64,000 nt of DNA from contig JAJEKV010000037.1 in the NCBI GenBank assembly GCA_021234155.1, positions 558,001 through 622,000 on the forward strand, in the 5' to 3' direction. Of the stretch, positions 1-64,000 are shown one piece after another (position 1 is the first letter of the stretch; the number at the start of each line of letters is the position of its first letter). The notes below the pieces were generated by a model. It saw nothing but the letters and a program-made list of their open reading frames with translations, was not told the DNA's origin and searched no databases. The position numbers were made by a program, and so were the translations under genes. The DNA is from Isoetes taiwanensis (Eukaryota > Streptophyta > Lycopodiopsida > Isoetales > Isoetaceae).

Positions 1-395
1 CGTGCTTCAACGTCACCTGGTGAGTGTTCCAATCTATTGCAGTAGGCTTAACCCGCTGCAACCATGTTATCCCCAGCACCACATCATACCGGCCAACATC
101 CAAGAGGTCAAAGTCAAGCTTTGCCTGGTATCCTTGAATACACAAGGGCACCCCAATAGCTTTGCGATCCTCCACTTGAGAATCGTTCACAAAAGGCCCA
201 TCTACCTTGTACATTAGAGTTTTTTGGAATCACTTGTTGTCCCAACCTCGATGCCAGCATGGAAATCGCGCGGCCAATGAGAATGCGAGTGCGTACAGGC
301 TTTTCTTCATCCATGCCTGCCTTCCCATGCCAGGTGTCGTCAAGGTACAGGTTCGGCATTATCCTTACCTACCACCGCGGAGGTTCGGTGTATGG
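1..395 (-). pseudogene. Ty3/gypsy retropepsin fragment
   Basis: The reverse strand reads as the C-terminal part of a gypsy aspartic protease. It has a segment ending in YDVVLGITWLQ followed by a Pro-x-x-Ile-Asp-Trp pattern, typical of the end of retropepsin-like domains just before reverse transcriptase. The catalytic D-T/S-G triad is not visible because the upstream part is degenerate and carries a stop. The fragment runs off the left window edge, so RT may lie further left. It is a leftover unrelated to the gene at 588. Confidence 0.6.
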
Positions 396-451
396 AAGCA
401 ATAATTACAAATTATTCCCCACTGAATTACCGCTTCAAATGTTGGGGTGTC

Positions 452-459
452 TATAAGTA
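452..459 (+). promoter_or_regulatory. Candidate TATA box for gene B1
   Basis: A TATAAGTA motif lies about 130 bp before the B1 start codon. Between them is a plausible 5'-UTR intron at 503-587, with donor AG/GTTTGC and acceptor TTTCATTTCAG directly before the ATG at 588. The position suits a plant core promoter; there is no other support. Confidence 0.35.
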
Positions 460-587
460 TCCCCTTCCTCAACGGCCCGTCTTTTCGCGCCTCTCCATCC
501 AGGTTTGCTAATGCTTTCAATCTTCTAGTTCTGCGAGCTCATCTGATTCAGATTGTTTGATCTAATTATTTTGCCGGTTCATTTCAG

Positions 588-858
588 ATGGCGATTACCT
601 CTGTCACAGTTGAGAACGATTTTGGCTGCTTCAATATATTTCTTGGAAGCTTCATTACAATCCGACCGCCACTCAGAGGTCCTCACCGGGTGATCAAAGG
701 CAGGAGAAATGTTATTTCATGCCATTGGAAGGCTATTGTTGTCGGGTTCGAGGTGAGAGGGGAAGTATATATCAAGGTCAGACACCTATACACACCGACA
801 GACATGAGAAAAGAAAAGATAAGATCTCGACGTAATTTCCCTGAGCTTCGTGCTAATT
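588..858 (+). CDS. Gene B1, first coding exon (unknown protein)
   Basis: The ATG at 588 directly follows a strong acceptor (TTTCATTTCAG). The frame stays open for 90 codons and ends at a donor, GTGAGT, at 859. The continuation is not adjacent: gypsy1 sits in the intron, and the next exon begins at 21198 after acceptor TATCTCAG. Joining the two keeps the frame, with one base before and two after the junction. Without the insertion the intron is about 79 bp. The encoded stretch is mixed, with an acidic start and basic end, and has no signal peptide or membrane segment. I do not recognise the family. The in-frame join across 20 kb of inserted DNA is the main reason to believe the exon. Confidence 0.6.
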
Positions 859-887
859 GTGAGTTTCATTATACCTGTGCTAATCAA

Positions 888-2359
888 TGTGACGTTCCAG
901 AGGAATATACGCTATGAATACGTATATTCCTGGACCCGTCACTATACAAGTCTACCTATGTAGACTTGTATACTTAGGAATGTGGCAAGGGGTGCACATC
1001 TAAGTTAATTCCTTAACTTAGATAACCTTAGGATAAGGCCCTTTTCCACATGGCCTTATCCTATTGGGCAGCTGCCACACGGCCCCATTCTAGTGGTGCC
1101 ACGTGGCATCCTATGTGGACCTACCCTATATTTAGCAGAAACCCTAACCCTAGGCCTCTTTTCCGGCCCTAGCACCCAGAGACTCATCTACGCACTTGAA
1201 ACCCTCAAGCTTCGGTATCGCTTTCTTGGTGGCATAGATTGGGGCAAAGCAGCCCCCGAGGGTAGATTCGACCTTGGAGCAAGCGTAGCTTCATCCTGAT
1301 TCAAGATCATGGACGCGCAGGGTTCGGAGGGAGTGCTTCAGAGCGTGTATGTAGGGTAGTAGTCATAGTAGTTCATCTGGAATTAGCATTCCAGATGAGT
1401 TAGTATCTTGTATCTAGGGTAGAGCTGTTCTAGAACCCTCATTCATCATCTTGAACCCTAATCAAGGAACCCTAACTGTAAGTTAGATTTGTATGATTAG
1501 GTTAAGATGTTCTTCTTATGGTTATTCTCATGATATGATGATTATGTGATGATGGTTGATCATGTTTGCTCCTCTTGTATTGGGAAGGGGGTAGAGACCC
1601 AGAGCCATATGTAGTATGCTCCTAGATTAGATCCCTTAGTTCCTATTAGATGCGGCCAGGCATAGGGAGCCCAGGGCTATGGGGGGCTATGATGTGACTC
1701 AAAGACTACACAACGGGCTAGAGAGGGAGGATCCCCGCCGAGTGGGGGCTACGGGGGGGATCCCATAGTGGGCTAGGCTTATGGCCGGGCCACTTAGTGT
1801 GGGCGGGCATGGGTCCGACACCTCCCTGGGGCAATGGTGTCGCCTCGCCTCTCAAGAGCCGCAAGTGTCGGCTTGGCTCTCGCTTTGGGGGTTGGTGGTA
1901 CGGATTAGTGGTGTCGCCACGACTCTCTAGCCGCCTGTGGAACCTCTAGACCCCGGAAGGGGAGATGCAACCCTTCCCGCCTCATTGGACCCGGGGAGAT
2001 GCAACCCGGAGTAGTCCCGATGGGTGATACCATGGGATTACGCCTGGGAAGGCCGAGTCACGCCATAGCCTGATTTAGCCCATCCGCAAAGTATGCAATG
2101 TGAGGGGCTACGGATGGAGTGGTCAACCCTAGCCATTGTCTTATGCCAGCCCCGCCATTGCCATGACTCGGTCCGCTCTATCTTGAGGCCTAGCCTCTGG
2201 CCGGTCATCCTCCCACGAAGTCCGGAGCCCTGGGTAGGAGCTCTCATGTTTGGGGAAGGGCGCGCAAGACACCTTCGTGTCCCCTCCCCGCACTAGGGTC
2301 ACCTCAGAGTGCGGGGCAGACGAAGGGCCTGTGCGGTTGTTGAGCCGGACGGGGGATTT
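888..2359 (+). repeat. Gypsy1 5' LTR, truncated at its inner end
   Basis: It matches the 3' LTR over most of its length, from TGTGACGTTCCAG to GGGGGATTT, but lacks the final 60 bp or so (including the CGTCACA end). It also lacks about 125 bp present in the other copy near 20858-20980. It has about 150 bp (near 1590-1735) missing from the other copy. These differences show long residence. Two extra bases, AA (886-887), lie between the target duplication and the LTR. Confidence 0.85.
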
Positions 2360-3120
2360 GCAAAATTACATTGAAAAGGGTCTTAGTACATATGCTAGTC
2401 TTCTACCCTGTAATATCTTGTAGTACCCCATTCTAGCTTTTCAATCCATTTGAACCTCATCTTAAAAGAATTCCCACAGTAGCGGGAATCGAACCTTCCA
2501 CCCATAGGGTTGAACCCCCCCAAACCCCCCCGTGCCAACCACTGAAGGCGGGCATCGTTTATGTTTGAATTATAGTTCTTAATTAAATTTAAGCTTTAAT
2601 AATGTTAGATAATATTAATGGCCAAGCCTTGGACTTAGAACCAAGATCCTTAAGCTAGATAGAGACAGCATCGACATTCATCCCAGCTCAGTTGTCGCTC
2701 TTATCTTGCTAAGCGTCTTCTTGTCTACATACATGTAGTATAGTTAAACCTTTTTCTTAGAAATCCAGCTAGTTGCCAAGGCCTTAGAAATTGTTGTCAC
2801 ACGTTGGTATGATACACCAACACACGTTATAGGTGCACTATCATCAAGTGTCTTCAGCCATGCCTTGTATCATAGATAATTGTCTAGGAATTCATTCTAT
2901 CTATGTAATTCAGTCTAGCACACCAAGTACACCCAGTGAATGAGTCTCCTTCTACCACCCCATAACAGTAAATAAGTATCTTCCTCAGTGTCTAGTAAAG
3001 TGCCAAATGCCAAGTGGGTCATTTGAGGTAGAGTGGATAAAGGTATAAAAACAGGGATTGTAGAGTAAGTAGACATAAGTAATTCTTCTTGTGATAGTAT
3101 TAGTTGCCTTGTGCACTTTA
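2360..3120. other. Gypsy1 leader, no gene seen
   Basis: This AT-rich untranslated leader follows the truncated 5' LTR. A B-box-like GGTTCGATTCC occurs on the reverse strand near 2480-2500, but its flanks do not pair as a T-arm. A run of C residues follows at 2516-2530. No primer binding site is recognisable because the LTR end and adjoining bases are lost. Confidence 0.5.
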
Positions 3121-3129
3121 GGGCAGTAA

Positions 3130-4360
3130 AATAGGTCAGGAAAACCTTCGTTCCGGATCATCGAGCCTCGACAGTGGAGACACTGGACAACATCAACAAA
3201 TTGAAAGCAGAGGGCAAATTTATGGAGGAAACTTCAGCAAATCAAAGGCCAAGAGGGTGTACAAGGAAGCCCGAACACGAAGAATAAAGGGGAGCCTATA
3301 GGAAGGATGATTGCGACATCAAGGATAGACACAAGACTTGCCAAGAGGGCTATGCAACAGCCAATGGGCATCATGGCACTTACAAAATTGATCACATTAG
3401 GGGAGGAACATCTCCTAGTCAAGGATATTCTCCAAGTGCCATATTGTCTCGAGGAACGACCCCACATCGATGACTAATGTCACAACTATGCCACCAACAA
3501 GTAGACGACTTCATCGACTTATGATATCAAGAGCCCTAAAGGATGAGACTGGACACACCTCCGAGGAAGGGCAACTATCACAGATATACAGGCCATAGTA
3601 GTATCAGATCTAGACTCCAAGCATGGACCCAAGAATGGAGCAAAGCTTCAAGGATTGGGAAGAAAAATGTATGGAGTACAATAATTGTATACATTGCTGA
3701 CAGATATCCAACATATTAAAACCTCTTCGTGAGCTTGATCACCTCGCTAAGGAGGATTCAATAATAGGATAACCGTCGGCCATGTATATGATGAGTACTT
3801 CCGCAGCATAAGGAATAATCCGACCAAATGAAGGGAAGCAATAATAAGTCCGGCCAACTTCTTAGATAGCATCAACTCAAAGGTGGGACTATTTCAAGAG
3901 GGCAATAAGCAAGAAAGGGGAGATCCTAGAGTATAGATTAGATCTAAAACAAGAATAATTATCTAATCATATAGTTTTCTATGTGTGCCCAAAGTAATGT
4001 CATGCCGACTAAACTTGTGGCCATAGGATTTATGTAAGTAGTTCTTTAACTTGTAACCTTGCACCTCCTAGATGGCAGACATCTTTAAGAGCAAGACTCT
4101 TAAGTCTAAATCTAGGCCTGTGATTAAGGCAAGGCCGAGTAATTAGCAGCACCAATGGAACAAGAGTCAAGTTCGACATCAACCTTAAGCGAAGCAAAGT
4201 AGAGCATCAGCACCAACTTATGTACATTGGCAATAAATGACCTCATAATAAGCATGCAATATTAAAGCCGGCTAAGGCAATAATTGATTATCATAAGCAA
4301 GAGATATTATCCCAGCACCAAAGGGCAAGCACCTTATAATTTAAGTTAAGTAATTCCAAT
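3130..4360 (+). pseudogene. Gypsy1 gag remnant
   Basis: From about 3150 the forward strand has gag-like, charged text broken by stops in every frame. It includes an Ile-Glu-Pro-Arg start-like segment and a Lys/Arg/Gly-rich stretch near 3240-3480. No CCHC knuckle is readable. The rest to 4360 is AT-rich, degenerate sequence with no open frame above 60 codons. The assignment rests mainly on its place between the LTR and the RT remnant. Confidence 0.4.
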
Positions 4361-4361
4361 C

Positions 4362-5320
4362 GTGCAACGCATGCCAGTAAGGCAATTACCTAAGTGCGTC
4401 ATGAGGAATGAGGTCGTACATAAGCTACAAGTTGTCGACCCCGACTATAAGAGTAAGAAAGAAGATACTACTTCGAAACAGTTGCCTCGACCAATTTCTA
4501 AGTTAATCAAGAAGTCCCATGATATACCTCCAGATGAAATTTGAGAGCTTTTGCTCTATAGAAGCATAGAGTCTGAAATCACTCTTGCACCGGAGGCAGA
4601 GCCGATCAGCAAGGCTCTTTATAGAATCAGCACTTCCGAGCTAGCAAAGCTCAAGAAGCAGTTGTAGGAGTTGACCAACTTGGGGATCTTTTCGGCCAAG
4701 ATGGAAGTCTAAAGATGTATATCAACCATGGGCAGCTCAACAAGTAAACGACATAATGGATCAGCCCCAAGAAGCAGGATTCTTCTACAAAATCGACTTA
4801 AACTCGGGCAATCAGCAAATAAGGATGAAGGGGAAAGATAATTATAAGACTCCTTCAGAACACGGTATGGGCACTATGATTTCACAGTAATGCCCTTGAG
4901 TCTATGGAATGCTCCACCAACTTGTATGCATTTGAGGACGACATCTTCGAAGATTCCTTGGATGGTTTCTTCATCAATCTCTCTTCAACGACATCGCGAT
5001 CTACAGCAAATCAATAGAAGAGCATGCAGCCGTGGAGATGTTAAGATGCCGCCACTCATTGGCAAGCCTTTGAAGCATCAATTTGCAATGCCATCTCCAC
5101 TTCGACAAGCGAATTCAGCAAGAAGATAGAAGAAGCCATCTTCCCCAACATGGAGTTCAAGCACATATGGGCTAGTCCTTACAAGAGTGCAAGGACGGAT
5201 TAAGAAAGAGAAACCTTCAAATATCTTAAAAAGGAAGGTAATCTTTAATAGCAAAGAACAACTATGCATACCCAAAGTATAAGAAGTAAGAAAAATCTTC
5301 CATGACACGCATAATAGTCC
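4362..5320 (+). pseudogene. Gypsy1 RT and integrase zinc-finger remnant
   Basis: Degenerate pol. Near 4580-4670 the text PISKALYRISTSELAKLKKQ matches the region before the RT fingers. Near 4785-4890 KIDLNSG and a decayed 'G-H-Y/D-F' segment match the RT core. Near 5220-5320 the text around LCIPKV-EVRK and H-D-T-H-N-S-P matches the integrase H2C2 zinc-binding region. Stops and shifts occur throughout. The homologous intact text is visible in gypsy2 (62724 leftwards). The frame is cut after the codons for Asn-Ser-Pro by element A and resumes at 17492. Confidence 0.75.
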
Positions 5321-5324
5321 TAAT

Positions 5325-5356
5325 AACCATCATTCAATTAAATTGGGATTATGTCT
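5325..5356 (+). repeat. Element A left terminal inverted repeat
   Basis: It starts AACCATCATTCAATT and ends GGGATTATGTCT, and is a perfect reverse complement of 17456-17487. TAAT precedes it. Confidence 0.92.
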
Positions 5357-5719
5357 ATTCCAAAATCGCGCCGTATAAGCTATTTATTGACCATTATATT
5401 GAATTAACCACACTTTTGCACTGAGTTCATTTTCGGGCTAGGAAGATGCATTTTATGTTGAAATGCAAGGGCATCCAAATATTCGGTCCAAATGACCCAT
5501 ATTATGAAAGAATGTTGGCAATATAAAAAGTAGGAAATTGCTTATTAATTCGTACAATCACCGACGACAACGAAATCTAAACATTGAAATTGTAGTGTTT
5601 TACGAATAAATAACAGCAAGCAAGTTGCTACGTAACGTAGATTTTGAAGGGTCAAATCGCTGTGGTGGGCGATTTTATTCCCATAAATAACGATTATAGT
5701 GGAACATAAACTTTAAAAA

Positions 5720-5950
5720 CTAATCCGAATCATCGTCGACAGGCGCTGCAGGCGGTGCTGAGATCCTTTCGATCATGAACAAACCATGCTCTGGATTCCA
5801 TATAAGATGGATTACAACATCAAAGGGATCAGGATAGAAGCGGACGGGATTCATAGCAACGACATCAAGCCAGTCCTGAAGTTCTATTTCTAGCTCGGCA
5901 CCGCAGAGGTCTAAGGCGTGGTTCATCTGGGGGGTAATAGAATGTGCCAT
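5720..5950 (-). CDS. Small acidic ORF at the left end of element A
   Basis: A 76-codon frame opens with ATG (MAHSITPQMNHALDLC) and ends in an acidic tail rich in Asp (APVDDDSD). The middle has DWLDVVAMNP and HLIWNPEHGLF. The composition is protein-like, with no low complexity or membrane segment. It is the first leftward ORF of element A. Single palindrome-like motifs (AAATCGC...GCGATTT type) lie downstream of it near 5366 and 5645. No family is recognised. It may be the last exon of a longer gene. Confidence 0.4.
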   Translation of the reverse strand: MAHSITPQMNHALDLCGAELEIELQDWLDVVAMNPVRFYPDPFDVVIHLIWNPEHGLFMIERISAPPAAPVDDDSD

Positions 5951-6330
5951 AATAACAAGCGTATAGGGAAGCGGGCCGATGGTTTGCCAATTTCATGCAT
6001 ACGTATTTATAGACACCTAAATTATTGACGGTATATACATACAAATTATTGCAAGTATAGCAAACCATACACGTAATATAAAAGAACAATACGTACACAG
6101 AACCAATAATGCTGATATAAGAACACAATATATATTCGAAAGAGGTTGGTGTAAAGTATATTTCATATTCAAAACTTTTGGAAAGTGTATTTCCAGATAC
6201 ATATATATATATATCAAAAAGTTCCCTTTCTAGAACGATCTTCTCTAGGTCCCCGGGTCAATTTCCCCGTCCGATTAAGTTATGTATAGTGTTTGTATCT
6301 CTTCGACCTTTTTCCTCGTGAAGCTATTTT
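5951..6330. other. AT-rich spacer in element A
   Basis: AT-rich, with an (AT)n-like run near 6200-6215. No convincing gene or palindrome is seen here. Confidence 0.4.
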
Positions 6331-6399
6331 TTGCAAGATGTCGACAAAACGGGCAGAAGTCATCTTTGTCAAAATCCTCGTGATGATAGGATGGTGGAT

Positions 6400-6879
6400 T
6401 TAGTGATCGCGGATCGATTGAAGCAACACTTCAAAAGCGCCATCATCAACTATAATGATGTCTTCCTTCTCCCGAACGCCCAAGTCATCCATCATGTCGC
6501 TCAAGCATTTCACAAATATTTTTTTACCTGTAGGATCCTTTGGGTTATTGAATGACTTACATTTGCTCTGATCCCAAACAGATGCCCAATCTCTATGTAA
6601 CTCAGGAACTACTCTCAAAACTTCCTGTATATTTCTATTCTCCATCGACGACCAAATTGCACAACGAAATAAAAAGAAAGCTTGGTCTAACATCTCCTTC
6701 AGATACGGCCGCGGATATACCCATTTCGTATATGTCTCAAATGGTTTCTGTTCATACCATGATAAAGGAAATTGTGCTTTAGGTAACGTTTTGCAGAGCA
6801 CTCCATTCAAATCGAACACCGTAATTTTGGAGGAAACCGGATTAGGTCCGTAATAATAAAGCACACACTTGTGAGACAA
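6400..6879 (-). CDS. FCP1-homology (HAD) phosphatase-like cargo gene of element A
   Basis: The reverse strand is open for about 159 codons and reads as the catalytic core of a plant FCP1/NLI-interacting-factor-like domain. Motif I is FDLNGVLC; then come WVYPRPYLKEMLD, AIWSSMENRN, WDQSKC and a late IIVDDGAFEVLLQ, in the family order. Proteins of this group remove phosphate from RNA polymerase II C-terminal repeats or other targets. Here the second motif-I acid is Asn (D-L-N-G), as in a known plant subgroup, so activity is uncertain. No ATG marks the start; the first usable codon is TTG, so an upstream exon may be missing. A palindrome triplet (6893-7001) lies just upstream. Probably a captured gene fragment. 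Confidence 0.75.
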   Translation of the reverse strand: MSHKCVLYYYGPNPVSSKITVFDLNGVLCKTLPKAQFPLSWYEQKPFETYTKWVYPRPYLKEMLDQAFFLFRCAIWSSMENRNIQEVLRVVPELHRDWASVWDQSKCKSFNNPKDPTGKKIFVKCLSDMMDDLGVREKEDIIIVDDGAFEVLLQSIRDH

Positions 6880-6892
6880 GGAGAAAGAAAAT

Positions 6893-7001
6893 TGAAATCG
6901 CGCTTGGCGCCATTTTCAATTGTGGAATAATTGAAATCGCTACCGGCGCGATTTTCAATTTCGCTTGAAGAATTGAAATCGCTACCGGGCGCGATTTTCA
7001 T
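6893..7001. repeat. Element A palindrome cluster 1 (three units)
   Basis: Three imperfect palindromes of the form TTGAAATCGC...GCGATTTTCAA start near 6893, 6931 and 6972. The period is about 40 bp. The loop centres read GCTTGG, TACC and TACCGG. They sit directly upstream of the phosphatase-like ORF. The strands can pair with themselves, so either a dimeric protein site or an RNA hairpin is possible. Confidence 0.8.
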
Positions 7002-7137
7002 TTCGTTTGAAATACATACCTTTCGGTTCCCCGCTCAACATCCGCAATGATGAGCTTACTTCTACTGTCTTCGGCCCCGCCGTAAGTGACAGCCACATCA
7101 CTTAGTGTTTGAACTATGGTTGATACTTCATTACTCT

Positions 7138-8400
7138 TTATGCTAACCGACTCGAAGCTTCCGAATCCATCGTATCATCTAGGATTTTGTCTTCTTCGTT
7201 TGCGTTACCTACATCCACTTCTGTCGGATTTTCCAATGTGATTGGAAGGATAGGCACGCTCTCGGCCGCATAGTTAAGCTGTTGCTTGTCGATATTCTTC
7301 TTTATGCCCTCTATATGCTTTCTCATTTCTTCCCGCTCTGCAGCCAGATCTGCAGGTAAGCTGGACTTAGAGCTGGAAGCTTTATTTTTTGCACTACCTA
7401 GCGGACCCCTAGGTGCCACCTCTAGCACTTTCTCGAAAAAAATATCGAGGAAGTCCTTGGCTTGACCATCAGAGACCACACTTTGGCATTTCCTAGCTAG
7501 CTTCAGAGCTTCCCGCCCGACATAACCTCCAACATGAAACTCCCAACACGTAGACTCTAACGGGCAGAAGGCTTCAATCAGAAAACTCGAAAGGGCCAAA
7601 GAAAACCCAGACTTATTCAGCCTCCCCTTATGCCGGCCAAGAGCTCATACTTGATTGGTGAATTAAGGATGTGGTCGACCCAGCTTTTTTCTTCTTCCTC
7701 TTCCTCTTCGCCCAGTCCACATCCACATCTGCAGTCCCTTTCCCTTTGTCTTCGCGAATTGATTCGACATAAAAACATTCTTCAATAGGGGTTCATCTAG
7801 CCGATAGCACCGCCAAGCAATCTTCTCACCTTCCTCGGTTTCCCCTTGAGTCTTTCATATTCTTTATCATCCATAATGGCTATCATAAGGACTAGCACAT
7901 GTGAGATCTTACTTTCGGTACTAAACTCACTATCTTTGTTTTCATCTATCATCACCGCTTGCCTCATCACTTTAATGCATTCGACATCATTCAAGCCAGC
8001 CTAGTGCATATGCGTAGGGAAATGCCTGAGTGGCAAACCGTCACGATAGTATAATGCATCTCGACCGCCAAACCACCGCATGTGTTGAAGAAGGTGTCAG
8101 AATCATCCCGCGGTCCATCTCGCGCCACGGCTATCAAGAACAAATAGAGTGATGCGGTTGGCCCTTCACCTACCTACCGCATGGCACACTTATAACCAAG
8201 TGGACACCTTATAGAAAAAGGAGACTCGCTCTCCGCCGCCTTCTTCACCAAAGCAACTTTTTTTTTTTAGGTCGACCTTAACTTTCGTGTGAATCCCCTT
8301 AAGAGTTGCCACATTCTTCGCCTTTTGTCGCTTCACAAAATCTTTTTGACCAAAATACATATTTCTTAATGTCATCATTAGATACGTTGTACTTTTGCAT
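7138..8400 (-). pseudogene. Element A unknown gene with coiled-coil C-terminus, frameshifted
   Basis: Leftward coding-like text continues across frames. At 8190-8378 it is Lys-rich. At 7797-7994 it includes NDVECIKVMRQAVMIDEN and an ending KPRKVRRLLGGAIG. At 7138-7599 a 153-codon frame has an aromatic and Cys-containing start (STCWEFHVGGYVGREALKLA). That is followed by a Lys/Ser linker and a predicted helix AAEREEMRKHIEGIKKNID of coiled-coil type, then an acidic tail. These may be exons or one gene broken by shifts. No known family is recognised. Confidence 0.4.
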
Positions 8401-9050
8401 TAAGCCTATCTCTCGATAACATCATGTCTCCCGAGAGCCTTTGCGCTTCTTCACCAAATGCCTTTTTTCAGGACTTTCATATTCTTTATCGATTCGCATG
8501 CATCTTCAAAGATGTCAAGTGCTTTGTCGCAGACGCGTTTTCTTGTAGATAACTTCCTTTTCTCGATGCAACTATCTAGAACGTAGATTAATTCTGTGAT
8601 CATCCAATCCTTGTGCCTTTCTCATTTCGTGATACCTATATCAAAAAAAAATAGACGATCTTTATGGAGGAAACCCGCCATACGAATCGGGCAACTTCTT
8701 TTTCCGAATAGGCGCCCCAAAATTGTTCCACTTTTCCCATACCCGGTCGGAAGAAAAACAATCTTGCAGGCATCTTTTGGCACCGTTTGCTCTTTCCGCG
8801 CCAGCCTTGTGCATCCCCTTTTTTTCTTCTTTGATCTAGTGGCCTTGTTCTTGTCCAGAGATATGGTTTGGCACGTTGTCCTTTCTAGTAATTTGAATTC
8901 GCACTCTTAGATTGCCCTTGTCCGGTCGGCATTGGTTTTCCATATTCGATCCATTGGTTACGAAGCGTGTCGCGAATCGCCCACATACCGGACCGCAAAA
9001 TATGGGCCGTTAGGATAAAAAAAAATAAACAGTGTCGTGAAAGTAACAAT
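8401..9050. other. Unassigned stretch of element A
   Basis: One forward frame of 104 codons (8596-8910) has no protein-like conservation features. The reverse strand shows short charged segments that may be further exons of the gene to the left. Nothing can be supported. Confidence 0.3.
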
Positions 9051-9055
9051 ATAAA

Positions 9056-9298
9056 AAGCGCCAGCGCGTTTTAAGTTAATCACGTATTAGAAAAAAACCG
9101 GGCGCGATTTCTTCATGATGAAGAATTCGCCGCCAGCGCGTTTCTTTGTAAATCCGTCACACAAATAACAACATAAAACGCGCCAGCGCCGCTTTTTGCT
9201 AATCACGATTTAGAAAATCGCAGCCATATGAAGAAAATCGGCGCCAGCGCCGCTTTGTGAATACGTGATTAGCTTAAAACGCTACCGGGCGCATTTGG
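9056..9298. repeat. Element A palindrome cluster 2 (about six units)
   Basis: GC-rich cores GCGCCAGCGC or ACCGGGCGCGATTT, set in A/T-rich flanks, occur near 9057, 9097, 9128, 9179, 9239 and 9280. Spacing is roughly 32-58 bp. The units can pair with themselves or with each other, as AAA-GCGC-(CAG)-GCGC-TTT. The cluster separates the ORF group 7138-8400 from that at 9376-9823. Confidence 0.75.
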
Positions 9299-9375
9299 AA
9301 CGCTATGTGTGGAACATAAAATACCTTTTGTGTGTGAATGTCTTTCCCATGTCATTCAAGAGCCAGCCGATTTCG

Positions 9376-9823
9376 CTAATTTCGGCCGTTGTGGAGCCAC
9401 CGAGGAATCGGCAATTCGATCAATACGCCTATAGAATAACCGATTTCCAGGTTTTTTGTGCTTGATCGATCAAAACCTTCGCCTCCATCAATGTGGCCAT
9501 CTATTATCATGAAGTGAATATCGAGGTTGCCGCTTAAATCTTCAAGTTTATTCCACATCAACACCTTCTTCGCCTTCATATCAAAAGGCACCACATCCGC
9601 GGCATTGGCACTCGCCCCGGTTTTCTATCATGCCGCCGACTATTTCCATTGGCGCGGCCGCTTGTCAAATCTTTCGGCCGACAAACATAGCCTTCGTGGA
9701 CCTGAAAAGCCCGCCGACATGGATAGGATGCGTGAAGCTAAGGCCCAAAGTGGATACTTGTCAAAGATATTTTTGAGTTTGCTCATGGCCTCTAACTGCC
9801 CTCGCCTTTGTCATCATCACTAG
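9376..9823 (-). pseudogene. Element A unknown ORF
   Basis: The reverse strand from 9594 reads MVPFDMKAKKVLMWNKLEDL and continues with IHFMIIDGHIDGGEGFDR, a soluble alpha/beta-like composition. Coding-like text continues upstream to about 9820 with shifts. No family is recognised. It follows palindrome cluster 2 in the leftward gene group. Confidence 0.3.
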
Positions 9824-11600
9824 TCATATCTGTAATGCCTAGAACGCCCGGTGTTTCCCCGGCTCTAGAACTTGCATCTTCCTTCTCCTTTAAAGCTTGT
9901 AGGTACAGACTAGCCGACGGCCTTGTATCGATTGCTCTTTTCACAAACGAGAGACCTTGACATATTTTTTTTTTGGTGTCAATAGATCACCACCGACCAG
10001 CCAAATTTGAAGAGGTTATCCGCGGCCTCATCCGTTCTTAGGGCGCCTCTTTAAAGGAACTAGCACCGCAAGTAATTTAACTTCTTCAATACTTTTTTAT
10101 TTTTCTCGACCGCTTCAAGTAATACGGGAAAGAAGAATCGCCCCGTTTCTTCGTGATGTGATCGTAATACCTTGTTTCTTCATTTGATCTGCTTTCCTTA
10201 ACTCTAGACATGAAAATCAGATCTGTCTTGTCCGCTAGTCTTGAAGATCTCCACATACCATTCGTGAGCCCTCCGTAGATCTTCTTCGACATGGAGGCTC
10301 TACCGAGCCTTCATTATTTTGGTCAGATCGTCAATGGTCACAACGCAGCCAAACTGCGAATCGATACATCTTCATCCGTTTTGGTTTTTTTTTCAGGCAG
10401 ATGTCCTCGGACCTCGCAAGCAGTTTTGCTTTTCTTTTCACATTTTTAGAAGATCCCGAAAGTTACAATCATGTGGTGAGTAATGAAATCGCGCCGAGCC
10501 GCTTTTCATAGACGCCTTTACTTTCAAAAAGATAAATTGTACATGTGGGAAAGTAGCAGAGACAACCAAAACCACTCATAATTATAAATCGCTACGAAAG
10601 CTGTTTCTTAAGAGGGGACCCCATGACACTTCTCTTTTATAAGAGACATACTAGGCTACAAAAAAGACTTGTCAAAAGAACTCGAGAATACGAAGTAAAG
10701 ACTTACACGGCCTACATTATACAAAATGGAGAATTGTTCCAACTTTAAAACATATCGGAGTAAAGGAGAAGATTATAACAAAAACACACAAAACAAGGTA
10801 GTAAAAGCAAGAGAAATGACACGTAAAACAATATGAAAGGTAGACAATACACGAGACACGATACACGTAAAATACACAAAGTTTGAAAAACATCCTAGAA
10901 ACCTAACAATAAAAGGGACACGTAAATCAATTACAAAACAAAAACAGATCAATTACCCGAGGCGCTTTGTTGGATCAAAACTTTCGCTTGTTCGCCAGCC
11001 TCCGTGCTTGGGATTTGTGCTTTTAGTCGTCGCCCACCTCTACTGGGGCCTTCGGCCGCTGCCGATCCTCTAGACGCCATAGAACCGCAAGTGCGGATAG
11101 TATGAGATCGGGGTTTTGGTTTAAACTTATATGTATGCGCTCATAATCTAGGGCCGCCGATTTACAACCAGAATTCAAATTAAGGCCCTTTTAAATTTAT
11201 ACCGCCTTTAATTAACCGCCCGTCCCCGGCTCATTTACAAATTTAAATTGTGTTTTTCTTTTTAGTGCAATTTCAAGATAACAATTAATTATTAATTTCA
11301 AGAAACGATATGTGGCAATCTACTACCACCTAATCGCCACCTACTACCTAGTAAGATCATTCCAAGAACAATCAAGACTATCGAGCGCCAAGATCCGTTT
11401 CGATCCCATTCGATCGATCGAGCCTTCAATCCATTCGATCGAGCCGCCTTCAATTCCCATTCGATGTCTCGCTGAACTATGGTGAATTCAATGCATTCTC
11501 TTGTTCTCAATTTTTCGCCCTCTATTTTTACAATGCATTCGGTTCTTTATCGCTGTTCGGAGAAGAATGCTATCTTTTAACAACAAACTTGAAGTTTAGT
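9824..11600. other. Element A, no supported gene
   Basis: The 10086-10292 reverse frame is short and basic and lacks features. Degenerate palindrome units occur near 10487 (AAATCGCGCCGAGCCGCTTTT) and 10587. The stretch 10630-10940 is A-rich with repeated ACAC/AAACAC text. The sequence after 11220 is AT-rich, with GATCGATCGA repeats near 11400-11450. Confidence 0.35.
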
Positions 11601-11697
11601 AGGATTGTGTAAAATCAAGATTTGAATCCAAGTTCTATGTGTCATGGTGTTCCTCTTGGAACAAGTTTTCAGAAGATTTCTATTCTAAACTGCAATT

Positions 11698-11886
11698 ATG
11701 AAGATGAGGCTCTTCCAAGAAGACATCCCTGGCGTATATATACAACAGGAAAGCGTGGGCACATTTGTAGCATGGCCAAAAGAACGCCCGAAAAAGGTAT
11801 GTATATTTGGATATTCAAAAAAAAAAAGAATATATCATATCATCCAAGGTGATGTTGTGAATTTTGTATTCTTTGATGCTCTTTAG
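11698..11886 (+). CDS. Element A small forward ORF
   Basis: A 62-codon frame reads MKMRLFQEDIPGVYIQQES, then VAWPKERPKKVCIFGYSKKK and a hydrophobic C-terminus. It stops 10 bp before a strong hairpin (11897-11945). The composition is protein-like but unrecognised. It may be a last exon, since upstream text in another frame also looks coding. Confidence 0.35.
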   Translation: MKMRLFQEDIPGVYIQQESVGTFVAWPKERPKKVCIFGYSKKKRIYHIIQGDVVNFVFFDAL

Positions 11887-11896
11887 TTGTTATATC

Positions 11897-11945
11897 AACC
11901 CCATGAAACTACACATTAATGAAAATATGTAGTTTCTTGGGGTTG
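11897..11945. terminator. Hairpin downstream of the small ORF in element A
   Basis: Arms of about 21 bp (left part CAACCCCATGAAACTACACA, right part its near complement ending TTTCTTGGGGTTGG) surround a short AT-rich loop. Two or three mismatches. It begins 10 bp after the ORF stop. Position suggests RNA 3'-end formation or a palindromic insertion; function inferred only. Confidence 0.45.
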
Positions 11946-12037
11946 GTCATAACGGGCCGGAGGGCATCACAGATTCAATGTTTTCGACATTGCATATAAA
12001 AAAAAAAAATAAACTAATGACAGAAAAGTATAGTGCA

Positions 12038-12120
12038 AAATTGCGCCAGCGCGAAGTTTGTATTCATATTCCAAAAAGTTATGTACATTTCTTCTTCGCA
12101 AAATGCGCCAGCGCCGAATT
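12038..12120. repeat. Element A palindrome cluster 3 (two units)
   Basis: AAATTGCGCCAGCGCGAAGT and AAATGCGCCAGCGCCGAATT begin about 62 bp apart. They share the GCGCCAGCGC core of cluster 2. Confidence 0.7.
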
Positions 12121-12291
12121 CTTTCTATCTCTACAATATGTCGGGCCAGCCCACTTCATCCGCCTAATCCCGCAAGAAGTCCCACCTGAACCACCCTCGA
12201 TATGACAGATCCTCATCTTTCCCGAGGATGTCGAAGTCTCCAAACCAGAGTGTTGTATCGATCCCCGATACTATAAATCAAATCCTTGTAC

Positions 12292-12540
12292 TTATTTGTT
12301 GGCATGAGCCTTACTAAGAGCATGAGGAGTCCGATATGTCCATAGATGCGATGGAAGTGTACCCATGGCCCCGATACAGCCGCCTAATGGATTCTCCAAC
12401 TCTCTTTGAACGTTTTGAACAAAGACACTCAAGTAATATCTTGTACGTGGTCCAGAGTTGATGGTCGCCCGTGGAACTAGAAAGCCCATTTGTATTTGAA
12501 CCAGCCAAAGGTCCATGCATAAGGAAAATCCATGGCACTA
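12292..12540 (-). CDS. Element A unknown reverse ORF
   Basis: Two overlapping 74-codon frames are open. The more protein-like one (from 12516) includes GFLVPRATINSGPRTRYYL and VFVQNVQRELENPLGGC, which suggests a beta-rich segment and an amphipathic helix. It lies between palindrome clusters 3 and 4, as the locus B genes lie between theirs. The family is unknown and the frame uncertain. Confidence 0.3.
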
Positions 12541-12574
12541 GAACGAGAGAAAGTAATTAGCACGATCTATTTAT

Positions 12575-12699
12575 ACGCTACCGGGCGCGATTTGTATAGA
12601 GCCGTATGAAATTGAAATGCCAACTAAAACGCTACCGGGCGCGATTTGATTAACCTAGTGGAAAACGAACCCAAAATAGAAATGCGCCAAGCGCGATTT
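12575..12699. repeat. Element A palindrome cluster 4 (three units)
   Basis: ACGCTACCGGGCGCGATTT occurs at 12575 and 12629, and AATGCGCCAAGCGCGATTT at 12681. The period is 52-54 bp. Confidence 0.78.
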
Positions 12700-12919
12700 C
12701 TCCCATTCCAACATATTATTCTAACAAAATACATAATGCGTAATGAGAATAATGCGAGAATGCGTAATTCAAAATATAAAGCCGCTTAGATATTGTTTAG
12801 TTCTTTATTTACTCCTTGTTTAACTCCTTGTTTAGTTCAATATAACTCCTTGTTTAGTTCAATATTTAGTTCATTGTTTTAGTTCATTATTTAGAACAGA
12901 TAGAGGAAGAGCTAGTGAA

Positions 12920-12969
12920 GATCTATGATCTTGCTCTATGATCTAGATCATAGAGCAAGATCATAGATC
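12920..12969. repeat. 50-bp perfect palindrome
   Basis: The two 25-bp halves meet at the centre GATCT/AGATC and match perfectly, with no loop. Each half contains GATCTATGATC and TTGCTCTATGATCT. It lies in the middle of element A, close to the switch from leftward to rightward genes. Confidence 0.9.
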
Positions 12970-13780
12970 GATATGAAATAGAACGAGATAGAGTAATATG
13001 ATATGATAGAGAACAGATATGATATGAAATAGAACCGATGCATGTAAAAGTAAATAACATGCTTTATGGAAAATAACTACTTTATGTAAATAACAGTAAA
13101 TACTAACCCGAGAAACCTTAAGAAGTGATTCGAGAAGCCTTAAGAAGCCGAGAAAAAGCAATAGCAGCTAATTTGGAGAAAAAGCAATAGCAAATTTTGA
13201 GAAGCTTTAACACAAAAACCAAAGTTATTCAAAGTCGAAAAAGCCAAAAAACCGTAAAACCTTGTATAGAGCCTACAAACCTTGTATAGAACCTTGTATT
13301 GAGCCGAAAAAGCATATAGAAGCCTAAAAGCATATAGAAGCCGAAGTTTAAAGCGTAAAAGCGTAAAAGCCGAAGTAGAAACCTTTTAAAAAAAAAAAAC
13401 CTTTGAGCCGAAAAAAAAAAAAAACCCTAAAGCGTAAGATTGTAGAAGCAGTAAAAACTCGAAGCGCAGATAAAAACAGATAAAAACAGATTGTAGAAGC
13501 CGAAAAGCGCAGATAAAAAAACAGATAAAAAGCGATAGAAGCCGAAGTTTAAAGCGATAGACGCCGAGAAGCCGAGATTGAAGCGTAAGCCAAGTTTGAA
13601 GCAGATAATAGAAGCCGAGAAGCGATTGAAGCAAATAGAAGCCGAGAAGAAATTGGAAGCGTAAAGCGAGAAATTGGAAGCTACGAATGCCCGGAATTGG
13701 AAGTTTAAAAGTGAGAGAGAAAAGTTCAAAACGAATGCTAACTTGAAATAATAACGCTTTCAAAATTTTGTACCCGCCAT
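12970..13780. repeat. Low-complexity purine-rich tract
   Basis: Degenerate repeats of AGAAGCCGA, AAAGCGTAAAAGCC and AGATAAAAACAGAT units fill about 13090-13730. Before them lies ATATGATATGAAATAGAAC-type text. The long reverse frames here (Phe/Leu-rich) come from the purine bias and are not genes. Confidence 0.75.
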
Positions 13781-13799
13781 TATAACTTCCGCATGAAAA

Positions 13800-14070
13800 A
13801 TTTATTGCACGGGTTAATTGTTTTAAGGACCATGAAGTTTATCCCTTGTAATAACAATGTTAAATTTATTATAAGGGTTATTATAGGATACCAAGGTTAT
13901 CCCTTGTAATAATAAGGTTAAATTTATTATAAGGGTTATTATAGGATACCAAGGTTATCCCTTTAATGGTTAAGTTAACCTTTTAAGGTTAACCCTCATA
14001 AGGGTTATCCTTTTACAAGGTTAAAATTTATTACAAAGGTTATTATAGGATACAAGTTATAAGGCTAATA
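13800..14070. repeat. Tandem AT-rich repeat
   Basis: A unit near 65 bp containing GGTTATCCCTTGTAATAA and TTATTATAAGGGTTATTATA is repeated at 13840-13970 and decays to about 14060. Several short inverted matches (AAGGTT/AACCTT) could form hairpins. Confidence 0.7.
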
Positions 14071-14227
14071 AGTAGAGGGTTTTATTTATATATAATGTTG
14101 AGGAAAATAACTTGGGGAATCCCATTATATAAATAGAATGATCAAATAGAATAAGACATATGAGGCTTTCATTTATGAACATGTTATTGAGAGGTTATTT
14201 GGATATGCTAACTTACTATATATTTTT

Positions 14228-17200
14228 ATGCATTCTAGGTCAATGGCATGCAAAATGCTAAAAAATAAAGCCCCTAATGATGCTGATCAAGGCAAGGAAA
14301 AATCCCCAACTAATGAACATGATGGCCAAGGAAAGGAAAATACCTCAAATGATGTTCATGATGGCAAAGGAAAGGAAAAGACTCCAAATGATGTTGATGA
14401 TGGCAAAGGAAAGGAAAAAGGCCTCAAATGAAAAGGATGATGCCAAAGGAAAGGAAATTGTAATTTTATACTCGGGTCGATTGGAAAAACAAAAGGTCAA
14501 GATCCCGTGATGCATGCAAATGCAGAGAGGCAAGAGGGAGAAGGGATTATTGTTCTAGCAGATCCTATCAATGCAAAGTGAATGATGAAAGATTAGGGGA
14601 GGACAAAGTTAGGTGTGGCAATCTCAAAATTATATGACAATTGGAAGGAAAAGGGTTCAGTGCAAACAAGAATGCCTAGCTTTGTGTGAAGCAACTAGAG
14701 GTTCCAACTATTGTTGCATGGCCTAGGGACAAGATTCAACCGGAGGGGAACTACACGTTTCCTATAGATGTAGAACCATTGTCAACAATGTTCACACAAA
14801 AAGTGTAGCAAGAGGCCACTTCCAACTTTCAAACATTATCCCACCAAAAGATGCAAGTCGATTATGATTGTTCTCCGAAGCTATGATGAAGGTTAGAGGA
14901 GGTGAATGTTGTTGGGCTTCTTGTGTTAGAATGTTCACAATAGAGGAGTTGGTGGGAGCAAGAGCTACATATCAGGAACATAAGTGTGATAGCGGGAGGA
15001 ATTTCATGTACACCATATTTGGCTATGCAATTCAGTGATGAAAGATCAAAGAAGAAAAGATTCCCATTGAATGGAAAGTGGATATGTTCAAAAGCATGGA
15101 TGGCTATACATGGAATTCCAACCTCTTCTTGGCACAACCGGCAAAAAGAGACATGAAAATGGTAGTAAAATTGCATTGCATGGGAACACCGGCCCGGTAA
15201 GGCCTACCTCAAGAACTATAGCTGCAAAGGAAATATTTGAAAGATATGTGGATTTCAATGCGTAAAACATGCCACATAAGAGTAAGAAGGATGAGTGGTA
15301 GAGTTATTGTTGAAAAGAGATTGCCATCCCATTGTACCCGTAAGAGCATATTAGAGGAAATAAATGCATTGCTTCGGGAACTTGGAGTGGCCTCTATATC
15401 CAGCCCAGCTTTTAGTAGGCTATGGAATAAGCATTTCAAGCATGTGACCATAGCAACTTCAAACAACTTTGCCAAGTGCAATTTATGTGCTAAGCTGAAG
15501 GAGACACTAGATAAGACCTGGCAACCAAGTCTAAGGGCAAAGATAAGGGAACATATGAAGGACCATATGACGATCAACTATCATGTAGATCAACTTATTG
15601 GATGTGGAGGACCTTATCCGCAATGGAACCTAATAACTATCTATGTATTATACATGATAAAATGGACCAACAGAAGACTTGTCTTCCACAATTCAAGTAC
15701 ATTCCTAAGTCATGTGGAAGATCATACCCTTGCGCAGAGATTTCAATGACTGGGGCAATATTGCATGGGCAGTCTCGGACTTATTATGGCCATTTCAGTT
15801 TTAGAGTTGTGGAGTGATGGTCCAGATTTTCACATTGGGAGTATCATGAGGTGTTTAAGAAACTATGAGAAGGGTTACAATGGTCACCTCATGAGGATCC
15901 CAGACTAGCCGTGCACTACATAGTGCATTGTTGGATGGAACCCCTAATAGTATTGAAAAGTTTAGCAAGGCAAGATTTAGGAGGAATGGACCTAATGAAC
16001 ATGTTGGAGCTTCAACATCTCGTGCTAAACCCTCGAGATCTGCCCGTAAAAGCTCCTCTTGCAACTAGATAATTGTGCTGGTCAAAATAAGAATAGGTGG
16101 ATGTTTTCTTTCCTATCCTACTTAATGTACCGTGGGTATTTTTGAAAGAGTCAATTTGGGGTTCCTAATGCCCGGACATACTCATGAGGATGTGGATGCA
16201 TTGTTTGGAAAATATAGTCATGTATTGAGACAGCAGACAGTTACCAACTTTCCCAGGCTATTGGAAATATTTCATGGATGTACAAATCCATCTCCTATAG
16301 GATCTATCATAGAAGAAGTGCCTGATTGGAAGAGTTTTGTGGATGGTTATGCTCTCGACATGGAAGGTCATTCTAGACCCTTCAATTCACTTTTGGGTGA
16401 GAGAAGGGATTCCAATCATGCAATGGAAAATGAGACCTTCAGAGGAGAAGTGGAGAGGTGGGGCAGAAATTTGGCGCAGGGATGCAAATGGCAAGCCTAT
16501 GATACCTCCTGGTCAACCAAAAGCTCTAAAACCAACTGAAGAAGTCAAGCAATTGGGCTTGACTAAGGATGGCATCAATGACTACATCAAGCATTGGCAA
16601 ACTAATTCAGATGAGACTAATCGCATTGATAGATTATTGGAAGAAGGTGATCAACTTGTTGGATGAGGTAGACACATCCTCGTAACACACCGCCGGAAGG
16701 GTGGTTCCCTAAAAGTAAGTGGAAAACATTAATGGGTGCCGACGAAGATGATGGTACCATTAGTAGCATTGTGAAGGCATATGCTCCTCCTCAATCTGAT
16801 AAACACTATGTTGGTCCTAAGAAGGATAGGCCAAAATATCTAGGCATGGATTGTTATGAACCTTCTACTGACGTGGAGTGCCACCAATTTGTAGTAGTAA
16901 AACCAGCAGATCTAGAGACCTATCCAGTGTGGTTGGGATGGACTATCTCGGATATTTGCAAAGAAGAAGGTGATGTTAACTTCAATAAGGTGCGCGTGGA
17001 ATGGTGGTGTCCAAAGACATCGGGTTGAGTAATGTCACCGATAAAGAAAGATATTCAGATTGTTGGACAAAGAGGTGGAGGAGAAATCCTAGTGATCCTG
17101 ATCTTTGGCTAGACATTGAAACCGTATTGTACTCATGGACTCCAAAAACTATTCCTAGTAAAACAGCGAGAGTTACAATACCTCAGGATGTAAGGAATAA

Positions 17201-17240
17201 GGTTCTCATATCCTTGGGGATGTTGGTGGAAAAATGATTC
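14228..17240 (+). pseudogene. Element A transposase-like gene (DUF7869 type), frameshifted
   Basis: Coding text runs forward through at least eight frame changes. The N-terminus (14228-14410) is a tandem of a unit ending GKGKE. A middle part (15300-15600) has a zinc-like FAKCNLCAKLKETLD. The best block spans about 16060-16260: a LDN-type motif followed by NKNR, an aromatic helix, then GFLMPGHTHEDVDALFG. An LDN-x-NKN motif followed by GHTHEDxD is characteristic of DUF7869-type proteins, which are widespread in eukaryotic mobile DNA; I take them as RNase H-like DDE enzymes. The C-terminal part (16730-17240) has WLGWTISDI and an end 215 bp before the right inverted repeat. Likely the enzyme that moved element A, now broken. 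Confidence 0.72.
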
Positions 17241-17455
17241 TCAGTTACTATGTATCAATCACTTTTAATAAAAGTTGTGTACTACTTGAGTTTCATGATA
17301 TATGATTTTGTAATTTGAAGTTAAGGTGTGAATTTATATTCCCGTGTGTGATTATATGTTAACGTCTATTCTAGTCTAAGGGCAACAAAGTTACTAAAAA
17401 AGTGAATTTAACAAAGTTACTAAAAAAGTGCAATATAAAATTTATCCCAAAATTA

Positions 17456-17487
17456 AGACATAATCCCAATTTAATTGAATGATGGTT
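17456..17487 (-). repeat. Element A right terminal inverted repeat
   Basis: It ends AATTGAATGATGGTT and is a perfect 32-bp reverse complement of 5325-5356. TAAT follows, then TCCGGCCAT, which continues the gypsy1 integrase reading. Confidence 0.92.
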
Positions 17488-17491
17488 TAAT

Positions 17492-18750
17492 TCCGGCCAT
17501 GTAACACTTCAACATTAGAAGTAGCTACGTCTGGCCGGGTATGAAGAAGCAGATAATCAGACATATCCAAGAATGTCAGCGGAGCCAGCAGACAAGGGCG
17601 GAACAATTTTGAATTCCAGGAGTTTTGGAACCTTGGGCGGTGCCAGACGCCAAGTGGAAAGTCTTCAGCATGGTTTTCATAGCGGGCCTTCCAAGGACAA
17701 CAAGAAGCTTTGAAACCTTGATGGTTGTGGTATATAACTTATCAAAAGGGCACATACTTGCCATGCCACACCATAGACACCGCCTTGGATCTAGTCGTGT
17801 GGTCTACATAAGAGTTCTTTTAGGCTGCATGGAATGCACAGGTCGATCATCACCAATAGAGATCCGAAGTTCTTTAGCGACGTTTAGCAAGACTTCTTCA
17901 ACACGAGCTGCACCAACTCGTTGATGAGTTTTGCTTATCTTTTGCAGTCAAATCGGCAAAGGGACTGCACCAACACAATTTTGGAGAGCACGTTGAGAAA
18001 CTATGATTGGAACAAGTAATCCAAATGGGCCGAGTACATCCACCTGGTCAATTACGTACAATAATATGAAGCAAGAGTCATCGAAGATGTCTCATTCATG
18101 ATCAGTTACAGTTATCAATGCTTGACCCTAGTTATGTGGCATAATCTAGTGCCCAAGATGGAAGTTTCTCAACAACGACAGCATATATGCGGTAGCTTTT
18201 AGTAGAAGTGTAAGAATATCTTCAAACAGCATGGGCATATCTGAAGAGTCTAGCAGATAGACATAAAACTCCTCGAGAGTTGTTTCGCTATGAGAGATAA
18301 AGTTTGGCTCAAGTAAAGGTTAAGTAAGAGAAGCTTCGCATCGGCAATTGTAAGAAGCTCGCCCTAGGTGGCCCGGTCCGTTCAAGATCTTGGAGAAGAG
18401 TGGGCTCTCAGGCCTACAAGTTGGATCTCTCGGCCCACCTTAAGGTCTTCCATGTGAGATTATTCAAAAGGCACGATCCTAACCTTGATGAGGTTTTGGA
18501 TACTCCAATTTTGTTGGAAATGACGGAGGAACAAGTTGAAATTGTGCCTGAATTACTTCTTGACAAGTCATTCAAGAAGACTAGGAGGTCCCAATTCCTC
18601 CGGTATTTGGTCAAGTGGAAGCACTTGCCCGTGGAAGACGCGACATGGGTATTGAAGCAGGATTTGGAGAAGCAATACCCAGAGTTTAGGAAGGAGTTTG
18701 ATGTGCGAGTCATCTCCGATTTGGTCGACGCCGACTTGCCAGGAGGTTAG
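17492..18750 (+). pseudogene. Gypsy1 integrase core and chromodomain remnant
   Basis: It resumes the integrase cut by element A. WPGMKKQIIRHIQECQ completes the zinc-binding region, with the final Cys changed. VPDAKWKVFSMVFIAGLPR matches the first catalytic block, but the Asp of 'MDFI' is replaced. Decayed middle text follows. From 18400 a frame gives the C-terminal SH3-like ending and a chromodomain (FLRYLVKWKHLPVEDATWV, near 18595-18650) followed by LEKQYPEF. Chromodomains steer this lineage to chromatin. The chromodomain is intact; the catalytic part is dead. Confidence 0.85.
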
Positions 18751-18759
18751 CTTAGTATG

Positions 18760-19600
18760 TTTCTTAGTTAGCCTTAAGTTCTGGCTCATGTATTCTAGTT
18801 AGTAGAGTGCATGTGCCAGAATCTTGGAACGTGTGGGCGATGATGGGATACGCCTTTAAGGCATTCTCTAGGCCAACACGCACCAAGAGGTGCGCACGAC
18901 CATTAGGGTCATGTGAGTCAGGAATGAGGCATGGTGGGCGATGATGGGACATCGATCGGATGCTCTCTATGCCGCTGATGCGGGTACGCGACACCGGGCC
19001 GTAGGAGGGTCATGGTGAAGGTTAAAGTGATCATGCTGATGATGGGATCGCGGAGACGTTCCCTAGCTTAAAACCCTTGGGGCATGATGCACTGGGGTGT
19101 ACTCGATCTGGGGGATCGTGTACAAGGTAGCACTTGATCATGGGCGATGATAGGATCATCTTAAATGGTCCTTAAGCTCAAATCCTTATGGGGCCATGAT
19201 CGGGTGCAAGGTGGTAGGGTAACCTTGAGCTGGTAGTTCGGCTCAAGGAGGTAGGTAAGGGGGGTGGTCCCCTAAAACCACAAACTTATTAACTTATATA
19301 ACGTAATGTGCTACTTGTGCAGGCCAGTGAAGGGAAGCATGAAGGAGGGAGCACGTTACGAGAAGATAGGAGTCATAGATTTTAGACTAACTATGAACTC
19401 CTAAATTTGTTTTAATAATATTATATGTGTATACTTTTATAATAATAATTGTTATAGCTATATAATGTTTTTATAAACTTATAAATATAGCTTTATAATT
19501 ACATAATAAGTAATTAACGAAAAGTTGATCTTTTCAATAGAGTTAAGTTCATATATTTTTGTTGTTGTTTTGCAGGAACAAGGTAGGTTCGTCACCTTAG
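18760..19600 (+). other. Gypsy1 3' untranslated stretch with repeated motif
   Basis: A motif near GGGCGATGATGGGAT recurs at about 18835, 18937, 19031 and 19142, each followed by a short C/T-rich segment and 'AAGC/GGCAT'. No gene is seen. The equivalent reverse-strand part of gypsy2 (60900-61200) also has CGATGATGAGACC-like text. Confidence 0.55.
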
Positions 19601-19602
19601 TG

Positions 19603-19639
19603 CAATGCTGAGGACAGCATTGTCCTAAGGGGGGGAGAA
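19603..19639 (+). promoter_or_regulatory. Gypsy1 hairpin plus polypurine tract
   Basis: AATGCTGAGGACAGCATT can form a 7-bp stem with loop AGGA. After a short gap comes AAGGGGGGGAGAA, the polypurine tract that primes plus-strand DNA, directly before the 3' LTR. Gypsy2 has the same arrangement. Confidence 0.8.
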
Positions 19640-21139
19640 TGTGACGTTCCAGAGGAATATACGCTATGAATAGGTATATTCCTGGACCCGTCACTATACA
19701 AGTCTACCTATGTAGACTTGTATACTTAGGAATGTGGCAAGGGGTGCACATCTAAGTTAATTCCTTAACTTAGATAACCTTAGGATAAGGCCCTTTTCCA
19801 CATGGCCTTATCCTATTGGGCAACTGCCACACGGCCCCATCCTAGTGGTGCCACGTGGCATCCTATGTGGACCTACCCTATATTTAGCAGAAACCCTAAC
19901 CCTAGGCCTCTTTTCCGGCCCTAGCACCCAGAGACTCATCTACGCACTCGAAACCTCGTTTCGAGTATCGTTTGCGGTGGCATAGATTGGGGCAGCAGCC
20001 CCCTGAGGGTAGATTCGACCTTGGAGCAAGCGTAGCTTCATCTGATTCGAAGACCATGGAGACGCCCGGGTTCGGAGGGAGTGCTTCAGGAGCAGGTATG
20101 TAGGGTAGTAGTCATAGTAGTTCATCTGGAATTAGCATTCCAGATGAGTTAGTATCTTGTATCTAGGGTAGAGCCGTCCTAGAACCCTCATTCATCATCT
20201 TGAACCCTAATCAAGGAACCCTAACTGTAAGTTAGATTTGTATGATTAGGTTAAGATGTTCTTCTTATGGTTATTCTCATGATATGATGATTATATGATG
20301 ATGGTTGATCATGTTTGCTCCTCTTGTATTGGGAAGGGGGGTAGATCCCTGCCGAGTGGGGGCTACGGGGGATCCCATAGTGGGCTAGGCTTATGGCCGG
20401 TCACTTAGTGTGGGCCGGGCATGGGTCTGACACCTCCTGGGGCAATGGTGTCGCCCTGCCTCTCGAGAGCTGCAAGTGTCGGCTTGGCTCTCGTTTTGGG
20501 GGGTTCAGTCGGGTACGGGTCGTGTGTCGCCACGACTCTCTAGCCGCCCGTGGAACCTCCAGACCCCGGGAAGGGGAGATGCAACCCTTCCTGCCTCATC
20601 GGACCAGGGAGATGCAACCTGGAGTAGTCCCGATGGGTGATACCATGGGATTACGTCTCCGGAAGGCCAGAGTCACGCCAGAGCCTGATTTAGCCCATCT
20701 GCAAAGTATGCACAGGAGGGGCGGATGGAGTGGTCAACCCTAGCCATTGTCTTATGCCAGCCCTCGCCATTGCCATGACTCGGTCTGCTCTATCTTGAGG
20801 TCTAGCCGGTCAGTCATCCTCCTTACGAGTCTGAGCCCTGGGTAGGAGCTCTCATGTTTTACGGTTTATGATTATCATCTTTGCACTTGTGGATGTATGA
20901 TGGACTACCCTTCGAGGTAGTATTTGTATTATTGATGCTAGTTCTGACATGTTTATCGCTTCCGCTGTTATAGGAGCCCATAGGGGAAGGGCGCGCAAGA
21001 CACCTTCGTGTCCCCTCCCCGCACTAGGGTCACCTCAGAGTGCGGGGCAGACGAAGGGCCTGTGCGGTTGTTGAGCCGGATGGGGGATTTCCTGCCGAGT
21101 GTACGGCCGGGTGCCGTATGTTTAGCAGGGAGCGTCACA
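19640..21139 (+). repeat. Gypsy1 3' LTR
   Basis: 1.5 kb, from TGTGACGTTCCAG to GGGAGCGTCACA, with termini that are inverted copies (TGTGACG/CGTCACA). It follows a polypurine tract and is followed by the TAATC target duplication. The segment AACCCTAACCCTAGGCC near 19895 is shared with the 5' copy. Confidence 0.92.
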
Positions 21140-21197
21140 TAATCCGTCATTCATTATATTTTGAAGAAATCAACTAATTGGGTTGCTGGTATCTCAG

Positions 21198-22060
21198 GGC
21201 TCTGTATTTCCGATGTGCTGGACCTGGAACCATCGAGTTCTATCACAAGCATCTTCCGTGCTTTCTATTATGATATTGGATCCTTGCTTTTTGAAGGTCA
21301 AACAGAAGTGCAGCTGCGGGAAAGGGGGATTTGGTTCTTAAAATATGAGTATTATCCTCGGAAAGGCAAAATTGTGGACTTACCATTGCCCCCATTATCA
21401 CAGCTTAGTTCCTGCCCAATGGATTCCAGTTCTCTATTTCTTGCCAAGCTGAAATTGTCACAGGAAATTTTCAGTGCTTTGAAGGAGAAAGGTGGAGTCC
21501 GTGGACACGCGGAAAGTAAATGTACCCATCGATATGTTTATTACGTTGTTTAAGAATGTCGAGAATGTCAAGAAGACTTCAAAAATGTTTACCGTAAGTG
21601 ATTGTCATTGTTTTCGGATGACATTTTATGTGATGAATGGTCATCCGCCTCGCATGAAGGAGTTGAGGAGGTACATTGCAGGATAAAGAAAGAAAGCGTT
21701 CGAATCAGGTATTGTATTCGAAAGCAAACAGTTTACATTACCTTCAAATACAGAAGATGGAGAGAAGTAAAAGAAGGGAGCAGATGGACGTGGGTTCCAG
21801 TGGAACAAGACGATGCTGATGGTACCCATTCTGCGGTCATTGATATTGCTATCTTTAAAAGTGGTCAATTGTTTAAAACCTTAAAAGTCGAAGAAGCATG
21901 GTCTTTATTTGATGTAAGAATTATTTTGGAATCAGAATGTGACTTAAACATCTTCCATTTTTTGGTGGATGGTGTCAAGGTAGGAAAACGTAGGGAAGAG
22001 TTGTATACAACAAAGCTCTGTATGCCTCCTGTTGTACTTTCTTTAAGTGAAAACAGTTAA
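21198..22060 (+). pseudogene. Gene B1, remaining exons (unknown protein)
   Basis: It continues exon 588-858 after acceptor TATCTCAG at 21197, in frame. The first stretch includes LCISDVLDLEPSSSITS and a basic RERGIWFLKYEYYPRKGK. An extra G near 21490 shifts the frame into RKVNVPIDMFITLFKNV. Another shift near 21680 leads to a long C-terminal block with Trp- and Lys-rich WREVKEGSRWTWVPVEQ and a final KLCMPPVVLSLSENS before the stop. The two shifts could be decay or assembly errors. About 370 residues in total. The C-terminal block has alternating hydrophobic strands, perhaps a beta-rich domain. No family recognised. Confidence 0.5.
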
Positions 22061-22112
22061 ACAAATAAATAACAATGGTGTTACTGGGTTCAAATCCCAG
22101 TGTTGTTTGCCA
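22059..22112 (+). ncRNA. tRNA-like 3' structure overlapping the B1 stop codon
   Basis: ACTGGGTTCAAATCCCAGT forms a perfect 6-bp T-arm with a TTCAAAT loop. It is followed without gap by GTTGTTT, a G discriminator and an encoded CCA. The GTTGTTT pairs (6 of 7) with AAACAAA at 22059-22065. Between them are only 18 bases, so there are no D or anticodon arms. It resembles minimal tRNA-like folds seen on some RNAs. It could also be a tRNA-derived fragment or chance. Confidence 0.35.
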
Positions 22113-22137
22113 ATAACTTATATCCTTTTGCAAACTC

Positions 22138-22341
22138 AGCACCATGGCCACCGTGCGAAACATGTGGAGTTTGTGTAGTCGTGTTGTGTAGTTTCGCACC
22201 GTGGTCACGGTGTAGTATGTTTTGTAGTTAACTTAATTTTGTCCTTCTTTTCGGCAAAATATCGCACCGTGGCCACGGTGCGAAGAACGTATTGTTGTCT
22301 TTGGCGTTTATATTTGTTTCGCACCATGGCCACGGTGCGAC
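22138..22341. repeat. Locus B palindrome cluster 1 (four units)
   Basis: Cores start at 22139, 22196, 22264 and 22321 (spacing 57, 68, 57). The third and fourth are closest to the consensus CGCACCGTGGCCACGGTGCG. Spacer sequences differ from each other. The cluster fills the gap between B1 and B2. Confidence 0.9.
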
Positions 22342-22455
22342 ATATTCCTCATCAGGACACTTCAGACATTTTAGTTTCGCGCTGTGAGCTCGCAGGCACT
22401 TGCAATTAGGCGATTAGGTTTTTTATTGCACTAAAGGAGGCACTACAATTTTGCA

Positions 22456-23983
22456 ATGTCAAACGGCAGGTCAGAGAAAGCTTGGGAACAGTTCCAGGCA
22501 TGGTATGACCAGATCGTCAGGAAGGAAGTAGAGCATCGGCCATCACACCTGATGAGTTCGCCAACGTACCGAAAACCCGGTAGACGCCACTGTAGTCTAC
22601 AATAACTTCTGCCTAACGGTAGATATAATCTCTGAGGCTAACAAACACATTGATGTGTATGGTCAGTACATTCAGAGCTTCATGGCCGGGCGTAAAACAA
22701 GCTGGCGCCCTTCTCCCTCGATGGGAAGATTGTATTGAGTCTAAAGTCCTTTTTCAAGCTTTTTCCCAAAGGTGACCATGATAAGGTTCAAGGTCGCTCA
22801 AGAGACCGCCAAATTTAATTTATGTGAGAAGGATGGGAAGGATAATTTATATCCAATTGACATCATGTTTGCTACTTACATGATACATACGGTTCCACCA
22901 ACAGATAGGGGAAGAACCACGGTGTGAAGGCTATTGCAGAACCTCTCACCACTGTAGAGGAGGTATTTGATGCAAAGAGAAAGAGCGTAAAACGGTGGAA
23001 AAGCTCGACGAGGACGAGGATGAAGACGTAGACGAGCATGAAGAGAATCTTGATAGATGGGGTGTCACGGAAGCCTTGCCAGTTAACATAGGAGGGAAGG
23101 ACTATCTTCTTCTCCATGATATATCTTCCATTACTGGTTTGAGGGAAGATGATGTCCTTGGACAAATCTATGCTTTCGTTGTTGGTCTAGACGACTTCAC
23201 TGACTTCGAGCCGGAAGTGCCTAGGGAGCTGCACGATCTCTTAACCTATGATGGAACTTCAATAGCTCCTGAGAATGCTTTTGATAGAGTTCTGGAGATG
23301 GCAGAAATGGGCTTGAAGGAAGTCTCAGACGTAAAGTTCGAGGCGAGTTTATCAGAAGCTGAAAAAGATAGTGCAAAACAAGTATCAAAGAGCGAATCAA
23401 GCTCTTCCAGATCGTCCATCAACATTTCTACCAAAGGGGTTATTGCATCTGATGAAGTGGAGGTAAGCTACCATAAGTTTGCTTATTTTGTTAAGTGCCT
23501 AAGAACGATTGTTTATTGCGCAGGAGATTTTTGTGGACGATTTTTGCGCCAGACATGACAGAGTTAGCCTTGGCAGAGATGCAAGTATCGCCCACTATAT
23601 GGGCTACCTTTATAAGGGAGAGATCGTTGTGTTCCATTCTAAGTACAGCCCATATGGACCAGAAAGAGGTTTTGAAACTCAAGGCCCTCTCGTTAATTGG
23701 TAATCACATCCCATTATCTGCCAATTCTGATCGAGTAGTGGCTGTTAGGAGAGATATCGCCACGCATATTTTTGGTGGCTTTAGTATGTATTCTATGGCT
23801 GCCAGTGGAGCTGCTTTGGCCTTGTCCGGCGTGGGTAAGGCTACAATTCGACTGACTTGGGAAGAGAGGGAGCCCCAGATTCCTCGCCTTATGTACCTGT
23901 TGGATGCTGGTCTGCAGGAGTCCGAATTGGAAGAAGTCGAAGTGTCCGATGACTTACATGTTTCTAAGAAAATGAAGTTGTAA
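22456..23983 (+). pseudogene. Gene B2, multi-exon unknown protein with tiny introns
   Basis: An ATG at 22456 opens MSNGRSEKAWEQFQAWYDQI; the next 500 bp are coding-like but change frame several times. From about 22995 a long acidic frame starts (LDEDEDEDVDEHEEN) and includes PVNIGGKDYLLLHDISSITG. Two small introns follow. One is 23463-23523 (GTAAGC to GCGCAG, 61 bp); one is 23700-23748 (GTAATC to GTTAG, 49 bp). Splicing both keeps the frame to the stop at 23983. The last exon has ATHIFGGFSMYSMAASGAAL and an acidic end DDLHVSKKMKL. The family is unknown. Introns this short are unusual for land plants. Confidence 0.5.
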
Positions 23984-24084
23984 CCATTGTTAATTAATGC
24001 AAAGACTTGTTTTAAATCTCTATTCTTGTTATATCGAACATAAACTTCAGTTTCATTTTGATTTGTTTTACGCTTCTAATTTAC

Positions 24085-24206
24085 TCGCACTGTGGCCACG
24101 GTGCGAAAACAGTGTTGTCTGTGCTTACAACTAACTGCTATTCGCACCGTGGCCACGGTGCGAAAACATTTGGTTTCCGTGGCTATCCTTTGCCGTGTTC
24201 GCACGG
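24085..24206. repeat. Locus B palindrome cluster 2 (three units)
   Basis: Cores start at 24087, 24144 and 24201, spaced exactly 57 and 57 bp. The second is a perfect consensus copy with TTCGCACC/GGTGCGAA flanks; the third is a degenerate half. It lies between B2 and B3. Confidence 0.88.
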
Positions 24207-24335
24207 TAGCAACGATATTCTTTATATAATTGTCTTTGTTATCGATGTTGTCTGCTTTTGATATTTGTTCTACGACATTACATTGCATATTTATCAATCT
24301 TGTCCACTCATTTTTTGCATTACAATTCAGAGACA

Positions 24336-25658
24336 ATGGCACAGAATAGTGGTAATGCCGGATCTAACAATCCTAGCAACCAAAGAGCAGAAGAGAAGGC
24401 GCTGTCTGGGCGCACACATGATGGGCACGACAGCGAGGGCCGCGCCACTAACTATGTCAGTGCTTCTAACAACCAGAACAAAGCTCAGTCTTCCGAGCCA
24501 GAAAACATCCATCAAGCAGGTCTGGACGCTGTAGTTCAGAATGTTGCCGATGGGGCAGAGGAGATTTTTAGAGACATACCTTCCGAGCCAAGGTGTGTTT
24601 ACCTGTTCTCTGCTGGCCATTTAGTCGGAGAAGGAACTTTTGTGCAGGCAGCTGTCTGTCATGGAGTTCCTGTGCCTGATGATTGCATCGTCGTTAACGT
24701 CGATGTAGTAGTTGCACCAGACACGCAGTTGCCTGTTCCTTCGATGGGAGCTGACAACTTGCTTGAGGCACTCCATTCCTTTGTCGTGTGGCCCAGGTTG
24801 ATGGCTTCCTTGTACACATTTTCTCTGCTGGTTAATGAGATAGATTACATTATCGGACTTCCTCGTAGAGTGCCGGAAGTTGGATCGGTGGAGGTAAATC
24901 GGGGGCCAGACTTGCTTGGAGCTGACAATGAGAATGTTCCTGTCCAGAATCTGCCTGTCCTGAATGTGCCTGTCCAGAATGTCCACAATGAGGATGTGCC
25001 TGTCCAGAATGTTCCTATTCCTGTTCAGACTGTATTCGAACCCCTGAATGTTATGTATCAGGGTGTCCCTGTACAGGTCCCTGTGATAGCTCAAATCGCA
25101 GAGAATATCATTGTACAAGAGGCAGCTGCAGTACCTGTGACGGTTGTACCTGAAACCGTAGTACCAGATACAGTAGTGGTTCCTGTTGTTGAGCTGCCAT
25201 TAGAGGTCGTGGAATCCAGTAGACATAAGAGAAAGTCTAAAAAGCCTAAGCAGCTGCAGAAGAAACAGGTTCTCTGTAAAGGCCCTCCTAAGCTGAATAA
25301 GAAGGGCCAGCCGTTTAAGCCAAAGTATAGATAGATTCGGGAAATCCGGCACTTCCAGAACCACGTGGAGTGGGTGCTTCCGAAGCTCACAATGGCTAGA
25401 ATATGTAGGGAGACGGTTCAGGAGAGATACATTAAGATGAAGAGCGATAGTAGAAGGTACCGGAATGCTGGTAGAAGTTTTCCAATGCCAGAAGAGGTGA
25501 CTCGCTTCACTGCAGATGCCCTTGATGCTCTGCACGAGGTCGCTGAGAATCACATGGTCAGGTTCTTCGAAGACTGTGTGAAATGTGCTGTGCATTCCAA
25601 GAGAGTGACAATAATGAGGCAGGATATTGCCTTGACAAATTACTTCCGAGGCATGTAA
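24336..25658 (+). pseudogene. Gene B3: DUF8039-like domain joined to a histone H3-like fold
   Basis: The ATG at 24336 follows an acceptor-like TTACAATTCAG. Residues 1-80 are Ser/Asn/Gln-rich. Residues 84-157 match the plant transposon-associated DUF8039 pattern: CVYLFSAGHLVGEG, AVCHGVPVPDDCIVVNVDVV, then LHSFVVWPRLM. Residues 195-255 repeat a Val-Pro-Val-Gln-Asn unit. Next is a basic stretch (RHKRKSKKPKQLQKK) ending KPKYR. One TAG at 25332 interrupts. The same frame then continues for 107 codons as an H3-like fold: IREIRHFQ (alpha-N), a loop 1 longer than H3 by about 22 residues, TADALDALHEVAENHMVRFF (alpha-2), and CAVHSKRVTIMRQDI (loop 2, alpha-3). The basic KPKYR/REIR junction lies where H3 has its tail-to-fold boundary. 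The TAG may be a true stop, decay or error. Confidence 0.8.
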
Positions 25659-25749
25659 AGTGTTTTATATTAATGAAACGGTTTTTGTTGTAGATTTTGT
25701 TTGCTTGCTAAGTATTTTGATTGTATCTATTCTCTATGTATATCTACAC

Positions 25750-25880
25750 TGCACCGTTGCCACGGTGCGAAATGCATGTAAATTTTGTGAGGGCAGGCAT
25801 TTTCGCACCGTGGCCATGGTGCGAAATTCCTTTAAGTTACTGTGTGAGGGCAGGCAATTTCGCACCGTTACGGTGCGAAA
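25750..25880. repeat. Locus B palindrome cluster 3 (three units)
   Basis: Cores start at 25751, 25805 and 25862 (54, 57 bp). The third is shortened to GCACCGTTACGGTGC. The spacers share GTGAGGGCAGGCA, so this cluster arose by tandem duplication of a 57-bp unit. It follows B3. Confidence 0.9.
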
Positions 25881-26129
25881 TTGAATCATTCCATAGAAGG
25901 TGAATCACAAGATCAAAGGGAACATATTAACATATTAGAGAACATATTAACATATTATAGAATATTTAGAGAACATATTAACACGGTATCATATGAATTA
26001 TGTATGATAGATAGCAAGTAACGGTAGTATGTCCAAGTAACCTTCCCCTAGGTTCCTAACCCCTTCCCCTTCCCCTTTCCCTTCCCCTGCGAGGGGTAAC
26101 CCATGCAATTTGGGTTAGGGAAACCGAGC

Positions 26130-26819
26130 TCACGCCAGATCCCACCGATTCTTCCCACCATATGGGTTCGATGTGGAGGGTTCTCCCCACCATATGGGAT
26201 ACCTAGTCATTAGAAAAAGTAATTCCACATGATGATACTCACGGAAGAAGAGCGGACCCAACTCCACAAAGTTGTTGTACTCGTTGTAGTACGCCCTAAT
26301 AAGGCCATACATCTGTCCCTTACAAATTTCATGAATGAACTCGATATGTATTGATCCGCAGAGTGTGCTAAATAAACAAAGACGTAAGAAGAGGCCTCAA
26401 CGGCCAGTAGCATCTCGCCCGTGATAAGGAGGGGGTTCAAGAATTCCCCTCATTGCAAGTCTCCTATAACATTCGGGATGGATTAATTTCCATCGGTGGC
26501 TCATGACCACAATCAAATCGCCCAGAATGAAGTTGATCAACTCCATTGCAAGCTCCTTGGTGGGACCGTGATGCAACCTCCACTCCAAGAAATGGTCAAA
26601 TAGCTCATCAGGGGCCAGGCCGCATGTAATGTCCGGGGCATGCTTGCGTGCCTTCCGAGTAGCCCAGGAGGATTGGGTCCAATCATTTGCAAAGAGCACG
26701 AAGATCAAGTAGCAAAGAACAAGGAGCACGAAGATCAAGTAGCAAGGAACACGAAGATCAAGTAGCAAAGAACAGGGATCAAGATCAAGTAGCAAGAAGC
26801 AAGGATCAAGGAAGATCAA
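26130..26819 (-). pseudogene. Gene B4, leftward unknown protein (paralog of B5)
   Basis: The coding-like part starts near 26690: PDITCGLAPDELFDHFLEWR, then HHGPTKELAMELINFILGD, GILEPPPYHG, a frame change, and MYGLIRAYYNEYNNFVELG to a stop near 26130. Each block has a counterpart in B5 (RWRHGPTTELARQLINFI, GLLEPPSDL, IYILIELYNFHYKSFVDIG), so the two genes are paralogs. It looks like an all-helical soluble domain. The open frame upstream of 26690 is repeat-derived and not part of the gene. The family is unknown. Confidence 0.5.
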
Positions 26820-26960
26820 GGAGCAAGAAGATCAAGGGACAAGGAAGATCATGGAGCAAGGAAGCAAGGAACAAGATCAAGTAGCAAGATCAAGAGCAAG
26901 GAACAAGATGAAGTAGCGAAGAACAAGGATCAAGATCAAGTAGCAAGGAACAAGGAAGAC
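26680..26960 (+). repeat. Degenerate tandem repeat AAGATCAAGTAGCAAGGAAC
   Basis: About a dozen imperfect copies of a 20-28-bp unit. It lies just upstream of B4. Open frames across it (Lys/Asp/Gln-rich on one strand, Leu/Cys-rich on the other) are artefacts. Confidence 0.85.
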
Positions 26961-27124
26961 CAAAGACCAAGAAGTGAAAACATGGAACAAAGGTGAGAAG
27001 TGAAAGCAAGGTGAAAGAATTTATAGCTACGAATCCAATAATGTTGAAGTATAATACTAATACTGTTGAAGTATAATACCAAAAATAGTGAAGAATAATA
27101 CCAATAATGCTGAAGTATTATACC

Positions 27125-27302
27125 ATTCCGTGGTGGCGAAGTAGGCCCTTCAATAATTTGTAACTGAGTGGATTTCGCACCGTGTCTACGGTGCAAAAAT
27201 GGGCCTGTAACTAAACGGGATCTACGTATTTCGCACCGTAGCCACGGTGCGAAATAGGCACTTCAATAATTTGTAACTGAAGCGATTTTGCACCGCGGGC
27301 TA
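27125..27302. repeat. Locus B palindrome cluster 4 (three to four units)
   Basis: Cores start at 27177, 27233 and 27290 (56, 57 bp), preceded by a worn half near 27129. The spacers share CTTCAATAATTTGTAACTGA, again showing a 57-bp tandem unit. It separates B4 from B5. Confidence 0.9.
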
Positions 27303-27483
27303 CTAAAAAAATAATATAACCACAAATAGAACAATCACATGAAAAAATACAAGGAAAATGGTAGAAGGTATCATTCCATTACACTAAAAGTGTAAGATTG
27401 CCAAGATAATACATGATAATATAAGGATGTTACTTAATTACACGGAAATCACTTGCTTATATACTTAATTTCTCTGAAAATCT

Positions 27484-28010
27484 TTATATCAGTCTATACA
27501 CATATTCCAATGGAGTATCTTTACCCGCGGATATGTCCAGATTATGTGCTTTGGTGCTATGTAGCCATAGGTCACGTGTATCCCAAGGAATTGTATCCCA
27601 GTCGGGGAATTTAGACAGTAACCACAGGATGTTGAAGTCAAGGGATTGGAATAGGAGCTTACCAATATCCACAAAAGATTTGTAATGGAAGTTGTAAAGT
27701 TCAATGAGGATATAAATCCTATTCTTTTCACTAGTAGGAATGACCAGAGGTGCATAGTGATCCAGAGAGTAGGCCATGAAACCATGGAAAAGCATGTCCT
27801 TCAACTGTTCTAGCCTATCTTCTAAATCTGAGGGGGGTTCAAGAAGTCCCAAAGTACTTAGAGTGAACCTTGCATGACTCGAATTGATCTCCTTCAGTAG
27901 AGGGAGATGACGAGTATAGCGATCGATAATGAAGTTGATCAACTGCCTTGCAAGCTCTGTGGTTGGACCGTGACGCCATCGATGCTCCCAAAAGTTGCAA
28001 AAAAAGTCAT
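27484..28010 (-). CDS. Gene B5, leftward unknown protein (paralog of B4)
   Basis: The reverse strand is open from about 27942 to 27484, with text continuing upstream in another frame (HRWRHGPTTELARQLINF near 27950). The sequence includes HLPLLKEINSSHARFTLS, GLLEPPSDLEDRLEQLKDML, IYILIELYNFHYKSF and WDTIPWDTRDLWLHSTKAHN. It is a better-preserved copy of the B4 family, predicted mostly helical. One shift near 27945 separates the N-terminal part. Function unknown. Confidence 0.5.
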
Positions 28011-28080
28011 CAAAAGTGCACGATTTTTGCCAGATGCTTGCAGGTATTCGGATCAGCCCAATGAGGATGTTCTTGCAAAG

Positions 28081-28260
28081 TTACCATTTGCAAGAAATTA
28101 GTGGAGCAGCATAAAAAAAAACTAGTGGAGCGACAGGAGGCAAGGAGCATGCAAGAAAGGAGCGCGATGTGGAGGCAAGGAGCAACAAGAGGCTGACAGG
28201 AGGCAAGGAGCAAACAAGAAGGCATAAAAGGGGAAAGAGGCAAAGACAATGAAGGCATAG
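28081..28260. repeat. Purine-rich low-complexity tract upstream of B5
   Basis: Repeats of GGAGGCAAGGAGCAA-like units. It mirrors the repeat tract upstream of B4, so the paralogs share this layout as well. Confidence 0.6.
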
Positions 28261-28357
28261 ATGCCTATTTAAAGAGAAACCAGGTATATATGCTATATAA
28301 CGTATTATTATATTTACATGTGTATTTTGTACATTATGCTCAGATATATAACCAATA

Positions 28358-28717
28358 ATGCCGCTACATAAAGGCATGTCAATAATTTTGTTCGACATAA
28401 GTACTGACTCCATTCAATGCGTAAGGCATCCATTTGCTATGTCTCGCCTGGTTATTCTTATTACTGTGGGGTCTACCTTTGCCTCCTCGTCCCAAGATAT
28501 AGACTCCATTACTTGCACTATGAAATATAATGATCTTTATAGATGTTCTCAGAGGGGTATCCCCCTTGATCCCTGGCTGGAAGGAGTAGCAGAGGGTCAA
28601 AATCGTTCTTCCAACGGGTTTTATCGTGTTGTTATCCACCTTCATCGGGTTCCAGAGCGTCGCGTCTATGAGATTAATCGCATCACTCAACTACCGCTCA
28701 TGATGATCCCGACATAA
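28358..28717 (+). CDS. Gene B6, small unknown protein
   Basis: A 119-codon forward frame includes MSRLVILITVGSTFASSSQD, then MKYNDLYRCSQRGIPLDPWL and FYRVVIHLHRVPERRVYEI. Alternating hydrophobic residues suggest beta strands with one hydrophobic core segment. It is the last gene-like frame of locus B and is followed by a worn palindrome cluster. No family recognised. Confidence 0.4.
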   Translation: MPLHKGMSIILFDISTDSIQCVRHPFAMSRLVILITVGSTFASSSQDIDSITCTMKYNDLYRCSQRGIPLDPWLEGVAEGQNRSSNGFYRVVIHLHRVPERRVYEINRITQLPLMMIPT

Positions 28718-28919
28718 TGAACTTCGCATTTATGTATGCTATGCCTCTTATATGAGTTCTAAATTCTGTTACTAGAATATTTCAGACATTCGCTAGTTAT
28801 AAGTATGTAAACATAAGTGATAGATACATGTGATCCATCTATTTACCGCACATTTTCAATTTGGAAAGATCTTGGCAATTTTCCTTACATGTAGATTCTA
28901 AATTCAGATAAGCATTCTC

Positions 28920-29190
28920 TTCGCAGTGTGTGTAGTCACGGTGCGAAATTGCACCTTCCAAAACGTTGAATCGTATTATTTTCAAGACCGCATGACGGTG
29001 CGTAAATAGACCTTCCCATCGAATGTGGAATAGTCATTTTCAAGACCGCGCCCACCAACCGGGCCACGGTGCTAATATTGGTTATTCCATAACTAATTCC
29101 CAAATTAAGATCGGTACACGCGGTAATAATACTTGTCATTCATCAATTGAATACCAACTAAGTTCGCACCATGCCCACGCTGCCAGCCTA
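28920..29190. repeat. Locus B palindrome cluster 5 (worn, about four units)
   Basis: Half-conserved units end CACGGTGCG/GACGGTGCG/CCACGGTGC near 28941, 28999 and 29069, and one starts GCACCATGCCCACG at 29166. Spacing is 58, 70 and about 97 bp. The decay suggests the right edge of locus B is near here. Confidence 0.7.
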
Positions 29191-29342
29191 ACATATTTGA
29201 AACATTATAGTTGCACATCATGGTCAATAGTTATACATTAATATGAATTTGTTCATACAATTGAAACCCCGTATATATCTTTCTACCCCGCCTCGATCCT
29301 TGTGGATCGCCAACGCTTTAACTTGTCGGGCTGCGACTAGAG

Positions 29343-30470
29343 CTACACCATATCCGTTTTTTTTCCCCGCTCAACTTTACTCCTCAATATTCTAGCCAAC
29401 ATCGTGTCTTGTTTAGCTTTATCTTTTTCTCTAGCTTGCGATAATCCTCCTATAGAACCATTGGCACATCTGTTGTAATGAGTTACCACACCTAACCTCG
29501 ATGTTGTGTGAACTTGAAAAAAAGCATTCTTGGCTTGCTTATGTGACTTCTCCATTCCTGCAGATTCTATATTCCCAAGCTCCCCGCACTCTTTGGCAAA
29601 CCACAAGCCATGGGCGTGAAGTATATGAATGTAATGTGTGCATTGCATTCTCCCCATGCTTGTATAAACGACTTCGTGAATTCAGTTACTGCTACTTTGA
29701 ATTCATCTAACTTTCCACCCACCATTTTCTTCTCTGCCATCAAAGTTACCGACCGCTTCAGATTCTCGCCACGCTTTAATTTTCTTTTAGTTTTGCCCTC
29801 CCACGTGAAGTACGGTCATCTTCGCTACCAAAGAAGTCCTTATACCCCTCCCACTTTCCAGTTGGCAATGATCCATTCTTACGTAATTTAGTACAAGGAA
29901 GAAATCTTTTCGCTTTCACCCCACCCATGGATGGTTTACAAGGAACCTTGCCTCCCTTCTTAGGATCTTGCAAGATTTTATAATCACCACCATGAAGACC
30001 AAGATCAAAAAGCACGTTCTCAACATCTTTCATACACTTTTCTCTGGCTGATTGTGGAGATTTATTCCAAGCAAAAAGAATGCTCATGTACACCATCTTA
30101 TCCACTATTCTTAGAAAGGCATGGAGAGTGCAGATATGTACTCTCTTCATGTGAATTGCAAGCACGGGGATCAAAGTTTCATTCCTCCTTCTCACGATTG
30201 GTTCAAAGATCCCGGTCACATTCGAGAGTATTCATTCCCTTCCCCTTATCATCTACCCTAGCATACAAACAGTAAGGACATGCGTGGGTAGTCTTATCAG
30301 AACCATGTTTCATGTTATACATGCACTTGATGGTCTTTAGATTAGCAGCCAAATGCCATTCAACCTCGTAATCTCCGTAGCCAGGAACCTGAAGCTTCTC
30401 TTCGACTCCATGAGCAGCAATAATAGTAGGAATAGGTGTCTGCTGAAAGACCCACTGAAGAACAGCATGA
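29343..30470 (-). pseudogene. Transposase-like gene, C-terminal half
   Basis: Reverse-strand text from about 30470 reads PGYGDYEVEWHLAANLKTIK, then a zinc-like THACPYCLYARVD. It continues as TGIFEPIVRRRNETLIPVLA with THAFLRIVDKM-like text (LHAFLRIVDKMVY), a basic KKGGKVPCKPSMGG, and a late block with HAHGLWFAKECGELGNIES. The order 'DLK-C-x2-C ... LH..LRI.D ... H..G..' is typical of uncharacterised transposon-borne proteins in eukaryotes. Several shifts make it a pseudogene. It abuts, head to head, a forward fragment starting near 30480. Confidence 0.5.
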
Positions 30471-30479
30471 GGGAGAGGA

Positions 30480-31310
30480 AAAAAGAACTGAAGGCCCTAA
30501 ATGTTAAAGCCCCTAGTGGTGGGGGCTCTAGAAGAAGAATCCACGCTATTAAAAATCTGATGGATCCTACTATGGCTGAAAAGAAGAAGAGAAAACCTTG
30601 TAATATGGCTAGTTTGTTGAAAAAGCTTGTAACTAAAGATGATGTTATAGATATGTTGAAGCTTCCTGGAGCTAACCATTTAAGAAAAGCTGTTGTTGAA
30701 TAGGTGCTTACTGAATTGAGAAAGAGTCAAAGTGCTGATGGCATGCAAGAATTATGTGACAATGTGGGTATCAGTCGACAAGCTTACATTGCTCTCTTTA
30801 GATGTTTGCAGGATGGTATCAAGCAACAGGGTATTACAAAAACAATACTGCCAAGACTCGTTATGTCGAGCAAAGCGTAACAAAGAGGAATGCGTATACA
30901 CTAACATTTGGGAGAGATGTACCAGATCACCACATCCGATGCACTTGGGATCACTAATCACCGGGAAAAGTAAGAAGAAGGGTGGCTCGGAAATGATCTA
31001 TTTGTTCTTAATGAGAAGAATAATTGTTGGATGGATCTCTCTAAAATGCTTCTTCTGTTAGTTCGCTTCTATGATATGAAAGTGGAAGAATGTGCAGGGA
31101 AACTCCAAATTGCTATAAAGTTGGATGAGATGGAACTGATCAAAGGTGAAAAGTATGAGAGGGTTTCTTTGACATTAATGAACAGGGCGTTGTCAAATTC
31201 TGATAATGAGGAAGGGAAGTTCTCTGTTCAATCAGAGGACCATATTTGCTGGATAGGGATATTTCAAGTACCGGAAGAAAATCATGGCCATTGGTGTCAT
31301 CTTCAATCTT
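30480..31310 (+). pseudogene. Transposase-like gene, N-terminal half (inverted relative to the other half)
   Basis: The forward text has a basic start, SLLKKLVTKDDVIDMLKL, then LCDNVGISRQAYIALFRCLQ, which resembles the helix-turn-helix-like start of the same class of transposon proteins. After stops comes WMDLSKMLLLLVRFYDMKVE and SVQSEDHICWIGIFQVPEEN. The two fragments point away from each other, so an inversion is likely. The shared identity of the halves is inferred. Confidence 0.4.
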
Positions 31311-31319
31311 TTTAACTTC

Positions 31320-32240
31320 CTCTCCAGTTTGTCATTGTCCTCAGAGCATCTCTTCAATCCTTGTTTGAGTGACTCCACCTCCATAAGCAACCTTTGATTG
31401 GAAGCTTGCAGTTCATCTGTATTCTTAGACCTGTTGGTTAAGAAATAGTTACACTGTTGGAGGTAATTACAGTGTGCTATCATATTGCAATGCACTCCAC
31501 ACAATTGATTGTACATTGTTCTCAAATGCACATCAGAATGACTTGAAATATTATTGCAATAGCCAAGCAGACTTTGATTACCCTTACAGGCAAAATGAAT
31601 AAGCCCCGATGCGTAATGAAATTGTGGATGTCTTCGGTGATCGGATCGATGGGATACAGATCCCCCACGCACCCGCAGAGATCAATATTCATTGCACCGT
31701 AAGCTCAAGAGCATTCTCATCGACTGTTCCTTCCGATTATATTGATTTTTGTAGGGCAAGCAATTCTTGGGCACCTCCACCTTGAATTGGCCTCTCCGCT
31801 TTCAGATTCAAAAAGAATTACTCATTGTCATTGCCCAAATTCATAGAATAGTTACCTCTGCCATAGATCGAATTCAGAGTCGCTATGGATCGCTTTCCGA
31901 GCTTCACAGCCGGGTGACCAAATTGATGCAATTCTTCGCCAAAAATTAAGGAAAACTAGAGAATTCCTTCGATTTGGGCGCAGGATTGACATCAATACTA
32001 AATTCAAATGCCCTCCAAAGCTTTGGCGCCCAATTGAGGCATTCTTGAGGTCCCCGGCCAAGCTACTCCCCTCAGAGCTTCAGTTCTCGTGGGAAGGTGG
32101 GGGAGGAGGGATTTAGGCGAATGAGTAAAACAACAAGTAATAATGACGCTTTAACAGTTCGGGTTGCTCCGTATTGAGGTTCGGTTAAGGTTCGTGGGGG
32201 CTTTTTGCCCATACCTGCAGGTTCGGGTACCAACTAAAAT
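31320..32240. other. Unassigned repeat-derived stretch
   Basis: The reverse frame 31232-31672 contains a helical QRLLMEVESLKQGLKRCSED heptad-like segment, but its surroundings are broken. The forward frame 31767-31949 is short. This is probably residue of the fragments on either side. Nothing further can be supported. Confidence 0.3.
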
Positions 32241-32249
32241 CCAAATTTG

Positions 32250-33600
32250 GGAAGGCCTTACAAGGGTGTTAATAGACTCCACCAAATCTCAATGCTTATT
32301 AGTCTTTGCACAAGGTGCAGTTCAAACTTAGAAGAGATAAACATGTCAGAAGAGCCACAATCCAATAACACAACAACGTTTCGGCCCATGGTTCTGCCCA
32401 AGAATCTAATAACCCATCCAGCAAACATATCCATGATGTCTTTGCTTGCGGCCTTGTACAACACGCACAGCTCCTCCATGGCAATGGCTGAAACCGTCTT
32501 AGATTCCAATACTTCTCCAGTCTTTTCAGTCACGTTTGCTTTCTTGTTATCAGCTTTCTTGTTCTGTGGCTGAGAGCATTCACGACTAATGTGCCCAGGC
32601 TCCCCACACCTATAGCAGAAAATCCCCTTCCTGGGACCACCCGACTTAGAGTCCACTTTACGCTTCTTGGACTCTCCACCTGTAGACTTAAGCTTAGGCT
32701 GCTCAGATTTTCAGACTTTTTTTTCTTGAAAAACCTATTTTTCTTCTTCGAGAACTTCCGGGACGTCCTCTTAAAGGACTCATCCTCTTCCCCAAGCTGA
32801 CGAACCAATATCGTTGCCCTCTCAAAATCCTCAGGCTTCAACCCGACATTCCGCTTTTGAGAGCACACCGATAGCCCACCTAGGAAGAAATCAACCTGCC
32901 GAGCCTCGGACAAGTCTCCAACCCTGTGGATATAACCCCGTACCTTATTGATATAAGCACTAAGAGAACATGTCTGCTTACAGTACCGCAGCTTCTCAAG
33001 CGTATCACGAGTATTTCCTGAAATCGGACCAGGTATTAACCTCTTTCTTCATAGTAGGGCCATTCCACCAACTATAGGCATCCGATTTCAGTCGCATCTG
33101 TGCAATAAACAACCGCGCCTTATCACCTTTATTGGTAGCCTCAAAAAAGGTCTCTAGCTTGTCAATCCAAGCCATCGCCTCCTCAGCAGTGCCTTTCCCA
33201 TCCCAATCTGGGATCTTTGTGTGCTCGAGACTGCGGATGTCCTCCTTGCTCAACCGAACTCTTGGTGGATCGCTCTACAAAGAAAGACTAGTACTGTGTA
33301 CATCTGGGTCCACCACCACTACTGCTGGAGACTTCCCCTTCTCCGCAGACTTCCCTAGGCCATCTATGCCAGCAAGGGTCTCCAATACAGTTCTCATGGT
33401 ACCGAAGTCTCTAATACGCCTTTGAGGCTCTATCAAGACACCCAACAAGTCCTCACCCCACTTCATCTGCATGGTCTCCAGGTTCTTCTAGGTTTCCTGT
33501 ACGTGAGCAGCTAGCCCCGGTACATCAGGTTCCTCCTCCATAGGAGTTGCCTGTCCCGCTATAGTATGTGCGCCTGCACTAGTCTCGCCGTGCTCCATCT
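32250..33600 (-). pseudogene. Gypsy4 gag-protease, truncated Ty3/gypsy
   Basis: Reading leftward: a gag matrix/capsid segment (TKIPDWDGKGTAEEAMAWID, then FIAQMRLKSDAYSWWNGPTM), and VDFFLGGLSVCSQKRNVGLK. Next comes a Lys-rich linker and a CCHC knuckle CYRCGEPGHISREC, which binds RNA during packaging. The retropepsin start follows, with active site LLDCGSSDMFIS, where D-T/S-G has become D-C-G. The reading ends near 32250; RT and integrase are missing. Shifts occur in the linker and between gag blocks. An LTR and primer site lie to its right. Confidence 0.85.
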
Positions 33601-33629
33601 CAGCTACTCAAGGTCCAAGCCGCAACTCA

Positions 33630-33642
33630 GGCTCTGATACCA
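33630..33642 (-). other. Gypsy4 primer binding site
   Basis: The reverse strand reads TGGTATCAGAGCC, the usual complement of the 3' end of plant initiator Met tRNA. It lies one base from the LTR end. Confidence 0.9.
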
Positions 33643-33643
33643 C

Positions 33644-35294
33644 TGTTACAAACCAAAATTTTAATACTAAAAATTTCGATTTGTATTCACATCAAACCAT
33701 CAGAGTACACAGAACAAGTACTGCCTCCCACGAGGCTATATACATAAAAACCACGTATACAGATAACAAGATGACAACACAAGATAACTAAATGCACACG
33801 TACGCTCCGCCAGCTATCAAACAACCTGCACAAGCTTCCACGTGTTAGTAACATGCATGAGTTATCCGATAGTGTCAACACGAAGCAATGACTAACGAAC
33901 TGCAATAACATACATATGGAATCCACCACACGCACCATAGTATCTGCCAAGCAGACACACCCCACCATATCTAGACAAGTACGTCGTCTAGAACCCCCGC
34001 GCTGGTGGATCCAGTGTAAGGGAGAACTGCAAGCAACATAAGAACTTAGAACACTAGGCTGTTGACTACGTCCATCACCGTCCCATACCGGCGATAGATT
34101 TCATCTCACCAGTATCAGGAGTTCCTACAAGATAGAATACATTTGTCTAATCATGTGCTTGCATAAACACTCCCTTATGATAAACACCCCGTGCTTATCT
34201 ACTCTGCACGGATGCTCATATAAAGCTCATGATAATAAATCGTATATGCAGAGTATAACGAGACACTCTTATAGCGCCAGACTGTTGACGTCTACTTAGT
34301 ACCGTCCCATACCAGCACTAAGCATCCATCTCACTAGCAATAAGAGGCCTCCCAAGGGAACAAGCCTACACTTGTTTCCATACAGAGGAGAAGAGATTAG
34401 AAGAGAGAGGCCACGGGCAGCACCCTCTGGTTGCTACTGCAACCTGCTGTCCACAAAGACTGGATAAGACACCCAGGCTTATCTCAGCTTACACTACAGA
34501 GCTTTCAAAGAGGAGGGAGTCAACAACTCGGGGGTATTGAGAGTGTTTCCGGTTCTGTCCACAACCTACACTCATCACCATGAAGCATAACAATTATGGC
34601 AGTCTTTATATCTCCACATTCATTACAGTAGATATTGCCCAGAGGGCGTGCCGGTTAGCCCAGCACAAGACGCACCAGGGTAACGCTTCTCTGCTGTAAC
34701 CCGTAGTGCGACTCTCTGTAGCTTTCCCCAGCCTCCAGCCTTCCCGGTGTTACTTGGTTCTGTAACCAAATCCGGCCTTCTCCCCCTTGTCTTCCGGCTG
34801 CTCTTTGATTCAATCTCCTGCCACCGTGGCAAGGCCACGTGGCATTATGGCAGCAGCCGGTTAAACCCGCAACTGGTTCGGCAGACCTCCGCTGCCCCAA
34901 CCTGAGATCATGGCTGTAGAAGACAGTCGTAGGTGGCACCACCCATTATTCCGGTGCTCACCTTTTTAAAGGCAATGGTTCTTTTAAACCATTAAACCAT
35001 ATTATACTCTTAGAAGTCATTCAATCCTTAAATGACCCAATGGCCTTTTAACCATTTAAACGTTTGCCTTCTTCCATTATTACTAACGCAATAATGTCCC
35101 AAGGCAAATTGCAACCGTGTCTATTGACCCAACACATGGTTGCGCCCTTAGTCTAAGATCTACCATACCCTAGACTAGAGAAACACATGCGACCACAACT
35201 CTAATGCCAACCACATTATTTCAATTGTTAGCCCACAACAAGCATTCATGCAAATTATATAACAATGGTCTGTAAAAATATTTTGGACATAACA
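33644..35294 (-). repeat. Gypsy4 5' LTR
   Basis: The inner end TGTAACA (reverse strand) abuts the primer site. The outer end is placed at TGTTATG near 35294 because the two termini then mirror each other (TGTTA/TAACA), giving 1.65 kb. No second LTR exists in the window, so the outer end is a proposal. No gene is seen inside; reverse frames at 34623-34942 are fortuitous. Confidence 0.65.
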
Positions 35295-36050
35295 GACATA
35301 CTACGATATTCCATTCCGGGTGTGAAAATTCCTTTCCGTATTTCCTGGTTTTCTTATCAGTCTCCACCTTAGTGCTAAGTGATATATTTATGAATTGATT
35401 GTTTTTGGATCAAGCGTTTTGAAATCATGCTATGCCATAGCTTTTATTATTACAAGAAATTTATCACTGCGAACATTTCTCTTTCCTGGCTTCCTTGTGC
35501 TTAAGAGAGTCATTGGATAAAGAAAAATATTTGCAGTAAAGCTCATGCAAGTTAATTCATCACACTCTTTATTTTTATATGTGCCTCCAAGGGGCTTCTT
35601 GTTGTTGGTTTAAAAAAATTGGTTATGTTTTTTAGAAATGAAGGTGTTAATTCGTGATAACACTTTTTTAAAGATAAAGGTGTCAAGATTTGATATAATA
35701 AACCAATGTCTGGGATAGTTAGATATCAATTAGTTATTTTGAGTAGAGATTAAAGTGCTACACTCTAGGACTTACACCTTGATAGCTTTCAAACGTTGCA
35801 TGCCAAAAAGTTTAAAAGGAGATGGTCGGTTATAAGAACAATTATTCAAAGGGTTTGATTGACTTAGAACCAAAATCTTCAAGAAATAGCTAAGATTTTT
35901 CTAATCTAACATATTTCTAATACTCTTAGAGGGCACGCCGCTTTATGCATGAAGCACATCATCAAAACAGGGCATTCAGACCGTCAACCTTTGTTACCTC
36001 TCTCCATTTTTTTACTTGTCTTTATTCCGCCATACTTTTCTCCATTTCTT
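35295..36050. other. AT-rich stretch, nothing recognised
   Basis: No ORF with protein features and no clear repeat apart from T-rich runs near 36010-36055. Confidence 0.4.
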
Positions 36051-36722
36051 TTTTTTGTTTGTATTTCATATACTACGTCATCTATTCATATATTATATGC
36101 GTATTCGTATAATCAATTTGCATTTTTAACTTCTTCGTCATGTACTTCTTCTAAACAAAATGCTTAGTTCCAGAAGCCCGACTTCTTCAATCCATAAATT
36201 CATCACCTCACCACAATTTCTTGCACTCCCATACTCTAATGCATGTGCTAAACGTCATAATTATTCAAATTTGGTGTTTTAATCTGTTGGAAATCAGCAT
36301 CCAGCATTCATAAGAAAATTGGAGGTAAATGACATAATATTTGATAAGGATATTGATGACATGGCGATAATAGTGGAAAGAAAAAAATTGAAGCTCGATG
36401 AATAGAAGACGTGGTAGAAGAGACGGGGATCAACAATAGATTTTTTGAACGGTCTTTTGTTGGAAGATCCGATTCCTGGAGAGGCGTGGTAAATCTTGAT
36501 TTGATGGTTTCAACAGACAGGGAAGAAGAATAGAAATAGTCGGATCAGGAAAGGGAGTGCCAAGAGTGGATTTGGTAACAACGGCAGGTGCTTGCAGCGA
36601 AAGTCAAAGATATAATTGGGGTTTGTCAAATCGGGCTAGAGATAGAATTTCGGCCTGCAAATTCCGCATGTGATGGATTCGGTAGGCCTAAGAACAAATC
36701 GGGAGATTGGATTGTGAGGTCG
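36050..36722 (+). repeat. Large inverted repeat, left arm, outer segment
   Basis: Closely matches the reverse complement of 52985-53665, from TTTGTATTTCATATACTACG to GATTGGATTGTGAGGTC. A forward frame near 36300-36403 (EVNDIIFDKDIDDM) has a reverse-strand counterpart at 53565-53320, so both arms carry the same small coding-like stretch. Confidence 0.88.
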
Positions 36723-37037
36723 ATGATGCCGTGAAGGGAAGTGGGAATCAGGTACTTTTCTAGAGATTCGACTGTTGATGGTGAAAAGGACACCATAGTC
36801 GTTTTCCTTTTACTTCACGCTGCTCAACCCGCCACCGTTGCTTTAGCCTCTGCTTCAACATCTGGAGCCACGAACAAACCCACATGGATTGGAGGTAAGT
36901 TAGCAAATATTTTGCTTTCAATACAACAAAGAGAACGCAAAAAAGGGAGTTTTTGCTCTATTTTTCAAGCAAAGTTCAACACATGACACTGGTCTCACAA
37001 ATATTTAGAATTGCTTAGTGTCGACTCCTCGCGGGTG
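36723..37037. other. Part of the left arm missing from the right arm
   Basis: This segment and 42985-43211 have no match in the right arm, where the flanking text joins directly (GTGAGGTC to CTTACATTTTCC near 52985). It holds a duplicate target site GGGTG at 37033-37037 for gypsy3. No gene. Confidence 0.6.
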
Positions 37038-37258
37038 TAAAACAGACACTTGACGTGGCACGCTATCTCACCACCCAACCACGAGCCCTCAGCCAAGACA
37101 CAGCTGACCAGAGCTCTCCCCCAAGCAACTATATAGCATGCACGCCCCTTTGGTCCCTCTTTGGACCAAAGCCTCCTTTGGACAAAAGCCCAAAGGCCCA
37201 AAGGTCCACATGGACCAAAAAGGCCTAAAGCCTTTTGCCACATCCTTGGCATATATCA
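37038..37258 (-). repeat. Gypsy3 3' LTR
   Basis: On the reverse strand it starts TGATATATGCCAAGG and ends GTGTCTGTTTTA. It is over 90 per cent alike to 42761-42984 by eye. The direct repeat CTTTGGACC/AAAGGCC text inside is self-complementary. Confidence 0.9.
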
Positions 37259-37449
37259 TTCCCCCCCTCTTGACATTGCAGCAGTCCTCTGTTGCAAAAG
37301 GGTGTTTAAATACCTTTAGCCATCCGAGCATAGTCCTTCCTTTGCCCTCGCTTATCCTTGGACTTCTTCTTGGCTCTCGGCTTCCTTTGCTTTCCGATCT
37401 TTATATTCCCTAAGAATATCCGGATAAGCTTCTAAAACATTGCCATGCA

Positions 37450-40400
37450 CCCATGAAGCGTCCTCCAAAGGTTTGTGAGCAAACTTTACCAAATACTATC
37501 TTGAACCACTAGTGGATTTTGTCTTCCAAAATTGTTTCCCGATTCTAGAACTTTGGAAATACCAATCAATTCTGGCTCACTTAACCTCTCAACTAGAGGT
37601 AAGCCTTTACCTTGATAAGCTTTTAGGAATTATACATTCACTATATCATACATTTTCTAACATTGAGGCAATCATAATTGATATGCACTCTTATTGACCG
37701 CTTATAACTTGAAATGATCCATGGAAATGGGGTGCCAACTTAGGATCCTTCTTGCACGCATCTTTCTTAAAGTGGCCTTTATGGATCCTCATCCATACCC
37801 AATCTCCTTCCTTAAAAAAAAAACCATTGGTTGCCACAACTTAGATGATTTATTTGCAAAAGACGCATGAGCGTCTCGAATATGAGCCTGAAGCAAGTCT
37901 ATGAGATCCTTATGCTCAACAAGTAAATCATCAACTGGAACATCCACACACAATCGAAAGAGTGGCTCCCGTACATGCTGACCATAGACTGCCTAAAAAG
38001 AGGTCATCTTTATGGTAGACTGATAGGTGTTGTTGTATACCAATCTAGCTATAGGTAATTACCCTTGCCACGTTCTTGATGTTCATTGACAAAGCCTCTT
38101 AAGATGGAACAAGTAACTTTGTTCACCACCTCAAGTTGTCCATCATTTTCTTAGGGAAATGCAGTGTCAGTTCCCAATTGCATAAATAATGCCTTGCAGA
38201 ATTTACTTGTATCCTTAGGCAACACACGTAGCCTAAATATCTCTTTAAAGGAACACCAAGAGGTTACTTGTTCGCTTTCTTTATCTGTTGGCAAGTGACA
38301 CAATGACGAATATGAACCAAAACATCTCTCCGCAATCCAGGCCAAATAAAGTATGGTTCAAGCTTTGCCAAAGCCGCCCCCATGCCACGATGACCCGCAG
38401 TAGGTGCATCATGGACATTTCTAAAAATAAGTGATCTAAAGTCACGAACAATGCATAGCTTTGGACCTTTATATAAGAACCCATTAACGATCTTATATCC
38501 ATATACATTGCCACTTTGAGCCAATAACCAAATATCCTTGTAATCATGGTCAGTGGCATACAACTACTTCATCTCCTCCAAATGGTTGGATTGTGCTATA
38601 GAAAGAGAACAAATTGCATAACGCCTACTTAAGCATCCGCCACAATATTCTCTTTACTAGGACGATAGTCCACTAAGAAATCATATTGCTTTATAAAAGC
38701 AACTTATTTCAATTGCCTTTCTTATAATGTTTTCTGCGAAACAATGTGCCTAATGCTTTGGTGGTCAGTCAAAATATGAACTGTCAACCCTAAAAGATAG
38801 TGTCGCCACATTTTCAAAGCATGAATGACAGCTAGAAATTCTTTATCATAAACACTATATCTACTTTCCGTGTCAAAAAAAACTTTTAACTTTCATAAGC
38901 AATAGGATGACCATCCTGCATCAAAACTGCACTCAAAGCCATACCACTTGCATCAACACATAACAAATAAGGTAGACCAAACTTTGACAAACGCAGAACA
39001 GGAAGATTAATTATGGCTTCCTTTAAAACTTGGAAAGCGAGGTGATGATTATGATTCCATTGGAAAGGAACATCTTTTCGTAGCAAAAAATATAGATCTG
39101 AAGTTAAACGAGCAAAATTATGTACAAACTTTCTATAATAACTGCATAAGCCCAAAAGAAACGAAATGCAGCAACTGAAGTAGGTACTGGCCAATCCACA
39201 ATTGCTTGTACCTTACTAGGATCCACTTTAAGACCTCAGTGCAAACAATATGATCCAAGTACTCAATTTTCGATTGGAAAACGATACTTTTCTTAGGATT
39301 AAAAGTAATAGACTCCTCTCTTAACTGACGGAAGACCTCTCGCAAATGCAAGTAATGGTCTTCCTCAGACTTACTAAACCAATATGTCATTAAAGAAAAT
39401 GACAACATAAGCCCCATTCACATCCTCAAATATATGCCCCATTAGTCTCAAAAAAGAAGCTGGCGCATTTGTAAGTCCAAATGGCATGACTAAAAACTCA
39501 TAATGTCCAAACGTTGTCCAAAACGCAGTCTTATGCACATCTTCGGGTGCAACTCAAAGTTGCCAACACCAGGACTTAAGATGAAGACGACTAAAAACTT
39601 TCGCACCTTGGAACTTTGGCGCCAAGAACCATCTTTTGTTTTTTACCAAGAAGACAGGAGCACCCTGGCAGCATCCTGGCAGCTTTTCCGCCACAAGTTC
39701 CAACTTCAGGAACGGGATTGTGTTATTTGGGCGCGGGTGGCTAATGCGCTGCCGCTGAACCCCCCGCAGGCGTCGGGGCGGGTGTGGAGTTGTCACCCTA
39801 AAGTTGACCCCTCGAATTTTGTGAAGTCCTGTTATGAGCTTTTGGCAATTCAGGATGAGCTGCCCCCCTCAGATGGCTGGAGTCTTCAAGTGCCCGGAGA
39901 TGACTGGAGCAACATTTGGAGATGGGTATGGAACCCAATCTCGCCCCCCAAGATTCGGGTCCTGCTATGGCAGATAGTGCACCGCTCCCTGAGGGTGAAC
40001 ACGTGGGTGCACAGGATCAATCCGCGGATCAGCAACCGCTGTCCAATGTGTGGTGCCTGTGCGGAGACCCTGGAGCATTGTATGTTTCTCTGCTCGGACA
40101 TCCAGACGGCATGGCAGTGGGTCCAGCGCCTCCTTCACACATCGCTTCAGAGTCAACAGGTTCTCTTGGGGGTGTATCCTCGTGGGTGGTCCCAGCCTCA
40201 GAGTCTGGCCTTCCATTTGTGTAAAGCGTGGTTAGTATGGCTCATTTGGAAGCGTCGGCGTATGAAGGTGTTCAGGAATGAGGAGGTACAGCCCCGGGTT
40301 CTGATCCCGCAGTTAAGGTACAAATTATATCTCTCTTACCTGGCTTCTCCTCGGAAGGAGCAGTTTAAGGCAGCTGTCTGGGAAAGGACCCTTCGCATTG

Positions 40401-40740
40401 TAGACAGCATTGGCAGATTTGTCCCATGAGTCATAGGTAGGTATATGTGTTGTGTGGGTGCTCGCCCATGTTTGGGCAGGGGTACCCTAGTATCGCTCTT
40501 CTTGTACTTTCTCTATATTAATATTACTTAATTTCATCCTTCAAAAAAAAAAAAAAAAAAAAAGACAGGAGCACCAAAGGGTGAAAAACTATAGCGGATC
40601 AATCCAGCTTGAAGGAACTCATCAAGTTGGCACTGAATCTTTGTTTGTTGGCCATGCATTCTCCAAGAAGGAGCTTGATTAGGCAATTCTTTTCCAGGAA
40701 GAAGACAAAATATTGCAAAAAGATAGTTTGACACTCATTC
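37450..40740 (-). pseudogene. Gypsy3 pol remnant
   Basis: Reading leftward from 40740: LDEFLQAGLIRYSFSPFGAPV (start of RT), interrupted by the LINE. Then [20 protein letters not shown] with FFNDILV replacing the usual F-x-D-D. Next is an RNase H-like part with YSVYDKEFLAVIHALKMWRH and ILTDHQSIRHIVSQKTL. The integrase zinc region follows (HDAPTAGHRGMGAALAKLEP, then HCVTCQQIKKANK, all four ligands present), then decayed integrase to about 37450. Many stops and shifts. Non-functional. Confidence 0.85.
39665..40561 (+). mobile_element. 5'-truncated LINE inserted in gypsy3 RT
   Basis: A 14-bp duplication AAGACAGGAGCACC flanks it (39651-39664 and 40562-40575), and it ends in an A tail of about 19. 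Its single frame (about 39630-40429) encodes the C-terminal end of a plant LINE RT. It contains the zf-RVT domain WRWVWNPISPPKIRVLLWQI followed by CPMCGACAETLEHCMFLC, then a basic tail to the stop. The frame is unbroken, so insertion is comparatively recent. Target-primed integration produces exactly these marks. Confidence 0.93.
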
Positions 40741-40790
40741 AATGAAGATGCACTAGACTCAGGACACAAAACCACCAACTACACAAAACA

Positions 40791-40815
40791 ATAGAATAGA
40801 ATAGAATAGAATAGA
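40791..40815. repeat. (ATAGA)n microsatellite
   Basis: About five perfect pentamer copies just left of the second LINE-like fragment, consistent with its 3' end. Confidence 0.85.
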
Positions 40816-40968
40816 TTTTTTAACGTCCACGGAGACCAATAGGTCATGGGACCCATACAATGGGCTAGTACAATCATTACTACTAGGATTAAAAAACCCC
40901 TGCCTCGAAAGGTTTTCAAGGGAAAAACCTTTGCAGTAATGATGATACTAGACAAGCGGAGATAATGA

Positions 40969-41355
40969 CTACTGAGGGCTCAGTAATTGCAGACGTTTAT
41001 CTAGAACCTCAAGTATGTATAAGGCCAAGTCATGCACATATGGTGCTTTGAGAAGTTGTGGAAGCGTGGAATGGAACGCTAAGGTCAAAAAATGATTCCA
41101 GACTATCTCAAAAGCAGGGCAACTCAGAAGAGTATGGCTTTCATCTTCAATAACCTGTAACTGGCAACAGGCACATAGTCTCGCTTCTCGCGGCAATTGC
41201 GGACGCTCCCATCTACCTGTCTCAATCCGTAGCCTGTGGGAATTGATGCAATAGCTACAAGCTTGTTCTTGGACAATGAAGCAAGCGAATAAGCTTGGGG
41301 CCCTGGTGCCAAGGTGGGATTTATGTGTGCATGATAAACGAGTTTTCATTGCCAA
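40969..41355 (-). pseudogene. LINE-like C-terminal fragment
   Basis: The reverse frame reads HRLRIETGRWERPQLPREAR, then a zinc-like LCACCQLQVIEDESHTLLSC and P-x-F. This C-x2-C-x8-D-E-S-H-x4-C pattern is common at the 3' end of L1-type RT proteins. Only about 128 codons remain. It is oriented leftward, with the ATAGA repeat beyond its 3' side. It may be a truncated LINE within gypsy3. Confidence 0.7.
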
Positions 41356-41399
41356 ACGTTTAAACTATAAAACTATTGGAATGGGGTTAGAATAAATTT

Positions 41400-42740
41400 T
41401 TTTGTCAACAACTTCAAAGGTCTCACTCCCGCTAGCCAAGGCTAACCCAAGGGTACTAGTAACCCAATCAACTAAAGGATTAAACTCGCAACACCCATTC
41501 CTTGGTGACAACCTAAGCATCACCAACCACAACTGCACACCAGAGGAAGACTGCCCTGCATTACATGACCAAATAAAATACTAAGAAAGACAACTAAATC
41601 CTACTGACCTTGAGGACATTGTGGATCTAAGAGATAACTTAGGCAATCCAAAATGCAAATCTTCTACTTAGCCAGAATGATTCTGTTGCTACTTCTATCA
41701 TGTAGAGTCTAATGCCAGAACCCTATGCTCATGCCACTTTTGTTCCCTTTGTCCTTGAGAATAGACATATATATGTTCTATGTCTCAAAGGGAACATCAA
41801 GGAAAATATGAGGGTCTTTGGTGTGAGAGAATAGTACAAAAATTGGTACCAACTATCATGTCCTCCTTTAAGCATGGGCAACCAACATGCTTGAGCCTTA
41901 ATATACATGTTAGCCTTAATATAGACGTGCGTGCTATTATTGTCTTTGTAGGCACTAAGGCCCCCTTTGGTATAAAGGACCACAATCAATACACACGTGC
42001 CATTATTGTCTTTGTACAATAAAGGCCCCCCTTTGTTGACGTCCTTTATGTACCTTTATTCCCAATCTTTTAACTTTTATCTTCATGTCATATCTTTTAA
42101 CTTTGATATGGCAAGCCCTAATTTTTAGCTTTGAACACTCACGTAAAGACATCTTTGGCCTAGACTATTCCTTATGAATTAGTCTACCCTTTGCCATCAA
42201 AAGGAATACTTTGCCACCAAAAGGAAGACATGCCCTTAGTTTTTTTTTTTTTAAACCCAATAAAGGCTCCCCTTTGTGGACGTAAAAATTCTTATCTTAT
42301 CTTATCTTATCTTTATTCATAACGTGTAACTTTTTCCTTTATGTCATGAGATAACTTTCATGGCATACTAGAGTATGTCTTCTAAATAAGATATGGCATA
42401 GACTTGGTCTTGGCCTTGGCCGTTCCGTATCTATATCATTAACATCCACACATTCCTTAAGATTATTGCCTTCTTAAGAATATCTCCACAAGGTCATAAA
42501 CCAAGGGACATATTTTAAGTACTTTAAGACAAAAACCTCATTATCTTACATGCATAGCTCTATGCTTGCCAAGGCCAGAACCCAGCAACAAAGCATAGCT
42601 TAGCCATACTAGAATTCATACTCGTTGTGCCAAACACAAGTCGGGATCTTCAAAATCCACAACAGAACAAGCATGAGTATGTCTCGCTTGGAGTTACTTG
42701 TGTAAGCACCAATCCCATCTCTAATGGAACACCCATCGAA
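41400..42740. other. Gypsy3 gag region or insert, no gene recognised
   Basis: No gag or CCHC motif is found. A tandem of about 60 bp with ATTATTGTCTTTGTA and AAGGCCCCCTTTG occurs at 41930-42040, with a third partial copy near 42250. A (CTTAT)n run lies at 42293-42313. Expected gag is missing or unrecognisable. Confidence 0.45.
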
Positions 42741-42760
42741 ACCTAATGCTCTGATACCAC

Positions 42761-42984
42761 TAAAACAGACACTTGATGTGTGGCACACTATCTCACCACC
42801 CAACCACGAGCCCTCAGCCAAGACACAGCTGCCCCAGAGCTCTCCCCCAAGCAACTATATAGCATGCACGCCCCTTTGGTCCCCCTTTGGACCAAAGCCT
42901 CCTTTGGACAAAAGCCCAAAGGCCCAAAGGTCCACATGGCCCAAAAAGGCCTAAAGCCTTTTGCCATGTCCTTGGCATATATCA
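42761..42984 (-). repeat. Gypsy3 5' LTR
   Basis: Mate of 37038-37258. Its inner end lies one base from the initiator-Met-tRNA primer site. Confidence 0.9.
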
Positions 42985-43211
42985 GGATGTCGTTTGATCC
43001 TCTACCGGAAGGAAAAGGCACGAGTTTGTGCTCCGTATTCTGGATAGCTGGCTATGGCAGTGTGGCTATATCCGCATCCATTCTGTCCAATTCCTAGCTA
43101 CCAGCTATGCCCAAAATTGGCTCGTGTACTTTCTTGTCTTTTCAAAATTGACACATGCTAAAAAAATTCATGGCATTTTAGAATTGGCTCTCTCCATATT
43201 TTTTGGCCTCT

Positions 43212-44450
43212 TTTTAATTCCTACATTTTCCTCATAAACCTACATGCCACTTTTTGGAGCAAGCATGGACTAAGGATATTTAAAAGGCATATTTCTATCA
43301 CAATTATATATGTTTAGATAATATCACTATGCATTTATCCCCTTATAAGAATAATGCTTTTTTCTTTTGTGGAAATATACCCCTTGGTGGGTAATTCCAC
43401 TCGTCATGTACTACTTTTAAGCTAATACAAAAACCAACTTTGCCTTGAAAAAAAAAAAAAAAAAAAAAAAAAGGGAAAAGGAAAAGGAAAAAGAAAAAAG
43501 AGAAAAAGAAAAAAAGAAGTTGACAAAGTTGTCTATGGTGACTATGGCAAGGCGTAGAGAGAGACTGTTAAAGAAAACTCAATGGCGAGTCCAATCTCAA
43601 ACACACCCATTAGAGAAGCTTGAATATTTTTCAAAAAATGAGATACTTTAGAAATTCAAGTTGACAAAGTTGTCTATGGAAATCACAATTTGCATTCATA
43701 TCCAACTTTGTCGCTTTATGCTCATTGGCAAATCCTCTATATCTCAGACTAGAGCTTGTCATTTGCATGCAGTCCTTTACAACTGGAACCCTCAAAACTA
43801 CGAATTTATATCCATCCTTAATGCAATAATTAATTTTTGTCATTGTTACGAACCCAGTACAAAATAAAGAACACCATTACTATGCAGGGCTAAAACCCCC
43901 AATGGATTTTCGCAGTAAAAACCTTGACAACGATAAGCTTACTGATGATATGTATACGTCAATGTGTTGAGGGTTAATTTATTATGTTGGAATAGTCAAG
44001 GAAATTCGAAAAGTATGGTGTTTATCTTCAATCGCGCCCATTTCACCAGATTGGCATATCCTATTTTCAACTGGTTCACGGGCACTTTTTGCTTGTTTCA
44101 ATTCTGAGATGGTGTGCAACCATGCAAATGCAATTGTCATGCGCCTCTTCATGGACAAATGTGCTAGCAGGTAATCTTGTGGACCACGAGCTAGAGAAGA
44201 TAATACCAATAGTTAAGAAAGAAACAGCCATTCATGGGCCTTGGCTTACATCTCTCCTCAAAATTGATGATACAAAAGACTTACTTGGCGAAGATATGTT
44301 TGTGCCACTATTTAAATGGATGATGGACTCTGGATTTGCTTGTAGATTAGGTGCGGGACATTGCAATTCTGTAATCATGGGTTGCCAAGCATGTCCTTCA
44401 AAACTAACGCATGGCAAGCAAGGGTTCTAGATTGGGCTATTGGCATGATG
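43212..44450 (+). repeat. Large inverted repeat, left arm, inner segment
   Basis: Closely matches the reverse complement of 51788-52975, from TACATTTTCCTCA to GGCATGATGGGC. It includes an A-rich run (43448-43510) whose counterpart in the right arm is T-rich. Frames inside the arm are short, and the Lys/Glu-rich one is an artefact of the A/G run. Confidence 0.9.
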
Positions 44451-44740
44451 GGCAGTGGGCAACTCATTTGACATAGTATGTAAGGGCAGCATGTGCCAAC
44501 TTGTATTAGCTTACATCTCTCCTCCAGTTTGACGATATAAAAGAATTACTTGGTGAAGCTGTGCTTCTGCAACTATTTGAATGAATGATGGACTCTGGAC
44601 CTATTTCTAGATTAGGTGCTAGACATCGCAATTTTATAGTCATGGGCGATGGTGCTGCTGCCAAGCATGTCCTATAAAATTAAAGCATGGCTAGTATGAT
44701 GCTATTGCATGATGGGCATTCAGCAACTCGTTCGACATAT
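44240..44740 (+). repeat. Tandem duplication at the inner edge of the left arm
   Basis: A unit of about 245 bp beginning GCTTACATCTCTCCTC is repeated (about 44245-44490 and 44508-44745), with roughly 80 per cent identity by eye. The right arm has only the first unit, so the second copy lies outside the inverted repeat. Confidence 0.75.
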
Positions 44741-44986
44741 ACATAAATGAATGTTAAATGATATGGAAAAAAACATTGGGCTTCATTCTGCCTTCCCATC
44801 CAATCAGGCTACGACACGTGGCGAGTATTCCTCCTCTGAAAGTCGAGCAAGAAGAGCGGCAGATGTTTACCTTCCTTCCATCGATCTTACCTTGCATTCC
44901 ATGGATTTTACCCGCATTCCGTCGACTTACCATGCATTAGCAGCAGAATGAAGCCTAAATGATTTTTTCCATTATGCCAAAGGCAT

Positions 44987-45067
44987 GCTGGGCTATTTTC
45001 TGGCCGGTCAAGCTGGCCTTCGCGCTCCACACGTCGGCCATCTTTCCCAGCCAGAAAACAGCCCAGC
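44987..45067. repeat. Hairpin element
   Basis: The 18-bp arms GCTGGGCTATTTTCTGGC and GCCAGAAAACAGCCCAGC are near-perfect complements around a 45-base loop, with a further CGGTCAAGCTGGCC-like inner match. Possibly a tiny foldback element. Confidence 0.7.
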
Positions 45068-45339
45068 GGGCCTTTCCCTTATACGGCATGTACTAACCCA
45101 TACACCATTTAATGCCTTGCAATGCCCCCTTACTAGTACTTTTTATCCGGTATCTCAGCCATCAACTATTCATCTTACCCATGTATTTATCTAAAGGATA
45201 CCCAGCCTCCGGTATTTTTCTAGACATTTCTCTAATGATATGACATTGACATGGTCACCGCACATGTCGGGCATGGAAGTCCATCTGAAGTTAGAGCCCT
45301 TGTAGAGCTAGAATTTGAAGGGTATCTATGGTTCAATGA

Positions 45340-47636
45340 TCATGTTTCCAATGTAGCACTGTTTTTGCTGTTTATTGATGTTTTTCCGGCTATGCCAGGT
45401 TCTTGCAGGCCAAATTTTGATTTAACTCGACGGTGTAGAGGTTCCTCGGAGGCAGCTTCCCAAAATGACTGACAAATACCATTGTGCGTGTTCATTGCCA
45501 TTACAGCCTTTGGAAAAACGAGATAAAATGTAAGATCGCATATAGAATTGCATGAAAAAATAATGATTGGAAGATGCATTACCTTGTTATATAACTTGTA
45601 CCCATAACCTGCCAGCTGCCGTGCAATGAAATTGACAAACCAAACTGGAACAAAGTCCAACTTTAAGTCTAGGGTTACGACAGTCCTGCAAACAGATTTT
45701 GATTATCATACTCTTCATACTCTTCATGCTCTTATCACATATTATTAGCTAGTAAGGGAAATAAAAATGCCTCTAGGACTGCAGCTGACAGACTGGAAGT
45801 GCAGATCTACTTAACAGTCAAGATAACAAAGCTAAAGACGTGTCATTTCTAATAGTTTGTCCCTACATCCGTCCAAAAAAGCTTGCTTGCTGCTGACAAA
45901 ATGAATTTAATGGTCAAGCATGGTGTAATGCTGAAAAATAGTCTTATCCTACAGGAAGATGGTCCAATTACCGAAAGTAGCTTTGGGTAGATGAAATTTT
46001 CTGCAGAGCAAACCCACCAGCAATGTCCACGCGGATAACATTTGGATCCATGGATGGGATGTCCTCAAGGCTGTACCCAAGGATTCTTTCTCCTTCATCC
46101 AATATATTTGGAACCTGAGTGATATAGAAGAGGAGTAATTCTTCTATAGTGACAGCATTCCAAAGCATAACCAATAGATTACCGTTCCAATGATCCCTAG
46201 AACGAGGTCGTCTTCAGGGTACTCTAGCTCAAATAAATTTAGTATCGCTTCACGCTCATCCATTGGCCATGGCACCCTTATCCTACAGATCATGGATTCT
46301 ACATTTTAGACAGTGCAGGGTTGGCACACCAGTTATATTAAGAAACATGTTGTAGTAAGCTAATATATTTAGATGTTATAAATATGTTAACCTGATTTGA
46401 GCCAAATCTTCACCAACACGTATCCTCTTGATCCATTTTGAATCAAGAATCTTGAAGGTGGGAACATTATACCGTGGCCACCTAATATAAATAAGATATA
46501 AGCTTAGTGCACACTTAAACATTTGATATGAATTTCAGTAGTGTCACATGGTGCACAACTAAGCCATTTAATGTAACTACCTATATGTTTCTTTGCGTAT
46601 TCTATAAGGAGAAAAAATGACAGATAGGGGGAGGGAACATGGGATCTTGAATTTTACCATTCCTTATATGCAGGAGCTTCCCAAGCAACAGACAGAGCTG
46701 CATAACAAATAGAATTATAAGTTCCATGACGCTTTGACACAATTATGGTCCAAATACCATTTGCCGTAGATCCATCGATGATGCCTTCTAAGCAGTATGT
46801 ATGAAATGGAGTGCCTGCTGGCCCCTCACGATACAAAACACGCATGCTGCCATCTTCTTCTTTGACCTGAACATGGGCCAGATATGATTACTATTGCAAC
46901 ATTTATTTTAAGATATAAAGATGCGATATTAATAGCAGCTATGTTTATTTTAAGAGAAACTTGATTAGCTCGTGCCTGAGACTTTATAACCCATGGTCAA
47001 ACATCTTAATATAGAAATTTGTCAGACAAGTCACCTTCCATCTCCGGGCAGATTCAGTATGCCCGTTCAATTTGGATTGCTTCTTTCCTGTGTGTTTTTG
47101 TGATATACTTCTTAGATCTTCAAGGCAAGCCCAAGCCTCTGCAGATCGTTTCTTTGTGACAGCATCTAGATCATTCTTAATCCACAATTGAACTTCTTCA
47201 TCTAAGTAGTTTCCACAAGTTAGGTGCAATACGAAATGGCCTTACATGCAACCATGTAGAAGACAGAAAAGGGCAGCGCTCTGACTTTCATGTAAATCTA
47301 TGCAATGCCTGAATTGGCTGTGCTACATTGGATGCCGAAACGAACACATGATAAAACAAACAGATCCAAGAATCATTTCATGTATTCGTCTTCAATTTAT
47401 GTGCATTATGAGGTTGAAACATAGTGGAGGGCCTGTTTTATTAAGGCATCACTCAATGAAGGAAACAGAGGAAGAAAACTGCAAAGAAAAGCGAAAGAAG
47501 AGCAGATTTACTAACCAGACATATGAATCGGAGGCGAGTCAAGAAGCTGGCGACGAACAAGCTGCTCCAAATTGTGCGGGCTAGTTAGCGAGGGCGCAGA
47601 AGAGAGAGTATCTTCCAGTGTCCGGCGGGCATCCAT
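45340..47636 (-). CDS. START-like (polyketide cyclase/lipid transport) protein, eight exons
   Basis: Exons (reverse strand, about 1 bp uncertainty): 47636-47516, 47240-47035, 46866-46658, 46481-46392, 46282-46183, 46114-45972, 45685-45583, 45507-45340. All junctions are GT-AG and the frame stays open from ATG (MDARRTLEDTL) to TGA: 379 residues. Marks of the plant START-like lipid-binding family are EWWPRYN at an exon 3-4 join, RVPWPMDEREAILNLFELEY, VIRVDIAGGFALQK, and the strand-helix block TVVTLDLKLDFVP followed by NFIARQLAGYGYKLYNK. Such proteins hold a lipid or other hydrophobic ligand in a helix-grip cavity. No signal peptide or clear membrane segment is seen. It lies inside the large inverted repeat and looks intact. 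Confidence 0.85.
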
Positions 47637-47639
47637 TTG

Positions 47640-48196
47640 GACGGAAATCTGATACATTTGGAGTGCCTTTTATTGAAGAAAAAAAGGTGCTGATTCAAGG
47701 TTTGGTGCGCGGCAGATGAATGTTGCAGGCTTTTCTGTCTACTCTTGCATTTGACCTTGTATTTTGTTCCAGTTTAGAGTTTAAACTGAAAAAATATATT
47801 TTACTTTGTAGAGGATTTCGGATTTGCTTGCGGATATAACCTTGCAGTTTGTTCCAAATATATTTTATGATAATTTATAAAAACTGAACAAATATATGTG
47901 AATTTTGTAGAAGATTTCGTCTTTTGTTGCTTGGAGGATTTGTTTACACATATATGTCCCATGTGATGAGCTAGCTTTTTAGCCTCTTTTCCAAAGGTCC
48001 CACAAAGACAAATACCAAAGGCACATTAATTGCAAATTAATGTTGCCCTTGTCCACGCCTCTCGCATGATAGATCCAAGCCCAACAGATGTCGTCTTTTC
48101 TATTCCAAATAGATCCGAGTCCAGCAGATGTCCTCTTTTCTCTGAGGGTCCGTCATATGTCCTCATGGACGCTGCCAATGTGGCATGACGTAAAAA

Positions 48197-48263
<67 letters not shown>

Positions 48264-48490
48264 TCCAAATTGAAATTACTTGTGTACCTTAGTTGACCTA
48301 ACATGGCCCATAAAGGTTGCATATCCATACCTATAAATTTCTCAACTTTAACATGACCCATAGAGGTTGCACATCCATGTCAGGTCATAAACAACTAGCT
48401 ACATAACAAAAATATAAACACAAATGTAGACCATGTGTCTCCTTTGCAGCTGCAACGTATATTTCACCAACCTTCTCGAGGTCCAATTCC
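47640..48490. other. Upstream region of the START-like gene
   Basis: AT-rich 5' flank. A (TATC)n microsatellite at 48197-48263 and two copies of a CACATCCATGTC/CATATCCATACC-type segment near 48300-48380 are the only notable content. Confidence 0.5.
48197..48263. repeat. (TATC)n microsatellite
   Basis: About sixteen uninterrupted tetramer copies. Confidence 0.97.
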
Positions 48491-48497
48491 CCAAGAT

Positions 48498-49701
48498 CAT
48501 GGAACAAATTACTACTCCTATATTTTAGTGTAGCCAAAATAGGTTTGGCTAAACTACCCTCAAATTAGAGCTTGAAGTTTCTAGCACTTGGCTAAAGTAG
48601 ATGATTTTTCTCCATCATAGTTTCTTGGCTTCGGCTAAACTTTCAAAAATGGGGAGGCAAATATTAGCCATCAAATTATGCTAATTTTAAAAAGCGATGT
48701 TCCTCCGCGTGAATACCAATCGCTCTTCATCTATTTTAAATTTTTAGGGCCACCAGATCGTTGAAGTTCTTCCTCTATCCTTCCCTGGAATTAAGGGTAT
48801 TATCACTGTAATGAACTGCTCAGGTCTGACTGAGGTTCGGTAACATCTTAACTTTATTGTTCGAGGATGGATGATAACCTTAATGAGCCATTACTTGGAA
48901 CTATAAACATTTTAATTTAATAAGTCTTTTTGAAGGAATATGCTATGCTGGAAGCACAATCTCTAAATTGATTAAAAAAATATAGATATATTTTTCTTTC
49001 TCCATCAAGTAATAGGAGACACAATAAAATAACTAATCAAGCGGTTGGAATATCTTAGAAATTTTCATTTTTTTGAGAGTAACTTCGATTCATGGTTCGA
49101 AAGATAAATTGGCGGCCAAGCCTTTGAACAAAGACATTGAACTTATTGTTGTTACAATGTAATTTAATATGGACAAAGTAAATGGAGATCAATATAGTGT
49201 GGCATAATTGATGGAATTATAATCATTGTTATAACTTCCTTGATACAAAGAAGCAACAAAGACATAAACATACATGAACTTGTTCAAAACTTAAGAAAAA
49301 GAAGTATGTTGTACATTGTTCTTTCTAGACATGATCAACTATGCAGATGCTTCAACTTCGTATCTAGAATAAGAAAAAATAATAATAAAAAAAAAAAAAC
49401 AACAAACGGAACCCTACTTGGTGATTTCTTAAAGTCCGCATAGAACTTGATATCAACTTGTAGGCTAATCCACCTATTTTTCCAAGCCCTCTCTTTCTTA
49501 GATTTAGCTAATCGATGTTTTGTTATAGTTGTCTGGAGGTGGAGGTTTGGCAATTCAACCTAGAAGCTCACTTCGACGGCAAAAAAATTGGCCCAAAATT
49601 TTATTTTTTTGACATTTTTTACCATTTAGTTTAGCCATTTTCTTGAAATAAAAGCTACAAATAGCCATTTTGGCTAACCTTAGCCGTTATTTTATTCCAT
49701 G
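48498..49701. mobile_element. Non-autonomous hAT-like element, 1.2 kb
   Basis: CCCAAGAT flanks it on both sides (48490-48497 and 49702-49709), an 8-bp duplication as made by hAT transposases. The ends are imperfect inverted repeats: CATGGAACAAATTAC on the left, and CATGGAATAAAATAAC on the right read inward, both followed by TAGCCAAAAT-type subterminal motifs. No transposase frame is inside, so movement would need an enzyme from elsewhere. Confidence 0.8.
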
Positions 49702-49709
49702 CCCAAGAT

Positions 49710-50230
49710 ACCAGACTCTTGTTCTCTTTAACAACTTTGATCAGTTCCTAGATTCATTTACTTGGGATGTTCTAAGATGTTTCTAGCCTAGTTGTAGAGT
49801 GTTAATTGTTGAATGTAGAACATGCTCATATACCACAAGATCTACTATGGTCGCTAGGAGAACGTCAAATATATCATACATAGAGCTCATCTGATAGGCA
49901 ACTCCCCAATCTTTGATGAGCTTCATCTCCTTCGGCAAAACTACCTTCACAAACTACACATTCTATCATCAATTTCCCTTTGATGAGCTCCATCTCCTTT
50001 AGCAAAAATACCTTCACAAACCATACTCATCCTATCGTCAATTTCCGTAAAAGCCTTTGTGTATACTAAGTTGTGTACATGCATTTGTCCAAATTGCTGT
50101 GTATGCAAACAATTTTGCCTAACATGAGGCTGCAATGGCATTGCATTCTCGTCTTTTTCCCTAAGCCTAAGCACCACCTAAGCGCCTAAGCCCCGAAGGC
50201 CTCCTCATGTAATCTGACGCAGGTGGTAGC
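49710..50230. other. No gene recognised
   Basis: A short direct repeat (GATGAGCTTCATCTCCTT/GATGAGCTCCATCTCCTT, near 49915 and 49982) is the only structure seen. Confidence 0.4.
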
Positions 50231-50980
50231 ATCAAGAAAGCACTAGCAACAGGATTCGGCAGCAGATTCGCCTATGTAGCACACGTTCTGCATCCCTGAA
50301 GTTTCTATAGGAATCAGCCTCCAGACACAAGATTCGGCAGCCATACATGGTTACCCCGACAGCATCGGTTGCTCTATATAGCATGGATCCGATCCAGTGC
50401 CTGAGCTTGCTTTGCAACATCATGGCAGCCGACCAGTCTTGACAGACCTCTTATTTTTGCCCAGTACTTCTGGCTGGGTTCGGTCTCTTCTTGGGTCTCT
50501 TGCAGGTGTTAACACCGAAACATATAGATTCAGCAACAGGAGAAGCTTTCCTGGCGATAACGGTACGAGGGTTTAACAGGGGCATCAAGGGTTTGGCAGA
50601 AATTTAGTATTGGCTCCATAAGTGGTCCGTTGCTTTGCCCATCCTGGCATCCACCCTAGGGGCAATGTAAATCTCTTCCATCTCTTTGGAATTGGCCTTG
50701 AATTATCCAGAATCTGCGCTCCCCTGATTCGCTTGAAGCATCATCCCTGGCCCACTGGCAGCATAGTGCAGTGGCATCCTCTTCATTCTTCCCCAACAGA
50801 TAGATTTTTCATTTTTCATTTTACTACACAGATCGATTAATTTACCTATTCAAGCATGTTTGCTCTGTTGATTTCTCCTTCCAAACCTGTGAACAACGTC
50901 CTTGCCTTTTCTCGTACTAAATCCTTGCTTTCTTCACATCTTATGGCCAACGTAGTCAGCGCCGCCGTAACTTCACCGGT

Positions 50981-51844
50981 GTGGAGCTTGTCCAGGTCAC
51001 ATGGCTTGAACATTTTCCGCTTCCAGAGTTTAATCTCATACATCAGCACGCCTCACTTCAGGCACGGATCCTTCCGCTCTTGCCCTCATCAGACCAGCAT
51101 CTTCTTCTGGACACCTTGCAGAACACATCTCTTGCAGGTCCGACGATTTCCTTCGAAAGTAAGCTTTTGTTCCAGATGCTAAATTTGCTTTACTCTGCCA
51201 TCTTGGAAGCAGGTACACCGCAATCACTTCCCTCTTCTTGCCCACAATTCTATACTGATGCTGAAACCCAGACCCTCGAGAGCGCATGCACTGCTGACGG
51301 GGTGCAAACAGAAGCTCATAGGGATACCGATGTGGAGATGACAGATAAGGATCAAGGTGGCACGCAAGCACATGATCATAGTGCCATGTCGGATAAAGAT
51401 CATAGGAGCACGCAGGTAGCAAAATTTGCTCAGATAGCGGTGGACAGAAGCTTGAATTTGCGCATCGTGGGTGTGCCAGAGGCAAATCCCACCTCGGATG
51501 TAGAACAGACAGCTAACTTCTTCACAGATATTATGCACATTCAGAGGCCCGACATTGTTACAGCACGCAGGGTTGGGGCTCAGAGGCCAGACCGACCTCG
51601 CTATATCGTCGTGCAGTTCAATAGCCCACAGGACATGCTGTATGTCCTTCAGCACGGAAATCATCTAAAAGACACCTACTTCTCGGTTCAAGAGGATCTC
51701 TCTCCGTTCCAGCTGACCAGGCGACGACAGGAATTGTGTAAAGTGCGAGAGGCTAGGCTGCAGCAAAAGTGGGCAGTGTATCGGGGAGCCCATCATGCCA
51801 ATAGCATCAATCCAAAACCCTTACTTGATATGCGTCAATTTTGA
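50981..51844 (+). CDS. LINE-1-type ORF1 protein, cut by the inverted repeat
   Basis: A 287-codon frame. The first half is low in features; then an Asp/Gln-rich linker (DVEMTDKDQGG) leads to the RRM-like and C-terminal domain of L1 ORF1 proteins. This part includes LNLRIVGVPEANPTSDVEQT, DIVTARRVGAQRPDRPRYIV and FSVQEDLSPFQLTRRRQELC. ORF1 binds LINE RNA as a chaperone. From about 51788 the frame runs into the right arm of the inverted repeat, so the last 18 residues or so are not LINE. RT is absent. The text from about 50230 is probably the LINE leader. Confidence 0.8.
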   Translation: MELVQVTWLEHFPLPEFNLIHQHASLQARILPLLPSSDQHLLLDTLQNTSLAGPTISFESKLLFQMLNLLYSAILEAGTPQSLPSSCPQFYTDAETQTLESACTADGVQTEAHRDTDVEMTDKDQGGTQAHDHSAMSDKDHRSTQVAKFAQIAVDRSLNLRIVGVPEANPTSDVEQTANFFTDIMHIQRPDIVTARRVGAQRPDRPRYIVVQFNSPQDMLYVLQHGNHLKDTYFSVQEDLSPFQLTRRRQELCKVREARLQQKWAVYRGAHHANSINPKPLLDMRQF

Positions 51845-52975
51845 AGGACATGCTTGGCAAACCACGATTACAGAGTTGTAATGTTTCGCACCTAATCTAG
51901 AAGCAAATCCAAAGTCCATCATCCATTTAATTAGTGGCACAAACATATCTTCGCCAAATAAGTCTTTATATCATCAATTTTGAGGAGAGATGTAAGCCAA
52001 GGCCCATGAATGGCTGTCCTTTCTTTCTTAACTGTTGGTATGATCTTCTCTAGCTCGTGGTCCACAAGATTACCTGCTAGCACATTTGTCCATGAAGAGG
52101 CGCATGACAATTGCATTTGCATGGTTGCACATCATCTCAGATTTGAAACAAGCAAAAATTGCCCGTGAACTAGTTGAAAATAGGATATGCCAATCTTGTC
52201 AAATGGCCGCGATTGAAGATAAACACCATACTTTTCGAATTTCCTTGACTATTCCATCATAATATATTGGCCCTCAACACATTGATGTATACATATTCAT
52301 CAGTAAGCTTATCGTTGTCAAGGTTTTTACCGCAAAAATCCGTTGGGGGCTTTAGTCCTGCATAGTAATGGTGTTCTTTATTTTGTATTGGGTTCGTAAC
52401 AATGACTAAAATTAATTATTGCATTAAGGATGAATATAAATTCATAGTTTTGAGGGTTCCAGTTGTAAAGGACAACATGGGAATGACAAGCTCTCGTCTG
52501 AGATATAGAGGATTTGCCAATGAGCATAAAGCGACAATGTTGGATATGAATGCAAATTGTGATTGCCATAGACAACTATGTCAACTTGAATTTCTAAAGT
52601 ATCTCATCTTTTGAAAAATATTCAAGCTTCTCTAATGGGTGCGTTTGGGATTGGACTCGCCATTGAGTTTTCTTTACTCTACGCTTTGCCACAGTCACCA
52701 TAGACATCTTTTTTTCTTTCCTTTTCCTTTTGCTTTTTGTTTTTTTTTTTTCCTCAAGGCAAAGTTGGTTTTTGTAATATTCACTTAAAAGTAGTACATG
52801 CCGAGTGAAGGAATTACCCACCAAGGGGTATACTTCCACAAAATAAAAAAGCATTATTCTTATAAGGGGATAAATGCATAGTGATATTATCTAAACATAT
52901 ATAATTGTGATAGAAATATGCCTTTTAAATATTCTTAGTTGATGCTTGCTCCAAAAAGTGGCATGTAGGTTTCTG
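51788..52975 (-). repeat. Large inverted repeat, right arm, inner segment
   Basis: Reverse complement of 43212-44450 with about 90 per cent identity by eye. The inner edge cuts the LINE ORF1 frame. Confidence 0.9.
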
Positions 52976-52984
52976 AGGAAAATG

Positions 52985-53665
52985 TAAGTGACCTCACAAT
53001 CCAATCTCCCCATCTGTTCATAGGCCTGCCGAATCCATCACATGCGAAATTTGCAGGCCGAAATTTCTATCTCTAGCCCGATTTGGCAAACCCCAGTTAT
53101 ATCTTTGCCTTTCGCTACAAGCACCTGCTGCTGTCACCAAATGCGCTCTCTTTTCCGATCCGACTATTTCTATTTTTCTTCCCTGTCTGTTGAAACCATC
53201 AAATCAATAACAGGCAGATTTACCACGCCTCTCCAGGAATCGGATCTTCCAACAAAAGACCGTTCAAAAATTCTACTTGTTCATCCCCGTGTCTTCTGCT
53301 TTTCCTTTCATATAGTCTTCTATTCATCGAGCTTCAATTTTTTTCTTTCCACTATTATCGGCATGTCACCAATATCCTTATCAAATATTATGTCATTTAC
53401 CTCCAATTTTCTTACGAATGATGGATGCTGATTTCCAACTGAGTAAAACACCAAATTTGAATAGTTTTGATGTTTACCACATGCATTAAAGTATGGGAGT
53501 GCAAGAAATTGTGGTGAGGTGATGAATTTATGGATTGAAGAAGTCGGGCTCCTGGAACTAAGCATTTTGTTTTGAAGAAGTACATGACGAAGAAGTTAAA
53601 AATGCAAATTGATTATACGAATACACATATAATATATGAATAGATGACGTAGTATATGAAATACA
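52985..53665 (-). repeat. Large inverted repeat, right arm, outer segment
   Basis: Reverse complement of 36050-36722. The outer edge lies at AAATACAAACAAAACAAGG, a run similar to the T-rich start of the left arm. Confidence 0.88.
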
Positions 53666-53669
53666 AACA

Positions 53670-54980
53670 AAACAAGGTGCTGCGCACGAAGGGTTGCCCT
53701 CTGGTATCCTGAAGGGAATGTGCATATAGTCTTTGATGTGTAGTGCTCCGAACTAAGAATAAGTTCATGATTGTTTAATTTCGTTGATCTCAACAAACTA
53801 ATGTTACATACAGATGTTCCTCGTAACACATTAGTCCAGCTCAAAAATTAAAAGTTTTGCAAGTTTCGGCACAAAAATCCAACTTAATATGCTTTGCAAA
53901 TTGAAGCTCTGCTAAAAAACATATGCGGCAACAAGAAGCCTTGCTCAAAAATATTCGTGGCAACAAGAAGCTTTGCAACAGGAAGTTTTGCTAGGTGCGT
54001 ATATTGGCGACGACGGTCTGCTAGGAGTGTATCTCTGCAAGAAGATCCAGAAGCTCTGCAAGAAGTTCTGTAGAATGCTCTGCAATAAGCTCTGCTGTTG
54101 TTTACTTACGAGCTGTTTACCTTAAAGAGATTTCAGGTGTTTACTTTGACATTAGGTATTGTGTGATAAAGGTTGCCGGACTTAGCCATTCAATAGAGAT
54201 CGAGAAGAAGATCAAACGAATAGGCTGTATACGTGAATGGTTTGCCCAATCACGTGATTGAAAGATATACTCCTTTCATATTCCATGATAGCGAGTGTCA
54301 AATTTTCAGATTTCACTTTTCAAATTTCATATATTGCTTAACTGGAATTTGATACTAGCAATGGCATTGCATTTGTGTACATGTATTTGTTTCTAGGGTC
54401 AGTAAGTTGAAATAAGGAGTCAACTACTGAATCCCCTTGAAGATCAAGTTGGAAGGATATATAATTCCTGTTTTCATATGAAAATGCATCCTTAGATGTT
54501 GCAGGCATCAATGCATCAAAACAAATTAAGATAGCTTTGTTCTGCAAAAATCTCACTATTTTTACATTACAGCTTCTAGCAAATGCTACTATTCAGGCAT
54601 ATCCCTGCATACTATACAAATCATAGCCGCATAAATAATGTTTTGAGTCAAATTCTGCTTAGAAATGCAGAACCCTTTGAGCCCATGTTGCAATGAGATG
54701 GTGCGCAATTGCATAAGGACCTGGCACAAAAAGCTTTGTGGCTCTTCTATGGAACTAATGTCGGTAAGTGGCTCTAGATGCTACCAGAAACCTAAAGCTC
54801 GATTACAATGCTTCTATATTTCCAATCCTCTCAAATATCTTGGCCAAAACCCTAAAGTACGAAGTCTTGAGGCGTGTATATGCATTGGTTTATTTCACAG
54901 AACAGATGGCCGATGGAAAGGAAAGAAGCTCGACCTAAGAGCCTTCAAACTTCGTCAAACCAGCAGATCTGGAAGCCATC
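53670..54980. other. No gene recognised
   Basis: AT-rich. Degenerate repeats of AGAAGCTTTGCAA/AGAAGTTCTGTA type occur near 53900-54100. The frame 54665-55012 has no family signature. Confidence 0.4.
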
Positions 54981-54986
54981 TAGCCT

Positions 54987-55322
54987 ACAACAGTTGGGTA
55001 AAAACATGTTAGGGTGTACCACTTTTGGAACCTGCAAAAGTACATACACTAGGTACTTCAGAACTGAGTACTTTCTCATTTTTATTTTCATTAAAACTAG
55101 TACAAAAGTCCAAAATAAAAGTCAAGGACGCATTAATATTCAAGGTTAAGATAAAGATAATGCTACTGGAGACCAAAATATATATAAAAGTTCTAGAATG
55201 TACCTTTTATTGAGATATTACACAGGTACCCAGTACCCAGTCCTGGGTACCTTTTTAGGTACTTTTTTGGTCACTAAATAATACTTTTTAAGGGACACCC
55301 TAACATGCTTTTACCCAGTTGT
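54987..55322. mobile_element. MITE-like element
   Basis: Inverted ends of about 35 bp with a few changes: ACAACAGTTGGGTAAAAACA on the left, and ACAACTGGGTAAAAGCATG on the right read inward, both continuing TGTTAGGGTGT. It is 336 bp long, AT-rich and non-coding. The target duplication is not clear. Confidence 0.7.
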
Positions 55323-55329
55323 TCTGGTC

Positions 55330-56285
55330 ATCGGTAGGAAGAGAAGCAAAAAGCCTCGCACATGAACTAGAGTGACTGACAGTTTAAGGGAGCTAATAGT
55401 TTTTGGAATATCTCAAGCATATACCAGCATATCCAAGGAATATGCCGAAAACCCACATAGACCAAGGTTTGCCCCCTAGGGGCAACCCAAAAATCTCAAC
55501 TCGGCACCGACCAAATCTCTCGATTTCCCCTAATGCTTATCTAGGAAGACGTATTGAGGATGCCTATTGCCTGCGTTGATTCAAAAACATAGTAACTGAA
55601 TGTATTCAAAGAAATTCCAAATTTCCTTGGACACGTAGATTAAATTATAGTACACGTGGAGAACAAATTATGCTAATATATAAATTGTTAGTCATAAATA
55701 TGCAACCTCTATAAAATAAGATGCCAATGTAACGGCATTACACTAGTAATTGTTAGTAGTTTGTGTTGTGTGATGGTTGTGGTGGTACATTGTATCAAAC
55801 AGAAATCTTGGCAGCAGCCAAGGTTTTTGGGGCGATACATTTCTTGTAGTGGCAACATACTGTTGTATCCAAAGAAATTATTATGCAAAGTCCGCGATCA
55901 AAGACATACTACATGGCAACAACCAACGACTTAGAGAGAACATTGGTCACATTTACCTTTTTCACCCAAAAAAATTAAGTAAAAAATTGTTGGGCAATTT
56001 ACACTTTCAAAGATGTAGCAAATTCAATTCCTCTCAATTGCAATCTCACATGGCCAGACCTGTACATGATGGTAAATCATAAAGTAGGTTACAACTGTCT
56101 GGCTATTTTATGCCTAGCGCTAAATTATGCACTCCTTATGTATATTGGCAATGCCCAAATCGTCAAAATTTTCAAACAGAATATGAGCAACATGATCATA
56201 TAGCTATGAGACCCATACTGTACCACTAATCTTTGTTGGATGTCTCAAACAATTCCATGAGTCGAACACCCTCTTGGAAATATCC
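55330..56285. other. No gene recognised
   Basis: The intergenic region next to the nucleolin pseudogene 3' end. The forward frame at 55777-56082 lacks features. Confidence 0.4.
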
Positions 56286-57550
56286 CCTACTAGTCTTCAC
56301 CAAACGTAGTCTTCTTCCCTGCGAAAACGGAACATTAAAATATTAAGAACTTGAGAAAAGAACCAGGGCATACAGATACAGCACTACTAGTTTTTACCTG
56401 TGCCTCCAACAAGACTGACACTTTGCCTACCACCACCACGTCCACCAAAGCGACCACCTCGCCCACCTACAATTCGATCCCCACGACCTCCAAGACAAAC
56501 TCCAAAATGACCACGACCTCCAAAACCTCCAAAATGACCACCACCACGGGAACCACCATCAATATCAACTTTATCCACGACCAACCAATGACCATTTAGC
56601 TCTGCTCCATTTTTCTCCAAAGCATCTTGGTTCTTGAAACGAACATATGCAAATCTATTGAAATTAATGGTTAGATGCATACGTACATAATGTACAGCAA
56701 CAATCAACCATGCCAAGTGTCTTACCCTTTGATACTACCAGTTTCCCTGTCAGTAGGAAGACGGACTTGTCAACAGGACCATAAACCCCAAAGAACTCCG
56801 TAAGTGAGTTCCGTACCTATGACATTTATATTACCAAATGAGTACAAAATAAGAATAGATTTGAATAACAGTGTGAAACAGCTTACATTGTCTTCACTAT
56901 CAAACTTCTCAAAAGCTTTAACAAAAACTGTCTTTTCACTTCCCATCCTGGAATTGCTGAAAAACGCCATGTCTTAGCAAAGACTTGAAACATCATAGAC
57001 AACTTAAACAGATTTTCCTACCCTGACGATTTCCATTCTCCAGCAGGTGAACCCCACTCCCTCTTTGTGTTACTGCCAGGTGTACCAGTTCTGTCTCTTT
57101 CTTTTGCAAGGTCACAAAATATCTCTCTATTCTCAAGTGATTGTCCGGACTTTTGTAGAGCCTAGAAATGTAAATACAGATGTATAAATATTTGGAAATT
57201 TCTCTTCAACTAATTGATAACTTCCAACCTTTTGTGCAGCTTGTTCAGTAGCAAACTCCACGTGACCAAAACCACAGAAACTTCCAGTTTCATCTCGAGC
57301 AAGCCTCACAGAAACTACTTCACCGGCATCTTTGAAAAAATCAGCACTGTCATTCCATGACCATTAGTATGTTTTGATAAAAACATCAAAATGAAAGCAA
57401 TGGGAACTTACACTATGTCCTCATCACAGGCCCATGCCAACCACCTTGAGTAGCTGCCTGAGGAGTCCTGGGTAGAGCTTGCTTTTGTTGTTCGACTTAT
57501 TTTTCATATTTTACTGTTTGGCCATTTTCGGAAATAGACTTTGATTTTGG

Positions 57551-58547
57551 AATGGGACTCGCATGAAACCAACAAACCGCCCGACTTGCTTCTCATTCAT
57601 CTCAGCAGATTTTCTACAATGGTGGATAGTGGGTAGCCGCACACATGCAAACTACCCATAAAAAATAAAGGAAAAATCCAATTATATCATTTGGACCCCA
57701 ACAAAATACAATGCTAATAGAGACTGGGCTAGTGTACCTGCCGAAAGCTTATCACCGGGATTAAAAAAACCCCGCCCTTTCGGGTTTTCGAGGAAAAACC
57801 CTAGTGATAAGCCTTCGGCAAGGGGCTTGGACAAACGTAAGGCATAAAAATCGCTCCCAAAGCCCACGAATGGAAAAGTCGAAACAGATGCCGCCGCTAA
57901 ACGTACACGCACATCACCAACAAAACAACAAGACAAAACAAACCTCCCAGTGGAGGGGCTGATTCTGTAGCGTGCCACGCGATAAAAATACAATAACAAA
58001 GAAGGGGGAGGGTGGGTTCAAAGAGAATAAGGTACTGGCCGAGAGAGAAGAGGAAGCCGATGAGAAGTCGGGCGTAAACGCCTAAAATAGTGAACTCCCA
58101 ACGAGCGGGCATGCGCCCCCGCATGCATGCAAAACATGCATGCTCGTCCCATTCTAGAATGGCGATCCGATGTCTCGGATCGATGGGATTCTAGAATGGG
58201 ACTTGCATGAAACCAACAAATCGCCCGAATACCAAAGGACTTCCTTAACAAACTAGGATCGAGGACGAAGGTCACAGGATGAAGGCTAAAGGCCGAGAAA
58301 GGACAGCATGAAAGAAACGCCAAATTGGCCAAACCAGGCAGGAAGAAGCCCCTCCCCTGCCTGGAAACAATTCAAAGAGAATAAGATACTGCTGAGAGAG
58401 AAGAGGAAGCGCCGATGAGAAGTCGAAGCAGAAACGCGCCTAAAATAGTGAACTCCCAACCAGAACGGGCATGCGCCGCCCGCATGCATGCAAAACATGC
58501 ATGCTCGTCCCATTCTAGAATGGCGATCCGATGTCTCGGATCGATGG
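57551..58547. mobile_element. Tandem pair of short elements inside a nucleolin exon
   Basis: Copy 1 (57551-58186) and copy 2 (58195-58547) both start AATGGGACTYGCATGAAACC and end CTCGGATCGATGG, with the last 130 bp or so nearly identical. The flanks are GATTTTGG on both outer sides and GATTCTAG between the copies, so each copy is bordered by an 8-bp site. An inner inverted match (AATGGGAC...GTCCCATT) marks possible terminal repeats. No coding capacity. Confidence 0.75.
57744..57808. repeat. Hairpin within copy 1
   Basis: GCTTATCAC...GTGATAAGC arms with inner AAAACCC/GGGTTTT matches. Confidence 0.7.
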
Positions 58548-58821
58548 GATTTTGGCACCTGCAAAAGTTTATCTAATTGTTAGCATAATTGTTAAACAAT
58601 CACATGGTGCCAAAGTTTTACTTGCCTCGTCCTCGCTTTCACTTTCGCTGTCACTCTCACTTGAACTCTGAGCCTTGGACTTTGGTGCTTGAGGTTTAGC
58701 TGTTGTCTGGGCTTTTGGTGTCTGAGTCTTTGGTGCCTAAAATATAATGATTCAGTACAAAATTACCCCAGGAAAATTACCTCCTCTTTATCACTATCTT
58801 CTTCATCATCACTATCTTCAT

Positions 58822-60414
58822 TGTGACGTCCCCTACTCCTTATACGATGCCCGCATCGTATTCGAAGGAGGAGCATTCCCCCTGGCAGCTGCCTGACAGG
58901 GGCCATCCACCTGACTCTACTCCCATCGGGGTGAGCCAGCAAGGGAAGAATGGATGTGTCATTCACCCGTCTTCCATCGGGTCGACCTATCTGCGGAAGC
59001 GTGAACAAACAAACGTGAGCACAACTAACAATATACAATCACCATAGAGATAGCAACATCATGGAGATAACAATACCTTCATAGCAACAACAACAAGGGG
59101 AGTTCCTACCCAGGGCTCAGACTCAAGAGGGATGACTGACGGCTAAGTCTCCAGAGTTCATTGCAGACAGAATTCATGGCAATGGATTTGGCTGGCATAG
59201 AACATGGCTTAGGGTAGTCCACTCCATCCGCCCCTCCCGCACACTTTTGCAGTAGGTGAAAGGTGTTGGGACTTGACCGTAGCCTGCTTGGGGTGAATAG
59301 CCAAAGGGGCTACTACTGGCGGGTTGCATCTCCCAGCCCCAGATGAGGCGGGAAGAGAGTTTCCTCTCCTCGGAGGCATCCATGCTCATCGCAGCTGGCT
59401 AGAGGGCCACTTGCCCTTATTCGACTTGAACTCACCGGAAGGTCATATTCACTACCCCACGAGTGTCGAGCTCATGCCTTGCCCACACGCTAAAGGTGAC
59501 AAGCCATTAAGCCTAGCCCTTGAGAGACCCCCGATAGGCTTTACTACCGGAGGGGTCGGTCAGCGATGAGACAAGTTCCTCCTTATCAACCGCCTTGCCC
59601 CTTCACCCTGCCCGGTGGGCTCGTGCACGGGCCGCATTTATGTGGGAACTAAGGTACTATGCTAGGAGCATCTACTACCACGACCTTTATGTCTCTACCC
59701 CCTTCCCAAAACAAGGAGATCACGAGTGGAATACATACAATATCACAGAACAGAAATAGAGAATCACATCAATCTATCTACTTAACATCCAATGTTAGGT
59801 TCATTCGTTAGAGTCTCAGATCTAGGGATCTACAAGGCTTCTGGAGATGATCTAACATACTAAATCGGCATATTGCCACGCCCAAAGACGGTTTTGCACA
59901 ACAGAACAACTGGATACCTGCTCCTTGGCTTGCTCCTGATCCTCGGAAAGCATCCATGCTCCTGGTCTTGCCGAAGACGACTGCTACTCAACAACATGTT
60001 GTGCAATTCCGACTTTTCGGAGCCTGGCAATGCGATTTTGAGTCCTACCTTGGCCGAATTGGCCCAGGGGAACCCTAATTGCGATAGAGGAAAGGAAGCT
60101 CTAGAGAACCCTAATTGGCAAAGTGAAAAGGAGAGCTAGGGTCTAGGGTTTTAGCCCTTATATAGACCCTATCTAGGTTAGGGCATCCACATAGACAAAT
60201 GGCTTTAAGCCATTTGGAAATGGATGAACAAGGAACCTTTTTGTTGTGTATGTTTAATTACATACCCAACATCCAAAGTTGCCCCCTAGGTGCAACCTTT
60301 AGCTCCTAGGTGCAACGTTATCCCGCTCTCAAGTACATGTCATCCGTGATATGTACGTGTGACGTGGTAGTATAATATACGTATTAGGAGCGTATATTAT
60401 GCTGGAACGTCACA
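58822..60414 (-). repeat. Gypsy2 3' LTR
   Basis: 1.59 kb with mirrored ends TGTGACG/CGTCACA. On the reverse strand a TATATAAGGGC motif (near 60155) precedes GGTTTTAGACCC-like text and may be the promoter. Left flank bases TTCAT (58817-58821) are the presumed target copy. Confidence 0.88.
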
Positions 60415-60453
60415 TTCTCCCCACCTTGACTTGATGCTGTCCTCAGCATCACG
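60415..60453 (-). promoter_or_regulatory. Gypsy2 polypurine tract and hairpin
   Basis: The reverse strand reads GATGCTGAGGACAGCATC (stem of 7, loop AGGA) followed after a short gap by AAGGTGGGGAGAA next to the LTR. Same layout as gypsy1 19603-19639. Confidence 0.85.
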
Positions 60454-61250
60454 CGTCTCCCCACCTTGGGTCCCTGCATATCCTGTAATTACAGAACTTT
60501 TACATCCATGTTATATTAATTACCTCAGGTAATATTTATAGTTTATTGTAATTGTACTGTGGTGAGAGGCTCTTCCGTCCTCTTCTTCATAATCTCTTAT
60601 TGACAAAAATTAACATCGGTTATAGTTTAGAAGTTTTAAGCTAGAACTCCATGTCGCCTCCTCACAACACATTATGGCCAAAATTATGTGTTGTGAGTTC
60701 TCGTAGCGCTATCCTCCTGCCGCTTAGTCCTTCTAATTGCCTGCAGGATGTACGCTACGTTAGTACATTTTTTTTAATTATTATAAAGGTTGGTTGTAAG
60801 GGAACCACCCATTAAATACAATTATATGGATGCAAGGCATATCTCCCGGCATAGGAAGATTATGTTTCTTCCATCATGGCCGAGGAGAGAGCGCCCTATC
60901 ATGCCTATATGCCGCTCATGCCTACACCTGTAGTTGCCTAGCGTGGGACTTGGGTCCTTCCCGTATATGGGGCGTGAAGGGCCCTCCCCTGTAGGCATTG
61001 ACTAGAGGTGCTTTTCCTATCAATGCATACCTGAATGACCTCCTTTCTCTCGAGGTCGTCTACTTCCGTGGAACAGAAGTAGACTTCTAATCTACCTTCC
61101 ACTCACTCAAGCGGAAACGCGGTCATGCCTACATTGACATTACACCACGCCCTAGAGAACCTTAATGGTCTCATCATCGGTAACAACGCATGCAACCCAT
61201 GCCTAGCATAGGCTGCATGCGTAGATTAACCTTAGCTACACATGCTTTAA
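60454..61250. other. Gypsy2 3' untranslated stretch
   Basis: No gene. Short self-complementary text such as GCATGCAACCCATGCC and GGCATTGACTAG-type motifs occurs near 60960-61220. Confidence 0.5.
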
Positions 61251-61251
61251 T

Positions 61252-64000
61252 CTAACCCCAAATCGACATGCCTGAGCCGACTTCTTGGTTGCTGATGTCG
61301 ACTACTTCGGTGACGAGCCGACCCTTGCATTGCTCCATAAACTCGGGGTACTGCTTCTTAAGATCCGATTCCAGTACCCACGTAGCATCTTCCACTGGTA
61401 AGTGCTTCCACTTCACAAGGTATTGGAGAAATTTTGACCTTCTCGTCTTCTTATAAGATCTATTAAGAAGGACTTCCGGGACGATTTCAAAATGCTCGTC
61501 CGTCATTTCTAAAAACTCATTTGTCTCCAATACTTCCTCGGGGTTTGGGGTGTGCCTCTTTAGCGAGACTTACATTGGAAAACTTTATGGATTTTTTAAG
61601 ATGTCTTTGGCAGGTCCAACTTGTAGGATTGGGTACCTACTCTCTTCTCTATCCTGAAGGGTCCAGCCCATCTTGGAGCAAGCTTCTTGCAATTGCCGAT
61701 GCGGAGCTTGGCCTGCTTGACTTTGATCTTCAACCAAACTTTGTCTCCCACTTCAAATTCTCTTACTGTCCTATGCTTGTCGTGATGCTTTTTCTGCCGC
61801 TTGCTTTGCAAGGAGGTATCCTCTCACTTCCTCCACCAAGTCTTGCATTTCCGAAAGCATCTGCTGGGAGACTTCCACCTTGGACATAGGGTTGTGCCAA
61901 GTATCCGGGGTAAGACACTGATACCCGTAATTAATCATAAAAGGGCTCATCTGCGATGACTCCTGCTTGGTGCTGTTGTATGCAAACTCTACTAAGTGGA
62001 TGAAATCATCCCACTTGGATTGCTTGTTCCATACATAGCTTCTTAACATATCTTCGATGATCCTGTTTGTCCTCTCCGTCTGACCACCTGTTTGTGGATG
62101 ATATGCCGTGCTCATCGAAAGCTTTGTCTGGATGGTGGTGAATAGGTCCTGCCAAAAGGCGCTCATAAACTTGGAGTCTCTATCCGAGATTATCTCCCTC
62201 GGCATGCCATGGAGCCTAAAAATCTCCTTAACAAATAGGTTAGCCGTGTCTAATGCCGTATCGGTTGTCCTGCACGGCACAAAGTGTGCCATCTTTGACA
62301 ACTTATCTACTACCACCATCAAGGCATCTTTGCCCCTTGCTGTTCTTGGGAGTCCTGTAATGAAATCCATGCTTATTACCTCCCACTTAGCGTTGGGTAC
62401 GGGCAATGGTTCCAAGGCACCTGGAATCCGGAGTTGTTCCGCCTTTGTCTGCTGGCATATCTGGCACTCTCTAATATATTTTGCTATTTCCTTCTTCATG
62501 CCGGGCCAATAATAACTGCTTCTAATCTTGAAGTATGTCTTCATGAACCCTGCATGCCCTGCTATGGGACTATTGTGTGTATCATTCAAGATAAGCTTTC
62601 TAACTTCCGAAGATTTTGGCACACACAATTTATTTTTATAGTATACAAATTTCCCTCCTTCTTGTAGTGCCTGAACATCTCCCTTTCCTTGTCGGTCCTG
62701 GCCTCTTTGGAAATGCTCGCCCAAACTTCCTTGAAGTCGAGGTCCGTCGGCAATTTTTCCTCAATCTTCTTGCCAAACTCGCTTACGAGTGTTGATATGG
62801 CGTTACAATGAATTCTTGTTGCTAATGGCTTCCTGGAAAGGGCATCCGCAACCACGTTGAGCTTCCCTGGCTTATAACTTATCTCAAAGTCATATTCTTC
62901 CAAGAATTCCATCCATCTCCTTTGCCTCAAATTGAGGAGCTTGCGTAAATATGTATTGAAGGCTTTGATGATCTCGTGTCTAGCTGGAATTTTCTTCCCG
63001 TAGATAATGCCTCCAAATTCTTAAAGCCCTTACTATGGCCGGAGCTCTTGATGATCGTTGGGTGGCGCTGCTTTCGGCGTCGTTCAACTTCTTGGAATCA
63101 TAGGCCACTACTCTTTTCCTCTGCATGAGGATTTGCGCTGTCGTTGTCCTGCTAGCATCTGTTGCTTCTGAGCTTATCTTTAGTCGGATCCGGCAAGACC
63201 AAAGCGGGCGCCGTCGTCAAAGCTTCCTTTAGTGTCTCAAATGCTTTTTGGGCCTTGTTTTGCCAATGAGATGCCCAATCTTTTATCTTCCCATGTGAGA
63301 TCCGCACGGCGCTGCTACCTTGGCAAAATTCTTCACAAATCTTCTATAATAGCCTGCTAGGCCTAGGAAGCTCTCGACTTCATGCGTGTTCTTAGGTGCC
63401 GCCAGCCGATCACGGCCGATCTTTTGTGGTGCGTGGAAATGCCCGCCTGGCTGTGATCACGTGCCCCAAGTACTCCACTCTTTCCGGATTCGAAGTGGCA
63501 CCGATAACCGCAAAGAGTTGATGCCTTCTTAACTTTTCAAGCACCTTCCTCAAATGTTGGGCGTGCTCCTCCACGCACTTTGTTGTACACCAAGATATCG
63601 TCGAAGAAGACTATGATGAAGGAATCTAAAAAATTAGCGGAAGACGCCGTTCATTAACCTCATGAATGTGGCTGGCGCATTAGACAATCCAAAGGGCATA
63701 ACTGTGAACTCATAGTGCCCATATCTTGTCCTGAACGCTGTCTTATGGATGTCTTCCTCTTTGATCCTAATCTGGTGATACCCTGATCTGAGATCTATTT
63801 TGGAGAAGATCTTTGCTCCCTGCAACTGATCCATTAAGTCGTCTGACCTAGGCAAGGCATACTTATTTTTGATGGTGTGCTTATTTAACTGGCGGTAATC
63901 AATGCACATCCTACGGCTCCCATCCTTCTTCTTCACAAAGAGAATAGGGGCTCCGAACGGGGAGACACTAGGTCTTATGAACCCTAGGTCTAGCAATTCT
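61252..64000 (-). pseudogene. Gypsy2 pol: RT, RNase H, integrase, chromodomain
   Basis: Read leftward. RT from 63996 has [38 protein letters not shown] and [14 protein letters not shown] frame break near 63630 is followed by FFDDILVY, the catalytic pair. RNase H is decayed to ISYKPGKLNVVADALSRKP near 62860. Integrase (62724-61771) has the full H-H-C-C zinc region, MDFITGLPR (first Asp), DRDSKFMSAFWQDLF (second) and YHPQTGGQTERTNRI (Glu): all three catalytic residues present. After one shift comes the GDKVWLKIKVKQ block. A chromodomain follows at 61530-61252 (FLQYLVKWKHLPVEDATWVL). It is less decayed than gypsy1 and useful as its reference. Confidence 0.92.

Follow-up and report, generated by a model that had tools for sequence, protein, structure and literature searches.

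A gene of a multi-copy mobile element in Isoetes taiwanensis is predicted to encode a histone H3-type protein

Can a mobile element supply a histone of its own? The question is raised by one frame in a 64,000-nucleotide stretch of the Isoetes taiwanensis genome (the window; contig JAJEKV010000037.1). An earlier note, made from the letters of the window, described a single forward frame at 24336-25658 interrupted by one TAG, with an H3-like fold in its last 107 codons. The frame is as described, and its one in-frame TAG occupies 25332-25334. We find that it is a broken copy of gene C, one of the genes of a DNA element that is ~12 kb long and present in many copies. Judged from its sequence, this gene of a mobile element encodes a histone H3-type protein, and the phenomenon is real and larger than the earlier note reported. 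Since an element gene ends in a histone H3 domain, the element may make a chromatin protein of its own.

The last 107 codons of gene C match the Pfam family Histone (PF00125; E=1.2e-15, 58.3 bits, with a curated cut-off of 26.4) and histone H3 chains in the PDB (best E=7.8e-13), which agrees with the H3-like fold first seen by eye. Other copies of the gene score 61.4-67.7 bits against PF00125, above the cut-off. The PDB match consists of two stretches flanking loop 1, the second of which contributes most of the score. When the TAG was masked, a check that the earlier note had proposed, the Histone match began at residue 296, ahead of the stop; hence, the H3 domain spans the TAG. Comparison with other copies (Table 1) identifies the TAG, as far as sequence can tell, as a lesion of the window copy alone. 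Loop 1, between ..VQ and RFT.., counts 27 residues on the alignment and that of H3 counts 6, a difference of 21 where about 22 had been estimated. Core residues R52, R69, R72, H113, R116, T118 and D123 (H3 numbering) are retained. An AlphaFold model of the 107 residues, made from the single sequence, was poor (pLDDT 61, pTM 0.41; helices at 2-44, 53-87 and 96-105), and because of this low confidence the assignment rests on sequence, which identifies a real histone fold of the H3 type. None of six H3-tail motifs (ARTK, ARKS, TKQT, GGK, KSAP, PRKQ) was found in the copies L036 and L039 or in the partial sequences L037 and L049.

Is the H3 part joined to the rest of the frame in other copies? The genome of the window copy (G000, 1.66 Gb; copies are labelled by contig, C, or locus, L) was searched with the 107-residue H3 part, and 150 places were scored of 5769 candidates; genome-wide totals are therefore lower bounds. 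In L036 (C985) and L039 (C1018), both halves of gene C lie in a single uninterrupted frame of 489 residues, open through the end of the stretch examined. When all 150 listed H3 places were set against 150 of the 151 matches to the N-terminal domain, this domain lay upstream on the same strand, at most 2.5 kb away, in 83 of the 150 scored places and 41 of the best 50, with a median gap of 547 bp to the H3 part. No other arrangement of the two within 3 kb was found among the 150 scored places. The other 67 have no listed upstream N-terminal domain, and many of these are fragments or diverged copies. The earlier note had suggested that a gene of mobile DNA carries an H3-like domain of its own, fused in frame to another domain; the frames of L036 and L039 and the 83 pairs support this, and they contradict the opposite outcome that it had allowed for, in which no histone match appears or the two domains always belong to separate genes. 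On these comparisons, the N-terminal domain and the H3 part are one gene.

A second subfamily of H3-like places is ~42-50% identical (about 46%) to the first over nearly the whole domain, and the N-terminal domains of the two subfamilies are 54% identical. In L037, a member of the second subfamily, the N-terminal domain is followed by the H3-type domain on one strand, in separate open stretches, and the H3 part matches H3.8 in the PDB with E=4e-18; in L038, no more than remains of the N-terminal domain are visible by eye. Because the loop insertion is common to both subfamilies, the pair of domains and the loop 1 insertion are probably older than the subfamily split.

What kind of element carries gene C? 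Comparison of copies delimits a unit of ~12 kb, at 44378-56156 in C394 and at 214-885 plus 21140-32292 in the window. It has at least seven genes, which in the window run A+, B+, C+, D-, E-, F+ and G- (Table 1).

Table 1. Features of the element copy in the window and of the sequence inserted in it
Feature	Position	Strand	Basis
Element left end (TTAGAG...) with the 5' portion of gene A (ATG near 588)	214..885	+	87% to C394 44378-45052; end common to four other copies
LTR retrotransposon, foreign to the element, inserted in gene A; LTRs from ~886 and ~19638	886..21138	+	LTR pieces 89-99% identical
Remainder of gene A, frameshifted	21140..22060	+	homologous frames in other copies
Array of four palindromes following gene A	22135..22342		
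Gene B, frameshifted; putative 61-nt GT-AG intron 23463-23523	22456..23983	+	sequence reading; homologues in other copies
Two palindromes 57 bp apart, following gene B	24083..24165		
Gene C: N-terminal domain, basic stretch and H3-type histone fold	24336..25658	+	TAG-broken copy; uninterrupted in L036 and L039
N-terminal domain of gene C, conserved; by eye DUF8039-like	24576..24812	+	subfamilies 54% identical; genome match C1042:582576-582812
In-frame TAG	25332..25334	+	0/5 other copies compared have a stop at the same place
H3-type histone-fold domain, long loop 1	25335..25655	+	Pfam, PDB, alignment
Palindrome array after genes C and D	25747..25880		strong RNA folding, z=-6.8
Gene D, paralogue of E	26397..26831	-	homologues in other copies
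Palindrome pair downstream of gene E	27173..27254		
Gene E	27484..28080	-	homologues in other copies
Gene F	28352..28717	+	homologues in other copies
Degenerate palindromes after gene F	28932..29187		
Region of transposase-like gene G, disrupted and with an internal inversion	29058..32290	-	88-94% to C394 in three pieces, one inverted
Right end of element; interrupted gypsy element resumes beyond	32280..32292	+	end comparison

As is the rule for a DNA transposon, the element is dispersed and multi-copy with shared ends: the left end was found in five copies and the right end in three, and the 150 scored H3-like places are spread across many contigs. The ends, TTAGAG... and ...CTCTA, have a weak inverted similarity that is short and imperfect (TAGAG plus scattered matches, ~11/14 by eye). 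A 21-nt inverted pair at 20942 and 32331 was weighed as a candidate terminal repeat but rejected. There is no target-site duplication at the window copy, where the protease frame of the gypsy element reads on (KFELHLVQRLISMYKVDGPFV) across the joined flanks, and none is obvious by eye at C394 and C35. Relative to A and B, the block from C to F has the opposite orientation in all five other copies that have enough genes to compare (C394, C904, C935, C35 and C479), so the window (24132-29084, versus C394 47828-52960) is the exception. Palindrome arrays sit at both of its breakpoints against C394 (24132 and 29084), and recombination between palindromes may have inverted C-D-E-F.

Several other features were seen in passing. 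The ~20-kb LTR retrotransposon has a flanking repeat of 4-5 bases (by eye), a chromodomain-like frame near its end and a DUF7869 frame at 16126-16539, perhaps a further insertion. A fragment of an NLI-interacting-factor-like phosphatase at 6403-6915 (Pfam NIF, E=3.4e-10) probably derives from a host gene, and a zf-RVT LINE is present (Pfam). Large inverted repeats span 36050-53675 (43222-44224 with 52020-52986, and 36050-36410 with 53315-53675), the main arms being 95-97% complementary. Gene B of copy C394 (L022:6218-6832) matches the kinetochore family Cnl2_NKP2 at E=0.043; this is under the cut-off and probably due to chance, and we made no use of it.

Gene G is transposase-like; its putative product is probably, though not certainly, a DDE enzyme of RAG1/Transib affinity. 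Among its listed protein relatives, 56 in number (best E=5.6e-97), is one from the fern Adiantum, and gene G has 107 matches in the genome from 98 scored candidates, some of them stop-free frames of 680-902 residues. Pfam gave no match for the C394 protein. Of 11 relatives scanned, one, the Adiantum homologue P0056, matches RAG1 in Pfam, with E=0.0019 and a score under the curated cut-off. With a three-row profile of gene G, RAG1 chains made up 4 of 9 PDB hits, at chance level (E 1.2-1.8) and all in the C-terminal part, where the catalytic Glu was placed by eye; gene G alone and a 16-row profile found no PDB match. The relatives P0003-P0058, metagenomic and fern sequences, make up a family that is nearly devoid of Pfam matches.

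The element also contains a near-perfect palindrome of 26 bp, TTTCGCACCGTGGCCACGGTGCGAAA, which occurs in arrays ~57 bp apart and in the window is confined to 22.1-29.2 kb. The genome contains 1731 palindromes with up to 2 mismatches; the reversed control gave 0. In the window, the nearest palindrome lies 75, 100, 89, 517, 230 and 215 bp beyond the stop codons of genes A to F, respectively, and the space between the divergent genes E and F has none. Downstream of gene C the nearest lies at 89-208 bp in 7/7 copies examined, and at 198-255 bp in three copies of the second subfamily on contig C907. As an RNA hairpin, the 26-mer has a predicted energy of -16.5 kcal/mol (z=-4.2). The palindromes follow A to F alike, and a role as 3'-end hairpins would fit as well as a role as binding sites.

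Several compact genes, each of A to F followed by a conserved palindrome able to form a hairpin, might also be expected of an endogenous DNA virus, in which case gene C would be a viral histone. We consider this very improbable: gene G resembles a transposase, the frames put through Pfam contained no recognised domain of a capsid, polymerase or packaging protein, and IMG/VR yielded neither the exact palindrome nor a tblastn-confirmed relative of the H3 part, the H3 alignment, gene E or gene G. Matches in PHROGs were weak and to families of unknown function alone (best E=0.0039, for gene B).

The N-terminal half of gene C is harder to place. The DUF8039 pattern that the earlier note saw there was not borne out by a Pfam HMM search: the half itself has no DUF8039 or transposon-family match at E<=1, and gene C fragments and other copies have none at E<=10, in a library that may lack a DUF8039 model. 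A profile of the domain aligns in hhalign with a hand-typed DUF8039-like consensus at 96%, and that consensus matches Transposase_23 (PF03017) at E=4.2e-4, slightly under the cut-off. Nothing on DUF8039 was found in the open-licence literature. The likeness is a lead only.

What might such a protein do for the element? Plant transposon silencing acts in part through marks on the histone H3 tail. We propose, with a probability of roughly 45%, that the element encodes an H3 variant tethered to its own DNA, and that nucleosomes lacking a modifiable H3 tail blunt silencing. The gene C product would be an element-specific H3 variant whose histone fold pairs with host H4. Its N-terminal domain would tether it to element DNA, possibly at the palindromes; since this domain has no Pfam match, DNA binding by it is a guess. 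Nucleosomes would then form on the element without the H3 tail that bears host silencing marks, and the element would thereby stay accessible for transcription and transposition.

Genes C and G adjoin: 45 of the 150 scored H3-like places, and 23 of the best 50, have a gene G match no more than 12 kb away (98 gene G matches; chance ~0.0014 per place). This proximity would suit an architectural subunit of transposition, one whose histone fold would bend the element's DNA, or wrap it, while the element excises and integrates, and would form no nucleosomes. However, the conservation of the H3-type helices points to H4 as a partner, and Pfam detected no H4-like partner in the element frames scanned; we regard such a role as improbable.

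Is the domain closer to H3 or to centromeric H3? Four sequence criteria are used for cenH3 candidates in PMC7052976: an insertion in loop 1, a divergent tail, absence of the alpha-1 glutamine and a divergent fold. All four are found in gene C; the alpha-1 motif reads LTMAR or LAFAR, versus LPFQR in H3. The fold of copy C985 is 37% identical to H3.1 and 31-36% to plant CENH3, and its bit scores against AtH3.1 and AtCENH3 are equal (62.8 and 62.8). In a tree of 11 rows, with six hand-typed references and host CENH3 missing, gene C forms a clade (93/95) beside neither H3 nor CENH3. The domain is, on sequence grounds, H3-type. Mimicry of a centromeric H3, which the earlier note had raised, thus has the cenH3 features in its favour, and the equal scores and the tree against it.

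Polymorphism among copies bears on the same issue. In 15 copies of the gene C domain, picked as stop-free, pN/pS was 0.31 for alphaN plus alpha1 (20 nonsynonymous and 17 synonymous changes; p=0.0008), 0.41 for alpha2-L2-alpha3 (35 and 23; p=0.002), 0.99 for loop 1 (44 and 11) and 0.51 for the whole domain. Among 12 close copies, the whole domain gave 1.05 (48 and 12), and loop 1 (25416-25499) had 29 nonsynonymous and 2 synonymous changes, an excess over neutrality that is not significant alone (p=0.07). Fisher's test of loop 1 against alpha2-alpha3 gave p=0.08 for the 12 close copies and p=0.026 for the 15. The histone helices are under purifying selection and loop 1 is not. This pattern therefore suggests that the helices were constrained over a longer span, that recent copies drift, and that loop 1 is free or fast; rapid evolution of loop 1 is possible.

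A fast-changing loop 1 would also be consistent with a CENH3-like protein that seeds centromere-like chromatin and so aids segregation or insertion near centromeres. The literature on the yeast 2-micron plasmid mentions Cse4, which might offer an analogy. With the loop 1 excess short of significance and no greater likeness to CENH3 than to H3, we consider this unlikely. Close copies at a pN/pS of ~1 and the many broken copies, that of the window included, could suggest a captured fragment of a host gene, a passenger without function for the element. The helices, however, were constrained over the 15 copies, two subfamilies ~46% identical both retain the fold together with the domain pair or remnants of it, and 24 of the 25 best H3-part matches have no stop within the matched stretch, which makes a passenger quite improbable.

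Gene C may have company. A search of the genome with the fold of Arabidopsis CENH3 scored 150 places of 7031 candidates, probably including ordinary H3 genes (frames of ~139 residues). Open frames of at least 300 residues occur at 66 of these 150 places, with recurring lengths of 463 (7 places) and 420 (5 places). In L049 (G000:C1045:18452640-18453050, 411 bases), a C-terminal near-canonical H3 follows a non-H3 tail; it has no loop insertion and keeps the alpha-1 glutamine. Such long-frame domains are perhaps a second mobile family with a C-terminal H3, and their recurrence would fit a recurrent benefit. We think it possible, if on the doubtful side, that transposons with histones make up a distinct class in this lineage, in which at least two families (long-loop and near-canonical H3) have each placed H3 at the end of an element protein and form nucleosomes that the host is unable to mark for silencing or that behave as centromeric ones.

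Beyond this genome, a set of 5.8 billion proteins gave one chance match (E=8.6) to the full gene C architecture and four candidates for the H3 part alone; because none of these reached E<=0.001, the set seems poor in gene C relatives. No description of a histone-carrying element like that of gene C was found in the open-licence literature.

If the element indeed makes an H3 variant without a modifiable tail, then a transposon answers silencing directly, with an H3 that lacks the usual tail motifs and varies in loop 1. Such an element would offer a natural experiment on what loop 1 and the tail of H3 contribute. Host genomes might also acquire H3 variants from it, centromeric-like ones among them.

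How does gene C compare with known systems? With H3 and CENH3/CENP-A it shares the histone fold, the signatures REIR..Q in alphaN, FED, C-x2-H-x2-RVT and D, and the position of a C-terminal H3 domain behind a basic stretch. It differs from both in a loop 1 that is ~21 residues longer, in the ~330 residues ahead of the domain and in its place in a multi-copy mobile element, and from canonical H3 in its lack of the tail motifs. By eye and by the hand-typed consensus, its N-terminal domain resembles TNP1/TnpA-type proteins of CACTA (En/Spm) elements or DUF8039 proteins; in contrast to CACTA, that domain has no Pfam match and no Tnp2-type transposase was recognised in the element. We know of no TNP1/TnpA-type or DUF8039 protein that ends in a histone fold. 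The likeness of gene G to RAG1/Transib consists of the RAG1 match below the cut-off and the C-terminal PDB hits, whereas the element shows neither a 5-bp target duplication nor ends of the CACWATG type, a Transib feature. Giant viruses and bracoviruses encode histones, and there, likewise, a mobile genome carries a histone of its own; the element described here, for which no viral relative was found, differs in being plant transposon-like and in that its histone is of the H3 type with a long loop 1.
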